The notes below the pieces were generated by a model. The model made no database searches, was not told where the DNA came from, and worked only from the letters and a program-made list of their open reading frames with translations. DNA of 64,000 nucleotides from Iocasia fonsfrigidae (GTDB taxonomy: Bacteria > Bacillota > Halanaerobiia > Halanaerobiales > DTU029), in NCBI RefSeq assembly GCF_017751145.1, contig NZ_CP046640.1, positions 248,001 through 312,000 of the forward strand, given 5' to 3'. Position numbers and translations under genes: made by a program. Every line of letters begins with the position of its first letter. The first letter of the stretch is position 1. This document shows positions 1-64,000 of this stretch, piece by piece.

Positions 1-781
1 CGGACAATTAGAGGCTATGTCTGGGACAGGGGTAATAACCTCTATATACCCTGAATGGCAGGTGTTTTCAATTCCATATCTGTTCCAGAACTCTGATATA
101 GCTATGTCTGTAATGAATGAAAGTGATTTTATGGCAGATATCTATGAAGATATGAGAGAAGAAACAGGAGTCAGGGTTTTAGGTGTAGCTCAGAATGGAT
201 TTAGACACTTTACTAATAATGAAAGAGTAATAAAAACCCCAGAAGATTTAAAAGGACTTAAATTTAGAGTAATGCAAGGTCAAATTTACCAGAAGGTTGT
301 TGAAGCAGCTGGTGGAACTGCAACTCCAATAGCCTGGTCTGAACTTTATACAGCCCTCCAAACTGGGGTAGTTGATGGTCAGGAAAACCCTATTTCAGCT
401 GTAAAATTAGGGAGTTTAGATGAAGTACAAAAATATATTACCTTAGATGGTCATCTGTGGAGCGAAAACTTTTTAGTTATCAATGATGAATTCTTTAATA
501 GTCTACCGAAAAAGTATCAAGTAGAAATATTAAATGCAGGTAAAGAAGCCGCTCTAGCTGGTACCGCCTCTGAACACATTGCTTCCTACGTTAATGGTGT
601 TAATTATGTAACAGAAAAAGGAATGTCAATTTATAGACCTACTCCTGCTGAGTTAGAATTATTTAAAGCCAAGACTCAACCATCAGTAATTGAATGGTTA
701 AGTTCTGAAATTGGTTCAGATGTTGTAGAGGGTATGTTAGATACTGTTGAAAAATATGAAAAGAAATTAGGTTATAAATAA
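1..781 (+). CDS. TRAP transporter substrate-binding protein DctP, 5' end outside window
   Basis: This is the periplasmic-type (here extracytoplasmic) solute receptor of a tripartite ATP-independent transporter, which captures an organic acid or sugar acid for the DctQM membrane unit. The reading frame is open from the first complete codon (position 2) and matches the intact copy at 7245-8306 residue for residue from about residue 95 onward, so the start and signal peptide lie upstream of the window. The DctP signature is visible in the segment with LKGLKFRVMQGQ and the following SELYTALQTGVVDGQENP, which carries the conserved Arg that contacts the ligand carboxylate. It is followed by DctQ and DctM. 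The ligand cannot be read from sequence, but the uronate and aldonate neighbours suggest a sugar acid. Confidence 0.95.
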   Translation, partial: GQLEAMSGTGVITSIYPEWQVFSIPYLFQNSDIAMSVMNESDFMADIYEDMREETGVRVLGVAQNGFRHFTNNERVIKTPEDLKGLKFRVMQGQIYQKVVEAAGGTATPIAWSELYTALQTGVVDGQENPISAVKLGSLDEVQKYITLDGHLWSENFLVINDEFFNSLPKKYQVEILNAGKEAALAGTASEHIASYVNGVNYVTEKGMSIYRPTPAELELFKAKTQPSVIEWLSSEIGSDVVEGMLDTVEKYEKKLGYK

Positions 782-790
782 ATAAAAACC

Positions 791-826
791 TGTCCTATCA
801 GAGATAATCTTATCTCTGATAGGACA
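791..826 (+). promoter_or_regulatory. Intra-operon hairpin between dctP and dctQ (copy 1)
   Basis: A 17-bp perfect inverted repeat (791-807 with 810-826) is separated by only two bases. There is no T-run after it, so it is unlikely to be a full terminator. Its place, just after the binding-protein gene and before the membrane subunits, fits an element that protects the dctP mRNA 3' end or attenuates read-through, giving more receptor than permease. This is inference from position. An identical copy lies at 8316-8351. Confidence 0.75.
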
Positions 827-852
827 ACTATAGTTAATAGGAGGGGATATTT

Positions 853-1377
853 TTGCTTAATAGTCTAAAAAATATTACAGTAACTATCAGTGATTCAATT
901 AATAAAGTAGCAAAAATAACAGCGGTTATATTTCTAGCTGTATTAGTAAGCATAGTCTTATTACAGATAGTTTTTCGCTATATCTTAAATTTAGGCCTTC
1001 CCTGGGTTGATGAACTTTCACGTTTTTTAAATATCTGGATAGGATTTTTAGGTGCCAGTATTGGGTTTAAATATGGTGAGCATGTTGGTGTTGCGTTTTT
1101 TGTTGAGAAGTTACCCGAAAAAAAATTAAGGATATTTAACTTTGTAACCAAGCTAATATCATTAGCCCTATTTATTTTTGTTATCTACTATAGTTTTGGA
1201 TTTATTGTAGATTCAAGATCATTAACACCTGCTATGAATCTATCGTATAAATGGCCTAAATCCAGTTTATTTATAGGTTTTAGTATTATAGGTATTCACT
1301 TGGTAAGTTTTATTCTAACAGATATAGTTGACTTTATGAATGGTAATTTTTCTATAGCTAAGTCTAATAACTCATAA
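853..1377 (+). CDS. TRAP transporter small permease DctQ (copy 1)
   Basis: This is the four-helix small membrane subunit of a TRAP transporter. It pairs with DctM to move the substrate handed over by DctP, driven by a Na+ or H+ gradient. The protein is 174 residues, the usual length, with a hydrophobic N-terminal helix at about residues 20-40, the family segment RYILNLGLPWVDELSRF near residue 45, and further helices near 85-115 and 135-155. The start is TTG at 853 behind the strong site AGGAGGGG at 839-846. It is identical to the protein at 8378-8902 and lies downstream of a hairpin that may lower its expression relative to dctP. Confidence 0.95.
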   Translation: MLNSLKNITVTISDSINKVAKITAVIFLAVLVSIVLLQIVFRYILNLGLPWVDELSRFLNIWIGFLGASIGFKYGEHVGVAFFVEKLPEKKLRIFNFVTKLISLALFIFVIYYSFGFIVDSRSLTPAMNLSYKWPKSSLFIGFSIIGIHLVSFILTDIVDFMNGNFSIAKSNNS

Positions 1378-1451
1378 TTAATTGTTTTAATATACTTATC
1401 TTAAAATTTAGAAATCAGCCAATAATATTGAATTAAGAGGGAGGATTAAGA

Positions 1452-2738
1452 ATGATATATTTGTTGCTTATTGCCTTTTTTGTATTATTAATTTCTAATA
1501 TCCCAATTGCTTTTACTCTATTATTTTCTTCTTCTATATTTTTGCATGAATGGGGAATGATTTCTCCAGGTATCCTACCGAATAAAGTATTTAATGGCAT
1601 CAATTCTTTTCCATATCTGGCCGTACCATTTTTTATCCTGGCAGGTCAATTAATGAATAAGACAGGAATTACAACTAGACTGGTTAAATTTGCAGATATT
1701 GTTATAGGGAAAATACATGGTGGTCTGGCCCAGGCCAATATATTATCCAGTATAATATTTGCAGGTTTAACTGGCTCAGGGGTTGCTGATACATCAGCAG
1801 TTGGATCTATACTAATTCCAGCAATGACCGAGCAAGGCTTTGATAAAGATTATAGTGCAGCAGTTACTGCCGCTTCTTCAGTAATCGGTCCAATTATCCC
1901 TCCTAGTGTATTAATGGTTATTTATGCTAATATCGTAGGGATATCTGTTGGGGATTTATTTGTGGCCGGTTTTATTCCTGGTGTATTAATAGGCTTAGGA
2001 TTAATGATTTTAGCATATTACTTTGCCAAAAGAGATAACCATCCCAGAAGAACTGAAGCAGTATCGACTAAAGAGGTTTTACTTACCACCAAAGATGCCT
2101 TATTAGCCATATTAATGCCTGTGATTATAATAGGTGGTATAGTAGGTGGGATATTTACTCCAACTGAAGCCGCCGCTGTAGCAGTAGCCTATGCATTATT
2201 TGTAGGATTTTTCATTTTTCGTTCCTTAAAGTTAAGTGACCTACCTTCAGCCTTATTAGAGAGTGTAAAAACTACAGGGACTATATTAATCATTATAGCC
2301 TGTGCGGCAATTTTTGGATGGGCATTAACAATATTACGAGTGCCTTCACTTTTAGCAGCAGCCATTACAGGAGTTACGCAAAATCCTTTAATTGTATTAT
2401 TATTTATAAATATATTATTATTATTTGTAGGGATGATTATGGAGATTGGGGCAGCAGTAATAATCTTAGCTCCTATTTTAGCTCCTTTAGTAGCCCAATT
2501 GGGAATTGATCCCTTACATTTTGCAATTATTATGGTAGTAAATCTAAATATTGGACTGGCTACACCGCCATTAGGGGTATGTTTATTTGTAGCGGCACCA
2601 ATTGCTAAAACTACATTAGAAAGGGTTTCTAGAGCTATCTTACCATTCTTAGCTGTTGAAATAGCTGTCTTGTTTTTATTGACTTATTGGCCTAAATTAG
2701 TATTGTTTCTACCAAATTTATTAGGGTATGGTAGGTAA
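1452..2738 (+). CDS. TRAP transporter large permease DctM (copy 1)
   Basis: This is the large membrane subunit, which forms the transport path in TRAP systems. The 428 residues are almost entirely hydrophobic, with about 12 predicted helices. Family segments are visible, including VPFFILAGQLMNKTGI near residue 60, SGVADTSAVGSILIPAM near 110 and FTPTEAAAVAVAYALF near 240. The start is ATG behind GAGGGAGG. It is identical to the gene at 8977-10263. Here it is followed not by the LarA-like gene but by a short unrecognised ORF and the vapBC pair, so the repeat ends six bases after the stop codon. Confidence 0.96.
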   Translation: MIYLLLIAFFVLLISNIPIAFTLLFSSSIFLHEWGMISPGILPNKVFNGINSFPYLAVPFFILAGQLMNKTGITTRLVKFADIVIGKIHGGLAQANILSSIIFAGLTGSGVADTSAVGSILIPAMTEQGFDKDYSAAVTAASSVIGPIIPPSVLMVIYANIVGISVGDLFVAGFIPGVLIGLGLMILAYYFAKRDNHPRRTEAVSTKEVLLTTKDALLAILMPVIIIGGIVGGIFTPTEAAAVAVAYALFVGFFIFRSLKLSDLPSALLESVKTTGTILIIIACAAIFGWALTILRVPSLLAAAITGVTQNPLIVLLFINILLLFVGMIMEIGAAVIILAPILAPLVAQLGIDPLHFAIIMVVNLNIGLATPPLGVCLFVAAPIAKTTLERVSRAILPFLAVEIAVLFLLTYWPKLVLFLPNLLGYGR

Positions 2739-2818
2739 TTTTAATTTTTAAAATAAGAATGTTTTTACCTTGATACAGGGAAATTTAAGATTACTTTCAT
2801 CGCAAAAGATTAGAGATA

Positions 2819-2986
2819 ATGATGAATTTAGATAAGGTTAAATGGTCATATTTAGGACTGGAGTCAAGAAGCCCTATTTGGGAAACAAAAATATTGTTTA
2901 AGAGAATAGATAAAAAACGGATTAAAGAAGAAAGAGAGAAATTATTAACGGATGAAATAAGTTTGTTAGCTAATAGATGCAACTGA
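2819..2986 (+). other. Short unrecognised ORF, possible gene remnant
   Basis: A 55-codon frame starts with two ATGs, has no good ribosome binding site, and is open upstream to 2789. It is rich in Lys, Arg and Glu toward its C-terminus, and its end overlaps the 3' end of the convergent vapC gene by 21 bases. I do not recognise it. It sits exactly at the right-hand junction of the duplicated TRAP segment, so it may be the cut tail of a gene broken by the rearrangement. It could also be chance. Confidence 0.25.
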
Positions 2987-3370
2987 GATATCAAGTTTAT
3001 TAGCAAGTTTTATTAATCGTTTATCTAAAGTTATTAAAGTAGAGTTTTTTCTTCTACAAGTAACTAGATACATTGCATCATATGCGGGGTGATCAATTTT
3101 ACATGAGAGAGGAATAGCTTCTTCATAAATATCTTTTGATTTGATAAATTGGTCCACTATATCTATCATATGTCTTGTTTTATTAAGCAAATCGTCAATA
3201 GGATAGTTTTGAATGGAATGATATTTCCACATAACATTGGATGCTTCATAAATATATAGGGAGGGAGCTATAATCCAGTCAGCATTTTTAAGGATATCAA
3301 TTAGTATTTTTTGTTTTGGTCTCCCCATAACTATTTCAACAGCAGCACTAACATCAATTGTGATAATCAT
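2966..3370 (-). CDS. PIN-domain ribonuclease toxin, VapC type
   Basis: This is a probable toxin of a type II toxin-antitoxin pair; PIN proteins of this family cleave RNA, often tRNA or rRNA, with Mg2+. The 134-residue length is typical. The four acidic PIN positions can be placed: Asp6 in the N-terminal strand (IDVSAAVE), Glu42 (YEASN), Asp98 (PAYDAMY) and Asp116 (LITLD), so it looks intact. Its ATG overlaps the antitoxin stop by four bases, the usual coupled arrangement. It lies between the two copies of the TRAP cluster. Confidence 0.88.
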   Translation of the reverse strand: MIITIDVSAAVEIVMGRPKQKILIDILKNADWIIAPSLYIYEASNVMWKYHSIQNYPIDDLLNKTRHMIDIVDQFIKSKDIYEEAIPLSCKIDHPAYDAMYLVTCRRKNSTLITLDKRLIKLANKLDISVASIS

Positions 3371-3618
3371 CGTTCTCTGTCCTCCCTGATAAGAGGGACT
3401 GGGTCAAGAACATTATGATTTTGATAGTTATTATTGGTTTCATTTAAAATACTATTAAATAGAACTTCTCGATGTTCTTTATTTTGTTTTTCAATTTCTA
3501 AGGCTTTTTCGAGCAAAACAATAGTTTCTTGTGTAATACTTCTTCTTTCAGCATCAGCAAGTTGAACAATTTTTTGATAGATGTGTTCGGGTAGATCTCT
3601 AACTTGTAAAGAAGGCAT
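3367..3618 (-). CDS. Antitoxin of the VapBC pair, FitA-like ribbon-helix-helix
   Basis: This small DNA-binding antitoxin should neutralise the PIN toxin encoded directly downstream and repress the pair. The N-terminus MPSLQVRDLPEHIYQKI is typical of FitA-type ribbon-helix-helix proteins, followed by ADAERRSITQE and a long helix. The C-terminal part, rich in Asn, Glu and Arg, should wrap the toxin. I start at ATG 3618 because AAAGGTGG lies at a good distance upstream; an in-frame GTG at 3630 overlaps that site and would add four residues. The protein is 83 residues from the chosen start. Confidence 0.85.
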   Translation of the reverse strand: MPSLQVRDLPEHIYQKIVQLADAERRSITQETIVLLEKALEIEKQNKEHREVLFNSILNETNNNYQNHNVLDPVPLIREDRER

Positions 3619-3649
3619 ATTAAATTCCACCTTTCAGATTTATATTTAT

Positions 3650-3686
3650 ATTATAACATATTATAGAAACGCATGCAATGTGCATG
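3650..3686 (-). promoter_or_regulatory. vapBC promoter with overlapping palindromic operator
   Basis: On the minus strand TTGCAT (3678-3673), a 17-bp spacer and TATAAT (3655-3650) form a clean sigma-A promoter about 30 bp before the antitoxin start. The -35 box overlaps the inverted repeat CATGCA-N3-TGCATG at 3672-3686. A ribbon-helix-helix antitoxin bound there would block polymerase, so this is the likely autoregulation site. Confidence 0.7.
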
Positions 3687-3819
3687 ATAAACACGTGAGC
3701 CAGTTGAACTTCGCATAACATATTGCTAGTGGTCTGCCCTTAAGGTGGTATTTCATTATAAACTAACTCAAGCTGTTTAAGCTGACAATTAATACTGACA
3801 ATTTTGATTAATATTTATT

Positions 3820-3894
3820 TTGACACAGATGTTTTTATATGTTATTATATTAATAACTTTTAACAGTTATTAAACTTGTATATTAATATATCAG
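3820..3894 (+). promoter_or_regulatory. gntR promoter with downstream imperfect operator
   Basis: TTGACA at 3820-3825, a 17-bp spacer and TATTAT at 3843-3848 make a near-consensus sigma-A promoter for the GntR gene at 3935. Downstream at 3875-3894 lies an imperfect form of the palindromes found at 4668 and 4846 (first 15 bases equal to the 4846 site). This suggests that the regulator represses its own gene. The remaining intergenic sequence from 3687 holds no other feature I can support. Confidence 0.65.
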
Positions 3895-3934
3895 TATATT
3901 TAGTATAAAAATACTCTGTCTAAGGATGAAATAA

Positions 3935-4621
3935 ATGGATAATTTGAATGTTGATGATAACATAAAAGCTAGTAATGCAAAGGAATTTGCGTATAAAGTT
4001 ATTAAAAAGAATATTTTAAATCTTAATTTTTTACCAGGGATACAGATGGGAGAAAATGATTTATCAGAAGCATTGAATATAAGCAGGACCCCCATTAGAG
4101 ATGCAATTTCCATATTGTCTAATGAGAAATTAGTTGAAGTTTATCCTCAAAAGGGAACATATGTATCAAAAATAGCTATGCAGCGAGTTAAAGAAGCTGT
4201 TTTTATACGTACTACGATGGAAAGCGCAGCGGCAAAGATGGCTTGTGATAGTTTTACAGATAAGGATTTTTATATCCTAGATTCAAATTTGAACCAGCAG
4301 GAATTAGCTATTGAAAATAATGCATTATCAGATTATAATAAACTTGACAATCAAATGCATGAATACTTTTTTAAGGGTAATCGCTTTCAGTATACCTGGC
4401 AATTAATTCATAATTTTAGTGCTGATTATTATAGAATTCGCTATATAAAGTTAAAACTCAAATTACGGCTGAAAGAAACTATAAATGAGCATAAAGAAAT
4501 TATTCAAGCTATTAAAACTAGGGATGCAGTCTCTGCCTGTCAACAATTAGAGAAACATATAAAATATGTCTATGATGATGTGGAAGTAATCAATAAAAAG
4601 TATTCTAATTATTTTGTATAA
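3935..4621 (+). CDS. GntR-family regulator with FCD ligand domain
   Basis: This is a transcription factor likely to control the adjacent sugar-acid genes. The winged helix occupies about residues 10-75, with the family motif LSEALNISRTPIRDAISIL. The all-helical FCD domain follows from about 85 to 215, with candidate metal or ligand residues in DNQMHEYFF and the late INEHKEIIQAI. FCD members commonly sense uronates, gluconate or related acids (for example ExuR/UxuR types), which fits the uxuA and uxuB neighbours. The 228-residue length is typical. Palindromic sites on both sides of the gene are probable operators. Confidence 0.9.
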   Translation: MDNLNVDDNIKASNAKEFAYKVIKKNILNLNFLPGIQMGENDLSEALNISRTPIRDAISILSNEKLVEVYPQKGTYVSKIAMQRVKEAVFIRTTMESAAAKMACDSFTDKDFYILDSNLNQQELAIENNALSDYNKLDNQMHEYFFKGNRFQYTWQLIHNFSADYYRIRYIKLKLKLRLKETINEHKEIIQAIKTRDAVSACQQLEKHIKYVYDDVEVINKKYSNYFV

Positions 4622-4667
4622 AATATATATTTTAGGCATTAGCCTGGAATATATGTTTTTTGGGTGA

Positions 4668-4689
4668 ACTTGCATATTAATATGCAAGT
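4668..4689. promoter_or_regulatory. Palindromic operator, distal site
   Basis: This is a perfect 22-bp palindrome with core CTTGCATATTAATATGCAAG. It differs from the site at 4846-4865 only at two symmetric positions. It lies 47 bp after the gntR stop and about 290 bp before the dehydrogenase gene, so it most likely binds the GntR protein. Confidence 0.7.
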
Positions 4690-4845
4690 CTTAGCTGAGG
4701 GGGTGATAGCGTGAAACTTTAAGTGGAATTAATATAATTGGCTGGAACAGAAAAGTGCAATATTTAAGTGTTACTTATATAGAATTGATAGTATTATATT
4801 ATAAAATCGTAAAATCATTTTGACTAATACTAAGATATAGAAATT

Positions 4846-4865
4846 CTTGTATATTAATATACAAG
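4846..4865. promoter_or_regulatory. Palindromic operator, proximal site
   Basis: This is the perfect 20-bp palindrome CTTGTATATTAATATACAAG, 115 bp upstream of the dehydrogenase-uxuA operon. It shares all but two symmetric positions with the 4668 site and its first 15 bases with the site at 3875. Three related sites around one regulator gene argue for a local GntR/FCD regulon. Confidence 0.75.
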
Positions 4866-4979
4866 TTTGTCTATATGTTACCATTAGCTAAATTACATTT
4901 GTTTATAAAATCTTAGTAGTGATAACAGTTTATAAATTTTAAAGACTATAAAGCACTAAAAAATTGGAGGAGTTTAGTT

Positions 4980-5996
4980 ATGAAAGGTGTAAGGATTAAA
5001 GAACCCCGGAAAGTAGACCTGATAGATATACAAAAAAAAGAGCCTTCTAAAAATGAAGCGTTATTGAAGGTAAAATCAGCTGGTATATGTGGTTCTGATA
5101 TTGGCGCATTTCGTGGGGCAAATCAGTTAGTATCTTATCCTAGAATCATAGGACATGAAATTGCGGGAGAGGTTTTATCGATACCAGAAAATACCAGAGG
5201 AATTAAAAAAGGAGATAAAGTTATTGTTGACCCTTATCTTTATTGCGGTCATTGTTATCCATGTAGTATTAAAAGAACTAATTGTTGTGAAAAATTAGAA
5301 GTGCTTGGAGTACATGTAGATGGTGGAATGGTAGAATATTTTACCCACCCAGCAGAAATGTTGTATAAGGTTCCCGATGATATGGAATGGGGATTGATTC
5401 CTCTAGCAGAACCTCTAACCATAGCCATACATGGATTACATCGAGGTCGCTTGAAAGAAGGAGAACATGTTGCTATTAATGGAGCGGGTACAATAGGATT
5501 GCTTGCTGCTATGGCTGCTCAATACTATGGAGCAATACCGATTTTAATAGATTTAGTAGAAGATCGCTTAGAATTTGCCAAAAGTCTTGGAATAACTAAT
5601 GTAATAAATTTATTAGAGGAAGATGTAATAGAGAAGATTTCTAAGTATACTGATGGTCGAAGGGCAGAAATGGTCTTAGAGGCTTCAGGTGCAAATGAAG
5701 CAATTCGAAATACATTAGAAATGGTTTCTTATGCAGGAAGAATTGTTTTTACTGGATGGCCTAAAAAAGAAACACTCTTACCAACGGATATTATTACCAA
5801 GAAAGAAATTGATATTCGTGGTGGCAGGACTAGTGTAGGTGAATTTGAAGAGGCAATCGACTTAATATATAATAATAAAATTAAGGCTAAGGCTATAATT
5901 ACAAAAATAATAAGTATGGAAGATGTGCCAGAAACAATTATTGATATTGAAGAAAATCCAGGTGATTACCTTAAAGTAAATGTCATGGTAAGCTAG
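4980..5996 (+). CDS. Zinc-dependent sugar-acid/polyol dehydrogenase (YjmD-like MDR)
   Basis: This is a medium-chain zinc alcohol dehydrogenase that would oxidise or reduce a secondary hydroxyl of a sugar acid with NAD(P). The catalytic zinc site is visible at GICGSD (Cys37) and GHE (His59, Glu60). The structural zinc loop has four cysteines between about residues 90 and 107 (CGHCYPCS...CC). The nucleotide fold carries NGAGTIGLLAA near 169. The 338-residue length is normal. Order and content resemble the Bacillus subtilis exu region, where yjmD precedes uxuA. Galactonate or another aldonate is a plausible substrate, but it cannot be decided from sequence. Confidence 0.85.
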   Translation: MKGVRIKEPRKVDLIDIQKKEPSKNEALLKVKSAGICGSDIGAFRGANQLVSYPRIIGHEIAGEVLSIPENTRGIKKGDKVIVDPYLYCGHCYPCSIKRTNCCEKLEVLGVHVDGGMVEYFTHPAEMLYKVPDDMEWGLIPLAEPLTIAIHGLHRGRLKEGEHVAINGAGTIGLLAAMAAQYYGAIPILIDLVEDRLEFAKSLGITNVINLLEEDVIEKISKYTDGRRAEMVLEASGANEAIRNTLEMVSYAGRIVFTGWPKKETLLPTDIITKKEIDIRGGRTSVGEFEEAIDLIYNNKIKAKAIITKIISMEDVPETIIDIEENPGDYLKVNVMVS

Positions 5997-6077
5997 ATAA
6001 ATTATCTCCAAACTGAAAAGTGTCTAAAGGGCAAACTAGAAACTCAAGGAAAAACTTAGGGAGGGAAGTGATAATAA

Positions 6078-7121
6078 ATGAAAATGACTTTGAGATGGTA
6101 TGGTGATGATGATCAAGTTACCCTGGATAAGATTAAACAGATTCCAGGTGTTACAGGTATTGTATCTGCCATTTATGATGTTCCTGTTGGCGAGGTTTGG
6201 TCTCTGGAAAAAATTTTAGAACTTAAAAAGAAGGTAGACTCAAAAGGGTTAAAACTGGAGACAATTGAAAGTGTACCTGTTCATGAAGATATTAAAATGG
6301 GATTGCCTAGTAGAGATAAGTATATAGAGAATTATCAAGAGACTTTAAGGAATTTAGGCCAGGCTGGAATTGATGTTGTTTGTTATAATTTTATGCCTGT
6401 CTTTGATTGGACAAGATCTGAATTGAATTATGAATTGCCTGATGGTTCTAATGCTTTGATATATAATGAAGATACAGTAATGAAGATGGATCCCTTGACT
6501 GGAGAACTAGATCTTCCAGGTTGGGATACTAGTTATGAAAATGATGGATTAAGAGAATTGTTAGCAAGGTATCAGGATATTAGTGAAGAAGATCTTTGGG
6601 AAAATCTTAGATATTTCTTGGAGGGAATTATACCAGTGGCTGAAGAGGCTGAAATTAAGATGGCTATTCACCCAGATGATCCACCATGGTCTATCTTTGG
6701 TTTACCAAGAATTATAACAAATAAAGAGAATTTAGAAAGATTCATAAAATTGGTAGACAGCCCTAGTAATGGACTAACTTTATGTACCGGTTCTCTGGGA
6801 GTGAATCCAGATAATAATATCCCTGATTTAGTCAGGTATTTTGGTGATAAAGGGAGAATACATTTTGCTCATGTGCGAAATATAAAAATTACTGGGGAGA
6901 GAAATTTCGAAGAAGCAGCCCACCTTAGTACTGCTGGTTCTTTAGATATTTATGAAATATTAAAAGCCTATCATGAGGTTGGTTTTGAGGGTCCGATGAG
7001 ACCAGACCATGGAAGGATGATTTGGGGTGAAACAGGGCGGCCTGGTTATGGTTTATATGATAGGGCCTTAGGGGCAACTTATTTAAATGGCATTTGGGAA
7101 AGTCTAGAGAAAAGCGAATAA
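6078..7121 (+). CDS. uxuA: D-mannonate dehydratase
   Basis: This enzyme removes water from D-mannonate to give 2-keto-3-deoxy-D-gluconate in hexuronate catabolism. The protein begins [19 protein letters not shown], a typical UxuA start, and contains metal-ligand regions [18 protein letters not shown] near residue 196, [12 protein letters not shown] near 233, IHFAHVRNI near 258 and [11 protein letters not shown] near 310. The 347-residue length is usual. The start is ATG 6078 behind GGGAGGGAAGTG. It sits between the zinc dehydrogenase and dctP, so the operon links import and dehydration. A frameshifted relic of a different uxuA copy lies at 12447. Confidence 0.96.
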
Positions 7122-7244
7122 AACCAATTCAAGTAAATAAGGGGTTTAAAGGTAGCCCTTTATATATATATTAAAGGAAAGGAGGATAGAAAGTTTAACA
7201 AATATATTTTCACAAAAATATAAAATACAAACGGAGGAATAAAT

Positions 7245-8306
7245 GTGAAAAAGATAAGTATAGTTTTATTTATTAGTTTGTTGGTTGTAGCAATGATTGG
7301 CGGCAATATTTTAGCCAAAGATTTGAATCCTAGTCCAGAAAACCCAGTAACTCTTCGTATTGGTGCCGGTGATGCTCAAGAAGATTTAGCAGTAGGTCTG
7401 GAATATACAATAATTAAGCTTTTTGAATCTATGGTTGAAACTAATACCAGTGGGGCTATCCAGGTGGAAATTTTCCCAGGAGGACAGCTGGGTTCCTTAA
7501 TGTCTATGTTAGAAGCCGTACAGGGCGGACAATTAGAGGCCATGTCTGGGACAGGGGTAATAACCTCTATATACCCTGAATGGCAGGTGTTTTCAATTCC
7601 ATATCTGTTCCAGAACTCTGATATAGCTATGTCTGTAATGAATGAAAGTGATTTTATGGCAGATATCTATGAAGATATGAGAGAAGAAACTGGAGTCAGG
7701 GTTTTAGGTGTAGCTCAGAATGGATTTAGACACTTTACTAATAATGAAAGAGTAATAAAAACCCCAGAAGATTTAAAAGGACTTAAATTTAGAGTAATGC
7801 AAGGTCAAATTTACCAGAAGGTTGTTGAAGCAGCTGGTGGAACTGCAACTCCAATAGCCTGGTCTGAACTTTATACAGCCCTCCAAACTGGGGTAGTTGA
7901 TGGTCAGGAAAACCCTATTTCAGCTGTAAAATTAGGGAGTTTAGATGAAGTACAAAAATATATTACCTTAGATGGTCATCTATGGAGCGAAAACTTTTTA
8001 GTTATCAATGATGAATTCTTTAATAGTCTACCGAAAAAGTATCAAGTAGAAATATTAAATGCAGGTAAAGAAGCCGCTCTAGCTGGTACCGCCTCTGAAC
8101 ACATTGCTTCCTACGTTAATGGTGTTAATTATGTAACAGAAAAAGGAATGTCAATTTATAGACCTACTCCTGCTGAGTTAGAATTATTTAAAGCCAAGAC
8201 TCAACCATCAGTAATTGAATGGTTAAGTTCTGAAATTGGTTCAGATGTTGTAGAGGGTATGTTAGATACTGTTGAAAAATATGAAAAGAAATTAGGTTAT
8301 AAATAA
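7245..8306 (+). CDS. TRAP transporter substrate-binding protein DctP, intact copy
   Basis: This solute receptor hands substrate to the DctQM unit. The start is GTG 7245 behind ACGGAGGAA; the ATG two bases upstream is out of frame and stops at once. Residues 1-24 form a signal peptide (MKKISIVLFISLLVVAMIGG, ILAKD cleavage region). The mature part has the DctP core with LKGLKFRVMQGQ and WSELYTALQTGVVDGQ, which binds a carboxylate through the conserved Arg. The gene follows uxuA by 123 bp and is probably in the same operon, so a hexonate or hexuronate ligand is likely. From 7526 on it lies inside the direct repeat. Confidence 0.96.
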   Translation: MKKISIVLFISLLVVAMIGGNILAKDLNPSPENPVTLRIGAGDAQEDLAVGLEYTIIKLFESMVETNTSGAIQVEIFPGGQLGSLMSMLEAVQGGQLEAMSGTGVITSIYPEWQVFSIPYLFQNSDIAMSVMNESDFMADIYEDMREETGVRVLGVAQNGFRHFTNNERVIKTPEDLKGLKFRVMQGQIYQKVVEAAGGTATPIAWSELYTALQTGVVDGQENPISAVKLGSLDEVQKYITLDGHLWSENFLVINDEFFNSLPKKYQVEILNAGKEAALAGTASEHIASYVNGVNYVTEKGMSIYRPTPAELELFKAKTQPSVIEWLSSEIGSDVVEGMLDTVEKYEKKLGYK

Positions 8307-8315
8307 ATAAAAACC

Positions 8316-8351
8316 TGTCCTATCAGAGATAATCTTATCTCTGATAGGACA
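8316..8351 (+). promoter_or_regulatory. Intra-operon hairpin between dctP and dctQ (copy 2)
   Basis: This is an exact copy of the 17-bp inverted repeat with a two-base loop seen at 791-826. It has no T-run and lies between the receptor gene and the permease genes. A comparable but unrelated hairpin occupies the same place in the second TRAP system (14727-14761). Confidence 0.75.
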
Positions 8352-8377
8352 ACTATAGTTAATAGGAGGGGATATTT

Positions 8378-8902
8378 TTGCTTAATAGTCTAAAAAATAT
8401 TACAGTAACTATCAGTGATTCAATTAATAAAGTAGCAAAAATAACAGCGGTTATATTTCTAGCTGTATTAGTAAGCATAGTCTTATTACAGATAGTTTTT
8501 CGCTATATCTTAAATTTAGGCCTTCCCTGGGTTGATGAACTTTCACGTTTTTTAAATATCTGGATAGGATTTTTAGGTGCCAGTATTGGGTTTAAATATG
8601 GTGAGCATGTTGGTGTTGCGTTTTTTGTTGAGAAGTTACCCGAAAAAAAATTAAGGATATTTAACTTTGTAACCAAGCTAATATCATTAGCCCTATTTAT
8701 TTTTGTTATCTACTATAGTTTTGGATTTATTGTAGATTCAAGATCATTAACACCTGCTATGAATCTATCGTATAAATGGCCTAAATCCAGTTTATTTATA
8801 GGTTTTAGTATTATAGGTATTCACTTGGTAAGTTTTATTCTAACAGATATAGTTGACTTTATGAATGGTAATTTTTCTATAGCTAAGTCTAATAACTCAT
8901 AA
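8378..8902 (+). CDS. TRAP transporter small permease DctQ (copy 2)
   Basis: This is identical in sequence to the protein at 853-1377: a four-helix small subunit of a TRAP transporter with a TTG start behind AGGAGGGG. In this copy it stands in the complete operon uxuA-dctP-dctQ-dctM-larA-like-uxuB, so it is likely to be the functional context of the transporter. The ligand is probably a sugar acid, judged by neighbours only. Confidence 0.95.
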   Translation: MLNSLKNITVTISDSINKVAKITAVIFLAVLVSIVLLQIVFRYILNLGLPWVDELSRFLNIWIGFLGASIGFKYGEHVGVAFFVEKLPEKKLRIFNFVTKLISLALFIFVIYYSFGFIVDSRSLTPAMNLSYKWPKSSLFIGFSIIGIHLVSFILTDIVDFMNGNFSIAKSNNS

Positions 8903-8976
8903 TTAATTGTTTTAATATACTTATCTTAAAATTTAGAAATCAGCCAATAATATTGAATTAAGAGGGAGGATTAAGA

Positions 8977-10263
8977 ATGATATATTTGTTGCTTATTGCC
9001 TTTTTTGTATTATTAATTTCTAATATCCCAATTGCTTTTACTCTATTATTTTCTTCTTCTATATTTTTGCATGAATGGGGAATGATTTCTCCAGGTATCC
9101 TACCGAATAAAGTATTTAATGGCATCAATTCTTTTCCATATCTGGCCGTACCATTTTTTATCCTGGCAGGTCAATTAATGAATAAGACAGGAATTACAAC
9201 TAGACTGGTTAAATTTGCAGATATTGTTATAGGGAAAATACATGGTGGTCTGGCCCAGGCCAATATATTATCCAGTATAATATTTGCAGGTTTAACTGGC
9301 TCAGGGGTTGCTGATACATCAGCAGTTGGATCTATACTAATTCCAGCAATGACCGAGCAAGGCTTTGATAAAGATTATAGTGCAGCAGTTACTGCCGCTT
9401 CTTCAGTAATCGGTCCAATTATCCCTCCTAGTGTATTAATGGTTATTTATGCTAATATCGTAGGGATATCTGTTGGGGATTTATTTGTGGCCGGTTTTAT
9501 TCCTGGTGTATTAATAGGCTTAGGATTAATGATTTTAGCATATTACTTTGCCAAAAGAGATAACCATCCCAGAAGAACTGAAGCAGTATCGACTAAAGAG
9601 GTTTTACTTACCACCAAAGATGCCTTATTAGCCATATTAATGCCTGTGATTATAATAGGTGGTATAGTAGGTGGGATATTTACTCCAACTGAAGCCGCCG
9701 CTGTAGCAGTAGCCTATGCATTATTTGTAGGATTTTTCATTTTTCGTTCCTTAAAGTTAAGTGACCTACCTTCAGCCTTATTAGAGAGTGTAAAAACTAC
9801 AGGGACTATATTAATCATTATAGCCTGTGCGGCAATTTTTGGATGGGCATTAACAATATTACGAGTGCCTTCACTTTTAGCAGCAGCCATTACAGGAGTT
9901 ACGCAAAATCCTTTAATTGTATTATTATTTATAAATATATTATTATTATTTGTAGGGATGATTATGGAGATTGGGGCAGCAGTAATAATCTTAGCTCCTA
10001 TTTTAGCTCCTTTAGTAGCCCAATTGGGAATTGATCCCTTACATTTTGCAATTATTATGGTAGTAAATCTAAATATTGGACTGGCTACACCGCCATTAGG
10101 GGTATGTTTATTTGTAGCGGCGCCAATTGCTAAAACTACATTAGAAAGGGTTTCTAGAGCTATCTTACCATTCTTAGCTGTTGAAATAGCTGTCTTGTTT
10201 TTATTGACTTATTGGCCTAAATTAGTATTGTTTCTACCAAATTTATTAGGGTATGGTAGGTAA
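8977..10263 (+). CDS. TRAP transporter large permease DctM (copy 2)
   Basis: This is the large channel-forming subunit, 428 residues with about 12 helices, identical to the copy at 1452-2738. The one nucleotide difference I see, at 10122, is silent. It is followed after 35 bp by the LarA-like gene, which suggests that the transported acid is handled by the epimerase and the oxidoreductase downstream. Confidence 0.96.
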   Translation: MIYLLLIAFFVLLISNIPIAFTLLFSSSIFLHEWGMISPGILPNKVFNGINSFPYLAVPFFILAGQLMNKTGITTRLVKFADIVIGKIHGGLAQANILSSIIFAGLTGSGVADTSAVGSILIPAMTEQGFDKDYSAAVTAASSVIGPIIPPSVLMVIYANIVGISVGDLFVAGFIPGVLIGLGLMILAYYFAKRDNHPRRTEAVSTKEVLLTTKDALLAILMPVIIIGGIVGGIFTPTEAAAVAVAYALFVGFFIFRSLKLSDLPSALLESVKTTGTILIIIACAAIFGWALTILRVPSLLAAAITGVTQNPLIVLLFINILLLFVGMIMEIGAAVIILAPILAPLVAQLGIDPLHFAIIMVVNLNIGLATPPLGVCLFVAAPIAKTTLERVSRAILPFLAVEIAVLFLLTYWPKLVLFLPNLLGYGR

Positions 10264-10298
10264 TTTTAAAAGATTATTTATAGGAAAGGAGAATTATC

Positions 10299-11588
10299 TT
10301 GGAGAATTTAATAAAAAAAGTTCCAGAAAGCAGTCAATTTAGCTATGAAGAACAAAAATCTTATATTAAACAGCTAGTAGATCAGATTCCTGAAGATGCT
10401 AAACGGATATTAATTCTCCCCCCAGACATTACAAGGAAACATTCAGGTGCAGGTGTTTTAACAAGTATATTTTATGACTTTTTGCGGCAGATGGATATAG
10501 AGATAGATATAATGCCAGCATTAGGTACACATGACCCAATGGAAAACAGGAAATTAAAGGAAATGTTTGGCACTGGAATCCCTATGGAGGCCTTTAAAAC
10601 TCATGATTGGCGCAATGATACTATTAAAATAGGTGAAATTCCTGCTGAATATGTTAGTGAAGTAACAGAAGATAAGGTGAAACAGTCGATTCCCGTTAAA
10701 GTAAATGAATGCTTGATCAAGGGTGGCTATGATCTAATTATTTCTATTGGTCAGGTAGTACCTCATGAAGTAGTAGGTATGGCAAATTACAGTAAGAATG
10801 TTCTTGTTGGTGTTGGAGGATTTGAAATAATAAGTGTATCACATTTTGTAGGGGCAGTTGCTGGAGTAGAAAATGTCATGGGACGCGATCATTCTCCAGC
10901 TAGAAAATTATATGATTATGCTCAGGAACATTTTTTAAAAGACATGCCGTTATTATATATTTTGACAGTAAATTCTACCGACATTGATGAAGAATCAGAA
11001 CTGACCCGTATGTTGGGTATTTTTACTGGTTACGATAGATCGGTATTTGAAAGAGCAGTTGAATTTAGTAAAAAAGTAAATATTATAAAAGTAGAAAAAT
11101 CTTTAAATAAGGTTGTTGTATATCTTGATCCAGAAGAATTTAAGACTACCTGGATAGGATGTAAGGCTGTATACCGGACTCGTATGGCTATTGCTGATGG
11201 AGGTGAGTTAATAATAATTGCTCCAGGGCTACATAAATTTGGAGAAGATATAAATAATGATAGATTAATAAGGAAGTATGGTTATGTTGGAACTGAAAAG
11301 GTACTTGACCTGGTAAAGGAAAATTCAGATTTACAAGAAAATTTATCAGCAGCAGCCCATCTTATTCAGGGGTCTTCTGAGGGAAGATTTAAGATAAACT
11401 TTGCTTGTCAACATTTAAGAAAACAGGATATAGAAGGTGTTAACTTTAATTACTTGCCATTAGACAGGGCTCTTGAAAAATATAATATAAATGAACTTGA
11501 TAGTGGTTTAAATAATGTTGATGGTGAAGAGATATTTTATATAAATAACCCTGCAACTGGATTATGGGTTGCCAAAGATAAATTTTAA
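10299..11588 (+). CDS. LarA-family nickel-pincer racemase/epimerase, possibly gluconate 2-epimerase
   Basis: LarA-family enzymes use the nickel-pincer nucleotide (NPN) cofactor to invert the 2-hydroxyl of hydroxyacids. The family residues are in place: DITR 43-46, GTH with His78, His102, PHE with His156, Lys166 in NYSKNVLVG (the NPN-linked lysine in lactate racemase) and His182. The 429 residues equal the usual length. The start is TTG 10299 behind AAAGGAGAA. Some members of this superfamily are known to interconvert D-gluconate and D-mannonate; next to uxuA and uxuB that is the most economical activity, feeding gluconate into the UxuA step. The cofactor genes larB, larC and larE are not in the window. 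Lactate racemase is less likely here. Family sure, substrate inferred. Confidence 0.8.
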   Translation: MENLIKKVPESSQFSYEEQKSYIKQLVDQIPEDAKRILILPPDITRKHSGAGVLTSIFYDFLRQMDIEIDIMPALGTHDPMENRKLKEMFGTGIPMEAFKTHDWRNDTIKIGEIPAEYVSEVTEDKVKQSIPVKVNECLIKGGYDLIISIGQVVPHEVVGMANYSKNVLVGVGGFEIISVSHFVGAVAGVENVMGRDHSPARKLYDYAQEHFLKDMPLLYILTVNSTDIDEESELTRMLGIFTGYDRSVFERAVEFSKKVNIIKVEKSLNKVVVYLDPEEFKTTWIGCKAVYRTRMAIADGGELIIIAPGLHKFGEDINNDRLIRKYGYVGTEKVLDLVKENSDLQENLSAAAHLIQGSSEGRFKINFACQHLRKQDIEGVNFNYLPLDRALEKYNINELDSGLNNVDGEEIFYINNPATGLWVAKDKF

Positions 11589-11618
11589 TATGTTAATATT
11601 TAATGGGAGGTAATATTT

Positions 11619-12443
11619 GTGGATTTTGCTAAAATTAATGATTTGAATGATAAGGTGGCAGTTATTACTGGTGGAGCTGGAGTTTTATGTTCAGAAATGT
11701 CTAGATATCTTGGTAGGAGTGGAGCCAAAGTAGTTGTACTTGATATAGCCGAAGAGGCACTGGAGGCAATAAGTAAAGACCTGGATGAGTTAGGTGTCGA
11801 ACATTTAACAATTAAGACAGATGTCCTGGATAAAGGGAGTATTCAAAATGCGGCAAATAAAGTTTTGTCAGAATATGGCAGAATAGACATCTTGATTAAT
11901 GGTGCTGGTGGTAATAAAGCTGAGGTGACTACCGGCCCTGATAAGTCGTTTTTTGACCTGCCGGAAGATGCTGTAAAATGGGTTTTTGACCTTAATTTCA
12001 TGGGAACATTTTTGTGTTGTCAGGTTTTTGGAAAGATATTTGCAGATCAAGATGAGGGGATTATAATAAATGTTTCTTCAATGAATGCCTTTACACCTTT
12101 AACAAAAATTCCTGCTTATTCAGGGGCTAAGGCAGCAGTAAGTAATTTTACTCAATGGCTAGCTGTTCATATGTCTCAGAACTATTCAACAGATATTAGG
12201 GTTAATGCTATTGCTCCTGGTTTTCTCTTAACAGAACAGAATAGGTTTTTGCTGGTGGATGAAAAGAACGATGGTTTAACAGACAGGGGTCAGACTATTA
12301 TAGATCATACCCCTATGGGTAAATTTGGTGATCCGGAAGACCTAATTACAACCGTACTCTGGCTTCTTTCCCCTGGTTCTGAATTTGTTCATGGTGCAGT
12401 AATTCCGATTGATGGTGGTTTTTCTGCATATAGTGGTGTATAA
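11619..12443 (+). CDS. uxuB: SDR-type D-mannonate oxidoreductase (fructuronate reductase)
   Basis: This short-chain dehydrogenase is of the Bacillus YjmF type, which converts D-fructuronate to D-mannonate with NAD(P)H. The Rossmann motif is ITGGAGVLCSEM near residue 17, the catalytic Ser is in INVSSMNAF, and the YxxxK pair is in PAYSGAKAA near residue 166. The C-terminal PMGKFGDPEDL and GAVIPIDGGFSAYSG are characteristic of this subfamily. The 274-residue length fits. The start is GTG 11619 behind GGGAGG. It is the last intact gene of the uxu operon. With the LarA-like enzyme, two routes converge on mannonate. Confidence 0.85.
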   Translation: MDFAKINDLNDKVAVITGGAGVLCSEMSRYLGRSGAKVVVLDIAEEALEAISKDLDELGVEHLTIKTDVLDKGSIQNAANKVLSEYGRIDILINGAGGNKAEVTTGPDKSFFDLPEDAVKWVFDLNFMGTFLCCQVFGKIFADQDEGIIINVSSMNAFTPLTKIPAYSGAKAAVSNFTQWLAVHMSQNYSTDIRVNAIAPGFLLTEQNRFLLVDEKNDGLTDRGQTIIDHTPMGKFGDPEDLITTVLWLLSPGSEFVHGAVIPIDGGFSAYSGV

Positions 12444-12446
12444 GTT

Positions 12447-12533
12447 TTGAAATGTTTTATTAAGTTGGTGGATAATCTAAGTAATGGAAGACATATGTAC
12501 TGGTTCTTTAGGTGTTAATCCTGATAATTATAG
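12447..12533 (+). pseudogene. Frameshifted relic of a second uxuA gene
   Basis: Directly after uxuB, one frame reads FIKLVDNLSNG and, after a two-base deletion, the next reads [11 protein letters not shown]. These align in order with UxuA residues in the intact gene at 6750-6820 ([11 protein letters not shown], then [11 protein letters not shown]). Many third positions differ from the intact copy, so this is an old or independent paralogue rather than part of the recent duplication. Nothing before or after it aligns, so only about 30 codons survive. Confidence 0.8.
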
Positions 12534-12568
12534 AAATAAGTTATTGAGAAAAAGTTATATTTAAACTA

Positions 12569-12620
12569 GGGAACTCAATCTCCTTATTAGAGGGGATAAA
12601 GGGTTCCTTTGTTTTTAGAG
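12569..12620 (+). terminator. Probable terminator after the uxu operon
   Basis: The outer stem GGAAC (12570-12574) pairs with GTTCC (12603-12607). An inner stem at 12578-12583 with 12592-12597 includes one G-U pair. TTTGTTTTT follows. The shape is imperfect, but the position, after the last gene and the relic, fits a rho-independent stop. The rest of the gap to 12781 is AT-rich with no gene. Confidence 0.45.
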
Positions 12621-12781
12621 AACGATACTAAATTTTTTAAAATGTCAAAGTAAAAATAAAAAAATTTTAAAAAAGAAGGAATTTTTGGTTTAATATAGAA
12701 AGTATAATATTAAGATAATTATAAAACAAAGTTCCACAATGAGGAAAATAATAATTGGAATAAGCTTAGGGGGAAATAGTT

Positions 12782-13555
12782 TTGTCTAAAAATGTTCAGT
12801 CTATCTCAAGGGCAATAAATATATTAGAGAAGTTAATATATTCAGATAAGGGATTAGGGGTAACCGAGATAAGTAATAGTCTTGCTTTAAAAAAAAGCAC
12901 AACACATAGGATTTTATCTACACTTGTAAATCATGGTTATGTAGCCCAGGATGAAAACAGTAAATATAAGGTTGGGTTAAAATTTTTTGAAGTAGGTAGT
13001 GTTGCAATTAATAAATTAGACTTAAGGAATGATGTTAGACCCTTTTTAAAGAAAATTAGGGATAAAACAAATGAAACTGTACACTTAGGTTTATTAGATA
13101 ATAATCATGTATTATATATTGATAAAGTTGAGAGTTTAAAAACGGTAAGGATGTTTTCAGAAATTGGCCGAAAAATAGAGCCTCATTGTACTAGTCTAGG
13201 GAAAGTACTTTTAGCTTACTCTCCTGATAAAGTAGTAGATGATATAATTGATAATGGATTAATAAAGTATACAGATAATACCATTACTGAGCCAGATAAA
13301 TTGAAAGAACATTTAAAAGAAGTAAGGATTAATGGCTATGCTATTGATGATGAAGAACAACTAATGGGTGTTCGCTGTATTGCTGGTCCAATTTTTAATT
13401 ATGAAGGAGAAGTTATTGCTTCCTTTAGTATTACAGGACCACTTATTAGAATGAGTAAAGAGAAGATTAAAGAACTTTCAGAATTAATTAAACAGTATAG
13501 TATAATTATTTCAAGATCTTTTGGATATATAAAAAACAATGATGAAAGTGTTTAA
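12782..13555 (+). CDS. IclR-family regulator (KdgR-like), first paralogue
   Basis: This is a probable repressor or activator of the adjacent KDG-related genes. The N-terminal winged helix spans about residues 5-65 (LGVTEISNSLALKKSTTHRILSTL), and the effector-binding GAF-like domain follows with ETVHLGLL, HCTSLGKVLLAY and GYAIDDEEQ. KdgR-type IclR proteins in Firmicutes respond to 2-keto-3-deoxygluconate, which suits kduD nearby. The start is TTG 12782 behind AGGGGGA. The protein is 257 residues and is closely similar along its whole length to the regulator at 18578. Confidence 0.9.
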   Translation: MSKNVQSISRAINILEKLIYSDKGLGVTEISNSLALKKSTTHRILSTLVNHGYVAQDENSKYKVGLKFFEVGSVAINKLDLRNDVRPFLKKIRDKTNETVHLGLLDNNHVLYIDKVESLKTVRMFSEIGRKIEPHCTSLGKVLLAYSPDKVVDDIIDNGLIKYTDNTITEPDKLKEHLKEVRINGYAIDDEEQLMGVRCIAGPIFNYEGEVIASFSITGPLIRMSKEKIKELSELIKQYSIIISRSFGYIKNNDESV

Positions 13556-13680
13556 TTTTTTACCAATTTAGTGGAATGCTATCCCATAATGCGGAATTTA
13601 CAAGTTGTTTAATATGTCTAATATATTAAATAAAATATATTAAGATTTTGTTAAGGGGGTGAAATTAATAGGATTGTCAA

Positions 13681-13702
13681 ATTTAATAGTTTACTATTAA
13701 AT
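13681..13702. promoter_or_regulatory. Short palindrome upstream of the second TRAP operon
   Basis: A perfect 9-bp inverted repeat, ATTTAATAG-N4-CTATTAAAT, lies 28 bp before the dctP start. It could be an IclR operator or a 5' mRNA hairpin. No matching copy was found at the other IclR gene, so the role is only a suggestion. Confidence 0.4.
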
Positions 13703-13729
13703 CACGAAATAATAAGAGGGGGAAATAAG

Positions 13730-14710
13730 ATGAAAAACTTAACACTTTGTAGTTTGTTGGTTATTGTATTGGTAGTTGGAATAGCAAGTATAGGTTTTGC
13801 TGCACCGCAATATAAATGGTCACTAGCTTCTGTGTTACCCGAAGCACATCCAGTACATAAAGCATTGGTATATTTTGCTGATAAAGTTTATGAACATACA
13901 GATGGACAGGTGAAAGTTACTGTTTATCCTGCTGGTCAGTTGGGCCAGGAAAAAGATTTTATTGAGGGATTACAGTTAGGAACAATCGATATTGCTAAAG
14001 TATCATCTGCTCCTTTAGGGCAGTTCTCCAAGACCTTACAAGTAGTTAGTCTGCCATTTATTTTCCGCGATATCGAACATCAGCATGCTGTTTTGAGGGG
14101 ATCAATCGGGGAAAAATTAATGAGTGATTTGTATGACAATGGGTTTAAGGGATTAACCTTTTTAGATTCAGGTTTTAGGAGTGTGACTAATAGTGTTCGT
14201 CCTATCAGAAAACCTGCTGATCTTGAAGGGCTTAAGATAAGAGTTATGAAGAGTAAACCTCTTATTGATACTATCAATGCATTTGGAGCAACTGCTGTAC
14301 CTATGGGACAGTCAGAGGTTTATGTAGCACTACAACAGAATGTGATAGATGGTTGGGAAAACAGTGAACCTACAGTGATTGCCTTTAATATGCAGGAGGT
14401 TGCAAAATACTATTCATATACACGTCATGTTGCCATCCCAGATATACTCATTATGAGAAAAGATCTTTTTGCTTCAGTGCCTAAAGATATTCAGAAGGGT
14501 ATTATGGACGCAGCTAGAGAAACTGCTCCTTATCAAACAAAGGTATGGAATGAATTTGTTAATGAGGCTATAAAACAGCTAAAGAATAAAGGCATGGTAT
14601 TTAATGAAGTGGATAATATTGAGGACTTTCAAGAAGTAGTACAAGCAATTTATGATAAATATGGTCAAGAGATTGGCAAGGATCTTATTGATTCAATAGT
14701 AAATTACTAG
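13730..14710 (+). CDS. TRAP transporter substrate-binding protein DctP (second system)
   Basis: This is the receptor of a second TRAP system, not a copy of the first. A signal peptide covers about residues 1-24 (ending SIGFAAPQY). The core contains HPVHKALVYFADKV, VYPAGQLGQEKDF, LEGLKIRVMKS with the ligand-binding Arg, and GQSEVYVALQQNVIDGWEN, all typical of DctP proteins. The 326-residue length is normal. The start is ATG 13730 behind AGAGGGGGAA. The genes downstream (dctQ, dctM, kduD, a zinc dehydrogenase) point to an unsaturated or keto-deoxy uronate product as ligand, by context only. Confidence 0.95.
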   Translation: MKNLTLCSLLVIVLVVGIASIGFAAPQYKWSLASVLPEAHPVHKALVYFADKVYEHTDGQVKVTVYPAGQLGQEKDFIEGLQLGTIDIAKVSSAPLGQFSKTLQVVSLPFIFRDIEHQHAVLRGSIGEKLMSDLYDNGFKGLTFLDSGFRSVTNSVRPIRKPADLEGLKIRVMKSKPLIDTINAFGATAVPMGQSEVYVALQQNVIDGWENSEPTVIAFNMQEVAKYYSYTRHVAIPDILIMRKDLFASVPKDIQKGIMDAARETAPYQTKVWNEFVNEAIKQLKNKGMVFNEVDNIEDFQEVVQAIYDKYGQEIGKDLIDSIVNY

Positions 14711-14726
14711 TAGGCAATTGAATTTA

Positions 14727-14761
14727 ATCAGGTTGTGGTCTGATTTTGACCACAACCTGAT
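14727..14761 (+). promoter_or_regulatory. Intra-operon hairpin between dctP and dctQ (second system)
   Basis: A 14-bp perfect stem (14727-14740 with 14748-14761) has a 7-base loop. No long T-run follows. It has no sequence similarity to the hairpin of the first TRAP system but occupies the same position, which suggests a shared function in setting the receptor-to-permease ratio. Confidence 0.75.
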
Positions 14762-14781
14762 ATTCAAAGGAGAAGATTAGT

Positions 14782-15273
14782 ATGAATAAGTTAATTAATA
14801 TTTTAAATGGCTTAGAAAAAGTAATTACTATTATCACGGGGATTATGATTTTATTATTAACATTATTGATTAGCTGGCAGGTTTTTTCAAGATATGTTCT
14901 CAATACGGGACAGTTCTGGGCTGAAGAATTAGCAGTGATTTCAATGATGTGGATTGGGTTTTTAGGTGCTGCTGGTGCTCTATGGACTGATTCCCACATA
15001 GGGTTAAATCTTTTTGTTCAAAGATTTCCAGAATCTTTACAGTTATGTTTGTGTGTTTTGAGAAATATAATATTAACTGCATTTTCACTAATATTATTTT
15101 ATAATGGGATTATTTTAGTGAAAAGGACGATGGGTGGCACATTATCAGCCTTAGGTTTTTCAATCGGGTATTCTTACCTGATTGTTCCTGTATCGGGATT
15201 ATTACTAGTTTTATTTGCAATAATAAAATCAGCAAAAGAAATATTTGACTATTTTGGTTTAGGGGTGAATTAA
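14782..15273 (+). CDS. TRAP transporter small permease DctQ (second system)
   Basis: A four-helix small membrane subunit, 163 residues. It has the characteristic SRYVLNTGQFWAEELAVISM segment (about residues 36-55, quoted here as a motif) and the following FLGAAGALWTDSHIGLNL. The start is ATG 14782 behind AAAGGAGAAG. Its stop codon is directly followed by the dctM ATG, so the two subunits are translationally adjacent. Confidence 0.94.
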   Translation: MNKLINILNGLEKVITIITGIMILLLTLLISWQVFSRYVLNTGQFWAEELAVISMMWIGFLGAAGALWTDSHIGLNLFVQRFPESLQLCLCVLRNIILTAFSLILFYNGIILVKRTMGGTLSALGFSIGYSYLIVPVSGLLLVLFAIIKSAKEIFDYFGLGVN

Positions 15274-16554
15274 ATGTCTCCAGTTTTAGTACTTCTTGTA
15301 TCATTCATATTCTTATTAATAATAGGTGTTCCAATAGCATTTTGTTTAGGGATCTCAGCATTATTAACTGCTTTTAATATGGGATTAACACCTTTAGTAA
15401 TAGCCCAGAGAATTGCAACTGGGATACAACCCTTTCCTTTAATTGCGATACCATTATTTGTCCTGGCTGGGGCAATAATGTCTAAGGGTGGAGTTGCCAA
15501 AAGGATTGTAGATTTTGCTTATGTAATAGTAGGACCGTTTCGTGGAGGCTTAGCAATGGTGAATTGTATTCAATCAATGTTATTTGGTGGAGTTTCAGGA
15601 TCAGCTATTGCTGATATTTCTTCGACAGGTCCAATTATGATTCCGATGATGGTAAAAAAAGGATATGACAGAGAGTTTTCTACTTCGATAACAGTTGCAT
15701 CTGCTACACAAGGGATTATCATCCCACCTAGCCATAATATGATAATATTTGCCATGAGTGCTGGTGGTGTATCAATTGCAAAATTATTCTTGGCAGGTTA
15801 TATTCCAGGCATAATGGTTGGATTATCACTTATGATAGCTAGTTATATAATTGCTGTCAAGAGAGGCTATCCACGAGAAAAAAGACCACCATTAGGAGAA
15901 TCACTTTTAATAATAAAAGATGGGATACTGAGTATGCTTGCGGCAATTATTATCGTAGGAGGTATTGCCTTTGGGATTTTTACTGCTACCGAAGCATCTG
16001 CCATTGCAGTGCTTTACGCAGCTTTTTTAGGGATTGTAGTTTATAGAGAAATGTCAATCAGAGATCTATGGCCAATTATATTAGATAGTGTTAAGACTAT
16101 ATCTACAGTGTTGTTTTTGATAGGGTCTGCCTCAGCCTTTGGTTGGATTATGACTTACTTGCATGTTCCGGCAATAGTAACCAATTTGTTTTTGGGTTTA
16201 ACCGATAACAGGGTTATTTTATTATTGCTAATAAATATTCTGTTAGTCTGTCTTGGAATGGTGATGGATGTTGCCCCATTAATTGTCATTGTAACACCAG
16301 TTCTATTGCCAGTTGTTCAATCACTTGGTCTGAGTGCAACAACATTTGCAATAGTACTATTATTAAACCTGGGTATAGGTCTTACAACTCCACCAGTTGG
16401 TACAGGACTATTTGTCGGTTGTTCTGTAGGTAAAACGACAATGGAAAAAATAGCTAAATCAACTATTGTTTTATGGCCAGCTATGATTATTGTACTATTA
16501 TTAATCACATTTGTTCCTTGGTTTACTACATTTTTACCTAGTTTAATAAAGTAA
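15274..16554 (+). CDS. TRAP transporter large permease DctM (second system)
   Basis: The large channel subunit, 426 residues with about 12 helices. Family segments include IPLFVLAGAIMSKGGVAKR near residue 60, GGVSGSAIADISSTGPIMIP near 110 and FTATEASAIAVLYAAF near 238. It begins on the base after the dctQ stop. It is clearly homologous to, but distinct from, the duplicated DctM of the first system. The 137-bp gap to kduD may carry a weak internal signal, but I see no clear terminator. Confidence 0.95.
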   Translation: MSPVLVLLVSFIFLLIIGVPIAFCLGISALLTAFNMGLTPLVIAQRIATGIQPFPLIAIPLFVLAGAIMSKGGVAKRIVDFAYVIVGPFRGGLAMVNCIQSMLFGGVSGSAIADISSTGPIMIPMMVKKGYDREFSTSITVASATQGIIIPPSHNMIIFAMSAGGVSIAKLFLAGYIPGIMVGLSLMIASYIIAVKRGYPREKRPPLGESLLIIKDGILSMLAAIIIVGGIAFGIFTATEASAIAVLYAAFLGIVVYREMSIRDLWPIILDSVKTISTVLFLIGSASAFGWIMTYLHVPAIVTNLFLGLTDNRVILLLLINILLVCLGMVMDVAPLIVIVTPVLLPVVQSLGLSATTFAIVLLLNLGIGLTTPPVGTGLFVGCSVGKTTMEKIAKSTIVLWPAMIIVLLLITFVPWFTTFLPSLIK

Positions 16555-16691
16555 TAATATTGGGAAAGTTTACTTAGTTAGTTTTTGTTTTCAATTGTTC
16601 CTTCTAAAAGTAAATTATATTTTATAAAAAAATATAAAAAAGAAGGGATTAATTACAATATAAAACATACAAAAAAATAGGAGGCCAAAAT

Positions 16692-17459
16692 ATGATTCTA
16701 AATGATTTTAAGCTTGATGGTAAGGTGGCGATAGTTACAGGTTGTTCAAGGCCAAATGGTTTAGGTTTTGGTATGGCTGAGGCACTTGCAGAGGCAGGAG
16801 CAGATATTGTTGGTGTAGGACCAAGTGATATGTCAGCAACTAAAACGCAGATTGAATCTATTGGCAAATCATTTCTCGAAGTGAATGCAGATTTAAAGTC
16901 TACAGATGCAATAGATGAAATAGTAAATAAAACCCTTGATGTATTTGGCAAAATTGATATATTGGTTAATAACTCTGGTACTATCAGACGTAATGAGGTA
17001 ATAGATTTTTCAGAAAAAGATTGGGATGATGTAATGAATATAAATTTGAAGAGTTTATTCTTTTTATCGCAAAAAGTGGCCAAGGTGTTTATAGATAAAG
17101 ATGAAGGTGGTAAGATTATAAATACTGCCTCTATGTTATCTTTTCAGGGCGGTTTATTTGTTCCTTCATACACAGCAAGTAAGCATGGTGTAGCAGGTAT
17201 TACCAAGAGTATGGCCAATGAATGGGCAAAATATAATATAAATGTAAATGCTATAGCACCTGGATATATGGCAACAGATAATACTGCTTCTTTAAGAGAA
17301 GACAAAGAAAGGAGTCAGTCAATTTTAGCAAGGATACCGGCAGGTAGATGGGGTACCAATGATGATTTGAAAGGATTGGTTGTATTTCTGGCCTCTCCTG
17401 CTTCTGCTTATATTAATGGTTATGTGATTGCGGTTGATGGTGGTTGGTTGGCAAGTTAA
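16692..17459 (+). CDS. kduD: 2-dehydro-3-deoxy-D-gluconate 5-dehydrogenase
   Basis: KduD reduces 2,5-diketo-3-deoxygluconate to 2-keto-3-deoxygluconate in pectin and uronate breakdown. The 255-residue SDR begins FKLDGKVAIVTGCSRPNGLG with the nucleotide-binding glycines, has NNSGTIRR, the catalytic YTASKHG (Tyr-Lys pair near residue 158) and the diagnostic end IPAGRWGTNDDLKG followed by NGYVIAVDGGWLAS. The start is ATG 16692 behind AGGAGG. It follows the TRAP genes and precedes a zinc dehydrogenase in an apparent operon. The product would need a KDG kinase and aldolase, neither of which is in the window. Confidence 0.92.
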   Translation: MILNDFKLDGKVAIVTGCSRPNGLGFGMAEALAEAGADIVGVGPSDMSATKTQIESIGKSFLEVNADLKSTDAIDEIVNKTLDVFGKIDILVNNSGTIRRNEVIDFSEKDWDDVMNINLKSLFFLSQKVAKVFIDKDEGGKIINTASMLSFQGGLFVPSYTASKHGVAGITKSMANEWAKYNINVNAIAPGYMATDNTASLREDKERSQSILARIPAGRWGTNDDLKGLVVFLASPASAYINGYVIAVDGGWLAS

Positions 17460-17499
17460 GAATCTAATTTACTATTTATAAATGGAGGGAGACATTATA

Positions 17500-18525
17500 A
17501 TGAAAGCTGCAGTATTAACAGATTGGGAGAAAATAGAAGTTAAGGATGTGGCCAAACCAGAAATCGATGATGGTGAATGCTTAATAAAAGTTTCATATGC
17601 AGGAGTTTGCGGTTCTGATGTCCATATATATGGTGGACATCATCCAACTGCTCAAGCACCAGTTATTTTAGGACATGAGTTCGTTGGTATTGTTAAAGAA
17701 ATAAAAGACAGTTCCTGTGATATTAAAGTAGGTGACAGAGTAGTTGTTGAACCTTTGATTAGTTGTGGTATTTGTGAAGCCTGTAGGGAAGGCAACTGGC
17801 ATGTATGCAAAGAATTAAAATTACTAGGGATACATAGTAATGGGGGATTTGCCGAATATGTTAAAGTAGCAGTAGATAAGGTAATAAAAGTAAGCCCAAA
17901 TTTAACGGATCATGCTGCTGCTTTAACTGAACCATTCGCAGTTGGTTTTCATGTAAATCAAAGGGCTGGCATGAAAAATGGAGATAAAGTATTAGTGATT
18001 GGTGCTGGTCCAATAGGGTTGATAGTAGGAATGGTTGCTAAAATTAGTGGTGCTTCAGAAGTAGTTTTTTCAGAAATAAATCTTGATAGAATCAAACAAA
18101 TTAAATCTTTTTTTGAAAATGTTATTAATCCTAAGGAAGGGGACGAAATAGCAAAAGCAAATGAAATAACTAACAATCAAGGTTTTGATGTGGTTTATGA
18201 AGTTTCTGGGACAGAAGCTGGTTTGTCTTTGGCAGCCCAAGCATGTAGGATAAGGGGAACGATTGTTCCTGTTGGATTTCCAAATGATATTCCTAAATTT
18301 GATATGTTAAAAGTTATTTTTAAGGAATTAAATATAGTTGGTAGTCGTGTTTACAGTTTTGATCACTTTAGAAAAACAGTAGATATGTTAGATAAGATTG
18401 TAAAAAATGAATTATTTGATTTGGAAAAATTAGTTAGTGAAATATATCAAATAGAAGATTTAGAGAAGGCCATTAAAGTTATGCAGGAAGGTAAAAATCT
18501 AGGAAAAATATTAATAGAATGTTAA
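17500..18525 (+). CDS. Zinc-dependent alcohol/sugar-acid dehydrogenase (MDR)
   Basis: This is a medium-chain zinc dehydrogenase of the threonine/sorbitol dehydrogenase group. Catalytic zinc residues are at GVCGSD and GHEFVG. The structural zinc loop is CGICEACREGNWHVC near residue 88, and the NAD site is VIGAGPIGLIVGM near 165. I start at ATG 17500, which has GGAGGGA at 17484-17490; an in-frame ATG at 17482 overlaps that site. The length is then 341 residues. In context it may oxidise a hexonate or idonate-type acid that feeds the KduD step, but the substrate is unknown. Confidence 0.85.
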   Translation: MKAAVLTDWEKIEVKDVAKPEIDDGECLIKVSYAGVCGSDVHIYGGHHPTAQAPVILGHEFVGIVKEIKDSSCDIKVGDRVVVEPLISCGICEACREGNWHVCKELKLLGIHSNGGFAEYVKVAVDKVIKVSPNLTDHAAALTEPFAVGFHVNQRAGMKNGDKVLVIGAGPIGLIVGMVAKISGASEVVFSEINLDRIKQIKSFFENVINPKEGDEIAKANEITNNQGFDVVYEVSGTEAGLSLAAQACRIRGTIVPVGFPNDIPKFDMLKVIFKELNIVGSRVYSFDHFRKTVDMLDKIVKNELFDLEKLVSEIYQIEDLEKAIKVMQEGKNLGKILIEC

Positions 18526-18577
18526 ACTAATTTCTTTATTAAATTAGGGGGTTAAATAAATAGGAAGGAAAATATTT

Positions 18578-19351
18578 ATGAAAAACAAAAAACCTCAACA
18601 ATTAGTGCAGTCACTTGATAGGGCAATAGATGTTATAGAAAAACTGGTAGAGTCTAATAAAAGTATGGGAGTAACTGAATTAAGTGATAGTCTAGGCCTA
18701 CATAAGAGTACAGTCTATCGCTTGTTAGCAACTCTCGGCTACAGGGGATATGTCGAACAGGATGATTATAATCAGTATAAAGTAGGGTTAAAACTATTTG
18801 AAATAGGTGGCCTGGTTTTAAACAGCCTGGATTTACGCGAACAGATTAAACCATATTTAAAGAGGTTGCGTGAAGAGACTAGAGAAACTGTACACCTTGG
18901 TATTATGGATGAAACAGAAGTAGTCTATATTGATAAAGAAGAGACATCTGAAACAATAAGAATGTATTCGAGAATAGGTAGGCGTGTTCCTGCTCACTGT
19001 ACTAGTCTTGGTAAGGTTATTTTGGCTTATTCTAAACCAGATTTAATAAATAAGGTTGTTAAGAATGGTTTAACGGGATGTACAGATAAAACTATTATTG
19101 GTGAAAATCAGTTTAGAAAACATATTAAAGAGGTTTTTGAGCAGGGATATGCTATTGATGATGAAGAACATAGGGTGGGGATTAGATGTATTAGTGGACC
19201 TATTTTCAATTTTAACCAGGATGTAATAGCCTCTTTTAGTATTTCTGCCCCTATTAATAGAATGACCCATGAAAGAATTGATGAACTGGCAGAAGTTGTT
19301 CATAGATATACTAAACAAATTTCGGCAGCTTTTGGCTACAAACAAAAATAA
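18578..19351 (+). CDS. IclR-family regulator (KdgR-like), second paralogue
   Basis: The winged helix (MGVTELSDSLGLHKSTVYRLLATL, quoted over about residues 28-50) is followed by the effector domain with ETVHLGIM, HCTSLGKVILAYS and GYAIDDEEH. It resembles the regulator at 12782 so closely over all domains that the two must be fairly recent paralogues, yet they stand at opposite ends of the same gene group. The start is ATG 18578 behind GGAAGGAA. It is the last gene of this module and is followed by a REP-like hairpin and a terminator. Confidence 0.9.
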   Translation: MKNKKPQQLVQSLDRAIDVIEKLVESNKSMGVTELSDSLGLHKSTVYRLLATLGYRGYVEQDDYNQYKVGLKLFEIGGLVLNSLDLREQIKPYLKRLREETRETVHLGIMDETEVVYIDKEETSETIRMYSRIGRRVPAHCTSLGKVILAYSKPDLINKVVKNGLTGCTDKTIIGENQFRKHIKEVFEQGYAIDDEEHRVGIRCISGPIFNFNQDVIASFSISAPINRMTHERIDELAEVVHRYTKQISAAFGYKQK

Positions 19352-19352
19352 A

Positions 19353-19379
19353 GTGCCAGGGGGACGTTTCGTCTGGCAC
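19353..19379. repeat. REP-like palindromic element
   Basis: A compact hairpin: GTGCCA (19353-19358) pairs with TGGCAC (19374-19379), with an inner stem GACG/CGTC. This GTGCCAGGGGGACG...CTGGCAC pattern resembles short interspersed palindromes I recall from Clostridia, sometimes near IS200-like transposases. No T-run follows, so I do not call it a terminator. I saw no second copy in the window. Confidence 0.55.
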
Positions 19380-19458
19380 ATTATCAATTGATAGCAGCAA
19401 TAGAAAAATATCTGTAAATTGTTTCGTAGCATTAAAAGTTTCAATTTTTTTATAAAAA

Positions 19459-19490
19459 GTCTCTAATACTATAAATTAGAGGCTTTTTTT
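19459..19490 (+). terminator. Rho-independent terminator after the KDG module
   Basis: GTCTCTAAT (19459-19467) pairs with ATTAGAGGC (19475-19483), with one G-U pair and a 7-base loop, followed by seven T (19484-19490). It lies 108 bp after the second IclR stop. Confidence 0.85.
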
Positions 19491-19532
19491 AAAATTTCAC
19501 GCAAATATATTTGTCTGGTTTATGATTACTAG

Positions 19533-19562
19533 TTAACACTTTGTGTAAAACAATTTTATAAT
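19533..19562 (+). promoter_or_regulatory. Probable promoter of the glutaredoxin-reductase fusion gene
   Basis: TTAACA (19533-19538), an 18-bp spacer and TATAAT (19557-19562). It would give a leader of about 140 nt, containing a small CAGG/CCTG hairpin near 19655. The -10 box is perfect and the -35 box is fair. Confidence 0.55.
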
Positions 19563-19709
19563 CTGTAATCTATGATACATTTACAATGAAACGGAAATGA
19601 TATTATAGATAAGTAAAGGATTATAAATTGAATTAACTTTAGGCAAAAGGGCAGCAGGTTCTACCTGGATTATCAAGTTAATAAGGGAATAAAGGGGGTA
19701 ATGAATAAA

Positions 19710-20894
19710 GTGAATAATATTAATATTGAGGTTTATTCTAAAAAATGGTGTCCCTATTGTAGAAAAGCTAAGGCCTTTCTTAAGAGTAAAGGGTTTTCTT
19801 TTTTTGAATATGATGTGGGAGAAGAAGGCAGATTAGCTGAGATGGAAGAGCGTACTGGTAAGAAATCCGTGCCGCAAATATTAATTGATGATTATCATGT
19901 TGGTGGTTATAATGATTTAATAGAAATGGAAAATTCAGGTAGATTAAATGAGCTTTTGGGAATAAAGGGTAATGATTATTCCCAGCGCTTATGGGAGCTT
20001 ATTATTGTTGGGGCAGGACCGGCTGGGCTAAATGCTGCCTTATATGCTGCCAGAAAGGGTATAGAAGTTCTGCTTTTAACAGAAGACCTTGGTGGACAGG
20101 TAATTGATACTAATGGAATTGATAATTATATCGGCAAAAGGGAAACAAATGGTTCTCAATTGATCAATGATTTCTGGGAACATATTCAGCAGTATGATAT
20201 TGCAACAATAGTTGGCGAAAAAGCAAATGAAATTAAAGCTATGCAAGGCGAACATAGGGTAATAAGCAATAACAACAGGGAATATAAAGCCAGAACAATC
20301 ATTATTGCCAGCGGGGCCCAAAAACGCCATCTAGGGATGAAGCAGGAATATGTCCTGACTGGTAGAGGTGTTCATTATTGTGCAGTCTGTGATGGCTATC
20401 TCTACGCTGGTAGACCGGTAGCAGTTGTTGGTGGTGGAAATTCTGGTCTGGAGGCCAGCCTTGATCTGGCTAAAATGGATTGTGATGTTTCTTTAATAGA
20501 AATTCAGAATGAATTAATGGGTGACCAGTACCTACAGGAACAGATTGAAAAAAATGATAATATCAGGGTTTACAAAGGGACACAGGTTAAAAAAATAAAA
20601 GGAGAAGAAAAACTGGAGTCTGTTGTCATTAAAGATAATAAAACAGCTGAAGAAAAAGAACTAAGCATAGATGCATTATTTATAGAGATCGGGTTGGTGG
20701 CTAATTCGGATTTTCTTAATGGAATGGTAGGAACTAATGAGAGGAAAGAGATTATTATTAATGAAAATAATGAGACAGATGTAGAGGGTATCTGGGCAGC
20801 AGGGGATGTAACAAATATAAAGGATAAGCAGATTATAATTGCTGCTGCTGAAGGGGCTAAAGCTGCCCTCCGTGTTAATGAATATCTTAAGTAA
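19710..20894 (+). CDS. Glutaredoxin-thioredoxin reductase fusion protein
   Basis: This is a two-module redox enzyme. Residues 1 to about 82 are a glutaredoxin domain with CPYC (14-17), the cis-Pro motif SVPQI and GGYNDL. After a short linker comes a thioredoxin-reductase-type flavoprotein with GAGPAG (101-106) for FAD, the redox pair CAVC (224-227), GGGNSGLEASLDLA for NAD(P)H and the closing IWAAGDVTN. The fused glutaredoxin probably accepts electrons from the reductase disulfide. I favour GTG 19710 because AAGGGGG ends 11 bases upstream; ATG 19701 is only two bases from that site. It has its own promoter and no operon partner. Confidence 0.88.
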   Translation: MNNINIEVYSKKWCPYCRKAKAFLKSKGFSFFEYDVGEEGRLAEMEERTGKKSVPQILIDDYHVGGYNDLIEMENSGRLNELLGIKGNDYSQRLWELIIVGAGPAGLNAALYAARKGIEVLLLTEDLGGQVIDTNGIDNYIGKRETNGSQLINDFWEHIQQYDIATIVGEKANEIKAMQGEHRVISNNNREYKARTIIIASGAQKRHLGMKQEYVLTGRGVHYCAVCDGYLYAGRPVAVVGGGNSGLEASLDLAKMDCDVSLIEIQNELMGDQYLQEQIEKNDNIRVYKGTQVKKIKGEEKLESVVIKDNKTAEEKELSIDALFIEIGLVANSDFLNGMVGTNERKEIIINENNETDVEGIWAAGDVTNIKDKQIIIAAAEGAKAALRVNEYLK

Positions 20895-20916
20895 TCTTAT
20901 AAATAATATAGTATGA

Positions 20917-21123
20917 TTCCACAATCTTTTAAAGTTAGATGTTTCTCTTTCTTTATTAAAGTTTCTACTAGAAGAAGATGAACGTATTTTTGTTGTTAAT
21001 ACTGACAAATTACCATATTCTATCTTTACAACAAAAGGTGATTATATAGAAATAGAATATGTCGATACAGGTGAAAAAAGTGTTAATGTTATGCAGTATA
21101 AGAATAAGACACTTGATAAGTAG
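20917..21123 (+). pseudogene. Orphan gene fragment, unrecognised
   Basis: A frame open after TGA 20914-20916 runs to TAG at 21121, about 68 codons, with no start codon and no ribosome binding site near its beginning. The composition is coding-like (LLEEDERIFVVNTDKLPYS, then KGDYIEIEYVDTGEKS) and Lys-rich at the end. I do not recognise the family. It looks like the 3' part of a lost gene in the scar zone before the IS200 relic. Confidence 0.35.
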
Positions 21124-21144
21124 CTATATAAGATTAACCAAGCA

Positions 21145-21184
21145 ATGGGCATAAGTTGAAGGAATTCCTTCAACTTATGCCCAT
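21145..21184. repeat. Perfect 40-bp palindrome without spacer
   Basis: Two 20-bp arms meet at GGAATTCC with no loop; the arms begin ATGGGCATAAG and end CTTATGCCCAT. It lies between the orphan fragment (21123) and the 3' end of the minus-strand tnpA relic. It could be a bidirectional terminator for converging genes, although neither side has a T-run, or a leftover end structure of an IS200-type element. Confidence 0.7.
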
Positions 21185-21199
21185 ATTAACTCTATTAAT

Positions 21200-21304
21200 C
21201 TAGTTGGTATTTTCTTCAAGGACTTTATACCTATATTTAGTTACTAATATTATATGATACTTTATATCATAAACCGCATGACTACCTTTTCTATATTCAA
21301 CCAA
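21200..21304 (-). pseudogene. Truncated IS200/IS605-family transposase TnpA
   Basis: A 34-residue minus-strand frame starting at TTG 21304, with AGAGGTG upstream, reads EYRKGSHAVYDIKYHIILV followed by TKYRYKVL. This matches the N-terminal strand region of Y1 transposases of the IS200 group (pattern YxxxYHLVxxTKYRxxVL). It then hits a stop. The HUH metal motif and catalytic Tyr are absent, so it is inactive. It is the only trace of an insertion sequence I see in the window. Confidence 0.75.
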
Positions 21305-21367
21305 TACTATTCACCTCTTTTATGAAATAGTATGGCCATCTTTAATTATGTTTAAAAGGCTAAAAGC

Positions 21368-21697
21368 TTATACAGCTTTAGAGTTATTATTTTTTATTTT
21401 ATATATATCTTCTGTATTTTCTATTGTTAGCCTTCTTATAGTATCAAGTCTATTATTTGTATCACTAATCATTTCTTTTATCTCTATAATATCTTTATTG
21501 ATATCATTAAAAGCAGCTATAGTTAACCCTTTTAATTCTGCAACATCTTCTTTCATATTTTTTAATTCTGCAACATCTTCTTTTAATTGTCCAATGTCTT
21601 TTTCAACTTTTTTCGAAAAATTATAAAACCCATGTAGTAAAGCATCCATTTTTTCTTCTTGACTATTAGATTTTAAAACTTTCTTAATATCATCCAT
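21368..21697 (-). CDS. Small coiled-coil protein, function unknown
   Basis: A 109-residue acidic-basic protein with a long heptad pattern. It has an internal near-repeat (QLKEDVAELKN then MKEDVAELKGL, about residues 38-57), followed by further helix to about residue 100. There is no signal peptide or membrane segment. A strong site GGAGGGG lies nine bases before the ATG at 21697, which argues for a real gene. Such proteins occur as structural or phage-derived partners, but nothing here identifies a role. It lies just upstream of the tnpA relic on the same strand. Confidence 0.65.
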   Translation of the reverse strand: MDDIKKVLKSNSQEEKMDALLHGFYNFSKKVEKDIGQLKEDVAELKNMKEDVAELKGLTIAAFNDINKDIIEIKEMISDTNNRLDTIRRLTIENTEDIYKIKNNNSKAV

Positions 21698-21916
21698 AAT
21701 TAACCCCTCCTATTATATTTTATCACTATATTAATGAAAATTCCACATTTTAATTTGAAATTTACTACTCTAAAACAGAAAAGCCCTGGATTAAGTCCAA
21801 GAGTTTTAAGTATTTTAAAAGCTTCTTTTTTCTTATATACCACAAAGAAAACAATAAAATAAAATGAAATAATAATAAATAATACATACATAAACAAAAA
21901 TAAAACAACAAAAAAG

Positions 21917-21944
21917 TTGTACTATTCTTTTTTTTATGTATAAT
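21917..21944 (+). promoter_or_regulatory. Probable promoter of the decayed lct-like operon
   Basis: TTGTAC (21917-21922), a 16-bp spacer and TATAAT (21939-21944), 113 bp before the relic start codon. A near-palindrome around TTAAAAGATCTTTAA lies further downstream near 22000. The promoter seems to have outlived the operon it served. The rest of 21698-22056 is AT-rich; I see nothing else in it. Confidence 0.5.
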
Positions 21945-22056
21945 AACTATAAAGTAGTTTTTGAAGGGTGGTGAGCTGGCCTGTAAATCTATTTATATTA
22001 AAAGATCTTTAATAATTTTGTTAGATTAGTAAAATGATTTCAGAGGAGGATTGAAA

Positions 22057-22567
22057 ATGAAGGTTATAATCCCAATAAAACAGGTGCCTGAAACAAACAA
22101 TGTTAAAATGTTTCTTGATGCTCTGGCTGGGGTAGAGAGGAAACAGGCAGGGATAGTGATTACTTCTAATGGGGGTTATCCCCATTTATCAAGCGGTTAG
22201 TATGACAGCTGCTGAGGCCGTCTGTAAGGAAAATGAGGTCATTATTATGCTGGCAGAATGTTCTGATGGGCATGGTGGTAAGGGCTTTTATAATACCTTT
22301 GCCCGGGTTGAAAAAGTTGGAGGATATTTTATCCAGAGATAGGCATGAAACTATTCGGGATCAGTGAGAATCCCAGGTATTGGCCAGGATTTTAATGCAT
22401 CATACAGTAATTATAATAGTGACCTTGTTGAGGTTTTAATCAAGGATATGCATATGCAAAAAGCAGCTAATCTTGAGCAGGCCGTTATAATGGCAGGGAA
22501 TATTATTGGCAATCAACAGAGCAAAATAACGGTAATACCCGATGGGGTAGCAGTTATTGTCAGGTAA
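22057..22567 (+). pseudogene. Relic of a lactate-utilisation operon: EtfB start joined to LarA C-terminus
   Basis: A good site GAGGAGGA precedes ATG 22057, and the first 18 codons (MKVIIPIKQVPETNNVKM) read as the start of an electron-transfer flavoprotein beta subunit. The frame then passes directly into the C-terminal part of lactate racemase LarA: GIVITSNGGYP, then in another frame YQAVSMTAAEAVCKENEV and ECSDGHGGKGFYNTFARVE. A third stretch reads RDRHETIRDQ, a stop where Trp is expected, then ESQVLARIL, and a final frame reads DMHMQKAANLEQA to ITVIPDGVAVIV. So there are several frameshifts and a nonsense codon. In known lct operons etfB is first and the racemase last, so one deletion could have removed everything between. 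Confidence 0.85.
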
Positions 22568-22608
22568 ATGAAGAAAGCCGGTTTTTTAATTTGCTATAGA
22601 TAGAGAGA

Positions 22609-23367
22609 TTAGAGGACAGTTAGGCCGGCTTCTTCAAAGTTTTTTAGGCTGTTTTTATCAACTAGCTCATCAGTAATCAGGGTATCAATCTCTTCTATAG
22701 AAGCAAACTGTGTCAAGCCGATCTCATTTACTTTACTGTGGTCAGACAAAATAATGACTTTTTTGGACTGTTTGATCATATTCTGTTTTACCTCTATTTC
22801 CAATTCATTAGAATCAGTAGCCCCATAATCTACAGCAATCCCTTTACAGGAGGCAAATATTTTATCAGCAAAGTATTTTTTTAAGGTTTCGTTTGCCAGA
22901 GGTCCTACAAAGGAAAGGGAGTTAGGCCTTAAGATACCACCTGTTGAAATGACAGTAATGTTATTCAGATCAGATAATTCAAAGATTATTCTAATAGAAT
23001 TAGTTACTACTGTTATATTCTGTGTTTTCTTAAGTTCTCTGGCCAGAAACAAAGATGTACTACTGGCATCAAGAAAGATAGTATCACCCTCTTCAATAAG
23101 TTCAATAGCTTTAGCTGCTATTTGTTTTTTTTCTTTTATTTTTTTATTTTGTCTGATATTAAAATTGAGTTCATTTTTACTGTTACTGACCAGTGGTACT
23201 GCCCCACCATGTATCCTCTTGAGCAATTTCTTTTTATCTAGAACATCAAGGTCACGTCTGATAGTCTCTTCTGTGACATCAAGTATTTTACTCAGGTCTG
23301 AAACATGAACACTATCTTTATTGTCTAAAAGCCTTAGTATTTCCTGTCTTCTTTCTTCAGCCAACAT
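22609..23367 (-). CDS. DeoR-family regulator, probable rhamnose regulator
   Basis: A sugar-phosphate-sensing repressor. The N-terminal helix-turn-helix has the DeoR signature (RRQEILRLL, VSDLSKILDVTEETIRRDL, LKRIHGGAV, residues 6-57). The C-terminal domain has DASSTSLFLAREL and ILSDHSKV, the sugar-phosphate site. The length of 252 is typical, and AAGGAGAG precedes the ATG. It is divergent from the rhamnose genes; Firmicute rhamnose operons are often controlled by DeoR-type RhaR proteins, so that role is likely. It converges with the lct relic, and GAAGCCGG-type sequences at both gene ends could pair as a long-looped hairpin. Confidence 0.88.
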   Translation of the reverse strand: MLAEERRQEILRLLDNKDSVHVSDLSKILDVTEETIRRDLDVLDKKKLLKRIHGGAVPLVSNSKNELNFNIRQNKKIKEKKQIAAKAIELIEEGDTIFLDASSTSLFLARELKKTQNITVVTNSIRIIFELSDLNNITVISTGGILRPNSLSFVGPLANETLKKYFADKIFASCKGIAVDYGATDSNELEIEVKQNMIKQSKKVIILSDHSKVNEIGLTQFASIEEIDTLITDELVDKNSLKNFEEAGLTVL

Positions 23368-23821
23368 GAAAATCTCTCCTTATTTTTAATTTGCATGTAA
23401 ACATATTATTGTTATAGTATTTATTTCTTTAAAAAAATATTTGCCTATTTATATATTAACATAAAACCCCTATAACGACAAAGGAATATGATTCTTATAT
23501 TTAGTTAAGGCTCTTGCTTAATTAATTATCGTCGGCCAAAAACTCCACTACAGCTTACGTTATAACTAATTATGGGTTGTTTTAAACTCCCTTCGGTCAA
23601 ACAGTAAAACAACCTTTTCCATTATGCAATGAAAGTTTATTATGAAAGACACTTAGTTAATATATTTTAAATTCCGAGGTAAGCCGGGCAATGTGTACTG
23701 TAGCGGATTAGCTTCTAGATTATTACTCTAATATTACCATACTGTAGCAAATAAATCAAACGTTTAAATAAAGATAACACACAAAAAACAAAATAAACAT
23801 AACAAAAACATAAAATAAATA
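23368..23821. other. Divergent intergenic region with an orphan hairpin
   Basis: This gap separates the DeoR gene from the rhamnose operon. It holds an inverted repeat GGTTGTTTTA (23575-23584) with TAAAACAACC (23605-23614) and a 20-base loop. The GC-richer patch 23530-23720 differs from its AT-rich flanks. I found no ORF. The 60 bp before 23822 are nearly free of G and T on the plus strand, with AAACA-like steps that could be regulator contacts. Confidence 0.45.
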
Positions 23822-23850
23822 TTGAAAAAACAAAAAATATATTATATAAT
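23822..23850 (+). promoter_or_regulatory. Rhamnose operon promoter
   Basis: TTGAAA (23822-23827), exactly 17 bp, TATAAT (23845-23850). The TTG that could be taken as a long N-terminal start of the aldolase is therefore the -35 box, and the transcript should begin near 23857. Translation must start downstream. Confidence 0.8.
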
Positions 23851-23899
23851 AAAACACAAATCAATGAAACAAAATTTATTTTATAGAGAGGTGTATAAA

Positions 23900-24571
23900 T
23901 TGAGGTCAGAATTTGAACTTAAAGAAGATATTTGTGAAGTGGGGCGCAGGATATATACTAATGGATTTGTTGCTGCTAATGATGGAAATATTTCTGTCAG
24001 AATCAATGACAAAGAGGTATTAACAACACCAACAGGTGTGAGTAAGGGTTTTATGACCTCTGATATGATTGTTAAGGTAGATATGGACGGAAATGTTATC
24101 TCCGGAAAACTTAAACCATCATCTGAATTAAAAATGCATCTTGATGTATATAAGAACAGGGAAGATGTAAAATCTGTGGTTCACGCCCATCCACCGACAG
24201 CTACTGGGTTTGCTGTAGCAGGTATTCCCTTAAATGAAATGATTATGCCTGAGGTAATTATATCACTGGGAACAGTACCTATTGCCAAATATGGCACTCC
24301 TTCAACTATGGAAATACCTGAGGCAGTCAGGAAATATCTTGATTGTTATGACGGCTTTTTACTGGAAAACCATGGGGCCCTTACTGTCGGTACAGATTTA
24401 TTTAATGCCTATTTTAAAATGGAGACTATCGAACTAGCAGCCAAGATAAACCTGACAGCCAGACAGCTGGGAGGGGTAAAGGAGATTTCCCCGAAAAATG
24501 TAGATAGATTATATGAGATACGTAAGAAACTAGGTGTCCAGGGAAACCACCCTGCCAACTGTGCTGAGTGA
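23900..24571 (+). CDS. Class II aldolase, L-rhamnulose/L-fuculose-1-phosphate type
   Basis: This zinc enzyme splits a deoxy-ketose 1-phosphate into dihydroxyacetone phosphate and L-lactaldehyde. From TTG 23900 (AGAGAGGTG six bases upstream, and downstream of the promoter) the protein has 223 residues, close to FucA. Substrate-loop residues are GNIS (29-32), TGVSKG (45-50) and SSE (74-76, catalytic Glu76). Zinc ligands are His95 and His97 (HAHPPTA) and His158 (ENHGALTVG). By sequence it is FucA-like, but it stands in front of rhaB and rhaA, so it probably acts on rhamnulose-1-phosphate and may serve fuculose-1-phosphate as well. GTG 23891 is an alternative start. Confidence 0.88.
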   Translation: MRSEFELKEDICEVGRRIYTNGFVAANDGNISVRINDKEVLTTPTGVSKGFMTSDMIVKVDMDGNVISGKLKPSSELKMHLDVYKNREDVKSVVHAHPPTATGFAVAGIPLNEMIMPEVIISLGTVPIAKYGTPSTMEIPEAVRKYLDCYDGFLLENHGALTVGTDLFNAYFKMETIELAAKINLTARQLGGVKEISPKNVDRLYEIRKKLGVQGNHPANCAE

Positions 24572-24714
24572 TAGTTAGTAAGCAGTCAAAGCAAAAAATA
24601 ATATAATTAGAGGATAAACTGCCAGGTCGAGTGGCTGAAATTATTAGAAAGGTAATGACTGAGGTTAGTTAATGGGAATTTTAAAATGATTATATGAATT
24701 GGGGGTGTTTAATC

Positions 24715-26145
24715 ATGTCCAGGACAATTAATTTATTGGCCTGTGATTTAGGTGCATCAAATGGCAGGGCACAACTTGCCAGGTTTGACGGAAATAAACT
24801 GAAACTTGATGTAATTCATAATTTTACAAATGGTGGTGCAAGGCTCAACGGCAACTTTTACTGGGATATTCTGGCCTTATTTGCAGAGATTAAACAGGGG
24901 ATTAAAAAAGCAGTTAAAGTGACAGATGGTGATATCCACAGTATGGGGCTAGACACCTGGGGGGTTGACTATGGCCTCTTGGATGAGAACGGTAAGCTGA
25001 TGTCCTTGCCCTATCACTACCGGGATAGTAGGACAGATGGTATCCCAGCAGAGGTTTTTAAAGAGATAGGCAAAAAGGAAATATATCAGGAGACAGGGAT
25101 ACAATTTATGCAGATAAATACGCTTTTTCAATTATATGCTGAGCTAAAAGAGCGTCCCTGGATATTGAATAATGCAGCTACACTATTATTTATGCCTGAT
25201 CTATTAAATTATCTGCTGACAGGAAAAAAATATAATGAACATACTATTGCTTCTACATCACAGTTGTTTAATCCACTGAAAAATACCTGGTCAGAAACAA
25301 TTTTTAAAAGTCTGGGTATTCCAGTAGATATTATGCAGGAAGTTATTTACCCCGGAAATAAGATTGGGGGGCTTCTGCCGGAGGTTAAAGAAGAATGTGG
25401 TTTAAACAATGATTTAGCTGTTATGGCAGTAGGGAGTCATGATACAGCATCTGCTGTAGCTGCTACCCCATTGGAAGATGAAAATGGTGTTTACCTATCC
25501 AGTGGTACCTGGTCATTACTGGGGATGGAATTAACAGAACCGGTAATTAATGAAAATTCTCTAACAGAAAATTTCACAAATGAACTTGGTGTAGAAAATA
25601 GGGTAAGATTTTTAAAGAATATTACAGGTTTGTGGTTGATTCAGGAATGCAAACGCATCTGGCAGAGGGAAGGGAGAGACCTCAGCTATTCTGAAATAAG
25701 CAGAGCAGCGGCTCAGGCTACCCCTTTTAAATACAGACTGGACCCTGATGATCCTGTTTTTATGAAACCAGAAAATATGCCCGAAGTAATTAAAGAATAC
25801 TGTCGTAAAACCAAGCAAGCAGTACCAGAGACTATTGGTGAAATGGCACGGGGGGTATATGAAAGCCTGGCCTTTAGTTATGATAAAGTAATTAAACGCC
25901 TGGAAAAACTGGTAGATAGAAAAATTAAAAATATTCATATGGTTGGAGGGGGGATACAGGCAGAATTACTATGCCAGTACACAGCCGATATAAGTAAGAG
26001 GAGGGTACTGGCTGGTCCTGTTGAGGCTACTGCAACTGGTAATGTCCTGGCCCAATTAATAGGTCTGGGTGAGATCAAGGACCTTAAAGAAGGGCGAGAA
26101 CTGGTCCGTAATTCTATTGAGTTAAAGGAGTATTTACCTGTTTAA
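24715..26145 (+). CDS. rhaB: L-rhamnulokinase
   Basis: An FGGY-family sugar kinase that phosphorylates L-rhamnulose at O1. The ATP-site start is [29 protein letters not shown] and [10 protein letters not shown] are typical of rhamnulokinases; the second nucleotide motif is [12 protein letters not shown] near 270, and the C-terminal hinge is [20 protein letters not shown] start at ATG 24715, behind GGGGGTG at 24701-24706; the upstream ATG at 24694 overlaps the site. The length is then 476 residues. The gene is 143 bp after the aldolase and 32 bp before rhaA, in one operon. Confidence 0.93.
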
Positions 26146-26177
26146 TAATTATAAATTTAATTCAGGGGGTTTTAATA

Positions 26178-27449
26178 ATGTATAGTGATAAAAAGATAAA
26201 TCAGGCTTTTCAATGGGCCAAAGAACTATATGGCCGGTGGGGGATTGATGTGGAGAAAGTAGTGCAGGCCATGGAGGGTGTGGCGATTTCTATGCACTGC
26301 TGGCAGGGTGATGATGTCGGCGGTTTTGAAGACCCTGAAGGAGATCTGACAGGGGGGATACAGGCTACTGGTAATTACCCGGGTAAAGCCCGCTCAGCTG
26401 ATGAACTGCGTCAGGACTTAGGTCAGGCTTTTTCTTTAATACCTGGTAAGCACCGTTTGAACCTACATGCTATTTATTTAGAGACAGGTGGCAAGAAGGT
26501 AGATAGGGATGAAATTACCCCTCAGCACTTTAGCAAATGGGTTGACTGGGCTAAAGAAAAAGGAATTGGTCTTGATTTTAATCCAACACTTTTTTCACAC
26601 CCAAAAGCAGATGATGGATTTACCCTCAGCCACCCTGATCAGGGGATCAGGGATTTCTGGATTGAACACTGTAAAAGGTCCAGAAAAATTGGTGAATATT
26701 TCGGAAAAGAACTGGGCACAGCAGCAGTGACTAATATCTGGCTACCTGATGGTTATAAAGATATACCTGTCGATAAATTTAGCCCCCGGGAGAGATTAAA
26801 GGATTCCCTTGATCAGATACTCTCTGAAAATATTGATAAAGAATATAATTTAGATGCGGTTGAAAGTAAGTTGTTTGGAATAGGGTCAGAGAGTTATGTA
26901 GTCGGCTCCCATGAATTCTATTTAGGGTATTCCTTAAAAAATGATCTCTTACTCTGTTTAGATGCCGGTCATTTTCATCCCACAGAGTATATTTCCAATA
27001 AAATATCTGCCTGCCTTTTATATTTGGATGAACTACTCCTTCATGTCAGTCGGCCTGTCAGGTGGGATAGTGACCATGTTGTAATTTTAGATGACGAATT
27101 ACAGGCTATTGCCCAGCAGATAGTAAGACCAGGGTTCCTTGACCGGGTTCATATTGGATTGGATTTCTTTGATGCCAGCATAAATCGGATAGCTGCCTGG
27201 GTTATTGGGACCAGAAATATGCTCAAGGCCTTACTAATAGCTATGTTGGAGCCTACAGCTACACTAAAGGAATATGAATTAAACGGTGATTTAACAGCCA
27301 GGTTGGCTATATTAGAAGAATTGAAAGCATATCCCTGGCAGGCAGTCTGGAACTACTATTGTGCTGAGAATAATGTCCCTGTGGGAGAAGACTGGTTTAC
27401 TGAGGTAAGGAATTATGAAAAAGAGGTGTTGAGCAACAGAAACTCATGA
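26178..27449 (+). CDS. rhaA: L-rhamnose isomerase
   Basis: This enzyme converts L-rhamnose to L-rhamnulose in the cytoplasm with Mn2+. The 423-residue protein shows RhaA features throughout: [15 protein letters not shown] near 37, [21 protein letters not shown] (positions about 131-151), [12 protein letters not shown] near 189, [12 protein letters not shown] near 257, [12 protein letters not shown] near 294 and [21 protein letters not shown] (positions about 328-348). Metal ligands fall in the DAGH and DSDH motifs. The start is ATG 26178 behind AGGGGGT. It is followed by a MITE-like element and then the mutarotase. Confidence 0.97.
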
Positions 27450-27473
27450 CTTGCTGTAGTGCAAAAAATTCAT

Positions 27474-27597
27474 AGTGTGTGTTCGAAAAGGCATAAATAG
27501 GGGATTATATATCCCTGAACGAAGTTAAGGTGTTACCGTTGAGTGAAGGGATATATAATCCCTGGCGGTATATACTGATACTTTTCGAACAGACTCT
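27474..27597. mobile_element. MITE-like element, 124 bp form
   Basis: The ends are near-perfect inverted repeats: AGTGTGTGTTCGAAAAG at the left and AGAGTCTGTTCGAAAAG (reverse complement) at the right, 15 of 17 matching. The element is flanked by CAT on both sides (27471-27473 and 27598-27600), a candidate 3-bp target duplication. Inside are two small hairpins built on AGGGATATATAATCCCT-like sequence. A shorter relative lies at 31547-31621. No transposase is encoded. Confidence 0.75.
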
Positions 27598-27647
27598 CAT
27601 AATTAAAATGTTTAACTTATGAAATATTTATATGGGGGAGGATCAAA

Positions 27648-27971
27648 ATGAGAGTAGGTTTTAAATTAAAGTTGAAAAATGAAAATGTGCAGGAAGAATA
27701 TAAAAAAAGGCATGACCAGCTCTGGCCGGAGATGCTAGAGGTATTGGATAAGGCAGGAATAAAGAATTATTCAATCTGGAATTCTGGGCAAGATTTGTTT
27801 GGTTATTATGAAGTTGAGGATTTAGATTATAGTGATAGAGTACAGGCTGAGAGTGAGATTGTTGCTAAATGGAATGTATATATGCAGGATCTCCTGGAAA
27901 GTAGAGTAGATGATGATAGTAATGTATTTCCAGTAAAAGAAGCTATGGATTTAATGTTTTATAAGAAATAA
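27648..27971 (+). CDS. rhaM: L-rhamnose mutarotase
   Basis: A small enzyme that speeds alpha/beta anomer exchange of L-rhamnose so that RhaA receives the right form. The 107 residues carry the family motifs KKRHDQLWPEML (about 19-30, with the active-site His), GIKNYSIWN and LFGYYEVEDLD, plus MQDLLE near residue 85. The start is ATG 27648 behind GGGGGAGG. It lies between rhaA and the ABC transporter genes, as in other rhamnose gene sets. Confidence 0.94.
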   Translation: MRVGFKLKLKNENVQEEYKKRHDQLWPEMLEVLDKAGIKNYSIWNSGQDLFGYYEVEDLDYSDRVQAESEIVAKWNVYMQDLLESRVDDDSNVFPVKEAMDLMFYKK

Positions 27972-28000
27972 AGAAGGGTGATTAAGGGGAGAGAAGATAT

Positions 28001-29518
28001 ATGTCAGAATATATTTTAGAGTTAAAGGGTATCACTAAAGAATTTCCAGGGATAAAGGCACTCGATGATGTCCATTTTCAATTAAAATCTGGAGAGATTC
28101 ATGCCCTGATGGGTGAAAATGGTGCCGGAAAATCTACTTTTATTAAAATTATTACTGGTGTACACCAACCTGAACAGGGTGAAATCTATCTGAAGGGTAA
28201 AAAAGTTAGCATAAATAACCCGAACGATTCCAAGAAGTTAGGGATTGCAGCCATTTATCAGCATGCAACCAGTTATGCTGATTTAAGTGTGACAGAAAAT
28301 ATTTTTATTGGACATGAAAAAATAAAACAGAGAAGTAAAAGGTTATTATGGGATGAGATGCATGCTGAAGCGGAGAAATATTTGAATCAGTTAGGTGCAG
28401 ATTTTAGTCCTAAAACAGAGATGAAAGCACTTAGTGTAGCCCAACAGCAGATGGTGGAGATTGCCAAGGCTTTATCTACTGGTGCCAGGATAATTATTAT
28501 GGATGAACCAACTGCTTCTTTAACTAAAAGTGAAAGCGAGGAGTTATACCAGATTACCGAAAAATTGAAAGATGATGGTACTTCCATTATCTTTATATCC
28601 CATAGATTTGAGGATACATATAGACTGGCTGATAGGGTTACAGTACTCAGGGATTCCCGTTATATAGGAACCTGGAATGTGGCTGAGATCAGTAATGAAC
28701 AATTAATTCAGGCCATGGTAGGCCGTGAAATTAAACAGCTGTTCCCGGATAAAAAGGCTGATCTTGGACAGGAGGTATTAAAGATAGAAGGGCTGGGGAG
28801 GATGGGCTACTTTTCAGACATTTCTTTTACCTTACACCAGGGAGAGATCCTTGGGTTAACAGGATTGGTTGGTGCAGGCAGGTCTGAGCTGTGTCAGGCA
28901 ATCTTTGGAATTACACCTTATGAGCAGGGGAAAATTTATTTCCAGGGAGAAGAGATTAAGATTAAACACCCTCTAGATGCTATGGAACTGGGGATAGGTT
29001 ACCTGCCAGAAGATCGTCAGGAACAGGGATTAATACTGGAATGGGGTTTAGAAAAAAATATTTCCCTCTCTGCTCTAGATAAGGTATCTCATCAGGGGTG
29101 GATAGATAACAGTAAAGAGGTAGATATGGCTCAATTGTTGGCAGAAAAGCTTAATGTTAAGGCAAAGACTATTTATGACCTGGCGAATTCACTATCTGGT
29201 GGTAATCAGCAAAAGGTTGTAGTTGCTAAACTCCTGACTGCTGATTTAAAGGTGATTATTCTTGATGAGCCGACTAAAGGTGTTGATGTAGGGGCGAAAT
29301 CGGCAATTTTTGAAATCATGAGTGACCTTGCTGAACAGGGCTATGGGATTATAATGGTTTCCTCAGAGATGCCTGAGGTTCTCGGTATGAGTGATAGAAT
29401 TATTGTTATGCGGGAAGGGAGGATTACTGGCAGCTTTTCCAGGGAAGAGGCCGACCAGGAAACGATCCTTAAAGCGGCTATGAAAAAGAAGGTTTCCCTT
29501 AAGGCTAAAAATAAGTAA
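28001..29518 (+). CDS. Rhamnose-type ABC transporter, ATP-binding protein
   Basis: This double ATPase (RbsA type, 505 residues) powers sugar import. The first nucleotide domain has Walker A GENGAGKS (38-45), the degenerate signature LSVAQQQMVEIAKAL and Walker B IIIMDEPTAS. The second has the usual altered Walker A GLVGAGRSE, the signature LSGGNQQKVVVAKLL and VIILDEPTKGVD. It is followed by two permease genes and a binding protein, the arrangement known for rhamnose importers with RhaM beside them. The substrate call rests on that context. Confidence 0.92.
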   Translation: MSEYILELKGITKEFPGIKALDDVHFQLKSGEIHALMGENGAGKSTFIKIITGVHQPEQGEIYLKGKKVSINNPNDSKKLGIAAIYQHATSYADLSVTENIFIGHEKIKQRSKRLLWDEMHAEAEKYLNQLGADFSPKTEMKALSVAQQQMVEIAKALSTGARIIIMDEPTASLTKSESEELYQITEKLKDDGTSIIFISHRFEDTYRLADRVTVLRDSRYIGTWNVAEISNEQLIQAMVGREIKQLFPDKKADLGQEVLKIEGLGRMGYFSDISFTLHQGEILGLTGLVGAGRSELCQAIFGITPYEQGKIYFQGEEIKIKHPLDAMELGIGYLPEDRQEQGLILEWGLEKNISLSALDKVSHQGWIDNSKEVDMAQLLAEKLNVKAKTIYDLANSLSGGNQQKVVVAKLLTADLKVIILDEPTKGVDVGAKSAIFEIMSDLAEQGYGIIMVSSEMPEVLGMSDRIIVMREGRITGSFSREEADQETILKAAMKKKVSLKAKNK

Positions 29519-29545
29519 TATATTAATTTTAAGGTGGGATTTTAA

Positions 29546-30553
29546 ATGCTTGAAGGAAAATCTAAGGGTTTATTTAATAGTGAGAATATACAAAAGATTC
29601 GCGAACTGGGTTTAATAACTTTTATTATTATCATTGGATTTTTTGTACAGTTAAGGAATCCTAGTTTTTTAAGCCTGGAAAACATAAATGACTTAATCAA
29701 AAATACTGCTATTCTTTCCATTCTGGCAGCAGGAATGATGTTGGTAATAATTACAAGGGGTATTGATCTTTCTATTGGTGCAACACTGGCTTTATCTGGT
29801 ATGTTAACAGCTATGACTGTTAAGATTTACCCTGGATTACATCCTATTTTGGCAATTTTCTTGGGTATGTTAATAGGTCTTATTTGTGGGGTAATAATAG
29901 GGTTTTTTGTTGCCAGGACCTCGATTTTACCTATTATTGCGACCCTGGGTATGATGAATGTTTTTAGAGGAATAACCTTTTTGGTCAGTGGGGGTAGCTG
30001 GGTAAGTGCCTACCAAATGTCTGATGGATTTAAAAATATTGCAACAGGCTCAGTATTTGGTATTAATAACTTGATATTTGTTGCAATAATTATCTATATT
30101 CTCTTTTACTACTTTGTTAATTATACACGAACAGGTAGACAGGTTTATGCTGTTGGTAGTAATCCGAATTCAGCTAGAATAAGTGGGATTAACGTTAGTA
30201 AAATATTATGCTTAGTTTATATGATTATGGGTGCGCTGGCAGGTCTTTCTGGTGTTTTATGGGTATCCAAGTTTGCTTCAGCCCAGAGTAATACAGCAAT
30301 GGGCTATGAAATGACTGTTATTGCATCCTGTGTTGTTGGTGGGGTAAGTATTGCCGGTGGAAGGGGCAAGGTCTCTGGTCTCCTTTCAGGTGTTCTTCTA
30401 ATGGGGCTTTTAGATAATGCTCTACCATTAATTAATGTGTCACCTTTCTGGCAGGATGCAATTCAGGGAGCAATCATTCTTTTAGCAGTAGTTGTGAGTG
30501 CTTTAGTTAAAAGGAGTGTTGATAGGAAGAATCTTATGAGGAGGGTAATATAG
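29546..30553 (+). CDS. Rhamnose-type ABC transporter permease 1
   Basis: An RbsC-type permease, 335 residues with eight to ten helices. The family motif RGIDLSIGATLALSGMLTA (positions about 72-90) and the late cytoplasmic loop GYEMTVIASCVVGGVSIAGG (positions about 252-271), which contacts the ATPase, are clear. The start is ATG 29546 behind AAGGTGGG. It forms a heterodimer with the next gene product, since the transporter has two different permeases. Confidence 0.93.
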   Translation: MLEGKSKGLFNSENIQKIRELGLITFIIIIGFFVQLRNPSFLSLENINDLIKNTAILSILAAGMMLVIITRGIDLSIGATLALSGMLTAMTVKIYPGLHPILAIFLGMLIGLICGVIIGFFVARTSILPIIATLGMMNVFRGITFLVSGGSWVSAYQMSDGFKNIATGSVFGINNLIFVAIIIYILFYYFVNYTRTGRQVYAVGSNPNSARISGINVSKILCLVYMIMGALAGLSGVLWVSKFASAQSNTAMGYEMTVIASCVVGGVSIAGGRGKVSGLLSGVLLMGLLDNALPLINVSPFWQDAIQGAIILLAVVVSALVKRSVDRKNLMRRVI

Positions 30554-30554
30554 T

Positions 30555-31541
30555 ATGGAAAATTTAACATCATCAGTAGAAAAAAACATATCAATAGAAA
30601 GAGAATTTAGGACAAAAGATTTTTTCCTACAGTGGGAGTGGTTGCTCTTATTAATTTTTTTTCTGATACATATTATTAATTCACAACTATCTCCCTATTA
30701 CTTAAATACCTATACCCTATTAGATGCGACAATGACTTTTCTGGATAAGGCCTTTATTGCCCTACCAATGGCTTTGGTAATTATTTTTGGTGATATTGAT
30801 ATATCAGTTGCCTCAACAGTTGCTTTATCATCAGTGATAATGGCTGTTGCTTACAATGCAGGTTTACCAATGGTATTAGCAATTTTACTTTGTCTATTTA
30901 TTGGATTGCTCTGTGGTTTAATTAATGGTTTATTAATAGTTAAGTTTAAAGAATTATCAGCAGTTATTGTAACCCTTTCTACTATGACCTTATACCGCGG
31001 AATAGCCTATATTATCCTGGAAGACCAGGCTGCTGGGGAATTTCCAGATTGGTTTAATTTTCCTGGCTGGGGTTATATAAAAGGAATTCCATTTATTTTG
31101 ATCTTATTTGCTTTATTTGCGGTAATATTTTTATTACTTTTACATAAAACAACATTTGGACGTAAGGTTTATGCTATAGGAAATAATGAAGTGGCCAGCA
31201 AATATTCTGGTGTCAAAGTAGATAAGATTAAGGTGGCAGTCTTTACACTGGCAGGTCTGATGGCAGGAGTAACTGCCTTATTTCTGACTTCCAAAATGGG
31301 TAGTACCAGGCCTAATATAGCCTCTGGCTATGAATTAGATGTAATTGCTATGGTAGTCCTTGGGGGTGTAAGTACATCAGGTGGTAAGGGTAAAATAATT
31401 GGTGTTCTCTTAGCTATTTTTATAATTGGTTTTCTGCGCTATGGCTTAGGACTTGTTAATGTGCCAGATCAGGTAATTTTAATTATAGTTGGTCTATTAT
31501 TAATAGTATCTGTCATGCTTTCTAATTTGAATAAAAAGTGA
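30555..31541 (+). CDS. Rhamnose-type ABC transporter permease 2
   Basis: A second RbsC-type permease, 328 residues, related to but distinct from its neighbour. It has FGDIDISVASTVALSSVIMA (positions about 76-95) and GYELDVIAMVVLGGVSTSGG (positions about 256-275). It starts one base after the previous stop with AGGAGGG inside the upstream gene, so the two are translationally coupled. Five bases after its stop the second MITE-like element begins. Confidence 0.93.
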   Translation: MENLTSSVEKNISIEREFRTKDFFLQWEWLLLLIFFLIHIINSQLSPYYLNTYTLLDATMTFLDKAFIALPMALVIIFGDIDISVASTVALSSVIMAVAYNAGLPMVLAILLCLFIGLLCGLINGLLIVKFKELSAVIVTLSTMTLYRGIAYIILEDQAAGEFPDWFNFPGWGYIKGIPFILILFALFAVIFLLLLHKTTFGRKVYAIGNNEVASKYSGVKVDKIKVAVFTLAGLMAGVTALFLTSKMGSTRPNIASGYELDVIAMVVLGGVSTSGGKGKIIGVLLAIFIIGFLRYGLGLVNVPDQVILIIVGLLLIVSVMLSNLNKK

Positions 31542-31546
31542 TTTAA

Positions 31547-31621
31547 AGTGTGTGTTCAAAAAGGTATAAATAGGGGATATATAATCCCCGTCGTTATACT
31601 GATACTTTTCGAACAGACTCT
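31547..31621. mobile_element. MITE-like element, 75 bp form
   Basis: The same termini as the element at 27474-27597: the left arm AGTGTGTGTTCAAAAAGG and the right arm ending TTTTCGAACAGACTCT match nearly base for base. The middle is shortened by 49 bp to one hairpin (GGGGAT-N5-ATCCCC). Flanks are TAA at 31544-31546 and TAA at 31622-31624, a candidate 3-bp target duplication different from that of the other copy. It sits between permease and binding-protein genes of one operon. Confidence 0.75.
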
Positions 31622-31701
31622 TAAAGGGTTGGCTGTAATAAATTTTGTATGAAACAGTACTAGCTGTTTTATATATTTAAATAAAAAAGAGGGGGAGTAA
31701 G

Positions 31702-32700
31702 ATGAAGAAATTATTTATTTGTTTAGTGTTGGTGATGGCAGTTATACTGGCATCTGGTCTTGCAAGTGCTGAGGGTAGATATGCTGTAATTTTCAAGAGT
31801 GCTGGTAATCCCTTTGGGGAGAAACTCATGGATGGTTTTGAAAAGGCTGTTAAGGAATTTGGTGGAGAAGCTATTTTAAAAGCCCCTGCTGAACCAACGG
31901 CTGAAGCGCAGATCCAGATGATTGAACAATTGATAGCCCAACATGTAGATGCTATAGCTATCAGTGCTAATGACTATGATGCACTAGAACCAGCCCTTAA
32001 AAAGGCTATGAGGAGAGGTATTAAAGTAGTCTCTCTTGATTCTGCTGTTAACCCTGATAGCAGGGATGTGCATATTAATCAGGCAAACCCAGAACTAATT
32101 GGTCGTGTGGAAGTTCAGGCCATCTATGAAATGATAGGTGAAGAAGGTCAGATAGCAGTATTAAGTGCCACTTCTCAGGCCAGCAATCAGAATCTATGGA
32201 TTGAATGGATGAAAAAGGAACTTAAAAAGCCTAAATATAGTAATGTTGAACTTGTAAAAGTTGCTTATGGTGATGATTTAAGAGACAAGAGTGTTTCTGA
32301 AACAGAAGCCTTATTGAAGACATATCCCGAGCTAAAAGGTATAATTGCTCCTACAACAGTTGGTATTGCTGCAGCCGGTAAAGTTTTGACAGATAAAGGG
32401 CTCAAAGGTGAAGTTTATTTAACCGGACTTGGTCTACCTAGTGAAATGGCTGAATATATAAAAAATGGTGTTTGCCCATGGATGTATCTTTGGAATCCTA
32501 TTGATTTAGGATATTTAGGTGCTTATGCTGCCCATGCCCTGGTAACAGGAGATATCAATGGGGAAGTTGGAGATACATTTAATGCTGGTTTCCTTGGGGA
32601 AAAAGAAGTAATTCAAGCTGGTGAAGGTACAGAAATTATGCTTGGTGCTCCTTTTAAGTTTGATGTTGTTAATATTGATAAATGGAAGGAAGTTTATTAA
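31702..32700 (+). CDS. Rhamnose-type ABC transporter, sugar-binding protein
   Basis: An extracytoplasmic receptor of the ribose-binding superfamily, 332 residues. The signal peptide covers about residues 1-24 (VILASGLASAEG end). The two-lobed sugar-binding fold is seen in the N-terminal strand (GRYAVIFKSAGNPFGEKLMDGF, positions about 25-46), IEQLIAQHVDAIAISAND, and the hinge segments VYLTGLGLPSEMAEYI and LWNPIDLGYLGAYAAHAL. Of the family branches it looks most like the AI-2/rhamnose RhaS group. A weak AAACAG/CTGTTT hairpin precedes its site GAGGGGG, perhaps raising receptor levels. Confidence 0.9.
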   Translation: MKKLFICLVLVMAVILASGLASAEGRYAVIFKSAGNPFGEKLMDGFEKAVKEFGGEAILKAPAEPTAEAQIQMIEQLIAQHVDAIAISANDYDALEPALKKAMRRGIKVVSLDSAVNPDSRDVHINQANPELIGRVEVQAIYEMIGEEGQIAVLSATSQASNQNLWIEWMKKELKKPKYSNVELVKVAYGDDLRDKSVSETEALLKTYPELKGIIAPTTVGIAAAGKVLTDKGLKGEVYLTGLGLPSEMAEYIKNGVCPWMYLWNPIDLGYLGAYAAHALVTGDINGEVGDTFNAGFLGEKEVIQAGEGTEIMLGAPFKFDVVNIDKWKEVY

Positions 32701-32777
32701 TGAGTCAAGTTTCCATTGGATAAAATCGAATATATAGGCTTATAAATGCTAGTCTTATTTGTTATTTGGTTTTGTTT

Positions 32778-32814
32778 GGTGATAGTAAGAAAAACAAATA
32801 TTCTTATTATCACC
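32778..32814 (+). terminator. Probable terminator of the rhamnose operon
   Basis: A 14-bp stem (32778-32791 with 32801-32814, one G-U pair) with a 9-base loop, followed by TAATGTTTATTTTTAG. The T-run is interrupted but the position, 78 bp after the last gene, is right. Confidence 0.6.
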
Positions 32815-32852
32815 TAATGTTTATTTTTAGAATAAAAAATAAAAACAAAACC

Positions 32853-32881
32853 TTGAAAACATTATAAAAACAGTATATAAT
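32853..32881 (+). promoter_or_regulatory. Promoter of the LacI regulator and fucose genes
   Basis: TTGAAA (32853-32858), 17 bp, TATAAT (32876-32881), 141 bp before the lacI-type gene. The long leader is unusually poor in G up to about 32980. I found no clear CG-centred LacI operator within it. Confidence 0.75.
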
Positions 32882-33021
32882 AAAGATATAACAACATAAA
32901 TATAAAAATAAACAAAGAATAAATAATAATAAGCCTACATATTAAACAGCAAAACAACAAAAACGCATTTAACTATTTTTGAAAAGGGTTTCAGGTTTAG
33001 TGTTCTGAAAGGGGTTTCATA

Positions 33022-34014
33022 ATGGCTACAATCTATGATATAGCAAAAAAAGCCGGGGTTTCTATTACAACTGTTTCAAGGGTGATAAATAATCATCCCT
33101 ATGTTAAAGATTCAACCCGTAAAAAAGTTAAGAAATTACTAAAGGAAGCCAGTTATGTACCAAACAGTAATGCCAGCAGTCTGGTACGTAAGACAACGAA
33201 TACTATTGCTGTAATATTACCTGATATAACTAATAATTTCTTTGCTACTTTATTTCATGGTGCAGAAGAAAAGGCCAATGAAAATGGTTTTGCAGTTATT
33301 TTTGGTAATACTAATGAGGATATTGTAAGGGAAGAGGAGTATATCAGGATGTTTATGGAGAGAAGGGTGGATGGATTAATGCTTGACCCGATATCACAGG
33401 AGAGCCATATTCTTAAACCCATTTTTAAGAATGAAATACCACTTGTTATCCTGGACAGGGAAATCAAAGGAATAACTACTAGTTATGTAGGTTCCAATAA
33501 TAAAGAGAGTGCCTCTGCTCTGGTGGAATACCTTATTGGGTTAGGTCATAGGAGAATTGGGTTAATTACTGGTTTACAGGGAATATCTGTTTACCGCAAG
33601 AGGACTGAAGGTTACCTGACTGCTTTAGCAGATACCGGGATAAATATAAACAGTGATTATATAAAAGTAGGTAAAAAACCTATTAAGGAAGTTGGGTATT
33701 TACTGGCCCAGGAAATAGTTAAAGTCAGCCCCCGGCCTACAGCACTGTTTGCTGCTAATAATTTCCTGGCGATTGGGGCAGTTAAAGGGTTAAAGGAGCT
33801 GGGGATTAAAGTGCCTGAGGATATAGCTATCGTTTGTTTTGATGATTTTGACAACGGTTCAGTCTTAAATCCATTTTTTACTTCCATGAATCAACCAGCC
33901 TATGAAATAGGATTAATAGCTATGGAACTGCTTATTAAGCAGATAAAAAAGGAAATTAATGATCCAGAGAGGATTATTCTGGCATCTAGCCTGTGTGTTC
34001 GCCATTCAACGTAA
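33022..34014 (+). CDS. LacI-family regulator, probable fucose regulator
   Basis: A repressor with an N-terminal LacI helix-turn-helix (ATIYDIAKKAGVSITTVSRVI, positions about 2-22, then the hinge helix NSNASSLVRKTTNTIAVILP, about 51-70) and a periplasmic-binding-protein-like ligand domain (DGLMLDPIS, GSNNKESA, HRRIGLITG, AIVCFDDFDNG). The 330-residue length is typical. The start is ATG 33022 behind GAAAGGGG. It is the first gene of the fucose set and so likely senses L-fucose or a phosphate of it; this is context, not sequence proof. Confidence 0.9.
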   Translation: MATIYDIAKKAGVSITTVSRVINNHPYVKDSTRKKVKKLLKEASYVPNSNASSLVRKTTNTIAVILPDITNNFFATLFHGAEEKANENGFAVIFGNTNEDIVREEEYIRMFMERRVDGLMLDPISQESHILKPIFKNEIPLVILDREIKGITTSYVGSNNKESASALVEYLIGLGHRRIGLITGLQGISVYRKRTEGYLTALADTGININSDYIKVGKKPIKEVGYLLAQEIVKVSPRPTALFAANNFLAIGAVKGLKELGIKVPEDIAIVCFDDFDNGSVLNPFFTSMNQPAYEIGLIAMELLIKQIKKEINDPERIILASSLCVRHST

Positions 34015-34106
34015 ATAAAAGGGGGGATATTTATGGTGTAGCAGATAATATTTTTAATTTGCAAATTATTCAGAAATAGAAGAGAAAGGAATTGAGGTGA
34101 TAGTAA

Positions 34107-35603
34107 ATGGGTGATATTTTAGTAAAAATGAAGGATATTGATAAATCTTTTCCAGGTGTTAAAGCCTTAGATAATTGTCAATTTGAACTGCTCGCTGGTG
34201 AGGTTCATGCCCTGGTTGGAGAAAATGGTGCTGGGAAATCAACTTTAATGAAGGTGTTAACCGGTGTTCATAATAAGGATAAGGGTAAAATATTCTATAA
34301 AGGAAAAGAAGTGGAGATTAATACCCCTGGTACTGCACAGGAACTGGGGATTAGTATTATTTATCAGGAATTTAATTTAATGCCCCATCTGACTGTAGCT
34401 GAAAATGTTTTTATAGGTAGGGAACCGCGTAAAGGTAGTTTTATTTTAGATAAAAAAGAGATAAATAAAAGAACCAGTGAACTACTGGAAATGCTAAACA
34501 TTGAATTAGATCCTGAAACAAAGGTAATGGATTTAACTGTTGCCAAACAGCAGATGGTGGAAATTATCAAGGCCCTTTCTTATAATTCTGAAGTATTAAT
34601 TATGGATGAACCAACAGCAGCCCTGACTGATTCTGAAATAGAGGAATTATTTGTGATTATAAAAAAACTGAGAGATGATGGTGTAGGTATAGTATATATT
34701 TCCCACCGATTTGAAGAACTTAAAGAAATAAGTGATCGTATAACAGTTATGCGAGACGGTTGCTATATAGATACAGTTAATACACCCGAGATAGAGATAG
34801 ATAAGATAATAAAGATGATGGTTGGTAGAGAAATCTATGAATCATCATCCAAAAAAATATACGATAAAAATCAGGATATAGTACTGGAAGTGAAAAATCT
34901 AAACCGTGCTGGTGTTCTTAAGGATATTAATTTTTCCTTAAAAAAGGGTGAAATACTTGGGTTTGCTGGTTTAATGGGTGCAGGGCGAACTGAAGTTGCC
35001 AGAGCCATTTTTGGGGCAGATCCCTTTGATTCAGGGGAAATATATGTTAAGGGAAAGAAAGTCAATATTACAAGTCCTGTTGATGCAGTGAATTATGGGA
35101 TAGGTTATCTATCTGAGGACCGTAAGCGTTATGGACTGGCTCTTGGTCTTGACCTGGCAACAAATATAGTCTTGACAAATTATAAAAATTATTTAGGCAA
35201 ATTAGGCTGGGTTAAGGGCAATAAGATAAAGGAAAGTGGCTATAGATTAATTAACAAGCTTAAGATAAAGACCCCTGGTATTAAGCAGAAAGCTAAAAAC
35301 CTATCAGGAGGTAATCAGCAAAAGGTAGTAATTGCTAAATGGCTGGATTGTGATAGTGATATCTTAATCTTTGATGAACCAACAAGGGGTATTGATGTAG
35401 GGGCAAAAAGTGAGATATATAAGCTTTTAAATGACCTGGTTGAAGGGGGTAAATCTATTATTATGATTTCTTCCGAACTGCCGGAGATATTGAGGATGAG
35501 TCACCGAATTGTTGTTATGTGTGAAGGGAAGATTACGGGCAAACTGGATGCAGAGAAGGCTTCTCAGGAAAGCATTATGAGATATGCCACCAGGCGAAGT
35601 TAA
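34107..35603 (+). CDS. Fucose-cluster ABC transporter, ATP-binding protein
   Basis: A double ATPase of the RbsA/MglA type, 498 residues. The first domain has GENGAGKS (38-45), YQEFNLMPHLTVAENVFIG and LIMDEPTAAL; the second has the altered GLMGAGRTE, LSGGNQQKVVIAKWL and LIFDEPTRGIDVG. The start is ATG 34107 behind TGAGGTGA. It is followed by one permease (so a homodimer) and a binding protein. Closely related to the ATPases at 28001 and 56484. Fucose or a fucose-containing sugar is the likely cargo because fucU and fucI follow. Confidence 0.9.
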   Translation: MGDILVKMKDIDKSFPGVKALDNCQFELLAGEVHALVGENGAGKSTLMKVLTGVHNKDKGKIFYKGKEVEINTPGTAQELGISIIYQEFNLMPHLTVAENVFIGREPRKGSFILDKKEINKRTSELLEMLNIELDPETKVMDLTVAKQQMVEIIKALSYNSEVLIMDEPTAALTDSEIEELFVIIKKLRDDGVGIVYISHRFEELKEISDRITVMRDGCYIDTVNTPEIEIDKIIKMMVGREIYESSSKKIYDKNQDIVLEVKNLNRAGVLKDINFSLKKGEILGFAGLMGAGRTEVARAIFGADPFDSGEIYVKGKKVNITSPVDAVNYGIGYLSEDRKRYGLALGLDLATNIVLTNYKNYLGKLGWVKGNKIKESGYRLINKLKIKTPGIKQKAKNLSGGNQQKVVIAKWLDCDSDILIFDEPTRGIDVGAKSEIYKLLNDLVEGGKSIIMISSELPEILRMSHRIVVMCEGKITGKLDAEKASQESIMRYATRRS

Positions 35604-35640
35604 TTATATTTAAAATCTATTAAATTGGAGGAAATTACCT

Positions 35641-36618
35641 ATGAATACTGAACTGATTACCGGGAATCAAAAAAACTTATTTATAAAATCAGAATCAAAG
35701 CAGAAACTGCTGGCTTTTGCTAGCCTGATAGTTATGTTTATTATTTTTTCACTGGCATCTTCAAATTTTGCAACTTTTTCTAATGTAGTAGGGATACTTG
35801 TTTCAACAGCAGTTACCGGAGTGCTGGCTACTGGGGTTACTTTTATAATTATTACCGGTGGAATTGATTTGTCAGTTGGGACGGTAATGACTTTTGGTTC
35901 GGTTATGACTGGTGTTTTCATTACATTCTGGGGACTGCCTATTTACATGGGAATACTGGGTGGTCTTGCTGCCGGGGCCCTGGCTGGTCTGGTTAGTGGG
36001 ACCTTAGTAGCCAAACTTAAGATACCACCCTTTATTGCTACCCTGGGTATGATGATGGTAGCTGAGGGACTTAATCTTGTTATTTCAGGGACTAAACCGA
36101 TTTATTTTATACAGAGACCTGCTTTTCGTAAGATTGCTATGGGTACTGTTTTGGGTATACCTCTTTCTGTATATATTTTTCTAGGTGCTGCATTTATTGC
36201 CAGTCTGATACTAGATCGTACTGTATTTGGTAGATATACCTATGCCCTGGGAAGTAATGAAGAGGCGGCCCGCCTATCAGGGATTAATGTTGACAGATGG
36301 AAGATGGCCATTTATACCCTGGGTGGTTTTTTCAGTGGCTTAGCAGGGGTTTTAATGGCTTCTCGTTTGAATTCTGCTCAACCAGCCCTGGGCTCAGGTT
36401 ATGAATTAGAAGCTATTGCTGCAGTAGTAATTGGTGGGACTTCTTTAAGTGGTGGTCAGGGTACAATACTGGGGACGATCATAGGTGCTTTTATTATGAG
36501 TGTTTTAACAAATGGTCTACGTATCCTCTCTATCCCCCAGGAGTGGCAGACAGTCATTATTGGGGCTATTGTAATACTAGCTGTTTATTCAGATATCCTT
36601 CGCCGACGTAAAGGCTAA
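35641..36618 (+). CDS. Fucose-cluster ABC transporter permease
   Basis: An RbsC-type permease, 325 residues, eight to ten helices. The family motif [19 protein letters not shown] (positions about 72-90) and [21 protein letters not shown] (positions about 248-268) are present. The start is ATG 35641 behind GGAGGAA. As the only permease of this system it should act as a homodimer, unlike the rhamnose transporter with its two permeases. Confidence 0.93.
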
Positions 36619-36679
36619 TTTATATTTATTATACCCTGAACAGGGTTTAATTAAAAAATAAAAATAGGAGGAAAAAAGT

Positions 36680-37621
36680 ATGAGAAAGTTGACTGTGTTT
36701 CTTGTTTTAATGGTATTGTTGGTGATAAGTTGTCTTACTATGGCTGCTGATGAGATTTATATTCCGGTTATATCAAAGGGATTCCAGCATCAGTTCTGGC
36801 AGGCAGTGAGGACTGGTGCTGAACAGGCGGCAGAAGATTATGGTGTTAGGATTACTTATGAAGGACCTGCAAGTGAAACAGAAGTAGCCAAACAGATTGA
36901 TATGCTGCAGACTGTCCTTGATAAGGCTCCAGATGCTCTGGTTTTTGCTGCTTTAGATAGCAAGGCTGCCATACCATTACTGGAACAGGCAGATGATGCT
37001 GGCATTCCAATAATTGCTTTTGATTCTGGTGTTGATAGTGATATTCCCCTGGCAACTGCTGCAACTGATAATTATGCCGCTGCTGGTAAAGCAGCTGATA
37101 GAATGGCAGAGCTTATTGGTTATCAAGGAAAGATTGCTTTAATTGTTCAAGATCAGACAAGTCATACCGGTGTGCAAAGACGTGATGGTTTTATAGACCG
37201 GATTGAAGAAAAATATTCAGAGATTGAAATAGTAGATGTTCAGTATGGTGGTGGTGATCACCTAAAATCCACTGATCTGGCTAAAGCTATAATGCAGGCC
37301 CATCCAGACCTTGATGGATTTTTTGGTGCTAATGAAGGGTCTGCTGTGGGTGTTATTAATGCTGCAACAGAACTTAATAAAGCTGGCGATATTATAATAA
37401 TCGGGTTTGATTCTGGCAACCTCCAATTGAATGCCATCCGTTCTGGTTTAATGGCAGGTGCTGTTACACAGAATCCTGTAGGGATAGGATATAGGGCTGT
37501 TGAGGCTGCTGTTAAGGCCATAAGGGGTGAAGAATTACCAGAGGTTATTGATACAGGGTTTTACTGGTATGATAAAAATAGTATTGATTCCAGTGTAGTT
37601 AAACCATTATTATATGAATAG
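36680..37621 (+). CDS. Fucose-cluster ABC transporter, sugar-binding protein
   Basis: An extracytoplasmic receptor of the ribose-binding family, 313 residues. The N-terminal hydrophobic segment ends LLVISCLTMAADE. It can be read as a signal peptide, or as a lipoprotein signal because VISC fits a lipobox. The core includes KGFQHQFWQAVRTGAEQAAED (positions about 33-53), LDSKAAIPLLEQADDAGIPI, FDSGVDSD and a C-terminal FDSGNLQLNAIRSGLMAG. The start is ATG 36680 behind AGGAGG. The cargo is inferred as fucose from the next genes. Confidence 0.9.
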   Translation: MRKLTVFLVLMVLLVISCLTMAADEIYIPVISKGFQHQFWQAVRTGAEQAAEDYGVRITYEGPASETEVAKQIDMLQTVLDKAPDALVFAALDSKAAIPLLEQADDAGIPIIAFDSGVDSDIPLATAATDNYAAAGKAADRMAELIGYQGKIALIVQDQTSHTGVQRRDGFIDRIEEKYSEIEIVDVQYGGGDHLKSTDLAKAIMQAHPDLDGFFGANEGSAVGVINAATELNKAGDIIIIGFDSGNLQLNAIRSGLMAGAVTQNPVGIGYRAVEAAVKAIRGEELPEVIDTGFYWYDKNSIDSSVVKPLLYE

Positions 37622-37651
37622 TCTCTAATCCCAGAACTCAAATAAAAGATA

Positions 37652-37686
37652 GAGGGGTTGTGCAACTAATAAGGGCATAACTCCTC
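37652..37686 (+). promoter_or_regulatory. Hairpin between the binding-protein gene and fucU
   Basis: A 12-bp stem (37652-37663 with 37675-37686) with two G-U pairs and an 11-base loop, and no T-run. It may partly end or stabilise the transporter transcript before fucU and fucI, much like the hairpins after the TRAP receptor genes. Confidence 0.5.
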
Positions 37687-37809
37687 TTAAATAAACATTA
37701 TACTAGCTTTACTTTGTCTTATGATTGATTATCAATTATATTTCATAATTAGTTTATGTAAGACGCTTATGTAATTATAAGAGATTATTTATAAGAGAAG
37801 GTGGTAGAT

Positions 37810-38241
37810 ATGCTTAAAGGTATTCCGGCAATAATTTCACCAGAGTTAATAAAGGTGCTCATGGAGATGGGCCATGGTGATGAGATTGTACTGGCAGATG
37901 CTAACTTTCCAGCTGCCAGTAAGGCTCGGCGTTTGGTAAGGTGTGATGGGCATAATGTACCTGACTTATTAGAAGCGATATTAAAATATTTTCCTCTGGA
38001 TACATATGTAAAAAAACCTGTTGTCTTAATGGAAGTAGTAGCAGGTGATTCGCTTGAACCAGTTATCTGGAAAAAATATCACGATATTATTAAAAAATAT
38101 AATAATGGATCGTCAGCTATTGAATATCTAGAGAGATTTGAGTTTTATAATAGAGCCAGCAGGGCTTATGCTATTGTAACAAGTAGTGAAATGGCCTTAT
38201 ATGCCAATATTATTTTAAAAAAGGGTGTTGTCAGTGAGTAA
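37810..38241 (+). CDS. fucU: L-fucose mutarotase (FucU/RbsD family)
   Basis: A decameric cytoplasmic enzyme that interconverts fucose anomers for FucI. From ATG 37810 (AGGTGG five bases upstream; the GTG at 37801 lies inside that site) it has 143 residues, the FucU length. Signature segments are MLKGIPAIISPELIKVLMEM (1-20) with GHGDEIVLADANFPA, which holds the catalytic His, RCDGHNVPDLLEAILKYFPLD (positions about 44-64), and FYNRASRAYAIVTSSEMALYAN near the end. It directly precedes fucI. Confidence 0.93.
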   Translation: MLKGIPAIISPELIKVLMEMGHGDEIVLADANFPAASKARRLVRCDGHNVPDLLEAILKYFPLDTYVKKPVVLMEVVAGDSLEPVIWKKYHDIIKKYNNGSSAIEYLERFEFYNRASRAYAIVTSSEMALYANIILKKGVVSE

Positions 38242-38269
38242 GGTAATAAATAACAGGAGGTAATAATTA

Positions 38270-40066
38270 ATGAGTAATCTCAAAGGAAAGAGAAGGTTAA
38301 TTGGCGCAATGCCTAAAATAGGGATTAGACCAACAATTGACGGCAGGGAAAGAGGGGTCAGGGAATCACTGGAAGAACAGACAATGAATTTAGCTAAAAG
38401 TGCTGCCAGGTTTTTGGAAGAAAACCTGTGTCATGCTAATGGTTTGCCTGTAGAATGTGTAATTGCTGATACAACAATTGGTGGTGTTGCTGAAGCAGCC
38501 ATGGCTGAAGAAAAGTTCCAGAAAGAGGGTGTAGGCGTTTCCCTGACTGTTACACCCTGCTGGTGTTATGGAACAGAGACAATCGATACAGATCCTTTAA
38601 GGCCTAAAGCCATCTGGGGTTTTAATGGGACAGAACGACCTGGGGCAGTATATCTGGCAGCAGCCCTGGCAGCCCATAATCAGAAAGGCCTGCCTGCCTT
38701 TGGTATCTATGGGAAAGATGTTCAGGATGCCGGTGATACCAGTATACCTGAAGATGTTCAGGAAAAACTCCTGAAGTTTGCTAAGGCAGCTTTAGCTACC
38801 GCAACAATTAAAGGGAAATCTTATCTATCTATGGGTAATGTTGCCATGGGGATAGCAGGCTCTATTGCAGATGAAGAGGTCTTCCAGAATTACCTGGGTA
38901 TGAGGAATGAATATGTAGATATGAGTGAGTTTATACGTAGAATAGAAGAAGGGATTTATGTTCAGGAAGAGTTTGAAAGAGCTTTAAAGTGGGTTAAGGA
39001 AAATTGCCAGGAAGGGCAAGATAATAATCCACAAGAAGAGCAGCAGAGTAGGAAAGAAAAGGACCAACAGTGGAAGTTTGTAATAAAGATGGCTATGATT
39101 GCCCGGGATTTGATGATTGGTAATCCAAAATTAGCGGAATTGGGATATGGTGAGGAATCACATGGACACAACGCTATTGCAGCTGGTTTTCAGGGACAGC
39201 GTCAGTGGACAGACCATTTCCCTAATGGGGACTTTATGGAGGCTATCCTAAACTCCTCATTTGACTGGAACGGTATCAGGGAACCATTTATCCTGGCTAC
39301 AGAAAATGATAGCCTTAATGCCATTCCAATGCTCTTTGGACATCTATTGACAAATACCGCCCAGATTTTTGCTGATGTCAGGACATACTGGAGTCCAGCA
39401 GCAGTTGAGAGAGTGACAGGCAAAAAACTAAGTGGGATGGCTGAAAATGGAATAATTCATCTGATCAATTCTGGTTCAGCAACACTTGATGGTACTGGAC
39501 AGCAGAGCAAGGATGAGAAAGCGGTAATGAAACCATTCTGGGAAATTACTGATAATGAGGTTGATAAATGTCTACAGGCTACTAGCTGGTGTCCTGCCAG
39601 TTTAGGGTATTTCCGCGGAGGGGGTTTTTCTTCTCAGTTTTTAACAAAAGGTGGAATGCCGGTAACAATGAGCAGAATGAATAGTGTTAAGGGGTTAGGG
39701 CCAGTTTTACAGATAGCAGAAGGCTATACAGTAGATATACCAGCAGACATTCATGATATTCTAAACCAGCGGACAGACCCTACCTGGCCTACAACCTGGT
39801 TTGTCCCTAAACTGACTGGTAAAAATGCCTTTAAAGATGTTTATTCTGTGATGAATAACTGGGGGGCTAATCATGGGGCGATTAGCTATGGTCATATCGG
39901 TGACCTCTTAATTACCCTGGCTTCAATATTAAGGATTCCTGTAAATATGCATAATATTGAAGAAGAGAGGATTTTCCGGCCAGATGCCTGGAATCTCTTT
40001 GGAACCAAAGAACAGGAAGGTGCAGATTATCGGGCCTGTCAGAATTTTGGTCCCTTATATAAATAA
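38270..40066 (+). CDS. fucI: L-fucose isomerase
   Basis: Converts L-fucose to L-fuculose with Mn2+. The 598 residues equal the normal FucI length. Clear segments are [21 protein letters not shown] (positions about 9-29), [12 protein letters not shown] near 96, [20 protein letters not shown] (positions about 117-136), [18 protein letters not shown] with the catalytic Glu and Asp regions nearby, [18 protein letters not shown] near 340, and [18 protein letters not shown] near 527. The start is ATG 38270 behind AGGAGGT. There is no fuculokinase or dedicated fuculose-phosphate aldolase beside it; the rhamnose genes upstream may supply both steps. Confidence 0.97.
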
Positions 40067-40083
40067 ATATAAGTTTTACTCCG

Positions 40084-40109
40084 GCCTGTCATTAGTTATA
40101 ATGGCAGGC
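40084..40109. terminator. Probable bidirectional terminator between fucI and the RpiR gene
   Basis: GCCTGTCATTA (40084-40094) pairs with TAATGGCAGGC (40099-40109) with one G-U pair and a 4-base loop. It lies between two converging operons. The following TTATATATAAT is not a true T-run, so strength is uncertain. Confidence 0.6.
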
Positions 40110-40141
40110 TTATATATAATAATTGTTCACTGCACCATTAT

Positions 40142-40996
40142 CTAATCCATTTTAAATTCTACTACACTTTCTCTGGTAGTCTTTAAGTAATCAGAGATTG
40201 AACTAAAATTATTTTTAGCATAGGCAACAAATAAAATATCAACTGCTGTTAACTGGGCAATACGGGAGGTTATAGCCCCTAGACGTAAATTTTTTTCACT
40301 GCCAGCAACCTGTAAGGCTATATCTGAAATCTTTTTTAATGAATTCTCCCCATATTTAGTAATAGAGATACATGTTGCCTCTGATTTCTTAGCTGTTTTA
40401 AGGGCTTTATAAATTTCCGTAGTTTCTCCACTGTAAGAGATAGCCACAGCTAAATCACCCTTTTCTATATTTGCCGCAGAAGCTAGTTGAGCATGAGTAT
40501 CTGCATAATAGATAACTGTCTTTTTGACTCGCATAAGTTTATACTGTAGGTCTCTGGCTACAAGTCCTGAAGCACCAATACCAAAAATACATATTCTTTC
40601 AGCTTGCTCAATTGCTTTAACTGCCTTTTTGATTGCTTTAATATCAAGTAAATATATCGTGTCTTTAATTACTTTGATATTATCATGTGATAATTTCTTC
40701 ATAATGACCTCAACACTATCACCAACAGAAATATCATCATAAACTTTTATTTCCTGTTGATTAGTAGGGTCTCTTAAATCTTTTATTAAAGCAATCTTAA
40801 AATCTTGATAACCAGAGAAATTTATTTTTTTACAAAATCTAACAACAGATGCGGGACTGGTTGCTGCTTCTGTGGCCAGTTCTTGAACAGATAGATCAGC
40901 AATTTTAGTCTGATTTTCTAATATATATTCTGCGACTTTTTTTTCGGCTCTGGTTAAGTCAGTTAAAATAGCCTTGATTTTTAAAATTACCTTCAT
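40142..40996 (-). CDS. RpiR-family regulator with SIS domain (MurR-like)
   Basis: A regulator with an N-terminal RpiR helix-turn-helix (TRAEKKVAEYILEN, LSVQELATEAATSPASVVRFCKKINFSGY in parts over residues 14-62) and a C-terminal SIS sugar-phosphate isomerase fold (GIGASGLVARDLQYKL, AISYSGETTEIYKAL, GAITSRIAQLTAVDI). It is the last gene of the murQ-murP-mupG operon and probably senses MurNAc-6-phosphate, as MurR does in E. coli, where it represses murQP. Its ATG overlaps the mupG stop by one base. Two TGAAA/TTTCA sites in the murQ promoter are its likely targets. Confidence 0.88.
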   Translation of the reverse strand: MKVILKIKAILTDLTRAEKKVAEYILENQTKIADLSVQELATEAATSPASVVRFCKKINFSGYQDFKIALIKDLRDPTNQQEIKVYDDISVGDSVEVIMKKLSHDNIKVIKDTIYLLDIKAIKKAVKAIEQAERICIFGIGASGLVARDLQYKLMRVKKTVIYYADTHAQLASAANIEKGDLAVAISYSGETTEIYKALKTAKKSEATCISITKYGENSLKKISDIALQVAGSEKNLRLGAITSRIAQLTAVDILFVAYAKNNFSSISDYLKTTRESVVEFKMD

Positions 40997-42045
40997 TAAT
41001 AATCACCTTTTATATAGAATTTGAATTTATCTCCTGCTTGTATATTTTCAATAAGCAGGGCTGCTTCTCCTGCATCTGCTACTAGATTAACCCTACTGTC
41101 AGCTGGAAATTTCTTTTTTAAGATCTGTAATTCCCCCTGATAGCGCTGATACTGATAATTATCAATAGTAACAGCATATTTGAATCTTTCGTCTGACAAA
41201 CGAACAGGAATCTTTTTTCCTTGGCTATAAGTTCTGGCTTCCTGAGATCTAATTATATTATCTGCTGGATCTTCTCGATTAGTATGTTCAATTTTCAACA
41301 ATTCCCGTTCAGTACTACTGATATCAGAGTAAATCTGTATGGGAAGAATAGTTTTTCCTTTTTTCAGATAGGTTAATTTTTTTAACTCTTGCTCAGAAGC
41401 CCTGCTGTCGCCAATATATACTTTATCAATTCCTAATTTAAATAAATGCTGACAGCTAACTAGAGGAGTCAGATCGCGGTGAACCTCCAGGCTTGGTAGA
41501 CCTGCTTTAAGCGGTGATCTTTTTTTATAATTAGCAGGTATAAAGGCCCCAATTTTAAAACCATATTCTTTAAGCATCTTATTTTTCTCTCGCATAAAAA
41601 CTTCCGAAAGACCAGTTTCTGGTCTAGGATAGTAGTTGTGAGAAACCTCTATATTATTTAAATTACCATGATAAGATTCAATTTCCTGTAAATCTTTTTT
41701 TCTTAAGGTACTGGCATTTAAATTAATTTTAAAATTTTCTTCTTTACTGAGAGCTGCAATTTCCCGGTTATTAAAACCAAAATCAAGCCGTAAGGCATCA
41801 ATTTTAAAATCCTTTATCTCTAATTTTTTATAATATTTTCGGGAAATATCAGCTGTTATTTCGAAATTGAATTTTTTAGCTTCTTCGAGCAAAATTGCTG
41901 CTTCTTTGGTAAAAGTTTCTTTAACTTCTGGAATATGAAGGGAAAAGAAAAGCTTATTTATTCCTAACTCGGCAGCTTTAGTTAGATATTCCAGATTATC
42001 TTCCAGACTTAGATCAAGTCCGGCATAAATAGAAATTCCAAGCAT
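40996..42045 (-). CDS. mupG: 6-phospho-N-acetylmuramidase, MupG family (DUF871)
   Basis: MupG in Staphylococcus hydrolyses MurNAc-6-phosphate-GlcNAc taken up by a MurP-type PTS, releasing GlcNAc and MurNAc-6-phosphate for MurQ. This 349-residue protein begins MLGISIYAGLDLSLEDNLEYL, with the TIM-barrel-like N-terminal domain showing LRLDFGFNN, NLNASTL, SHNYYPRPETGLS and EVHRDLTPLVSCQHLFKLGID (positions about 192-212), all typical of DUF871. The smaller C-terminal domain includes YQYQRYQGELQI. The start has AAGGAG upstream. Its place between murP and the RpiR gene supports the function. Confidence 0.88.
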   Translation of the reverse strand: MLGISIYAGLDLSLEDNLEYLTKAAELGINKLFFSLHIPEVKETFTKEAAILLEEAKKFNFEITADISRKYYKKLEIKDFKIDALRLDFGFNNREIAALSKEENFKINLNASTLRKKDLQEIESYHGNLNNIEVSHNYYPRPETGLSEVFMREKNKMLKEYGFKIGAFIPANYKKRSPLKAGLPSLEVHRDLTPLVSCQHLFKLGIDKVYIGDSRASEQELKKLTYLKKGKTILPIQIYSDISSTERELLKIEHTNREDPADNIIRSQEARTYSQGKKIPVRLSDERFKYAVTIDNYQYQRYQGELQILKKKFPADSRVNLVADAGEAALLIENIQAGDKFKFYIKGDY

Positions 42046-42124
42046 TTTGGGTCAACTCCTTATTATTATCTTATTTAAACCTTGAAATTCTACATGTAGA
42101 GTAAAAAGGATAGAAAGGATCAGA

Positions 42125-42147
42125 GTCACTCTATTTAATAGAGTGAC
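42125..42147. promoter_or_regulatory. Intra-operon hairpin between murP and mupG
   Basis: A perfect 11-bp inverted repeat, GTCACTCTATT and AATAGAGTGAC, with one central base, lies in the 168-bp gap of the minus-strand operon. There is no T-run on either side. It may stabilise the murQ-murP mRNA or attenuate mupG. Confidence 0.55.
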
Positions 42148-42213
42148 CCTGCTAATTTGGGAAAATACTCATTTATTGTTAGTTTTTTTAATTACTTAAA
42201 TAAGTCAGCATAA

Positions 42214-43638
42214 TTATTGTAATTCAGCAACATCCTGTTCTTTAATAAATAAGTGAGTTACTATAAACCCACCAAGATAGGCAATCACCAGTCCCATAAA
42301 ATAACTTAACATTGAGCCAGGCTGCATCAGTGGGATAGCAGAAATGCCGGATGGTCCCCAGGCCCCTGCCATTACATTTTGTAACATCACGAAAGCACCG
42401 CCAAAGCCTGCACCTAGACCAGCAGTAATAAATGGTTTGCCGAGGGGTAGAGTAACACCATAGATTAATGGTTCTCCAATTCCTAAAACACCAGCTGGTA
42501 AAGCACCAGATATTATCTGTTTCAATTTTATATTACCTGTCTTTTTTGCTTTTAAGTAAATTGCAATTGCAGCACCAACCTGCCCTGCCCCAGCCATAGC
42601 CAGAACCGGGAATAATGAAACTCCCCCCATATTTTCCAGTTGTAGGGCATAAATCGGAATTAACCCATGGTGTAAACCCAGTAAAACCATTGGTAAAAAC
42701 ACAGCTGACAGTATATAACCTGAGATTACACTAATAATTGGGTTTTCAGAAGCAACAAGTAAGGTTAAAGCAGCAACCAGCCAGTCAGATAGTATACCGG
42801 AAAGCGGCATAATAATAAAAATCATTGCCAAAGCCATAATTAGCATAGTAACAACTGGAGTGACTATCAAATCAAGTACATTCGGTACAACTTTTCTGAT
42901 TCTTTTTTCTATAATAGCAAGTATATAGACTCCAATAATAACTCCTATTATACCACCTTTACCGGAGCGTAAAATTGAATTTAGGGGTGAGGCAGCATCA
43001 AACATACCTACTGACTGAGATATTTCGTTAATCTGAGCCATAATTGTCAGAGCACCAATCATACCCCCAAGCCCTTCTGTTGCCCCAAATTGTTTAGCAG
43101 CATTAATACCGGTAAAAATAGTAAAATAACCAAGGAATGCTCCACCTAAAAGAGATAAGATAAGTTGAGTAAGATTCCAAAACTGAGACCCGGGTAGTGT
43201 GCCTGTATTTTGCAGGTTACTTATCAGACCAGCGAAACCATTGAAAATACCTGCAGCAATGATAGCTGGTATAAGTGGAATAAATATTTTTCCAATAATT
43301 TTTAAGGATTTTTTTAGTTTGTTCTGCTTTTGTCTTTCCTTTATTCTTTCTTTATTCTTCTGCCAGTTTTCCCCTACTTCAAGGTCTGATGAAATTCGAT
43401 ATTCGCTTTTTAAGATATCAAAACATTTTTTGGCGGTTCCAGGTCCGACAACAATCTGGAGAGTTTCATCTTCTACAACTCCCATAACTCCTTCAATTGA
43501 TTTTAATTTTTCAATATTTACTTCAGAATAATCTTTAATGTCAACCCGCAGCCGGGTCATGCAATTTGAAGCAGCAAGAATATTTTCTTTTCCACCAAGT
43601 TTCTCTACTATCTCAGCAAGCAATTTTTGATTAGTCAT
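42214..43638 (-). CDS. PTS EIIBC component, MurP-like (MurNAc or MurNAc-GlcNAc uptake)
   Basis: A phosphotransferase permease of the sucrose/glucose-type superfamily that imports and phosphorylates MurNAc-type sugars. The 474 residues equal E. coli MurP in length. The EIIB domain is residues 1 to about 85 with the phosphorylation Cys26 in [12 protein letters not shown]. The EIIC domain from about 115 to 460 has ten or so helices and the conserved [17 protein letters not shown] (positions about 391-407). No EIIA domain is present, so a shared EIIA(Glc) must donate phosphate. It starts inside the last four bases of murQ. Assignment as MurP rests on murQ and mupG. Confidence 0.87.
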
Positions 43639-44549
43639 CTTTTTTCCTCCTTAATTGTTTTTATCGCTTTGGCCAGATGTCCCTCATAGTTAGCTAATTG
43701 ACATTTGGCATTTTTTAAATCCAGTCCCGTCTCAATCATCATTATTGCTAATTTAACATTAAAATCAGTTTTTTTAAGATATTCTTCTGCTGTCTGATAA
43801 CTCACCTCACTTACAGATGTAATTATGTTTTTAGCTCTTTCAGCCAACTTTTGATTTTTTACCTGTAAATCTACCATATAGTTTTTATATACCTTACCCA
43901 ATTTAATCATGGTTGCTGTACTGAGTATATTTAAAACCATTTTCTGAGCTGTTCCGGCTTTCATTCTGGTTGAACCAGTGACAACTTCAGGCCCTACTAC
44001 TGGAGTAATAGATATTTTGGCAATTTTGGCAATTTTGGAATCAGGATTGCAACTTAAGGCAACAGTTCTGGCCTGTAAAGAATTCGCGTATTCTAGCCCA
44101 CTTATCACATAAGGGGTTTTACCACTAGCGGCAATGCCGACCAGAATGTCATTACTCGAAAAAGAGATTTCTTTTAATTGCTTAATTGCTTCTTCTTTAC
44201 TATCTTCTGCATTTTCTATAGAGTTTCTAATAGCTTTTTCCCCTCCGGCAATTAAACCTTGAACAAGATGATTGCTAACTCCGTAAGTAGGTGGGCATTC
44301 TGAAGCATCAAGAACTCCTAGTCTGCCGCTAGTACCTGCCCCAAGATATATTAAGCGACCACCTTTTTTTAAAGCTAAACTAATACTGTCAACTGCTTTT
44401 GCAATGTTTGTTAATTCTTTTTCTATAGCCTGTGCTACCAGTTTATCTTCTTGATTTATAATTTTGACAATTTCTATTGTCTCAATTTGATCAAGATTTT
44501 GAGAACGTGGATTTATGGATTCTGTGACTAAAGTATTCAAATTCTTCAT
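43635..44549 (-). CDS. murQ: N-acetylmuramic acid 6-phosphate etherase
   Basis: Cleaves the lactyl ether of MurNAc-6-phosphate to give GlcNAc-6-phosphate and D-lactate. From the ATG at 44549 (GGAGGTC four bases upstream; the longer frame from 44579 lacks a site) it has 304 residues and begins [20 protein letters not shown] as MurQ proteins do. The SIS fold has [21 protein letters not shown] (positions about 67-87, with the catalytic Glu84), [20 protein letters not shown] and [18 protein letters not shown]. It is the first gene of the operon and overlaps murP by four bases. Confidence 0.96.
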
Positions 44550-44590
44550 TTTTGACCTCCATTCAAAATATTCTTTCATTTCTTAAGAGC

Positions 44591-44619
44591 ATTTTATCAT
44601 TATTGAAAATATATTTCAA
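44591..44619 (-). promoter_or_regulatory. murQ operon promoter
   Basis: On the minus strand TTGAAA (44619-44614), a 17-bp spacer and TAAAAT (44596-44591), about 40 bp before the murQ start. The operator at 44604-44618 covers the spacer and most of the -35 box. Confidence 0.75.
44604..44618. promoter_or_regulatory. RpiR-type operator, promoter-overlapping site
   Basis: TGAAAATATATTTCA, a near-perfect palindrome with TGAAA/TTTCA arms as expected for RpiR-family sites. Binding here would block the -35 box of the murQ promoter. Confidence 0.7.
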
Positions 44620-44635
44620 GTATATTTTTATATGA

Positions 44636-44650
44636 TGAAAATATATTTCA
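44636..44650. promoter_or_regulatory. RpiR-type operator, upstream site
   Basis: An identical 15-base copy of the 44604 site, centred 32 bp away, about three helical turns, so two dimers could sit on the same face. A weaker third version (GAAATATATTC) begins near 44659. The rest of the gap up to 44958 is AT-rich with no other feature I can support. Confidence 0.7.
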
Positions 44651-44958
44651 ATACCGAGAAATATATTCCTGTATGTGAATGAATTTATTATCTGTTTAAT
44701 ATTTTAAATTGATAGTTTCTTTAGAGTTTATTAAAGTTTTGACCAGATTCTAATATTGTAAGAGGTTTCCAGGAATTTTCACAAAATTAAATCAGTACTA
44801 GTAAAATATTTATTATTATAAGACTCTTTTATAATAAAGTTTCATGGCATAATTAAGTATACAAGAGCTTTTATTATTGGTATGATGGTAGAATTATTTG
44901 TTGATGATCGGTTAAATCAAGCATGACAGGTATTTTAATTTTTGAGGGGGAAAATAAT

Positions 44959-46053
44959 TTGAAACCTATCTGTTATTTGTCTGTTGGTCTGGATAACCTT
45001 GGTGATAAGGCCTGTCTGGAAGCATTTTTGAAAAAATTATCATCTTTATATCAGGGTAGTTCTGTTAAACCTGATATCTATCAGGTTTTATGGTATCAAT
45101 TTGACAAATTAAATATCCAGGAATTTTCTCTGGTAGTTTTAGGAGGGGGTTCTCTTCTGGCAACTAGTTATTATTTAAAGTGTTTATATCAAGCCCAGCA
45201 AGCAGGGGTGTCTACAGTAATCTGGGGTAGTGGTATTGATCATAGTGACCCTCAATTTACTGATGATTTACTTGCTGGCAGGGCAGAGGGAGTACCTGAT
45301 ATCGAGGAATTTTTTACTAGGAAAGTAAAATACCTACTCAGGTCTACAGTTAGTCAGGCAGGTTTAGTGGGGGTAAGGGGTCCTTATACTCTGAAAATAC
45401 TGCAGCTCCTTGATTGTCAGCTGGATAAAGTTTTTATTGCTGGGGATTCAGGTATCTTACTTGAACCAGATTTATCTCGGGATAATAATTTACATCTTAG
45501 CGAGAAAATGATAATGGTCAACTGGGGAACATCATATAATAAGGTTTATGGTGAGAATGAAGAAAAATTAGCTGGAGAACTGGCAGGGAGCCTGGATCAC
45601 TTACAGGAAGAGGGGTATCAGATTATTATCTATCCAGTCTGGGAACAAGATATTCCAGCAATATTTAGGCTTGTTGATGAAATGATTAATCAGGATAATT
45701 TAATTGTTATTAATAGGGTTTTACCCAGTAGCCAGCTTTTATGGTATATATCCCAGGCTAGCCTATCAATTAACTTTAAACTACACCCCTGTATATTTTC
45801 TGCAGCAGTAGGGGTACCTTTTATTTCATTGGCCTACCGTTTTAAATGTTTTGATTTTGCAGAGTCAGTTAAATGTCAGGAACTATGTATAAGGACTGAT
45901 GTCTGTGATATTAAGAAGGAGATATTAGATAGAGTTAAATATATCAGGGACAATAAAAATACTTATTATAACAAGTTTTTGCAGTATAAATCAGCTTTTA
46001 ACAAGAAGTATGACTTTCTAATAGAATATATAGATGAGACAATAAAAAAGTAG
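44959..46053 (+). CDS. Polysaccharide pyruvyl transferase family protein (CsaB-like)
   Basis: Enzymes of this family transfer pyruvate from PEP to a glycan as a ketal, giving a negative charge that in CsaB-type systems anchors S-layer proteins. The start is TTG 44959 with GAGGGGG eight bases upstream, giving 364 residues (an upstream ATG at 44923 has no site). Family features are the glycosyltransferase-B-like start ICYLSVGLDNLGDKACLEAF (positions about 4-23), LVVLGGGSLLATSYYLKCLY (near 58), VIWGSGID, GVRGPYTL, GDSGILLEP, and the late SINFKLHPCIFSAAVGVPFISL (positions about 270-291) that ends in the usual HxxI-type helix. It heads the glycan cluster. Confidence 0.82.
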   Translation: MKPICYLSVGLDNLGDKACLEAFLKKLSSLYQGSSVKPDIYQVLWYQFDKLNIQEFSLVVLGGGSLLATSYYLKCLYQAQQAGVSTVIWGSGIDHSDPQFTDDLLAGRAEGVPDIEEFFTRKVKYLLRSTVSQAGLVGVRGPYTLKILQLLDCQLDKVFIAGDSGILLEPDLSRDNNLHLSEKMIMVNWGTSYNKVYGENEEKLAGELAGSLDHLQEEGYQIIIYPVWEQDIPAIFRLVDEMINQDNLIVINRVLPSSQLLWYISQASLSINFKLHPCIFSAAVGVPFISLAYRFKCFDFAESVKCQELCIRTDVCDIKKEILDRVKYIRDNKNTYYNKFLQYKSAFNKKYDFLIEYIDETIKK

Positions 46054-46208
46054 GTTTTTTTCCATCAATGTTGGAGACAGCAAGTATTAGTGTTGTTTTG
46101 CGGGTCAGGGAGGAGTGGTAACAATTGTTAGCACATAATGTATTAGTCTATCATATAGTATATTAATTCATATATATTATATTATAGCAAGAGAAAGGAG
46201 AGAAAGCT

Positions 46209-46802
46209 ATGCCTAACTTTAAGGTGAGAAACTTTTCAGTTGACAGGCTTAAAACCCAGATATTTGGTACGAGTACAGAGAATCCCATTGCTACAGATAG
46301 TGATGGTTTGCTAAGGATACGAAGTATTTCAGATGCTATTTCTGTTGATATGACTGGCACAGTAGATATTCGTGACCTCACTGCCAGTAGTGACAGTATT
46401 GAAATATATGGTTTTGATGGCACCAATATTCAGAGGATCCAGACAGATACAGAGGGGAATATTAGAACACATCTAACAGCACGGGATTTTTCAGAGTTAA
46501 CAGAAACCGGGCTTGTTTCTACTGATGCTTTTACCTTTAGTGAACCTAGAGACAATTCTGAATTTACCACCTATTCGTTTGCGGTTTATAATTCTGGTGC
46601 TACTAATAGTATTGATGCCAGATTAGAGGTTAGTGCTGATACCGACCAGTGGTATGCCGATACGGCCGCAAGGAGTATATCAGCTGCCAGTGTAGATGTC
46701 TTCTTCCCGGCCAGTTTTCTTAAATATACCAGAGTAGCCTACAGGAGTACAGATGCAGGTAATGCTTCGTCACTGGATATCTTTTTTCAGGCTCAATTAT
46801 AA
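46209..46802 (+). CDS. DUF6385-like beta-rich protein
   Basis: A 197-residue protein without signal peptide or membrane segment. Residues 1 to about 95 are Thr/Ser/Asp/Ile-rich with short repeats such as SDGLLRIRS, GTVDIRDL and EGNIRTHL, probably beta strands. The C-terminal part (about 118-197) has SFAVYNSGATNSIDARLEVS, DQWYADTAA and FPASFLKYTRVAYRS, matching what I know as DUF6385 and also the end of the protein at 54375. The start is ATG 46209 behind AAAGGAGAG. It has its own terminator. Upstream CATATAGT near 46153 faintly resembles a sporulation sigma-E -10. I think it is a surface structural protein, perhaps the glycosylation target of its neighbours; that is inference. Confidence 0.7.
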   Translation: MPNFKVRNFSVDRLKTQIFGTSTENPIATDSDGLLRIRSISDAISVDMTGTVDIRDLTASSDSIEIYGFDGTNIQRIQTDTEGNIRTHLTARDFSELTETGLVSTDAFTFSEPRDNSEFTTYSFAVYNSGATNSIDARLEVSADTDQWYADTAARSISAASVDVFFPASFLKYTRVAYRSTDAGNASSLDIFFQAQL

Positions 46803-46811
46803 GGTAATTAT

Positions 46812-46835
46812 AGGGGGCCCTTTTCGGGCCTTTTT
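46812..46835 (+). terminator. Rho-independent terminator after the DUF6385-like gene
   Basis: GGCCC (46816-46820), loop TTTTC, GGGCC (46826-46830), extended by G-U and A-U pairs, followed by TTTTT (46831-46835). It separates the structural gene from the glycosyltransferases. Confidence 0.82.
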
Positions 46836-46870
46836 ATTCTAGAATGTTTTGGATGGAGAGATTAAATGAA

Positions 46871-48940
46871 ATGAAAAGACCAACAATAAGTCTTTGTATG
46901 ATTGTTAAAGATGAGGAAGAAAATCTTAAAAGGTGTTTGGATAGTGTCAAGGGTTTAGTTAAGGAAATAATTCTGGTGGACACAGGTTCAACAGATAATA
47001 CATTACAGATAGCTCAAGCTTACGGGGCAAAAATTATTAATTATAAGTGGGTAGATGATTTCAGTAAGGCAAGAAATAAATCATTGGCGGCGGCAGGGGG
47101 AGACTGGATATTATATCTTGATGCTGATGAGGAGTTACCTGAAGTAAGCCGTCAAATGTTAAAAAAAATAATTAACGCCCCTGATATTGAGGGTTACTTC
47201 TTTCAAGTTCTTAATTATACAGGTAAAAAGAGGGACTATTCGCAACTGGTACATCAGAGTTGCCGTTTGTTTAGAAATAGATTGGATTATCAATTTCAGG
47301 GAAAAATACATGAACAGATCCTACCTTCAATCTATCAATATTCTTCCCAGACCCAGGTTTTGAAGACGGATTTAAAGATAATTCATTATGGATATATGTC
47401 TGCTAATAGTAAGCGGAAAGAAAAACTGGAGAGGAATATTCGCATACTTAATAAAGAATTAGAAAGGTTTAGAAGTAATTCTTTTTTAGAATACCACCTT
47501 GGACTCTCTTATTATGAATTAGCAGATAAGAAAAAGGCCCTGGCCTGGTTTAAAAAGGCCTACAGTCATCTGGAAAGGGGTTATTCCTTTAGTCCAACTT
47601 TAATCAGGAATATTGGTCTTTGCTTATTTGACCTACAGGAATATAGTGAAGTGATAGGATTTATTGATTATGAGTTAGATAATTACCCTGACTATACAGA
47701 CCTTTATTATTTAAAGGGATTGGCGTTATTAAAAAACATTAATTACTCTCAGGCGATAAAAGAATTTGAACAATGTCTTTTAATTGGGGAAGTCTGTGGT
47801 AAATATACAACAACTGTTGGGGTAGGTAGTTTTTTAGGGCATTATAATCTGGCTAATGCCTATAAAGGGCGTTATGAGCGGGAAAAAGCAATAAAACATT
47901 ACAGGGAATCATTAAGTGTAGAACCTGATTTTTTAGACCCCCTTTACCCACTGACAAAACTATTAAAGGAGAAATATCAAAACCCAGCAGAACTTATTTC
48001 ATATCTGGAAACAGAATTTGATCTGTCCAGCTGGCAGGGTTTTATTATTCTGGCTGATTTATGTGCTTCTATCAGGGAAGATGCTCTAGCAGCAAATTAT
48101 TTAGCAAGGGTAGCAGTAAATACTAAACTTCCTTTAGAGGCAAGGCTGTTATATGCTAAATCACAACTTGCTTTAGGCAGATATAATCAGGTCTACAGGG
48201 ATTTTACATGCTTAATAGCAGAAGGTATTGAGTCGGAAACTTTTATTATTGAGTATTTTATAGCTTGCTGGTTAAAGAATTCTGCTGAGGGTATTGATAA
48301 GCTGACAGAAATTATTCAGGGGCTGTCTGATCAAGGGTTAAAATATATTTTATCCAGTATGAATAATATCTGTTGTGACAATCAGCAGAATATGGGATTA
48401 AAGAATAAGTTAAAAAAAGGGATTCAGAAATTAATTAATAAATATAGACAAAATGATGCTGAACAAAAACATACTATCAATGATTATCAGCATAAACTCA
48501 TTTATGTTCTGGAAAAAATCCTTCGCTACAATGCCTATGAATTATTTGATACCTTGACTGGTAAATTAATTACTGATTTAGGGATAGATGAGTGGGAAAA
48601 GGATTTTATTATTGGGGAGATATATTATAAGTATGGTTATTATAATGAGGCCAGCAGGGAATTTTTAAAGAGTCTGGATCATGGTGGTGAAGATGACCGA
48701 CTTTATTATTATCTTGGCTGCATCTGCGAAAAGAGGGAACTACTGGCTGATGCTGAGAATCTCTACTGTTATGCCTTAAATAATAATGAAAGACTGCTAA
48801 AATATCACCTGGCTGTAGTAAGGGTAGCACTCAAAAGGGCCCAGAAGATAAGTAGCTGGGTTTTAAAAGAAAAACCAGAGGCAGCTTATTTTCTCAAAGA
48901 AGAAAAAACACTAAAATACCTTTTGGGAAAACTGGGTTAG
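46871..48940 (+). CDS. Family 2 glycosyltransferase with TPR repeats (first)
   Basis: An inverting GT-A transferase fused to helical repeats. The start is ATG 46871 (GGAGAG ten bases upstream), 689 residues. The catalytic domain is about 5-230, with SLCMIVKDEEENLKRCLDSV (positions about 7-26), VDTGSTD (36-42), the metal-binding LDADEE (83-88) and a substrate segment GKIHEQI. From about 200 the protein becomes TPR-like, with repeats such as YHLGLSYYELADKKKALAWFKKA split over residues 205-230, and DLYYLKGLALLKNINYSQAI and GHYNLANAYKGRYEREKAIKHY further on. It carries no membrane segment. Similar proteins glycosylate protein targets; sugar and target are unknown. Confidence 0.85.
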   Translation: MKRPTISLCMIVKDEEENLKRCLDSVKGLVKEIILVDTGSTDNTLQIAQAYGAKIINYKWVDDFSKARNKSLAAAGGDWILYLDADEELPEVSRQMLKKIINAPDIEGYFFQVLNYTGKKRDYSQLVHQSCRLFRNRLDYQFQGKIHEQILPSIYQYSSQTQVLKTDLKIIHYGYMSANSKRKEKLERNIRILNKELERFRSNSFLEYHLGLSYYELADKKKALAWFKKAYSHLERGYSFSPTLIRNIGLCLFDLQEYSEVIGFIDYELDNYPDYTDLYYLKGLALLKNINYSQAIKEFEQCLLIGEVCGKYTTTVGVGSFLGHYNLANAYKGRYEREKAIKHYRESLSVEPDFLDPLYPLTKLLKEKYQNPAELISYLETEFDLSSWQGFIILADLCASIREDALAANYLARVAVNTKLPLEARLLYAKSQLALGRYNQVYRDFTCLIAEGIESETFIIEYFIACWLKNSAEGIDKLTEIIQGLSDQGLKYILSSMNNICCDNQQNMGLKNKLKKGIQKLINKYRQNDAEQKHTINDYQHKLIYVLEKILRYNAYELFDTLTGKLITDLGIDEWEKDFIIGEIYYKYGYYNEASREFLKSLDHGGEDDRLYYYLGCICEKRELLADAENLYCYALNNNERLLKYHLAVVRVALKRAQKISSWVLKEKPEAAYFLKEEKTLKYLLGKLG

Positions 48941-48950
48941 GGGTGGTTTA

Positions 48951-50933
48951 ATGTCTGATAAATTATTGAGTGTCTGTTTGATTACAAAAGATGAGGCCCA
49001 GAATCTGGCTACTTGTTTAAAAAGTATCAAGAACCTGGCCGATGAAATCATAGTTGTTGATACAGGTTCTACTGATAATACAGTTGAAATAGCCCGCAAA
49101 TTTGGGGCCAGGGTATATGTTTTTCCCTGGAATAATAATTTTTCAGCAGCAAGGAATTTTGCCCTTAAACAGGCAGAGGGATGCTGGGTTTTTATTATTG
49201 ATGCTGATGAAGAGCTTAAAACAATTGCTAAAAAGGAATGGATGTCACTACTTAATGATCAGGGGAAAGAGGCTTATTTTGTACAGATATCTAATTATGA
49301 AGACAGGCAGAACAGTGTATCTCAACCGGCCTTAAGGCTTTTCAGGAATAAAAAGGATTATTATTATCAAGGCAGGATACATGAACAGATTTTGCCCCAA
49401 ATTTTGAAAAAAAACCCCTTTTCAAAAATAGGATATACTGATCTTTTAATAAACCACTACGGTTATACCAGTCAAATGGTTGAACAGAAAAAGAAAATAG
49501 AGAGAAATATAGGCATTTTACAGCTTGAGTTAAAACACAATCCTAAAAATCCTTTTATGCGTTTTAACCTGGGAAATGAATATTACCGTCAGGGTGAATA
49601 TAAACTGGCAATCTGGCAGTACAGGGCTGTTCTTGAGTCTATTGATAAGCAATTTAGTTATTACCCTTATTTAATCTTTAAATTAGCTATAGCTTACTTA
49701 GCAGGGGGATATCATCTGGAATGCAGGAGAATATTACAGGATGGTTTAAAGGAATTCCCTGATTATACTGATCTTTATTATTTATTAGGTGAAACCTATT
49801 TAAATACTGGGGATTTTGCAAAGGCTGTAGGGGTTTTCGAGAAATGTTTGGAACTGGGTGCTCCTCCTTCCCAGTATGTTTCAATAAATGGTGTAGGTAC
49901 TGATAAAGCTGCCTATTACCTGGGAAAGTGTTATGAATACAACTTTAATATTGATAAAGCAATTGATTATTACCACTTAGCATTCACCCAAAACCCTACT
50001 AATAGCAATATTTTGCAGGATTTATTAGATTTATATGTTAAGTACCACAGTGAAAAGGAAATGGAAAATTTCATTAGCACAAATAGTGCTTCTCTTAGGG
50101 GTAAGGCCCTGAATTTATTACTGAAAGAGATAGTGGATTATTATCCTGGTCTTGTTATTAAAATATATGAAGAGGGGTTTTGCAGTTCAGTTGTAGAAAA
50201 AAACTATATTATTACCCAGGCCTACTGGAATAAGGGTGAATTGGATAAATTAGATGGTATTTTTAATAGTTTTTCTCCTGATGATTATCAAATAAAGGAG
50301 TTAAGCATCTTATTATATCAATATTACTGGTACAGGGGTAACAGGGAAGGGATAGTGACTTTGATTGAAACACAGGGAGAACAGGCCTACTTTAATATTA
50401 AAGAAATAGATTATCTTTTTACTGGCCGGAAAAGTCTGGGGACTGTCAAGGACTCTACTTTGTTGGAAACCCTCTATCTTTTATTAAAAAATTACCTGAC
50501 AATAGCTTATCAACCTGGAATTGATAAAATACTTGATATATACCAGGGTATAATATTATCTGATAGTATGAAGATGAAGCTGGGAAAACTTCTTTTTAGA
50601 AAGGGCTGTTGGAGGGAAGCAATAGATCAATTCCTGGGACTTAAAGATCAAAAACTGGATGAAGAATCACTAAGATATCTGGCTGTAATGGTTCTAGAAG
50701 GGGATGATATGCAGGCTGCTTTTGATTTTATGCAAAAGGCTTTAACTGATCAAGAAGCCAGTTTGATAAGCTGTTTAACTTACTTGAAGTTGTTATATAT
50801 CAATATAATGGATTATTGTCAAAAATCGGCCGGGGTTTTCACTGATTATCCGTATTTTACGGAGATTGAAGAAGGGATTCAAAAGGGGGTTGACAGGATT
50901 GACACTTTCAATCTGTATGATAGTCAGGGATGA
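48951..50933 (+). CDS. Family 2 glycosyltransferase with TPR repeats (second)
   Basis: Parallel in design to the gene before it and starting 10 bp after its stop: GT-A domain at about 5-230 with SVCLITKDEAQNLATCLKSI (7-26), VDTGSTD (36-42), DADEE (84-88) and GRIHEQI. It then has TPR-like helices, e.g. FNLGNEYYRQGEYKLAIWQY (about 205-224), LYYLLGETYLNTGDFAKAVG and YYLGKCYEYNFNIDKAIDYY, and a long helical C-terminal half to residue 660. The start is ATG 48951 behind GGGGTGG. Its 3' end overlaps the next gene by 35 bases. The two enzymes probably add successive sugars or act on different targets. Confidence 0.85.
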   Translation: MSDKLLSVCLITKDEAQNLATCLKSIKNLADEIIVVDTGSTDNTVEIARKFGARVYVFPWNNNFSAARNFALKQAEGCWVFIIDADEELKTIAKKEWMSLLNDQGKEAYFVQISNYEDRQNSVSQPALRLFRNKKDYYYQGRIHEQILPQILKKNPFSKIGYTDLLINHYGYTSQMVEQKKKIERNIGILQLELKHNPKNPFMRFNLGNEYYRQGEYKLAIWQYRAVLESIDKQFSYYPYLIFKLAIAYLAGGYHLECRRILQDGLKEFPDYTDLYYLLGETYLNTGDFAKAVGVFEKCLELGAPPSQYVSINGVGTDKAAYYLGKCYEYNFNIDKAIDYYHLAFTQNPTNSNILQDLLDLYVKYHSEKEMENFISTNSASLRGKALNLLLKEIVDYYPGLVIKIYEEGFCSSVVEKNYIITQAYWNKGELDKLDGIFNSFSPDDYQIKELSILLYQYYWYRGNREGIVTLIETQGEQAYFNIKEIDYLFTGRKSLGTVKDSTLLETLYLLLKNYLTIAYQPGIDKILDIYQGIILSDSMKMKLGKLLFRKGCWREAIDQFLGLKDQKLDEESLRYLAVMVLEGDDMQAAFDFMQKALTDQEASLISCLTYLKLLYINIMDYCQKSAGVFTDYPYFTEIEEGIQKGVDRIDTFNLYDSQG

Positions 50934-52116
50934 AGAAGATTACCTCCCTGACTGCCTGGATAGTATTGCTGAACTGGCAGATGAGTTAATAGTTGTTGAT
51001 ACAGGTTCTACTGATCAGACCTTAAACATTGCTGAGAGCTATGGAGCCAGGATATTTCAGATAGATTGGGAACATAATTTTGCTGTTGCCAGAAATTATT
51101 CCCTTGCCAGAGCCAGTGGTGATTGGATATTTGTTCTTGATGCCGATGAACGACTTCCTTTGAAATTCCACAGTCGGGTCAGGGGGCTGCTGAAGAAGGC
51201 TTTAGAAAATAATATAGCGGGTTGGCTGGTCCAGATTAAAAACTACTATGGTAGTGTAAAATCTGGTGATTATGTACTTGATTCAGCCTGCCGTATTTTC
51301 CGGAACCAGGTTGAATATCGTTACAGCTCCCCCTTACATGAGGAGATGTCCCAGGTCATTCAGGAGAATGATCCCGAAGCAGTAATACTAAAGACTGATA
51401 TTTACTTAGAACACCTTGGATATTTAGACCAGCTAGTCAGCGGAAAAAGGAAGAGCAGGAGGAATACCCTGATCCTTGAAAAGGCTTTAAAAAAAGCACC
51501 GTGTGACCCTTTTTTAATCTATGCCTATGGAACAGAGTTGTTTCAACAGAATAATTATCAGGGGGCTCTACAATATTATAAAAAAATCACTGCCAATCTG
51601 GCAGAATTAAGTTTTGGAGCAGATTTATTATATAAAACAGTAACTGCCTTACTGCAGCAGGAAGAATATATAAAAGGCATGAATTTACTAAAGAAAGGTC
51701 TTAAACTTTTTCCCGATTTTCAGGCATTGTGGTTTGTTAAAGGTGAATACCACCTTAGATGTAATGAATTCAAGAAGGCCATAGCTGCCTACCATAGCTG
51801 TCTACAGCTTAATAACAATAATAATAAATTTTTGGAAATAAATGGTTTGAGCTCCTTCAGGACTTATCATGCCCTGGCAAGGGTTTATGAGATGATGGGA
51901 GAAGATAGTAAGGCTATTGATTATTATTTGCAGGCCTTAAGGGAAAATCCAGGGTATCAAGCAGTAATAAATGGGCTTAAAGGATTATTAATCAAAATAA
52001 AGAAGAGGGCTATAGATTATTTAGATTTATCAAAGGTGGCTGAAAAATATGACCCTATTTATGACCTTTATAGGGAATGGCTAATGGATGGTGAGTTAAG
52101 TGAAAAAATTAAGTAA
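50899..52116 (+). CDS. Family 2 glycosyltransferase with TPR repeats (third)
   Basis: A shorter member of the set, 405 residues from TTG 50899. This start is favoured because AAAGGGGG (50882-50889) lies nine bases upstream and because the protein then begins MTLSICMIVRDEEDYLPDCL like its two relatives. TTG 50890 and TTG 50866 are in-frame alternatives. VDTGSTD (33-39) and DADE (81-84) mark the catalytic site. TPR-like stretches include FLIYAYGTELFQQNNYQGAL, LWFVKGEYHLRCNEFKKAIA and YHALARVYEMMGEDSKAIDYY (about residues 315-335). It overlaps the genes on both sides, so the whole group is one transcript. Confidence 0.84.
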   Translation: MTLSICMIVRDEEDYLPDCLDSIAELADELIVVDTGSTDQTLNIAESYGARIFQIDWEHNFAVARNYSLARASGDWIFVLDADERLPLKFHSRVRGLLKKALENNIAGWLVQIKNYYGSVKSGDYVLDSACRIFRNQVEYRYSSPLHEEMSQVIQENDPEAVILKTDIYLEHLGYLDQLVSGKRKSRRNTLILEKALKKAPCDPFLIYAYGTELFQQNNYQGALQYYKKITANLAELSFGADLLYKTVTALLQQEEYIKGMNLLKKGLKLFPDFQALWFVKGEYHLRCNEFKKAIAAYHSCLQLNNNNNKFLEINGLSSFRTYHALARVYEMMGEDSKAIDYYLQALRENPGYQAVINGLKGLLIKIKKRAIDYLDLSKVAEKYDPIYDLYREWLMDGELSEKIK

Positions 52117-54361
52117 GGAATTCAAATTATTGAGTATGATGAGGGTTAAAAATGAGGAACAGTGGTTAGAGGAATCTATTATTAGTCAACTTCCACTGGT
52201 TGATAAGCTTATTATTCTGGATGATGGTTCTACTGATCAAACCCCTGAAATATGTAAGTCTTTTCCTCGCTTAGTTGAATATCACTATCAGAAAGAGAAT
52301 AAGCTGGATGAGGTTAGGGATAAGAACCGTTTATTAGCCTGGGCATTAAAACACCAACCTGACTGGATACTGGCACTGGATGGGGATGAGGTCTTAGAAG
52401 AACTGGCTGGAGAAACAATTATCAGAGAGATAAGCCTACTGGACCCGCTTGCTCCACAATTTACTGTTTTTTATCTCCACTTTCTTTATATGTGGAATAA
52501 AAAAGACTATTATCGGATTGACCCCGGGATCTATAGTAATTTCTGGCAGCCTAGATTGTTTTCCCTGCATAAGCAGAATATAGGGCGCCTTTTATTTAAA
52601 AATACTGACCATGGTGGAAACTTTCACTGTGGTAGTATACCAGCTAATCTCAGATGGATTCTTCGTAAATTAGATGTCCGGGTAAAACACTATGGTTATT
52701 TTACTGCTGAACAGCGTCGGAGGAAATATGACTGGTATTGTCAGCATGATCCGCAAAAGGCCAAAACTGGTTATTATGAACACCTTATTTCAGAGGAAGG
52801 ACTTATCTTAGCTAAATGGAAAGAGAGAAAGAGAAGCAGTTCAGCCAGTTTTGTTAAGGATATAGGCTATTACCAGTGCAGTAGGGAAGAGATTTTAAAT
52901 TTAATCTCTGATAATAGTCAAAAGATATTAGAAATTGGTTGTGGCCATGGATTTTTAGGGAAAAAAATTAAAGAGAGATACCCGGACAGTCAGGTTATGG
53001 GGGTTGAGATTGATGAAATAGCTGGTAATGCCGCCAAAGATAGGCTTGACAGGGTGATAATTGCTGACATAGAAAAACTGATAAAACTGCCGGTTGAATA
53101 TGCTTATTTTGATTGTATTATACTAGGTGATGTCCTGGAACATTTAATAGACCCCTGGCAGGTCTTACTAAAATTGAGGAGGTATTTAAAAATATCAGGG
53201 GAGTTAATTATCAGCTTACCCAATGTTAGAAACATAGGGATAATCAATAAGTTATTACAGGGAAAGTGGCGTTATACTAATGCCGGAATACTTGATTCTA
53301 CCCACCTTAGATTTTTTACCTTTAAGGAGGTTAAAAGGATACTTAGGAAACTTGGTTTCAATATTAAGGCTGTTTATACAGTTGAAGGTGATAGTAGTGA
53401 TTTAGTAATTCAGGGAAAGGAATCCTGGCAGGTGATAGGTGATAGTTTTGAATGGTCTCAACTTGACCAAAAGACTATTCAGGAACTCCATACAGTCCAG
53501 TTTTTAATAAGGGCTGGTAGGGAAGAACCTTTAAGAGAAGCTGGAGAAAAAGGCTTAATATCAGTTATTATACCTGTTCGAAATAATAGAGAAATTACAG
53601 AGTTGTGTATTGATAGTCTTTTTAGTTATAACCAGGAACCCCTGGAAGTGATTATTATTGATAATGATTCAGATGAACAGATGAGGAGTTATTTGTCTGG
53701 GCTGGAAGAAGAAGGGGTAAAAGTTATTAATAATGAAAAGAATTATGGTTTTCCAGCAGCATGTAATCAGGGACTTAGGATAAGCAGGGGTGAGTATATC
53801 CTCATTTTAAATAATGATGTTATTATGGGCGATAATTGCCTGGCTAATATGATGGCACATTTTGAGCGGGAAAGTAAGGCTGGAATAATAGCCCCCTGTT
53901 CAAATTATGTGGACGGGAAACAGCAGCTTATTTTGAATTATAATAGTTTAGAGGAATTTTACCAGGTATCTCGTGAATATTACTGGGAATATGAGGGTGA
54001 ATATATGTTGAGTTATCGGCTGGCTGGGATTTGTCTACTGCTTAAAAGGGGAGTTATAGAAACAATTGGGGGATTTGATGAAAGGTTTTCACCAGGGAAT
54101 TTTGAAGATGATGATTTTTGCCTGCGTGCTGCAGTAGCTGGGTATAAAAATATCATTGCCCGGGATGTATATGTCCATCATTTTGGGAGTATGACTTTTA
54201 AAAAGGAAGGTTTAGATTATCAACAAATAATGAAAGAAAACTGGAATAAGTTTAAAGAAAAGTGGAAAATACCCGGGGAGCTTACTGATAGACGTCAGCT
54301 TAATCTAGCTTTGATTGTTAGTAGTAATATGGGAAAAGGGGATTACTATATTCCATTATAA
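52100..54361 (+). CDS. Three-domain enzyme: glycosyltransferase, methyltransferase, glycosyltransferase
   Basis: A 753-residue fusion. Residues 8 to about 240 are a GT-A domain with DDGSTD (41-46) and LDGDE (93-97). Residues about 255-425 are an SAM-dependent methyltransferase with EIGCGHGFLG (278-287), GVEIDE near 301 and GDVLEHLIDPW (343-353). Residues about 487-690 are a second GT2 domain with SVIIPVRNNREITELCIDSL (488-507), ILNNDV (569-574), and FSPGNFEDDDFCLRA, the EDDD acid group typical of rhamnosyl- or galactofuranosyl-type transferases. The start is GTG 52100, overlapping the previous gene. It could add a sugar, methylate it and add a second, or cap a chain with an O-methyl sugar. 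Confidence 0.85.
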   Translation: MKKLSKEFKLLSMMRVKNEEQWLEESIISQLPLVDKLIILDDGSTDQTPEICKSFPRLVEYHYQKENKLDEVRDKNRLLAWALKHQPDWILALDGDEVLEELAGETIIREISLLDPLAPQFTVFYLHFLYMWNKKDYYRIDPGIYSNFWQPRLFSLHKQNIGRLLFKNTDHGGNFHCGSIPANLRWILRKLDVRVKHYGYFTAEQRRRKYDWYCQHDPQKAKTGYYEHLISEEGLILAKWKERKRSSSASFVKDIGYYQCSREEILNLISDNSQKILEIGCGHGFLGKKIKERYPDSQVMGVEIDEIAGNAAKDRLDRVIIADIEKLIKLPVEYAYFDCIILGDVLEHLIDPWQVLLKLRRYLKISGELIISLPNVRNIGIINKLLQGKWRYTNAGILDSTHLRFFTFKEVKRILRKLGFNIKAVYTVEGDSSDLVIQGKESWQVIGDSFEWSQLDQKTIQELHTVQFLIRAGREEPLREAGEKGLISVIIPVRNNREITELCIDSLFSYNQEPLEVIIIDNDSDEQMRSYLSGLEEEGVKVINNEKNYGFPAACNQGLRISRGEYILILNNDVIMGDNCLANMMAHFERESKAGIIAPCSNYVDGKQQLILNYNSLEEFYQVSREYYWEYEGEYMLSYRLAGICLLLKRGVIETIGGFDERFSPGNFEDDDFCLRAAVAGYKNIIARDVYVHHFGSMTFKKEGLDYQQIMKENWNKFKEKWKIPGELTDRRQLNLALIVSSNMGKGDYYIPL

Positions 54362-54374
54362 AGGGGTGAAAAAA

Positions 54375-55151
54375 GTGGGCACAAACTTTTATTTAGAAAC
54401 CTATCTCCATAGATTTACTTTTTATCATTATCTTGTGGAGTTAGTTAATATACCTGAAAGCAGTAACATTGTAAAGATTAAGGATATTAAGGCCAGTGTT
54501 TTGCAGCTGGAAGATGAAAAAGTAAATGAAAATAATTTTATAATTCAAGGTATTATTGAACTGGAAATAAGTTATGTGATTGCCAATGTTGTTAAGTTTT
54601 ATAATACAAGGATTACCTTTAATTTTCTTAAAGGGCTTAAGCAGTGCTATGGAGAGAAAGATGCTTGTTTTCCAGAAAACTGCGAATTATTAATTCAAGC
54701 TAGTTCAAGAGTGATTAAGAATAGTCTGTTACCTGATAATCAAGTAGAGGTAAAAATCGCTATTCTCTTTCAGGGGTGTTTTAAGGTATTTCAGGACTGT
54801 AGTTCAATCTGGAAATGTGCAGACATAGAAGTTAATTGTGTGCCTGCTTTTGAGTCCCATAAAAATGAAGATCTATCGGTAGGAAATATAGCGGAATTTA
54901 CCCAAGCCTTTAATATTGCCCAAAAGGAGTTGATTACTTTTTTTGTCAAAAACAAAGGGGACTCACTGGTTAATGTTCAGCTTGAAATAAGTCCCAATGG
55001 GGTTGACTGGACAGCAGATGCTTATGAGGTAGAGATTCCACCTGGTCAGGGTGAAGCACTTGTCCTGGCAACCTTTCTAAAATACACCCGTTTAAAATAT
55101 TATTCATTAAATAACAGTCTTATTGATATTTATCTCCAGACACAAGGTTAA
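54375..55151 (+). CDS. SPOCS-like (DUF3794) domain joined to a DUF6385-like domain
   Basis: The start is GTG 54375, with AGGGGTGA six bases upstream, giving 258 residues; the longer frame from 54315 would run inside the previous gene. Residues about 30-140 resemble a SPOCS domain: FIIQGIIELEISYV (55-68), then a FYNTRITFNFLKG segment and VEVKIAILFQGCFKV. SPOCS domains occur in spore-coat morphogenetic proteins such as SipL. Residues about 175-258 (AFNIAQKELITFFVKNKGDS, VQLEISPNGVDW, ATFLKYTRLKYYS) are homologous to the end of the protein at 46209. No signal peptide. I infer an adaptor that docks DUF6385-type material on a surface, perhaps the spore. The DUF6385 match is firm, the SPOCS match moderate. 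Confidence 0.68.
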   Translation: MGTNFYLETYLHRFTFYHYLVELVNIPESSNIVKIKDIKASVLQLEDEKVNENNFIIQGIIELEISYVIANVVKFYNTRITFNFLKGLKQCYGEKDACFPENCELLIQASSRVIKNSLLPDNQVEVKIAILFQGCFKVFQDCSSIWKCADIEVNCVPAFESHKNEDLSVGNIAEFTQAFNIAQKELITFFVKNKGDSLVNVQLEISPNGVDWTADAYEVEIPPGQGEALVLATFLKYTRLKYYSLNNSLIDIYLQTQG

Positions 55152-55170
55152 ATAACAGGAGGAGGGTATT

Positions 55171-55908
55171 ATGAAAGCAAGAAAAATAATCTTTATTATT
55201 GGTTCCGGTAGGACTGGTACTAACTGGTTAGCTAATATTTTGCAGAGCCACCCAGCAATCAGGGCTACTATTGAAGATCCAATGATTTTTAATAGGGTGA
55301 CTAAAATGGCTCTAAATCCAGCTGTTAGGGCCAAATTATTTCCAGAATTAATTCGACTTTATACCTATTATTATCAGGAAAGTAGTCCCTGTCATTATGT
55401 AGATAAAAGTCATCCTAACCTTTGGTTGGCAGAGGCTTTAGCCCTTGTGTTTCCTGACTCCCTTTTTATATCTTTAAAGCGTAACCCCTATGCTACAGTA
55501 AGTAGTATGCTGAAGCATGAGGGGGTTTTAAAGTGGCAGAGAGAATGGAAAAGGTTCCCTATACCTAATGAATTTTTAGGTATTGATCATAAAATAGCAG
55601 CTGATTATTCTAAAATGTCTATGACTGAAAAGTGTACATTAAGATGGGTAGCTCACATGAAAAAGATTGATTATCTTGCCAAAAGTAATATAAAAAACCG
55701 TATGCTTATTATTTCTTATGAGAGATTAGTGGAAAATACTATAGAAGTATTAATAAAAATAAAGAAATTTCTAGATCTATCGGAATCTTTTAATGTGCCA
55801 GTTGTAAATAAAGAAACGATTTATAAATGGCAGCAACAGCTCAGTGAGAGCCAATGTGAGGAAATCAAAGGGATTGTGGGGGAATACCAGCCCATATTTA
55901 CAGAATAG
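55171..55908 (+). CDS. Sulfotransferase family protein
   Basis: Sulfotransferases move a sulfuryl group from PAPS to a hydroxyl of a glycan or other acceptor. The 245-residue protein has the 5'-phosphosulfate loop IIGSGRTGTNWLANILQSHP (9-28) and the 3'-phosphate motif SLKRNPYATVSSML (101-114, with Arg104 and Ser111), plus the late IISYERLVENTIEVLIKI segment. The start is ATG 55171 behind AGGAGGAGG. It is the last gene of the glycan cluster and 19 bp after the SPOCS-like gene. Together with the pyruvyl transferase it would make the glycan acidic. No PAPS synthesis genes are visible here. Confidence 0.85.
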   Translation: MKARKIIFIIGSGRTGTNWLANILQSHPAIRATIEDPMIFNRVTKMALNPAVRAKLFPELIRLYTYYYQESSPCHYVDKSHPNLWLAEALALVFPDSLFISLKRNPYATVSSMLKHEGVLKWQREWKRFPIPNEFLGIDHKIAADYSKMSMTEKCTLRWVAHMKKIDYLAKSNIKNRMLIISYERLVENTIEVLIKIKKFLDLSESFNVPVVNKETIYKWQQQLSESQCEEIKGIVGEYQPIFTE

Positions 55909-55962
55909 TACTAAGAGTTCTATTAACAGATAATACAAAAACAAGGGAATTGTAAAAAAAGT

Positions 55963-55991
55963 TTGAATATTGCAGATGAATGTAGTATAAT
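55963..55991 (+). promoter_or_regulatory. Promoter of a long leader upstream of the orphan ABC transporter
   Basis: TTGAAT (55963-55968), 17 bp, TATAAT (55986-55991). The next gene starts only at 56484, so the transcript would carry a leader of about 485 nt or be a separate RNA. No terminator hairpin with T-run was found after the sulfotransferase. Confidence 0.7.
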
Positions 55992-56036
55992 AGTACGTAC
56001 AAGTAATATGATGCTTATTTGTATTTTGGATTCTGA

Positions 56037-56106
56037 GGTTGCACCGCAGGTACTCCGCATTTAAGTAAAGCATACAAGAACAGTTTAAGGTTGCACCACG
56101 GGCACT
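56037..56106 (+). repeat. Two direct repeats in the long leader
   Basis: GGTTGCACCGCAGGTACT (56037-56054) and GGTTGCACCACGGGCACT (56089-56106) match at 15 of 18 positions and start 52 bp apart. They are the most GC-rich parts of an AT-rich 575-bp gap. They could be protein binding sites or equivalent arms of a structured RNA. I see no ORF in this stretch. Confidence 0.6.
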
Positions 56107-56483
56107 ATATTCTCATTTGGTGTCGAGAGTTTATTAATACGCATGGTTGGGTCAGTAGCAGGTTGCTTGTTCTCTAATGATGTAATACATAAATGTTATT
56201 TTGATAAGTTGAAGATTTATAGCTGTATTAAGTTATAGGATATTTTTTTAAATTATAATGTACGAACAATTAAAAGTAAATGTGGTTTAAAATGTAGTTA
56301 TATTCTTTTTTATTTTTTAATATCTTTTAATAGACTGAGTTTATTAAGCGTTAATGAAGTAAGAGAAAGGGGGATAGATTAAAGGTTGCTTTATAATTAG
56401 CTGAAAAGCAGGGATTCTTATCGATTAAGTAGAGGGTTTTATTTTGATGTAAAGGCTTATTTGCTTTTGGAGGAGTGGTAAGT

Positions 56484-57974
56484 TTGAGTAATAATTATCT
56501 TTTAGAAATGAAGGGTATTACAAAGAAATTCCCTGGTGTGCTGGCCTTAGACAAGGCTAGTTTTAACTTGAGAAAAGGAGAGGTCCATGCTCTGATAGGT
56601 GAAAATGGGGCAGGAAAATCTACTCTGATCAAAATACTTTCAGGAGCTTATCAGATGGATGAGGGTGTAATAATTATTAATAATGAAAAGGTAAGTATAC
56701 AAAACCCTGGAAAAGCCCAGGAACTTGGTATAAGTGTTATTTATCAGGAATTCAATCTGATTCCATATTTAACTGTTGCTGAGAATATATTTCTCGGTCG
56801 TGAGTCTATGAAAAACGGGTGTTTAATAGATACAAAAGATATTATTGATAATTCCAGAAAGATTTTAGATGACCTGGATTTAGGACTTGCTCCTGATAAG
56901 ATTGTTAATGAACTTGGTGTGGCTAAACAGCAAATGGTTGAAGTGGCTAAAGCCTTATCAATGAATTCTCGTATAATTGTTATGGATGAGCCTACTGCAG
57001 CCCTGGGAGACCATGAGATTGAACAGTTGTTTAAGACAATAAAAGAGCTTAAAAAAAGAGGCATTTCAATAATTTATATTTCCCACCGTATTGAGGAGTT
57101 ATGGGAAATAGCAGATAGGGTTACTGTGCTACGTGATGGCCAGTATATTGCAACTACAGATATTAAAGAAATAAATAAGGATAAGTTGATCAAGCAGATG
57201 GTTGGTAGGGATTTAACAGAACAGTTCCCGGCCAGAAAGTCTGCTGTTGGCCAAGAAATATTACGGGTAGATGGCTTGTCTCAAGAAGGATTATTAAAGA
57301 ATATATCATTTAATTTAAAAAAGGGTGAGGTACTCGGCTTTGCCGGTCTAGTAGGTTCGGGTCGGACAGAATTAATGAGGTGTATATTTGGTGTAGATAA
57401 ATATAATGATGGCAAGATATTTATAGATAATAAAGAGGTTTCGATAAACAATCCCAAGGCTGCAATAAGACAAGGTATTGGGTTTATTACTGAAGACCGT
57501 AAAAGCCAGGGGCTTATCCTGGTCAGGTCAATCAAAGAAAATATTACTATTACTGACTTGAATCAGGTAATAGATAATGGTTTTATTAATTATAAAAAAG
57601 AGCAGAAATTAACCGAAGATTTTATCAATAAGTTAAAGATTAAGACCCCTAGTATTGAACAGGAAGTAAGGTATTTAAGTGGTGGCAACCAGCAGAAAGT
57701 TGTACTGGCCAAGTGGCTACTCCAGAAGGCTAAGATCCTTATTTTTGACGAACCGACCAGGGGGATAGATGTTGGGGCTAAAAAAGAGGTATATAACCTG
57801 ATTAATAGTCTGGTCCAGAATGGTGTTGGTGTGATTATGGTTTCTTCAGAACTCCCGGAAGTAATGGGTATGAGTGATAGGATTTTAATTATGAGTCACG
57901 GTAGGATAACGGGTGAACTATCAGCCCCGGAAGCGACCCAGGAGAAAATATTAAATTATGCAACCAAGGAGTGA
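56484..57974 (+). CDS. Orphan sugar ABC transporter, ATP-binding protein
   Basis: A double ATPase of the RbsA/MglA type, 496 residues from TTG 56484 (GGAGGAG eight bases upstream; GTG 56475 abuts that site). First domain: GENGAGKS (38-45), YQEFNLIPYLTVAENIFLG (positions about 92-110), IVMDEPTAAL. Second: altered GLVGSGRTE, LSGGNQQKVVLAKWL, LIFDEPTRGIDVGAK. It is close to the ATPase of the fucose cluster. The operon has only transport genes, so the sugar cannot be named. Confidence 0.91.
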   Translation: MSNNYLLEMKGITKKFPGVLALDKASFNLRKGEVHALIGENGAGKSTLIKILSGAYQMDEGVIIINNEKVSIQNPGKAQELGISVIYQEFNLIPYLTVAENIFLGRESMKNGCLIDTKDIIDNSRKILDDLDLGLAPDKIVNELGVAKQQMVEVAKALSMNSRIIVMDEPTAALGDHEIEQLFKTIKELKKRGISIIYISHRIEELWEIADRVTVLRDGQYIATTDIKEINKDKLIKQMVGRDLTEQFPARKSAVGQEILRVDGLSQEGLLKNISFNLKKGEVLGFAGLVGSGRTELMRCIFGVDKYNDGKIFIDNKEVSINNPKAAIRQGIGFITEDRKSQGLILVRSIKENITITDLNQVIDNGFINYKKEQKLTEDFINKLKIKTPSIEQEVRYLSGGNQQKVVLAKWLLQKAKILIFDEPTRGIDVGAKKEVYNLINSLVQNGVGVIMVSSELPEVMGMSDRILIMSHGRITGELSAPEATQEKILNYATKE

Positions 57975-57981
57975 ATTATTG

Positions 57982-58974
57982 ATGGATAAATCTCTTAAAA
58001 AGGTAAGCAGTTCGATAGGAAAGGAATTAGGGGCCCTTACTGGTTTAATATTACTAGGTGTTATTATGTCTTTTAGTTCTCCTCACTTCCTTACTTTAAC
58101 AAATTTGATGAATATCTTACGACAGTCATCATTAATCGGTATTGTTGCTGCTGGAATGACATTTATTATAATTACTGGAGGGATAGACCTTTCTGTTGGC
58201 TCTGTCCTGAGTTTATCAAGTTGTTTGACTGCTGGTATGATTGTAAACTATGGTTGGAATATCTGGTTGGCAATAATGTTAGGTTTATTAATTGGTGCAC
58301 TATTTGGTTTGATTAATGGACTGTTAATTACCCAGATACCTCTACCACCGTTTATTGCTACCCTTGGTATTATGGGTGTGGCCAGAGGCCTAGCCTTTGT
58401 CTATACTGGGGGGGCCCCTATCTATACCTTTCCTGAATCATTTAAATATATCGGCCAGGGAATGATAGGTGTAATACCATTTCCGGCGATATTAATGCTG
58501 CTGGTATATTTAGTATTTTTTCTGGTGCTTAAGCGAACTAAACTAGGGCGTTATAGTTATGCTATTGGTGGAAATGAAGAAGCGGCTATTTTGTCTGGTA
58601 TATCTACTGGGCGTTATAAGGCAATGGTCTATGCTATGACAGGTTTTTTGTCAGCACTGGCTGGCTTAGTACTAGCTGCCCGACTGGATGCTGCTACATC
58701 AGTTGCTGGTGACGGTTTTGAACTTGATGTAATAGCGGCTGTTGTTATTGGTGGTACTAGTTTAAGTGGTGGACAGGGTGGGGTAATTGGCTCTCTGATA
58801 GGTGCTTTAATCATGGGTGTAGTTAGAAACGGCCTGAATCTTTTATTGGTTTCTTCACACTGGCAGAGGGTAATATTGGGTTTAATTATACTTGCTGCTG
58901 TAACTGTTGATGTTTTACGCAAGAAAAGTAGTTCCAATAAGGGTTCATTATTTAGTTTTTTAAGTAGTAATTAG
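57982..58974 (+). CDS. Orphan sugar ABC transporter permease
   Basis: An RbsC-type permease, 330 residues from ATG 57982 (AAGGAG upstream; the longer frame from 57958 lies inside the ATPase gene). [19 protein letters not shown] (positions about 65-83) and [20 protein letters not shown] (positions about 246-265) are the membrane and ATPase-contact motifs. As the single permease it should form a homodimer. The Ser-rich C-terminal tail after VDVLRKKS is a small oddity. Confidence 0.92.
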   Translation: MDKSLKKVSSSIGKELGALTGLILLGVIMSFSSPHFLTLTNLMNILRQSSLIGIVAAGMTFIIITGGIDLSVGSVLSLSSCLTAGMIVNYGWNIWLAIMLGLLIGALFGLINGLLITQIPLPPFIATLGIMGVARGLAFVYTGGAPIYTFPESFKYIGQGMIGVIPFPAILMLLVYLVFFLVLKRTKLGRYSYAIGGNEEAAILSGISTGRYKAMVYAMTGFLSALAGLVLAARLDAATSVAGDGFELDVIAAVVIGGTSLSGGQGGVIGSLIGALIMGVVRNGLNLLLVSSHWQRVILGLIILAAVTVDVLRKKSSSNKGSLFSFLSSN

Positions 58975-59058
58975 TTTTCTTTCACGGGGGTGGTTTATGG
59001 ATAAATAATCTAAATTAGAGTGAATTAAGAAAACTAAAATTTTAAAGGAGGAATTTAA

Positions 59059-59985
59059 GTGAAAAAACTATTTTTGTTGTCATTGATTTTGATAGTAGTT
59101 ATTAGTGGGATGGTAATGGCTGCAGGAAAAAAAGAGGTGGCAATGATTTCACCTGCCCTGACAAGTACTTTTTATCTAGCGACTAATGCAGGGGCTACTG
59201 AGGTAGCAGAAGAATTAGGTTGGGATTTGTATAAGCTGGCACCTGATAGGGAAAGTAACTTTCAAAAACAGGTAAGTATGGTAGAGGATATGATTCAGAG
59301 GGAAGTTGATGCTATTGCCCTTTGTGCTATTAATGATAAAGCAGTAGTTTCTGCTGTAAAAAAGGCTAATGAAGCTGGTATTCCTGTTTTTGTATTTAAT
59401 TCATTAACAGAACTGCCTGGAGGTAAGGTTGAGGCTTATGTTGGTTATGACCAGAGGGCTGGAGGACGCAAAGTGGGCCTGAAAGCAGTAGATTTACTTC
59501 ATAGTAAGTACGGAGAATTAAAAGGTAAAATAGTTATTTTAGAGGGTGTTCCAGGATACCATACTACTGAAAGAAAAGGTGGTTTTATGGAAATCCTCGA
59601 AAAATTCCCTGAAATAGAAATTGCAGCTTCCCAACCGGCTGACTGGGAAAGAGAAAAAGGGATGAATGTAACCGAAAATCTTTTGCAGGCTATCCCGGAT
59701 CTTGACCTGGTCTTTGGTTGTAGTGATGCAATGGCTCAGGGGGCTGCCCAGGCTGCCAGGTCTATGAATAAAGATATCTATACGATTGGTATTGATGGCA
59801 ACCCTGATGCCATTGAAGATGTAAGTAAAGATAGGCTAACTGGTACCTTAGCTGTGTTCCCGACAGAAATGGGTAGAATAACTATCAGGGCAATTAAAGA
59901 TTATTTTGATGGTAAAGATGTTCCTCAGTTTATTAAAACTCCTACAGAAATTGTTGATGAAGATAACTGGGATACTATAGAATAA
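59059..59985 (+). CDS. Orphan sugar ABC transporter, binding protein
   Basis: An extracytoplasmic receptor of the ribose-binding family, 308 residues. The start is GTG 59059 behind AAAGGAGGAA. The signal peptide is about 1-21 (VVISGMVMAAG end). The fold shows VAMISPALTSTFYLATNAGA (positions about 27-46), IQREVDAIALCAIND, YVGYDQRAGGRKVGLKAVDLL (near 127-147), EGVPGYHTTERKGGF and GIDGNPDAIEDVSKDRLTGT (positions about 242-261). The last part is typical of ribose-, galactose- or inositol-type receptors. It ends the operon before a strong terminator. Confidence 0.91.
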   Translation: MKKLFLLSLILIVVISGMVMAAGKKEVAMISPALTSTFYLATNAGATEVAEELGWDLYKLAPDRESNFQKQVSMVEDMIQREVDAIALCAINDKAVVSAVKKANEAGIPVFVFNSLTELPGGKVEAYVGYDQRAGGRKVGLKAVDLLHSKYGELKGKIVILEGVPGYHTTERKGGFMEILEKFPEIEIAASQPADWEREKGMNVTENLLQAIPDLDLVFGCSDAMAQGAAQAARSMNKDIYTIGIDGNPDAIEDVSKDRLTGTLAVFPTEMGRITIRAIKDYFDGKDVPQFIKTPTEIVDEDNWDTIE

Positions 59986-60005
59986 TATTTCAACTAAATA
60001 ATATG

Positions 60006-60038
60006 AAAAATGGGAGCTGTTTTTTGGCTCCCATTTTT
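60006..60038 (+). terminator. Rho-independent terminator of the orphan ABC operon
   Basis: A 12-bp stem, AAAAATGGGAGC (60006-60017) with GCTCCCATTTTT (60027-60038), 9-base loop, ending in a T-run of six. Confidence 0.92.
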
Positions 60039-60043
60039 TATAC

Positions 60044-60072
60044 TTGCTAGAGAATGTGTAATTTAATATAAT
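60044..60072 (+). promoter_or_regulatory. Promoter of the UbiA/MenA gene
   Basis: TTGCTA (60044-60049), 17 bp, TATAAT (60067-60072), directly after the preceding terminator and 53 bp before the start codon. Confidence 0.75.
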
Positions 60073-60124
60073 AATAGATAACTAGGGACATTATATAGAT
60101 AACATAATAATTATGGAGGGTAAT

Positions 60125-61063
60125 ATGTCAATAATAAGTTTTTTGAAATTAGTGGAGATTCAAACCAAGGTGGCTAGTCTAATACCATTTTTACTGGGGA
60201 CTGTGTTTGCCCTTTATCGTTATGAACAATTTAATACTAAAAACTTTTTATTTATGTTTATTTCCCTATTGGCCTTTGATATGGCGGCAACAGCTATTAA
60301 TAACTACTATGACTATAAAAATGCAGTCAAGAAATATGGATATAACTATGAACAGCATAATGCTATTAGCAGAGATGATCTTAGTGAACGTTCAGTAATA
60401 ATTGTGGTAACAGTTTTACTAAATATTGCAATTCTGGCCGGGGTGTTTTTATTTGCTAACAGCGATTCTGTTGTACTTATACTGGGGGTTATTTCTTTTT
60501 TGGTAGGTATTTTTTATTCCTTTGGTCCGGTTCCAATTTCCAGGATGCCTCTGGGGGAGTTTTTTTCAGGCTTTTTCATGGGATTTATTATAGTTTTTAT
60601 TGCCGTTTATATACATGTTTATGACCAGGGTATTATTAGTATTTTAGTTAATGAAGGTATTACCTGGATAGGTTTGGATTTTGAGGAAATCGTCTATCTT
60701 TTCCTGGTGTCTATACCGGCTGTAATGGGTATTGCTAATATTATGCTGGCCAATAATATCTGTGATATTGAAGATGATATAGAAAATAGACGTTATACCC
60801 TACCTGTTTATATCGGTAAAAAAGATGCCCTGATTTTGTTTAAATACTTATATTATATAATATATTTTATTATTATAGTCTCTGTTTTCTTAAACATCTT
60901 GTCTCCTATAGTATTATTAACCTTATTAACTCTATTAGTGGTGGTCAAAAACATTAAATTGTTCTCACAAAAACAAAGTAAAGCAGATACCTTTGTACTG
61001 TCTGTAAAAAACTTTGTCTTGATTAACCTGGTTTATTTGTTAACTATTGGGGTATCAATTTAA
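60125..61063 (+). CDS. UbiA-family prenyltransferase, MenA-like
   Basis: An integral membrane enzyme that attaches a polyprenyl chain to an aromatic ring; the MenA branch uses 1,4-dihydroxy-2-naphthoate for menaquinone. I start at ATG 60125 with GGAGGG at 60115-60120; the ATG at 60113 overlaps that site. The 312 residues hold about eight helices. The two acidic motifs are AINNYYDYKNAVKKYG near residue 60 and NNICDIEDDIENRRYTLPVYI (positions about 202-222), which bind the Mg-diphosphate. The gene stands alone, with no men genes beside it, so menaquinone or another quinone-like product is possible. Confidence 0.85.
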   Translation: MSIISFLKLVEIQTKVASLIPFLLGTVFALYRYEQFNTKNFLFMFISLLAFDMAATAINNYYDYKNAVKKYGYNYEQHNAISRDDLSERSVIIVVTVLLNIAILAGVFLFANSDSVVLILGVISFLVGIFYSFGPVPISRMPLGEFFSGFFMGFIIVFIAVYIHVYDQGIISILVNEGITWIGLDFEEIVYLFLVSIPAVMGIANIMLANNICDIEDDIENRRYTLPVYIGKKDALILFKYLYYIIYFIIIVSVFLNILSPIVLLTLLTLLVVVKNIKLFSQKQSKADTFVLSVKNFVLINLVYLLTIGVSI

Positions 61064-61090
61064 TTGTGATTAAATTACGCCAGTAAAAAT

Positions 61091-61116
61091 AAAACCGGGT
61101 TAAAAAACCCGGTTTT
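61091..61116. terminator. Bidirectional terminator between menA-like and CAP genes
   Basis: AAAACCGGGTT (61091-61101), loop AAAA, AACCCGGTTTT (61106-61116). The A-run and T-run arms make it work in both directions between the convergent genes. Confidence 0.9.
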
Positions 61117-61123
61117 ACCTAAT

Positions 61124-61972
61124 TTATTGTGGTACTCCAGTAAATAATTCTACATAGATATAGGCATTATCTTCTTGCTTGACACCTATGCCGATATGGG
61201 TAAAATTAGGATTAAGTATATTGCGGCGGTGACCACTTGATCTCATTAAGGCAGAATGTGCCCGGGAAACAGAGGTGTTTTTGGCTAGATTTTCTCCAGC
61301 ATATTGATATTCAACATTAAACTGGTCTAACATATCAAAAGGGCTGCCGTAGGTTGGAGAGTTGTGGCTAAAGTAATTATTATCAACCATATCCTGGGCT
61401 TTTACTCTAGCTACCCGGTTAAGTTCGCCACTTGCTTTCAGTACAGGAAGGTCATTTTTTCTCCTTTCCTGGTTCACCAAGTTAAGCAGCTGACTCTCCT
61501 GATTAGATGGTGGGTTGGCCTGGTTTCCATTATTAGCCTGTGTAGGTGGTGTTTGTGTATTGCCATTTCCCGATTGAGCTGGTTCTTGTGTTTGAGGTGT
61601 TTGATTATTTTGATTACCACCCCCAGGTGCTTGGATTTCATTATTTGTTTGACCGTCTTTTACAACCGGGCTTGTCTGTGTTGAGTCTATACACCCTACC
61701 CGGTAATCATCAAGGCGTACAATATACCAATCATCGATTTTTCCAAGGACTCTGACAACATCATTCTGGGAGAGTTTGCTTATTGTTCCGAATTGATTAC
61801 TGGCACCTGCTTTGACAGGCAGACTACTGCTATTTACCCGGCAGTATTGTACATCAGCTGTTTGAAAGATAGAGGATTGGAGGGGTTCTACTGGCTGGCT
61901 CTGCTCCTGTTGACTGCATGAGACCAATGATATTGTCAGCAGCACAAAGAGTAAAAACTTGGCTTTTTTCAT
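61124..61972 (-). CDS. CAP-domain (SCP/PR1) lipoprotein with SH3-like region
   Basis: A 282-residue surface lipoprotein. Signal and lipobox: LLTISLVSC with Cys19 as the lipid-anchored residue. Residues about 40-95 resemble a bacterial SH3 domain (VQYCRVNSSSLPVKAGAS, LGKIDDWYIVRLDDYRVGCI in parts). A low-complexity Gln/Asn/Pro/Thr linker follows at about 105-155. The CAP domain at about 160-282 has NLVNQERRKNDLPVL, NYFSHNSPTYGSPFDML, YAGENLAKN and HRRNILNPNFTHIGIGV (with the conserved His and Glu). YkwD-like proteins of this kind are secreted in many Firmicutes; their biochemical role is not settled. AGGAGG precedes the ATG at 61972. Confidence 0.9.
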   Translation of the reverse strand: MKKAKFLLFVLLTISLVSCSQQEQSQPVEPLQSSIFQTADVQYCRVNSSSLPVKAGASNQFGTISKLSQNDVVRVLGKIDDWYIVRLDDYRVGCIDSTQTSPVVKDGQTNNEIQAPGGGNQNNQTPQTQEPAQSGNGNTQTPPTQANNGNQANPPSNQESQLLNLVNQERRKNDLPVLKASGELNRVARVKAQDMVDNNYFSHNSPTYGSPFDMLDQFNVEYQYAGENLAKNTSVSRAHSALMRSSGHRRNILNPNFTHIGIGVKQEDNAYIYVELFTGVPQ

Positions 61973-62206
61973 ATTGAAACCTCCTATTTTTTTATTTAGG
62001 AATATTATTTGTCAGTTGCTTAAGAAATATTAGTAGTATTAAAGTTATTTACTTTAAAGTTCGAGGTTATTAAAGTATCAAAGGATTAGGGTTAATAGTT
62101 GATATTTAAGCCGGTAACCGGCCTATTAAAGTTTACTTTATTTAAGCATTATAGATTAAAGTTTTCTTGAAAGTATAAAAAAATAGATAGTTTAATTAAA
62201 AGATGA

Positions 62207-63364
<1,158 letters not shown>

Positions 63365-63410
63365 TCATTAGTTTAATTGACAAAAATAGTATTTAAGGGG
63401 GTTGAGAATA

Positions 63411-64000
63411 GTGGAGGATAGAATCTTAATAATAGAAGATGAAAAACAGATAGCCCGTTTTATGGAATTAGAACTAACACATGAAGGGTATCAGGTTGTA
63501 GTTGAATATAATGGCAAAGAAGGCCTGGTCAGCTGGCAGGAGAGCGATTTTAGTTTGATTATATTAGATATTATGTTACCGGGTTTAGATGGGATTGAGC
63601 TCTGTCAGAGGATACGCAGAGAATCTAATATCCCGATAATAATGGTTACTGCCAAAGATTCTACGTCAGATAAAGTCAAGGGGTTAGATATAGGTGCTGA
63701 TGATTATCTAACAAAACCATTTGTCATTGAAGAATTATTAGCCCGTATCAGAGCCTTGCTGCGCAGGAATATTAATAGTAATGAAGCTGATAAAAGAGGC
63801 CTGCTCAAGGTCGATAATTTAGTAGTAGATCAGGTAAAATACAGGGTCAGTAGGGCTGAAGAGGTAATAGAGCTTACTAAAAAAGAGTATGATCTGCTGG
63901 TATATCTCTTAATAAATAAGGGTATGGTTCTTTCACGGGAGAAAATATTGAATGATGTCTGGGGATATGATTATGTAGGAGAAACAAATATAGTTGATGT
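63411..64000 (+). CDS. OmpR/PhoB-type response regulator, 3' end outside window
   Basis: The first 196 codons of a two-component response regulator. The start is GTG 63411 behind AAGGGGG. The receiver domain (1-118) has the acidic pocket Glu9-Asp10, the phosphorylation site Asp53 in LIILDIMLPGLDG, Thr80 and Lys102 in YLTKPF. After a linker the winged-helix output domain begins near residue 130 (LKVDNLVVDQVKYRV, LTKKEYDLLVYLL, MVLSREKILNDVWGYDY) and is cut at the window end before its final hairpin. A histidine kinase gene is expected downstream. The signal sensed is not visible. Confidence 0.93.
   Translation, partial: MEDRILIIEDEKQIARFMELELTHEGYQVVVEYNGKEGLVSWQESDFSLIILDIMLPGLDGIELCQRIRRESNIPIIMVTAKDSTSDKVKGLDIGADDYLTKPFVIEELLARIRALLRRNINSNEADKRGLLKVDNLVVDQVKYRVSRAEEVIELTKKEYDLLVYLLINKGMVLSREKILNDVWGYDYVGETNIVD

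Follow-up and report, generated by a model that had tools for sequence, protein, structure and literature searches.

A probable scar of a collapsed lct operon in the genome of Iocasia fonsfrigidae NS-1

The lct operon of Acetobacterium woodii is regulated by LctA, and the structure of its LctD-EtfAB complex has been solved (PDB 7QH2). According to the accessible part of PMC13372834, the operon comprises lctBCDEF and LctA acts upstream of lctB, while the name lctF is used for the racemase gene in the accessible part of PMC8914356. In the lactate racemase LarA, residue K298 is catalytic, as stated in the available text of PMC7583248. Here we describe a remnant of a related operon in Iocasia fonsfrigidae NS-1, the genome of which is a single contig of 3,926,493 bases, sequenced on the PacBio RSII platform (PMC8652127, accessible text). 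The analyzed stretch of 64,000 nucleotides (C1:248001-312000) is referred to below as the window. The segment at 22057-22567 of the window is very probably the pseudogene scar of an lctBCD-larA operon collapsed by internal deletion. As a kind, it is an ordinary, well-explained pseudogene, with intact homologs in relatives and disabling lesions in the host. The scar is not mentioned in the accessible parts of the two Iocasia genome papers (PMC8652127, PMC9587714) or in the literature searched, and it may still have been published.

Anatomy of the remnant

The features of the locus are listed below by their window coordinates; LarA codons are numbered after the intact racemase of G003, a relative from the same family as the host.

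22044..22049, plus strand: ribosome binding site AGGAGG, read directly; the ATG at 22057 starts 7 bases further on
22057..22110, plus strand: codons 1-18 of a lactate-type EtfB (LctB), assigned by translation and similarity
22110..22111, plus strand: junction, the putative deletion point, at which EtfB codon 18 is fused in frame to approximately LarA codon 266
22111..22182, plus strand: LarA remnant, piece 1 (frame 0), extending to SNGGYP
22184..22315, plus strand: LarA remnant, piece 2 (frame 1), preceded by the loss of four conserved columns; no Lys at the K298 position
22317..22421, plus strand: LarA remnant, piece 3 (frame 2); conserved Trp (W358 of LarA) replaced by an in-frame TGA at 22365-22367
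22421..22567, plus strand: LarA remnant, piece 4 (frame 1), ending at the original stop codon
22609..23367, minus strand: intact gene of a DeoR-family regulator, beside rhamnose genes

The initial annotation had described 22057-22567 as the start of EtfB joined to a decayed LarA end, and both parts of this description proved correct. The first 18 codons (translation MKVIIPIKQVPETNNVKM) carry the N-terminal motif of lactate-type EtfB, I-P-I-K-Q-V-P-E-T-x-N-V-K-M. They are identical at 14/18 residues (78%, E 3.7e-7) to the host's own intact EtfB, encoded at another locus (L014), and at 15/18 to a lactate-type EtfB start; the runner-up among the 127,894 six-frame stretches of the window compared reached 7/18. 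The complete ETF domain (PF01012) is absent from the relic, and all six PF01012 matches of the genome lie elsewhere.

The remainder is matched in pieces by the LarA_C profile (PF21113; E 0.017, 4.6e-16 and 7.9e-11), and two of these pieces, with 59.6 and 42.6 bits, exceed the cut-off of 25 bits. The pieces fall in frames 0, 1, 2 and 1, in agreement with the three or more frame changes previously noted, and the proposed Trp-to-stop change was found as the TGA that occupies a position where relatives have Trp. The columns of K298 and W358 (numbering of PMC7583248, accessible text) were placed in the relic by the motifs Y-Q-x-V followed by Lys and T-x-P-D-x-W, respectively. The N-terminal LarA domain with the cofactor lysine (PF09861) has no match at the relic and four matches elsewhere in the genome. 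Of etfB, etfA, lctD and larA, only the ends of the operon are left at this locus. The fused frame terminates at 22198-22200, and its product, a peptide of at most 47 residues, is predicted to contain neither the EtfB nor the LarA active site.

The annotation had further proposed an intact promoter and ribosome binding site. The ribosome binding site stands. No plus-strand sigma-70 site was detected in 21701-22056, nor is there an operator-like palindrome, so that an intact promoter is not supported, and a promoter of another type may be present. Further upstream, between a glutaredoxin/thioredoxin-reductase gene and the relic, a 109-residue frame with an internal repeat occupies 21368-21697 (minus strand) and has no Pfam or NCBIfam match. 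An Rfam scan of the window returned no matches.

Intact operons in relatives and the origin of the junction

The relic sequence was used as a query against 61 genomes (the host and 60 relatives) and was matched in 45 of them. Stops inside a match were found in the host genome only, with none in the matches of the other 60 genomes. The best foreign match (63%) was to G003, the closest relative with a racemase of the relic's type, in which the operon lctA-etfB-etfA-lctD-larA is intact (L047). Intact runs of etfB, etfA, lctD and larA are present in G003 and in G004, G015, G018, G033, G034, G026 and G017, the latter genomes carrying a permease-like gene (named from reading and mutual similarity, without a family scan) ahead of etfB. 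In a LarA tree of 25 rows, the relic was placed as sister to G003 with support of 96/94; its terminal branch is long (0.68 versus 0.20). The EtfB part, of 18 codons, does not suffice for placement in a tree.

The gene order of G003 and the sister position of its LarA agree with the earlier proposal that one internal deletion explains the junction. The distance from EtfB codon 18 to LarA codon 266 is 4,300 bases in G003, which gives an estimate of ∼4.3 kb for the size of the putative deletion relative to that operon. According to the proposed mechanism, an intact lctBCD-larA operon, encoding EtfB, EtfA, lactate dehydrogenase and a nickel-pincer lactate racemase, would formerly have occupied the locus, and a single deletion would have brought EtfB codon 18 and the C-terminal part of LarA together. 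Smaller deletions and the nonsense change would have accompanied or followed this event.

A second damaged operon was found in G001 (L105), in which lctA, the operator, etfB, etfA and lctD are intact and larA is cut to ∼64 N-terminal residues after lctD (L105 12367-12690). Because larA is truncated here too, the racemase has been lost at least twice in the host's family, with EtfAB-LctD retained.

In all nine relatives examined, the palindrome TGGTC(A/T)GACCA precedes etfB or the permease-like gene; 10 of the 15 upstream stretches carry it without mismatch. Its position, together with the binding of LctA upstream of lctB described in the accessible part of PMC13372834, suggests that it serves as the operator of LctA. 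The best occurrence in the window stretch, as in two L014 stretches, matches 7/11 positions. A candidate degraded operator at -85 of the relic (7/11) was rejected as a chance occurrence, given that 271 of 300 shuffles of the window stretch reached at least 7. The exact 14-base form of the palindrome does not occur in the host genome, compared to at least one occurrence on the lct contig of each of five relatives.

The intact DeoR gene next to the relic has a single match in G003 at E 1e-20 (62%), located directly beside the intact lctA. The neighborhood is linked but not collinear: the DeoR gene is downstream and convergent in the host and upstream and divergent in G003, and thus at least one rearrangement is needed. 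The rhamnose genes adjoin the DeoR gene in the host and in G033, and lie on another contig in G003.

It is also conceivable, though improbable, that the EtfB start and the LarA end were captured separately by recombination and that a whole operon never existed here. An intact operon was not seen at exactly this locus; in addition, a blastn comparison of 21698-22056 with the lct upstream regions of relatives gave no convincing match, and no lctA remnant lies beside the relic. (The best upstream match, E 3e-6 at L055 6463-6566, is short and AT-rich, does not precede an lct gene at that locus, and was discarded as low complexity.) Against separate capture, the pieces correspond to the first and last structural genes of a single operon and are correctly ordered and oriented; the outer end of each, i.e., its own ribosome binding site or its own stop codon, is preserved; and the G003 ortholog of the neighboring DeoR gene adjoins an intact operon.

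A sequencing or assembly error is very unlikely. The genome was obtained with PacBio RSII, a platform liable to single-base indels, but the lesions include a junction on the kilobase scale, losses of several bases at once and a base substitution that creates a stop, and the genome contains no copy from which the segment could have been misassembled (nearest EtfB start 78%, nearest other LarA 34%). There is similarly little reason to regard the 47-codon frame as a functional small protein or leader under selection, since its good ribosome binding site and in-frame junction (a one-in-three chance) are set against a frameshifted tail with a stop, the lack of LarA catalytic residues, an upstream region without a sigma-70 site or lct operator, and the lack of any broken form among the other 60 genomes searched.

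The extent of decay was examined at near-invariant LarA columns, 13 of 60 of which are changed in the relic, compared to a range of 0-7 (of 60-64 columns) among 22 intact rows. Two of the 24 LarA loci were omitted from this comparison: L034 (G011), an open frame of 426 residues missed by the pattern, and L041 (G040), a 182-residue frame that reaches the end of the fetched DNA. Six of the 13 changes consist of column losses or the stop; substitutions account for the remaining seven, including that of the Lys column, and their number equals the top of the range of intact rows. On their own, the substitutions are no evidence of relaxed constraint in the relic. Counted by codon position, the differences over 121 codons were 27/13/63 between the relic and G003 and 25/16/68 between the intact pair G003 and G004. 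Because this pattern and the number of substitutions both lie within what intact genes display, most of the divergence dates from a time when the gene was still being selected for, and the collapse appears recent relative to the split of the genera.

Lactate genes retained by the host, and comparison with the sister strain SP3-1

The initial annotation had concluded that the host probably lost ETF-linked lactate oxidation at this locus. This would be too strong for the genome as a whole, which contains three ETF pairs. Two of them (L011 and L012) adjoin acyl-CoA-dehydrogenase-like genes, as judged from the starts of the reading frames; the third is part of an intact etfB-etfA-lctD set (L014, C1:3,643,374-3,646,605). 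The proteins of this set are 71-78% identical to those of G003, group with the lct operons of G001, G003 and G004 in a single clade (96/98), and have LctD and LctB of 7QH2 as their best matches among solved structures. With this set intact, ETF-linked 2-hydroxyacid oxidation has probably been retained by the host, and we infer that EtfAB-LctD oxidizes D-lactate or another 2-hydroxyacid.

The search for an intact lctBCDEF elsewhere in the genome recovered etfB-etfA-lctD. No intact racemase of the relic's type is present in the host genome, the nearest other LarA being 34% identical; PF02652 lactate permease has no matches in the host genome; and the best host match to LctA of G001 is 32% identical, compared to 66% in G003 and 76% in G004. 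A tblastn search for remnants of lctA or larA in the rest of the window and at L014 found nothing beyond paralogs and the relic. The GntR-type matches to LctA, at window 3956-4570 and at L014 (33%), were set aside as distant paralogs.

Two other LarA-family genes of the host were observed. One (L015 3936-7107, C1:3243935-3247106) shares ∼50% identity with lct LarA in its N-terminal part and is interrupted by a group II intron (Rfam RF02005, 155.7 bits; RF00029, 51.2 bits) that holds a reverse transcriptase/maturase frame (PF00078). The other, at window 10299-11588, is a distant member of the family near TRAP-transporter-like genes and passes NCBIfam NF052594 (nickel-dependent putative hexonate epimerase) with 617 bits against a cut-off of 500.

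At L014, etfB starts 28 bases after a glycerol-dehydrogenase-like gene, beyond which lie TRAP-transporter genes (assigned by reading and similarity). The cluster, at L014 6375-10738, may be a new 2-hydroxyacid cluster. A gene 68% identical to this dehydrogenase-like gene lies closely upstream of the G001 lct locus; at E 1e-30, neither G003 nor G004 yielded a match. Since the relic shares its DeoR neighbor with the operon of G003, and L014 shares its dehydrogenase gene with G001, the likeliest history is one in which an ancestor would have carried lct genes at two loci, the first adjoining the DeoR gene and the second the glycerol-dehydrogenase-like gene, followed by different losses. Iocasia would then have collapsed the DeoR-linked locus and retained the second without racemase, LctA or operator. 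Much more tentatively, Iocasia may have duplicated and then dismantled its lactate regulon, the scar being the original DeoR-linked copy and the surviving ETF-LctD having been rewired to the dehydrogenase/TRAP-transporter cluster for a new 2-hydroxyacid role.

According to the accessible text of PMC9587714, NS-1 makes lactate from glucose and strain SP3-1 makes none, and the authors suggested that the extra GntR regulators of SP3-1 are relevant to this absence. As given there, Table 5 pairs AZO93770 with QTL96707 (GntR, 228 residues) and the rhamnose permease AZO93795 with QTL96733, and rhaT (QTL96732) is listed as missing from SP3-1. A 228-residue frame at window 3935-4621 has the same length as QTL96707, and QTL96732 to QTL96735 (505, 335, 328 and 332 residues in the same source) fit the frames of window 28001-32700 in length and order. 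We note that rhaT would correspond to window 28001-29518, the locus seemingly being otherwise equal in gene number to that of SP3-1. Assuming that protein numbers run along the chromosome, 24 proteins of SP3-1 and 25 of NS-1 lie between these two pairs, or 24 in each without rhaT. An intact four-gene operon would add about four proteins; since the counts are equal, SP3-1 probably lacks an intact operon and, as far as the numbering in the published table indicates, probably has the scar too. Being probably common to both strains, the scar is unlikely to explain the difference in lactate production.

The remnant marks where a halophilic cellulose degrader lost racemase-coupled lactate use, and shows that the pathway can be stripped of racemase, repressor, operator and permease with its electron-transfer part retained. 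It predicts that NS-1 is unable to grow on L-lactate via this route, and it bears on the account of absent lactate given in the accessible part of the SP3-1 paper (PMC9587714).

Comparison with described and related lct operons

The operon of G003 (L047) resembles the relic in the families and order of its genes, in its sister LarA and in the adjacent DeoR ortholog; it differs in being intact, in having lctA and the operator, and in the DeoR gene lying on the opposite side. The locus of G001 (L105) is similar to the host in having lost the racemase and in the dehydrogenase gene adjacent to it, as at L014, whereas its damage is a truncation of larA and not a fusion. The likeness to lctBCDEF of A. 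woodii is seen in the surviving LctD and EtfB of the host, which have chains C and B of 7QH2 as their best matches. Unlike in A. woodii, the operon in NS-1 has lost its central part and what is left of the racemase gene is broken, with LctA and its operator missing from the entire genome.

Follow-up and report, generated by a model that had tools for sequence, protein, structure and literature searches.

We propose that the six-gene core at 46209-55151 probably encodes a glycosylated spore-surface protein of stalk-and-head design (D1), docked by a partner (D2) that joins a SPOCS-like domain to DUF6385; we put this reading at roughly two chances in three. The core lies in a cluster of eight genes within the window, by which we mean the whole 64,000-nucleotide stretch of DNA analysed. 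The original prediction had described a one-strand cluster with a set of named domains, and Pfam finds all of them (SPOCS below its cut-off), with several of the genes overlapping. The features, in order, are as follows.

44923..46053, + strand: polysaccharide pyruvyl transferase, a neighbor of the core (Pfam PS_pyruv_trans, E 8e-26)
46132..46160, + strand: sigmaK-like promoter, CACA...CATATAGTA, within the 155-bp gap upstream of D1
46209..46802, + strand: D1, stalk-head DUF6385 protein with an N-terminal MPNFK motif, one stalk unit and a C-terminal head (46551-46796)
46812..46834, + strand: intrinsic-terminator-like hairpin in the gap between D1 and the first glycosyltransferase (MFE -12.7 kcal/mol, z -1.55, then a U run; weak evidence)
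46844..48940, + strand: TPR-fused GT2, candidate protein glycosyltransferase (Pfam GT2 and TPR; DAD motif intact)
48951..50933, + strand: TPR-fused GT2 (Pfam; DAD motif)
50869..52116, + strand: TPR-fused GT2 (Pfam; orthologues at loci L040 and L116 49-50% identical)
52100..54361, + strand: GT2-methyltransferase-GT2 (Pfam; orthologues 57-59% identical)
54375..55151, + strand: D2, putative docking partner, with a SPOCS-like N-domain (about 54441-54797) and DUF6385 (54912-55145) (Pfam, hhalign, AF2)
55171..55908, + strand: sulfotransferase, a neighbor of the core (Pfam Sulfotransfer_3, E 7e-21)

Three genomes of the class, two of them besides that of the window, share the order of the six core genes: G000, G150 and G434, which span two families (25-66% identity). 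Orthologues also back the position of the D2 start codon. Within its 3.93 Mb the genome encodes DUF6385 only twice, both times in this cluster, and the two products score 97.1 and 81.9 bits against PF19912, for which the curated cut-off is 26.8 (D1: residues 115-196, E 6e-28; D2: residues 180-257, E 3.5e-23). Like ends of the first and last core genes, bracketing the glycosyltransferases, had been noted, and the two DUF6385 ends are indeed homologous (35% identity, E 6e-10). DUF6385 is not described in the literature searched, and by sequence it gives only weak matches to solved structures, namely a CBM32 and a phage cementing protein.

Alignment of the D1 family reveals a common plan: a conserved N-terminal motif (consensus MPN[FY]xxF; MPNFKVR in the window), a stalk built from repeats, and a jelly-roll DUF6385 head. 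Among relatives the two ends stay constant while the stalk ranges in length from 45 to 1545 residues; the stalk is often rich in Ser/Thr. The D1 of the window contains no cysteines; AF2 models its head with a pLDDT of about 98 and gives its N-terminal half no confident fold (pLDDT 60-84). That unconfident half, together with the single stalk unit, would suit a compact coat protein in which the stalk repeats are incidental and D2 serves only to recruit the glycosyltransferases to the coat. We consider this unlikely, given that the wide range of stalk lengths between constant ends in the relatives is the pattern of a stalk protein. Under the stalk-and-head reading, D1 has partners that carry the same DUF6385 head on a varying N-terminal module; in several relatives, modules resembling CBM96 are fused to DUF6385.

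In D2 that module is SPOCS-like. We use this term because its match to the Pfam SPOCS model (PF12673; residues 31-83, E 1e-3) scores 19.8 bits, under the cut-off of 23.6. A SPOCS relation for the N-terminal part of the fusion was nevertheless what had been foreseen, and the profile check bore it out: the signal is present in all three D2 orthologues (best E 3e-4), and hhalign aligns the domain with the genome's own SPOCS domains at a probability of 92% (E 6e-7). The SPOCS half was predicted alone by AF2 (pLDDT 84); MAFFT misaligned SPOCS and DUF6385 rows placed in one alignment. Fold cannot decide SPOCS membership here, because the PDB holds no solved SPOCS relative detectable by sequence and Foldseek returned no significant match to the N-domain. 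The domain aligns with the SPOCS domains of the SipL/SPOCS coat morphogenetic proteins (DUF3794, PF12673). SipL itself comprises three DUF3794 domains and a LysM (PMC6436350), whereas D2 has one divergent SPOCS domain, no LysM, and a fused DUF6385.

The spore setting that had been raised as a possibility gained support from two further directions. SpoIVA is present in all 47 DUF6385 genomes that are at least 90% complete, compared with a baseline of 307 of 356 (p=6e-4), an enrichment that is modest because SpoIVA is common in the sample (about 84%), and the genomes are not independent. The genome of the window carries both SpoIVA and sigK. The second direction is promoter sequence. Starting from the sigmaK consensus AC / CATAnnnTA (PMC3789822), we searched for AC-N14-17-CATAnnnTA and counted strict matches at most 300 bp upstream of a gene. 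The match at 46132-46160 is one of only four on both strands of the 64 kb, and the orthologous locus L040 has a sigmaK-like promoter in the same placement. Such promoters precede 18 of 54 DUF6385 genes and 14 of 264 others (p=8e-8), about two thirds of the DUF6385 genes thus having no strict match in the 300 bp. In a second set, mostly Paenibacillus, the -10 motif was found before 19 of 39 versus 49 of 457 (p=3e-8). Matches before D1 genes numbered 15 on the forward strand versus 2 on the reverse, and a sigmaE pattern showed no enrichment before DUF6385 genes. The promoter match and the family-wide enrichment suggest that 46209 is a candidate sigmaK-regulated gene; the promoters, the SpoIVA co-occurrence and the SPOCS-like domain of D2 together point to spores. 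The main text of a Moorella spore proteome study does not name a DUF6385-type protein.

These data bear on a very different proposal, that this is a vegetative cell-surface (S-layer or wall) locus in which exported DUF6385 wall proteins carry or bind an anionic glycan formed by the pyruvyl transferase and the sulfotransferase. The two enzymes lie on either side of the core and in its orientation, and a supply of the sulfate donor is feasible, as the genome encodes APS kinases. The proteins of the cluster, however, have no signal peptide or membrane segment, for which reason the analogy to S-layer anchoring in the original prediction is unlikely to apply. Neither enzyme adjoins the two orthologous operons, and neither was found at any other DUF6385 locus in searches with single-sequence models, which very remote relatives could escape. 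The pyruvyl transferase has only remote relatives within the class, and the one close relative of the sulfotransferase there is in a genome lacking DUF6385. Since the two enzymes do not recur, the "acidic glycan" part of the predicted system, pyruvylation and sulfation included, is unsupported, and both are probably accessory neighbors. With DUF6385 restricted to SpoIVA genomes and a sigmaK-like promoter upstream of 46209, we regard a vegetative role as very improbable. The label "CsaB-like" for the pyruvyl transferase proved loose: the enzyme belongs to PF04230, and it reaches 72 bits against the TIGR03609 equivalog cut-off of 213.

The glycosyltransferases, by contrast with these two neighbors, recur. 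TPR-GT2 fusions occur in 36 of 51 DUF6385 loci in a first set and 77 of 81 in another, compared with none of 20 random loci from the same genomes (p=1e-8), so that the predicted co-occurrence with DUF6385 held for these enzymes and failed for the pyruvyl transferase and sulfotransferase. The 15 first-set loci with no TPR-GT2 were judged within the stretch fetched, and some of their contigs end early. All named DUF6385 carriers are Bacillota; the genome scan for carriers used a close 5-row alignment, as a 25-row one had no conserved stretches. The nearest solved relatives of the 46844-48940 product are GmaR (E 1e-37) and SunS (E 1e-25), and that of 48951-50933 is GmaR (E 5e-36). From homology to these protein and peptide glycosyltransferases, we infer that the TPR-GT2s are candidate protein-acceptor enzymes. 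Assignment to the SunS peptide S-glycosyltransferase equivalog (TIGR04195) was rejected, at 110 bits against a cut-off of 350.

Alternatively, the GT2s of a spore polysaccharide locus might build a free glycan to which the DUF6385 proteins bind without being acceptors. The second half of 52100-54361 resembles a polysaccharide-type GT2 (chondroitin synthase), the jelly-roll heads look like lectins and CBMs in fold comparison, and the CBM96 modules of several relatives fit the same picture. We think this improbable in view of the kinship of the TPR-GT2s to GmaR and SunS, the frequent Ser/Thr richness of the stalks, and the absence from the cluster, by Pfam and membrane-segment scan, of a flippase, a polymerase or a membrane-bound glycosyltransferase.

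Glycosylation of D1 itself would have a parallel in C. difficile, where SgtA, encoded by a GT2 gene adjoining bclA3, glycosylates BclA3 (PMC7157674) and where bclA genes are under sigmaK (PMC3789822). The two systems share an anchor-stalk-head layout, a variable stalk, an adjoining GT2 gene and sigmaK or sigmaK-like control. They differ in that the DUF6385 system has its own head, several GT2 genes (most with TPR) rather than one, and a separate SPOCS- or CBM96-DUF6385 protein as putative anchor; no Pfam collagen is present in D1, and no Gly-X-Y stalk is visible in the relatives inspected. F-ENA (DUF4183) offers a second likeness. It has an N-terminal MP- motif, a variable beta neck and a C-terminal head, is modelled as held by F-Anchor through a common DUF4183 domain, and in F-ENA-4 has putative O-glycans (PMC11952670). 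The MP- start, variable stalk or neck, C-terminal head and same-headed anchor on another N-terminus all have predicted DUF6385 counterparts; the anchors differ (collagen or CsxA versus SPOCS or CBM96). D1 (MPNFKVR) does not match the F-ENA hook M-P-[IV]-[IV]-[KQ]-P-[FY]. DUF4183 was rejected as a relative (profile-profile probability 0.3%; no Pfam match in the cluster), a search of DUF6385-positive genomes did not turn it up, and we found no homology of the D1 system to BclA or F-ENA. Four S-ENA/L-ENA pilins rank among the best fold matches to the jelly-roll DUF6385 head, namely Ena1B (Z 11.0, rmsd 4.8), Ena2A (9.7), Ena3A (9.3) and Ena1C (8.7), but the unrelated jelly-rolls PirA and XepA score equally. 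DUF6385 has no sequence match to ENA chains, and neither D1 nor D2 matches PF13157 ("Enas") in Pfam; a PF13157 search of DUF6385 genomes gave no match, as did its controls, so ENA absence is not proven.

The spore surface governs adhesion, persistence and recognition, and its best-described fibers, BclA and the ENAs, are for the most part those of the Bacillus cereus group and of C. difficile. More tentatively than the core reading, and on balance with some doubt, we raise the possibility that DUF6385 proteins polymerize or stand as long hairs. They would then represent a kind of endospore appendage not yet described, common among Paenibacillus and spore-forming anaerobes. Such an appendage would have protein glycosyltransferases of its own, and its anchor, which joins through the shared head, could be exchanged (SPOCS, CBM96 or other). 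If our proposals are true, a structural protein, an anchor and sugar-adding enzymes are named for a separate surface system in Paenibacillus, Carboxydothermus and Desulfosporosinus, DUF6385 gains a testable function, and a Ser/Thr-containing stalk with dedicated TPR-GT2s would constitute a compact protein-glycosylation system.

The SPOCS signal in all three orthologues, the TPR-GT2 recurrence and the sigmaK and SpoIVA data favor the central idea of the original prediction, a spore-surface glycoprotein module with a structural 46209 product and a SPOCS-bearing docking protein at 54375. In such a module, sigmaK would turn on D1 in the mother cell, in whose cytoplasm the TPR-GT2s would glycosylate Ser/Thr residues of D1, and possibly D2 as well; the GT2-methyltransferase-GT2 would lengthen and methylate the glycan. 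The SPOCS part would place D2 in the coat, where it may hold D1 by DUF6385-DUF6385 contact, as F-Anchor is modelled to do with F-ENA. The hairpin at 46812-46834, which a terminator pattern scan missed, would allow D1 to be made in excess.

All eight genes claimed in the original prediction were found on the + strand of the window, with one overlap between 48951-50933 and 50869-52116 and another at 52100. The features, with genes assigned by Pfam, are as follows:

44923-46053, + strand: pyruvyl transferase gene (PS_pyruv_trans)
46132-46160, + strand: sigmaK-like promoter, 48 bp 5' of the 46209 start codon
46209-46802, + strand: D1, the stalk-head protein (DUF6385)
46812-46834: terminator-like hairpin after D1 (weak evidence)
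Directly after D1, + strand: three TPR-fused GT2 genes (GT2 plus TPR)
52100-54361, + strand: GT2-methyltransferase-GT2 gene
54375-55151, + strand: D2, the proposed docking partner (DUF6385 plus sub-threshold SPOCS)
55171-55908, + strand: sulfotransferase gene

Judged from its sequences, the DUF6385 cluster is a real, recurrent and previously unnamed spore-associated module; no mention of DUF6385 was found in the openly accessible literature searched. DUF6385 was carried by 56 of 398 genomes in our sample of the phylum. We retrieved the neighborhoods of the positive genomes and called genes in them; counted loci held two DUF6385 genes in 30 cases, three in 3 and one in 17. TPR-GT2 fusions were present in 36/51 DUF6385 loci, versus 0/20 stretches of 20 kb picked at random in those genomes, and in 77/81 loci of a second set of named genomes, bearing out the expected co-occurrence. 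Within Halanaerobiia, DUF6385 was confined to the window's genome, G150 and G434, all three of which keep six genes in identical order: D1, three TPR-GT2 genes, the GT2-methyltransferase-GT2 gene and the SPOCS-DUF6385 gene (identities of 62-66% for D1, 42-59% for the enzymes and 25-31% for D2).

The acidic modifications had been proposed as part of this conserved system, and in that respect the proposal was wrong: neither a pyruvyl transferase nor a sulfotransferase lies beside either of the two orthologous operons or in any other DUF6385 locus examined. Because of this absence, and because gene order is kept within the class, the core of the system is 46209-55151. The genes at 44923 and 55171 are neighbors, which might or might not modify the same glycan. 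The "CsaB" label given to the pyruvyl transferase proved too loose, its score falling under the CsaB equivalog cut-off; it has only remote relatives within the class. APS kinases are present in the genome, and sulfation is therefore possible. The one close relative of the sulfotransferase in the class (50%; L216:9358-17047, G439) comes from a genome that lacks DUF6385, and its neighbors include rml-like sugar genes and genes for two Cys-rich proteins without a Pfam match. By eye, a MurNAc-type operon diverges from the cluster on the - strand (40142-44579; SIS-domain regulator, MupG-like protein, PTS permease and MurQ-like etherase), and a ribose-type sugar ABC transporter lies 3' of the sulfotransferase (56475-59985, + strand).

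The association with sporulation, as originally predicted, is suggested by several features. SpoIVA was found in 54/56 DUF6385 genomes, and the two that lack it have a completeness of 75-80%. When the comparison was limited to genomes of 90% completeness or more, 47/47 carriers had it versus 307/356 overall (p=6e-4), an enrichment that is modest because most of the sample has SpoIVA and the genomes are not unrelated. Both SpoIVA and a sigK gene that scores over the cut-off are present in the window's genome. Using the C. difficile sigmaK consensus (PMC3789822), we found only four sigmaK-like matches on both strands of the whole window, and the D1 orthologue at locus L040 has such a promoter at an almost equal distance. 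The site precedes 18/54 DUF6385 genes versus 14/264 other genes in the same loci (p=8e-8), where a sigmaE pattern showed no enrichment. In the second set, which has a few genomes in common with the first, the -10 motif by itself precedes 19/39 DUF6385 genes versus 49/457 others (p=3e-8), and control patterns showed no enrichment upstream of DUF6385 genes. Counting similar upstream regions once, the full motif occurred before D1-type genes 15 times forward versus 2 reversed. The bclA genes of C. difficile are likewise sigmaK-controlled (PMC3789822). No signal peptide or membrane segment was found in the cluster's proteins in the window, which fits spore assembly from the mother-cell cytoplasm, not exported wall proteins.

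A motif search yielded 94 D1 relatives, a few of which may be chance matches, that share about 20 conserved N-terminal residues (MPNFxxFxxxPxxLRxxIxG) and a C-terminal DUF6385. The stalk between these constant ends ranges from 45 to 1545 residues, with 13-37% Ser/Thr and often near-exact repeats; the unit DIRDLTAxSDSVxIYGxDGTxxxxIxTDxxG occurs once in the window's D1 and about 20 times, in near-identical tandem copies, in a D1-type protein with a very long stalk at L077:8171-11689 (1172 aa). The D1-type protein at L197:5306-10252 (1648 aa) has a very long stalk too. AlphaFold2 predicted a jelly-roll head with confidence (pLDDT ~98) and left the N-terminal half uncertain. ENA pilins are among the closest solved folds to the head (Ena1B, Z 11.0, rmsd 4.8), but the unrelated jelly-rolls PirA and XepA score just as high, so that the modeled likeness shows fold class, not kinship.

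The closest solved structures to the TPR-GT2s are GmaR, which acts on flagellin, and SunS, which acts on a peptide, and the DXD motifs of the cluster's GT2s are intact. C. difficile SgtA offers the nearest described parallel: this GT2, encoded next to bclA3, attaches O-GlcNAc to threonine residues in the stalk of BclA3 (PMC7157674). Given this kinship, parallel and motif integrity, the likeliest role of the TPR-GT2s would be protein glycosylation with D1 as acceptor, in agreement with the glycoprotein originally envisaged.

The window's genome encodes no DUF6385 proteins other than D1 and D2, whose heads are 35% identical, so the homologous ends noted earlier are indeed shared. The proposed SPOCS relation of D2 also held: all three D2 orthologues matched the SPOCS model (best E 3e-4), and hhalign aligned the N-domain with the genome's own SPOCS domains (92%, E 6e-7). 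Since the match is under Pfam's cut-off and no solved structure related to SPOCS was found for fold comparison, we consider the domain a probable divergent SPOCS, which is a further pointer to spores; for the window's N-domain AF2 predicts six long strands (pLDDT 84). Among described proteins, SpoVID binds CotE through its SPOCS domain (PMC10867305), and SipL has three SPOCS-type domains plus LysM (PMC6436350). Away from the DUF6385 cluster, four adjoining genes of the window's genome have products of 506-655 aa, each containing several SPOCS domains (G000:C1:3473419-3480902, L089). The expected co-occurrence of DUF6385 and SPOCS stood for the three genomes of this class and failed elsewhere, where partner heads follow a CBM96-type module, an uncharacterized "NQVYNGDF" module or a basic stretch. 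Examples of the last are 165-aa partners in which an N-terminus rich in Arg/Lys replaces the CBM96 or SPOCS module (L079:10706-11203 and L086:10645-11142). With the head constant and the N-terminal modules changing, the partner architecture fits an anchor role.

Thus D2 appears to combine a SPOCS-like domain with the head domain of D1, consistent with the docking originally proposed. Mother-cell sigmaK would switch on D1, the hairpin perhaps lowering readthrough into the enzyme genes; D1 would receive sugars in the cytoplasm, D2 would be placed in the coat via its SPOCS part, and the two would meet through their DUF6385 heads. A published precedent for this layout is F-ENA, which has a hook, a variable-length neck and a trimeric head, anchors that carry its DUF4183 domain on a different N-terminus, and putative O-glycans on one member (PMC11952670). 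Profile comparison ruled out DUF6385 as a relative of DUF4183, and no DUF4183 match turned up in those DUF6385-positive genomes that were tested; the module may therefore work like F-ENA or BclA while being a member of neither. In G346, a DUF4183 gene with no TPR-GT2 near it adjoins one whose 1050-aa product contains three DUF4183 domains (L214:8080-11848), a pair that resembles the published F-Anchor-3 layout.
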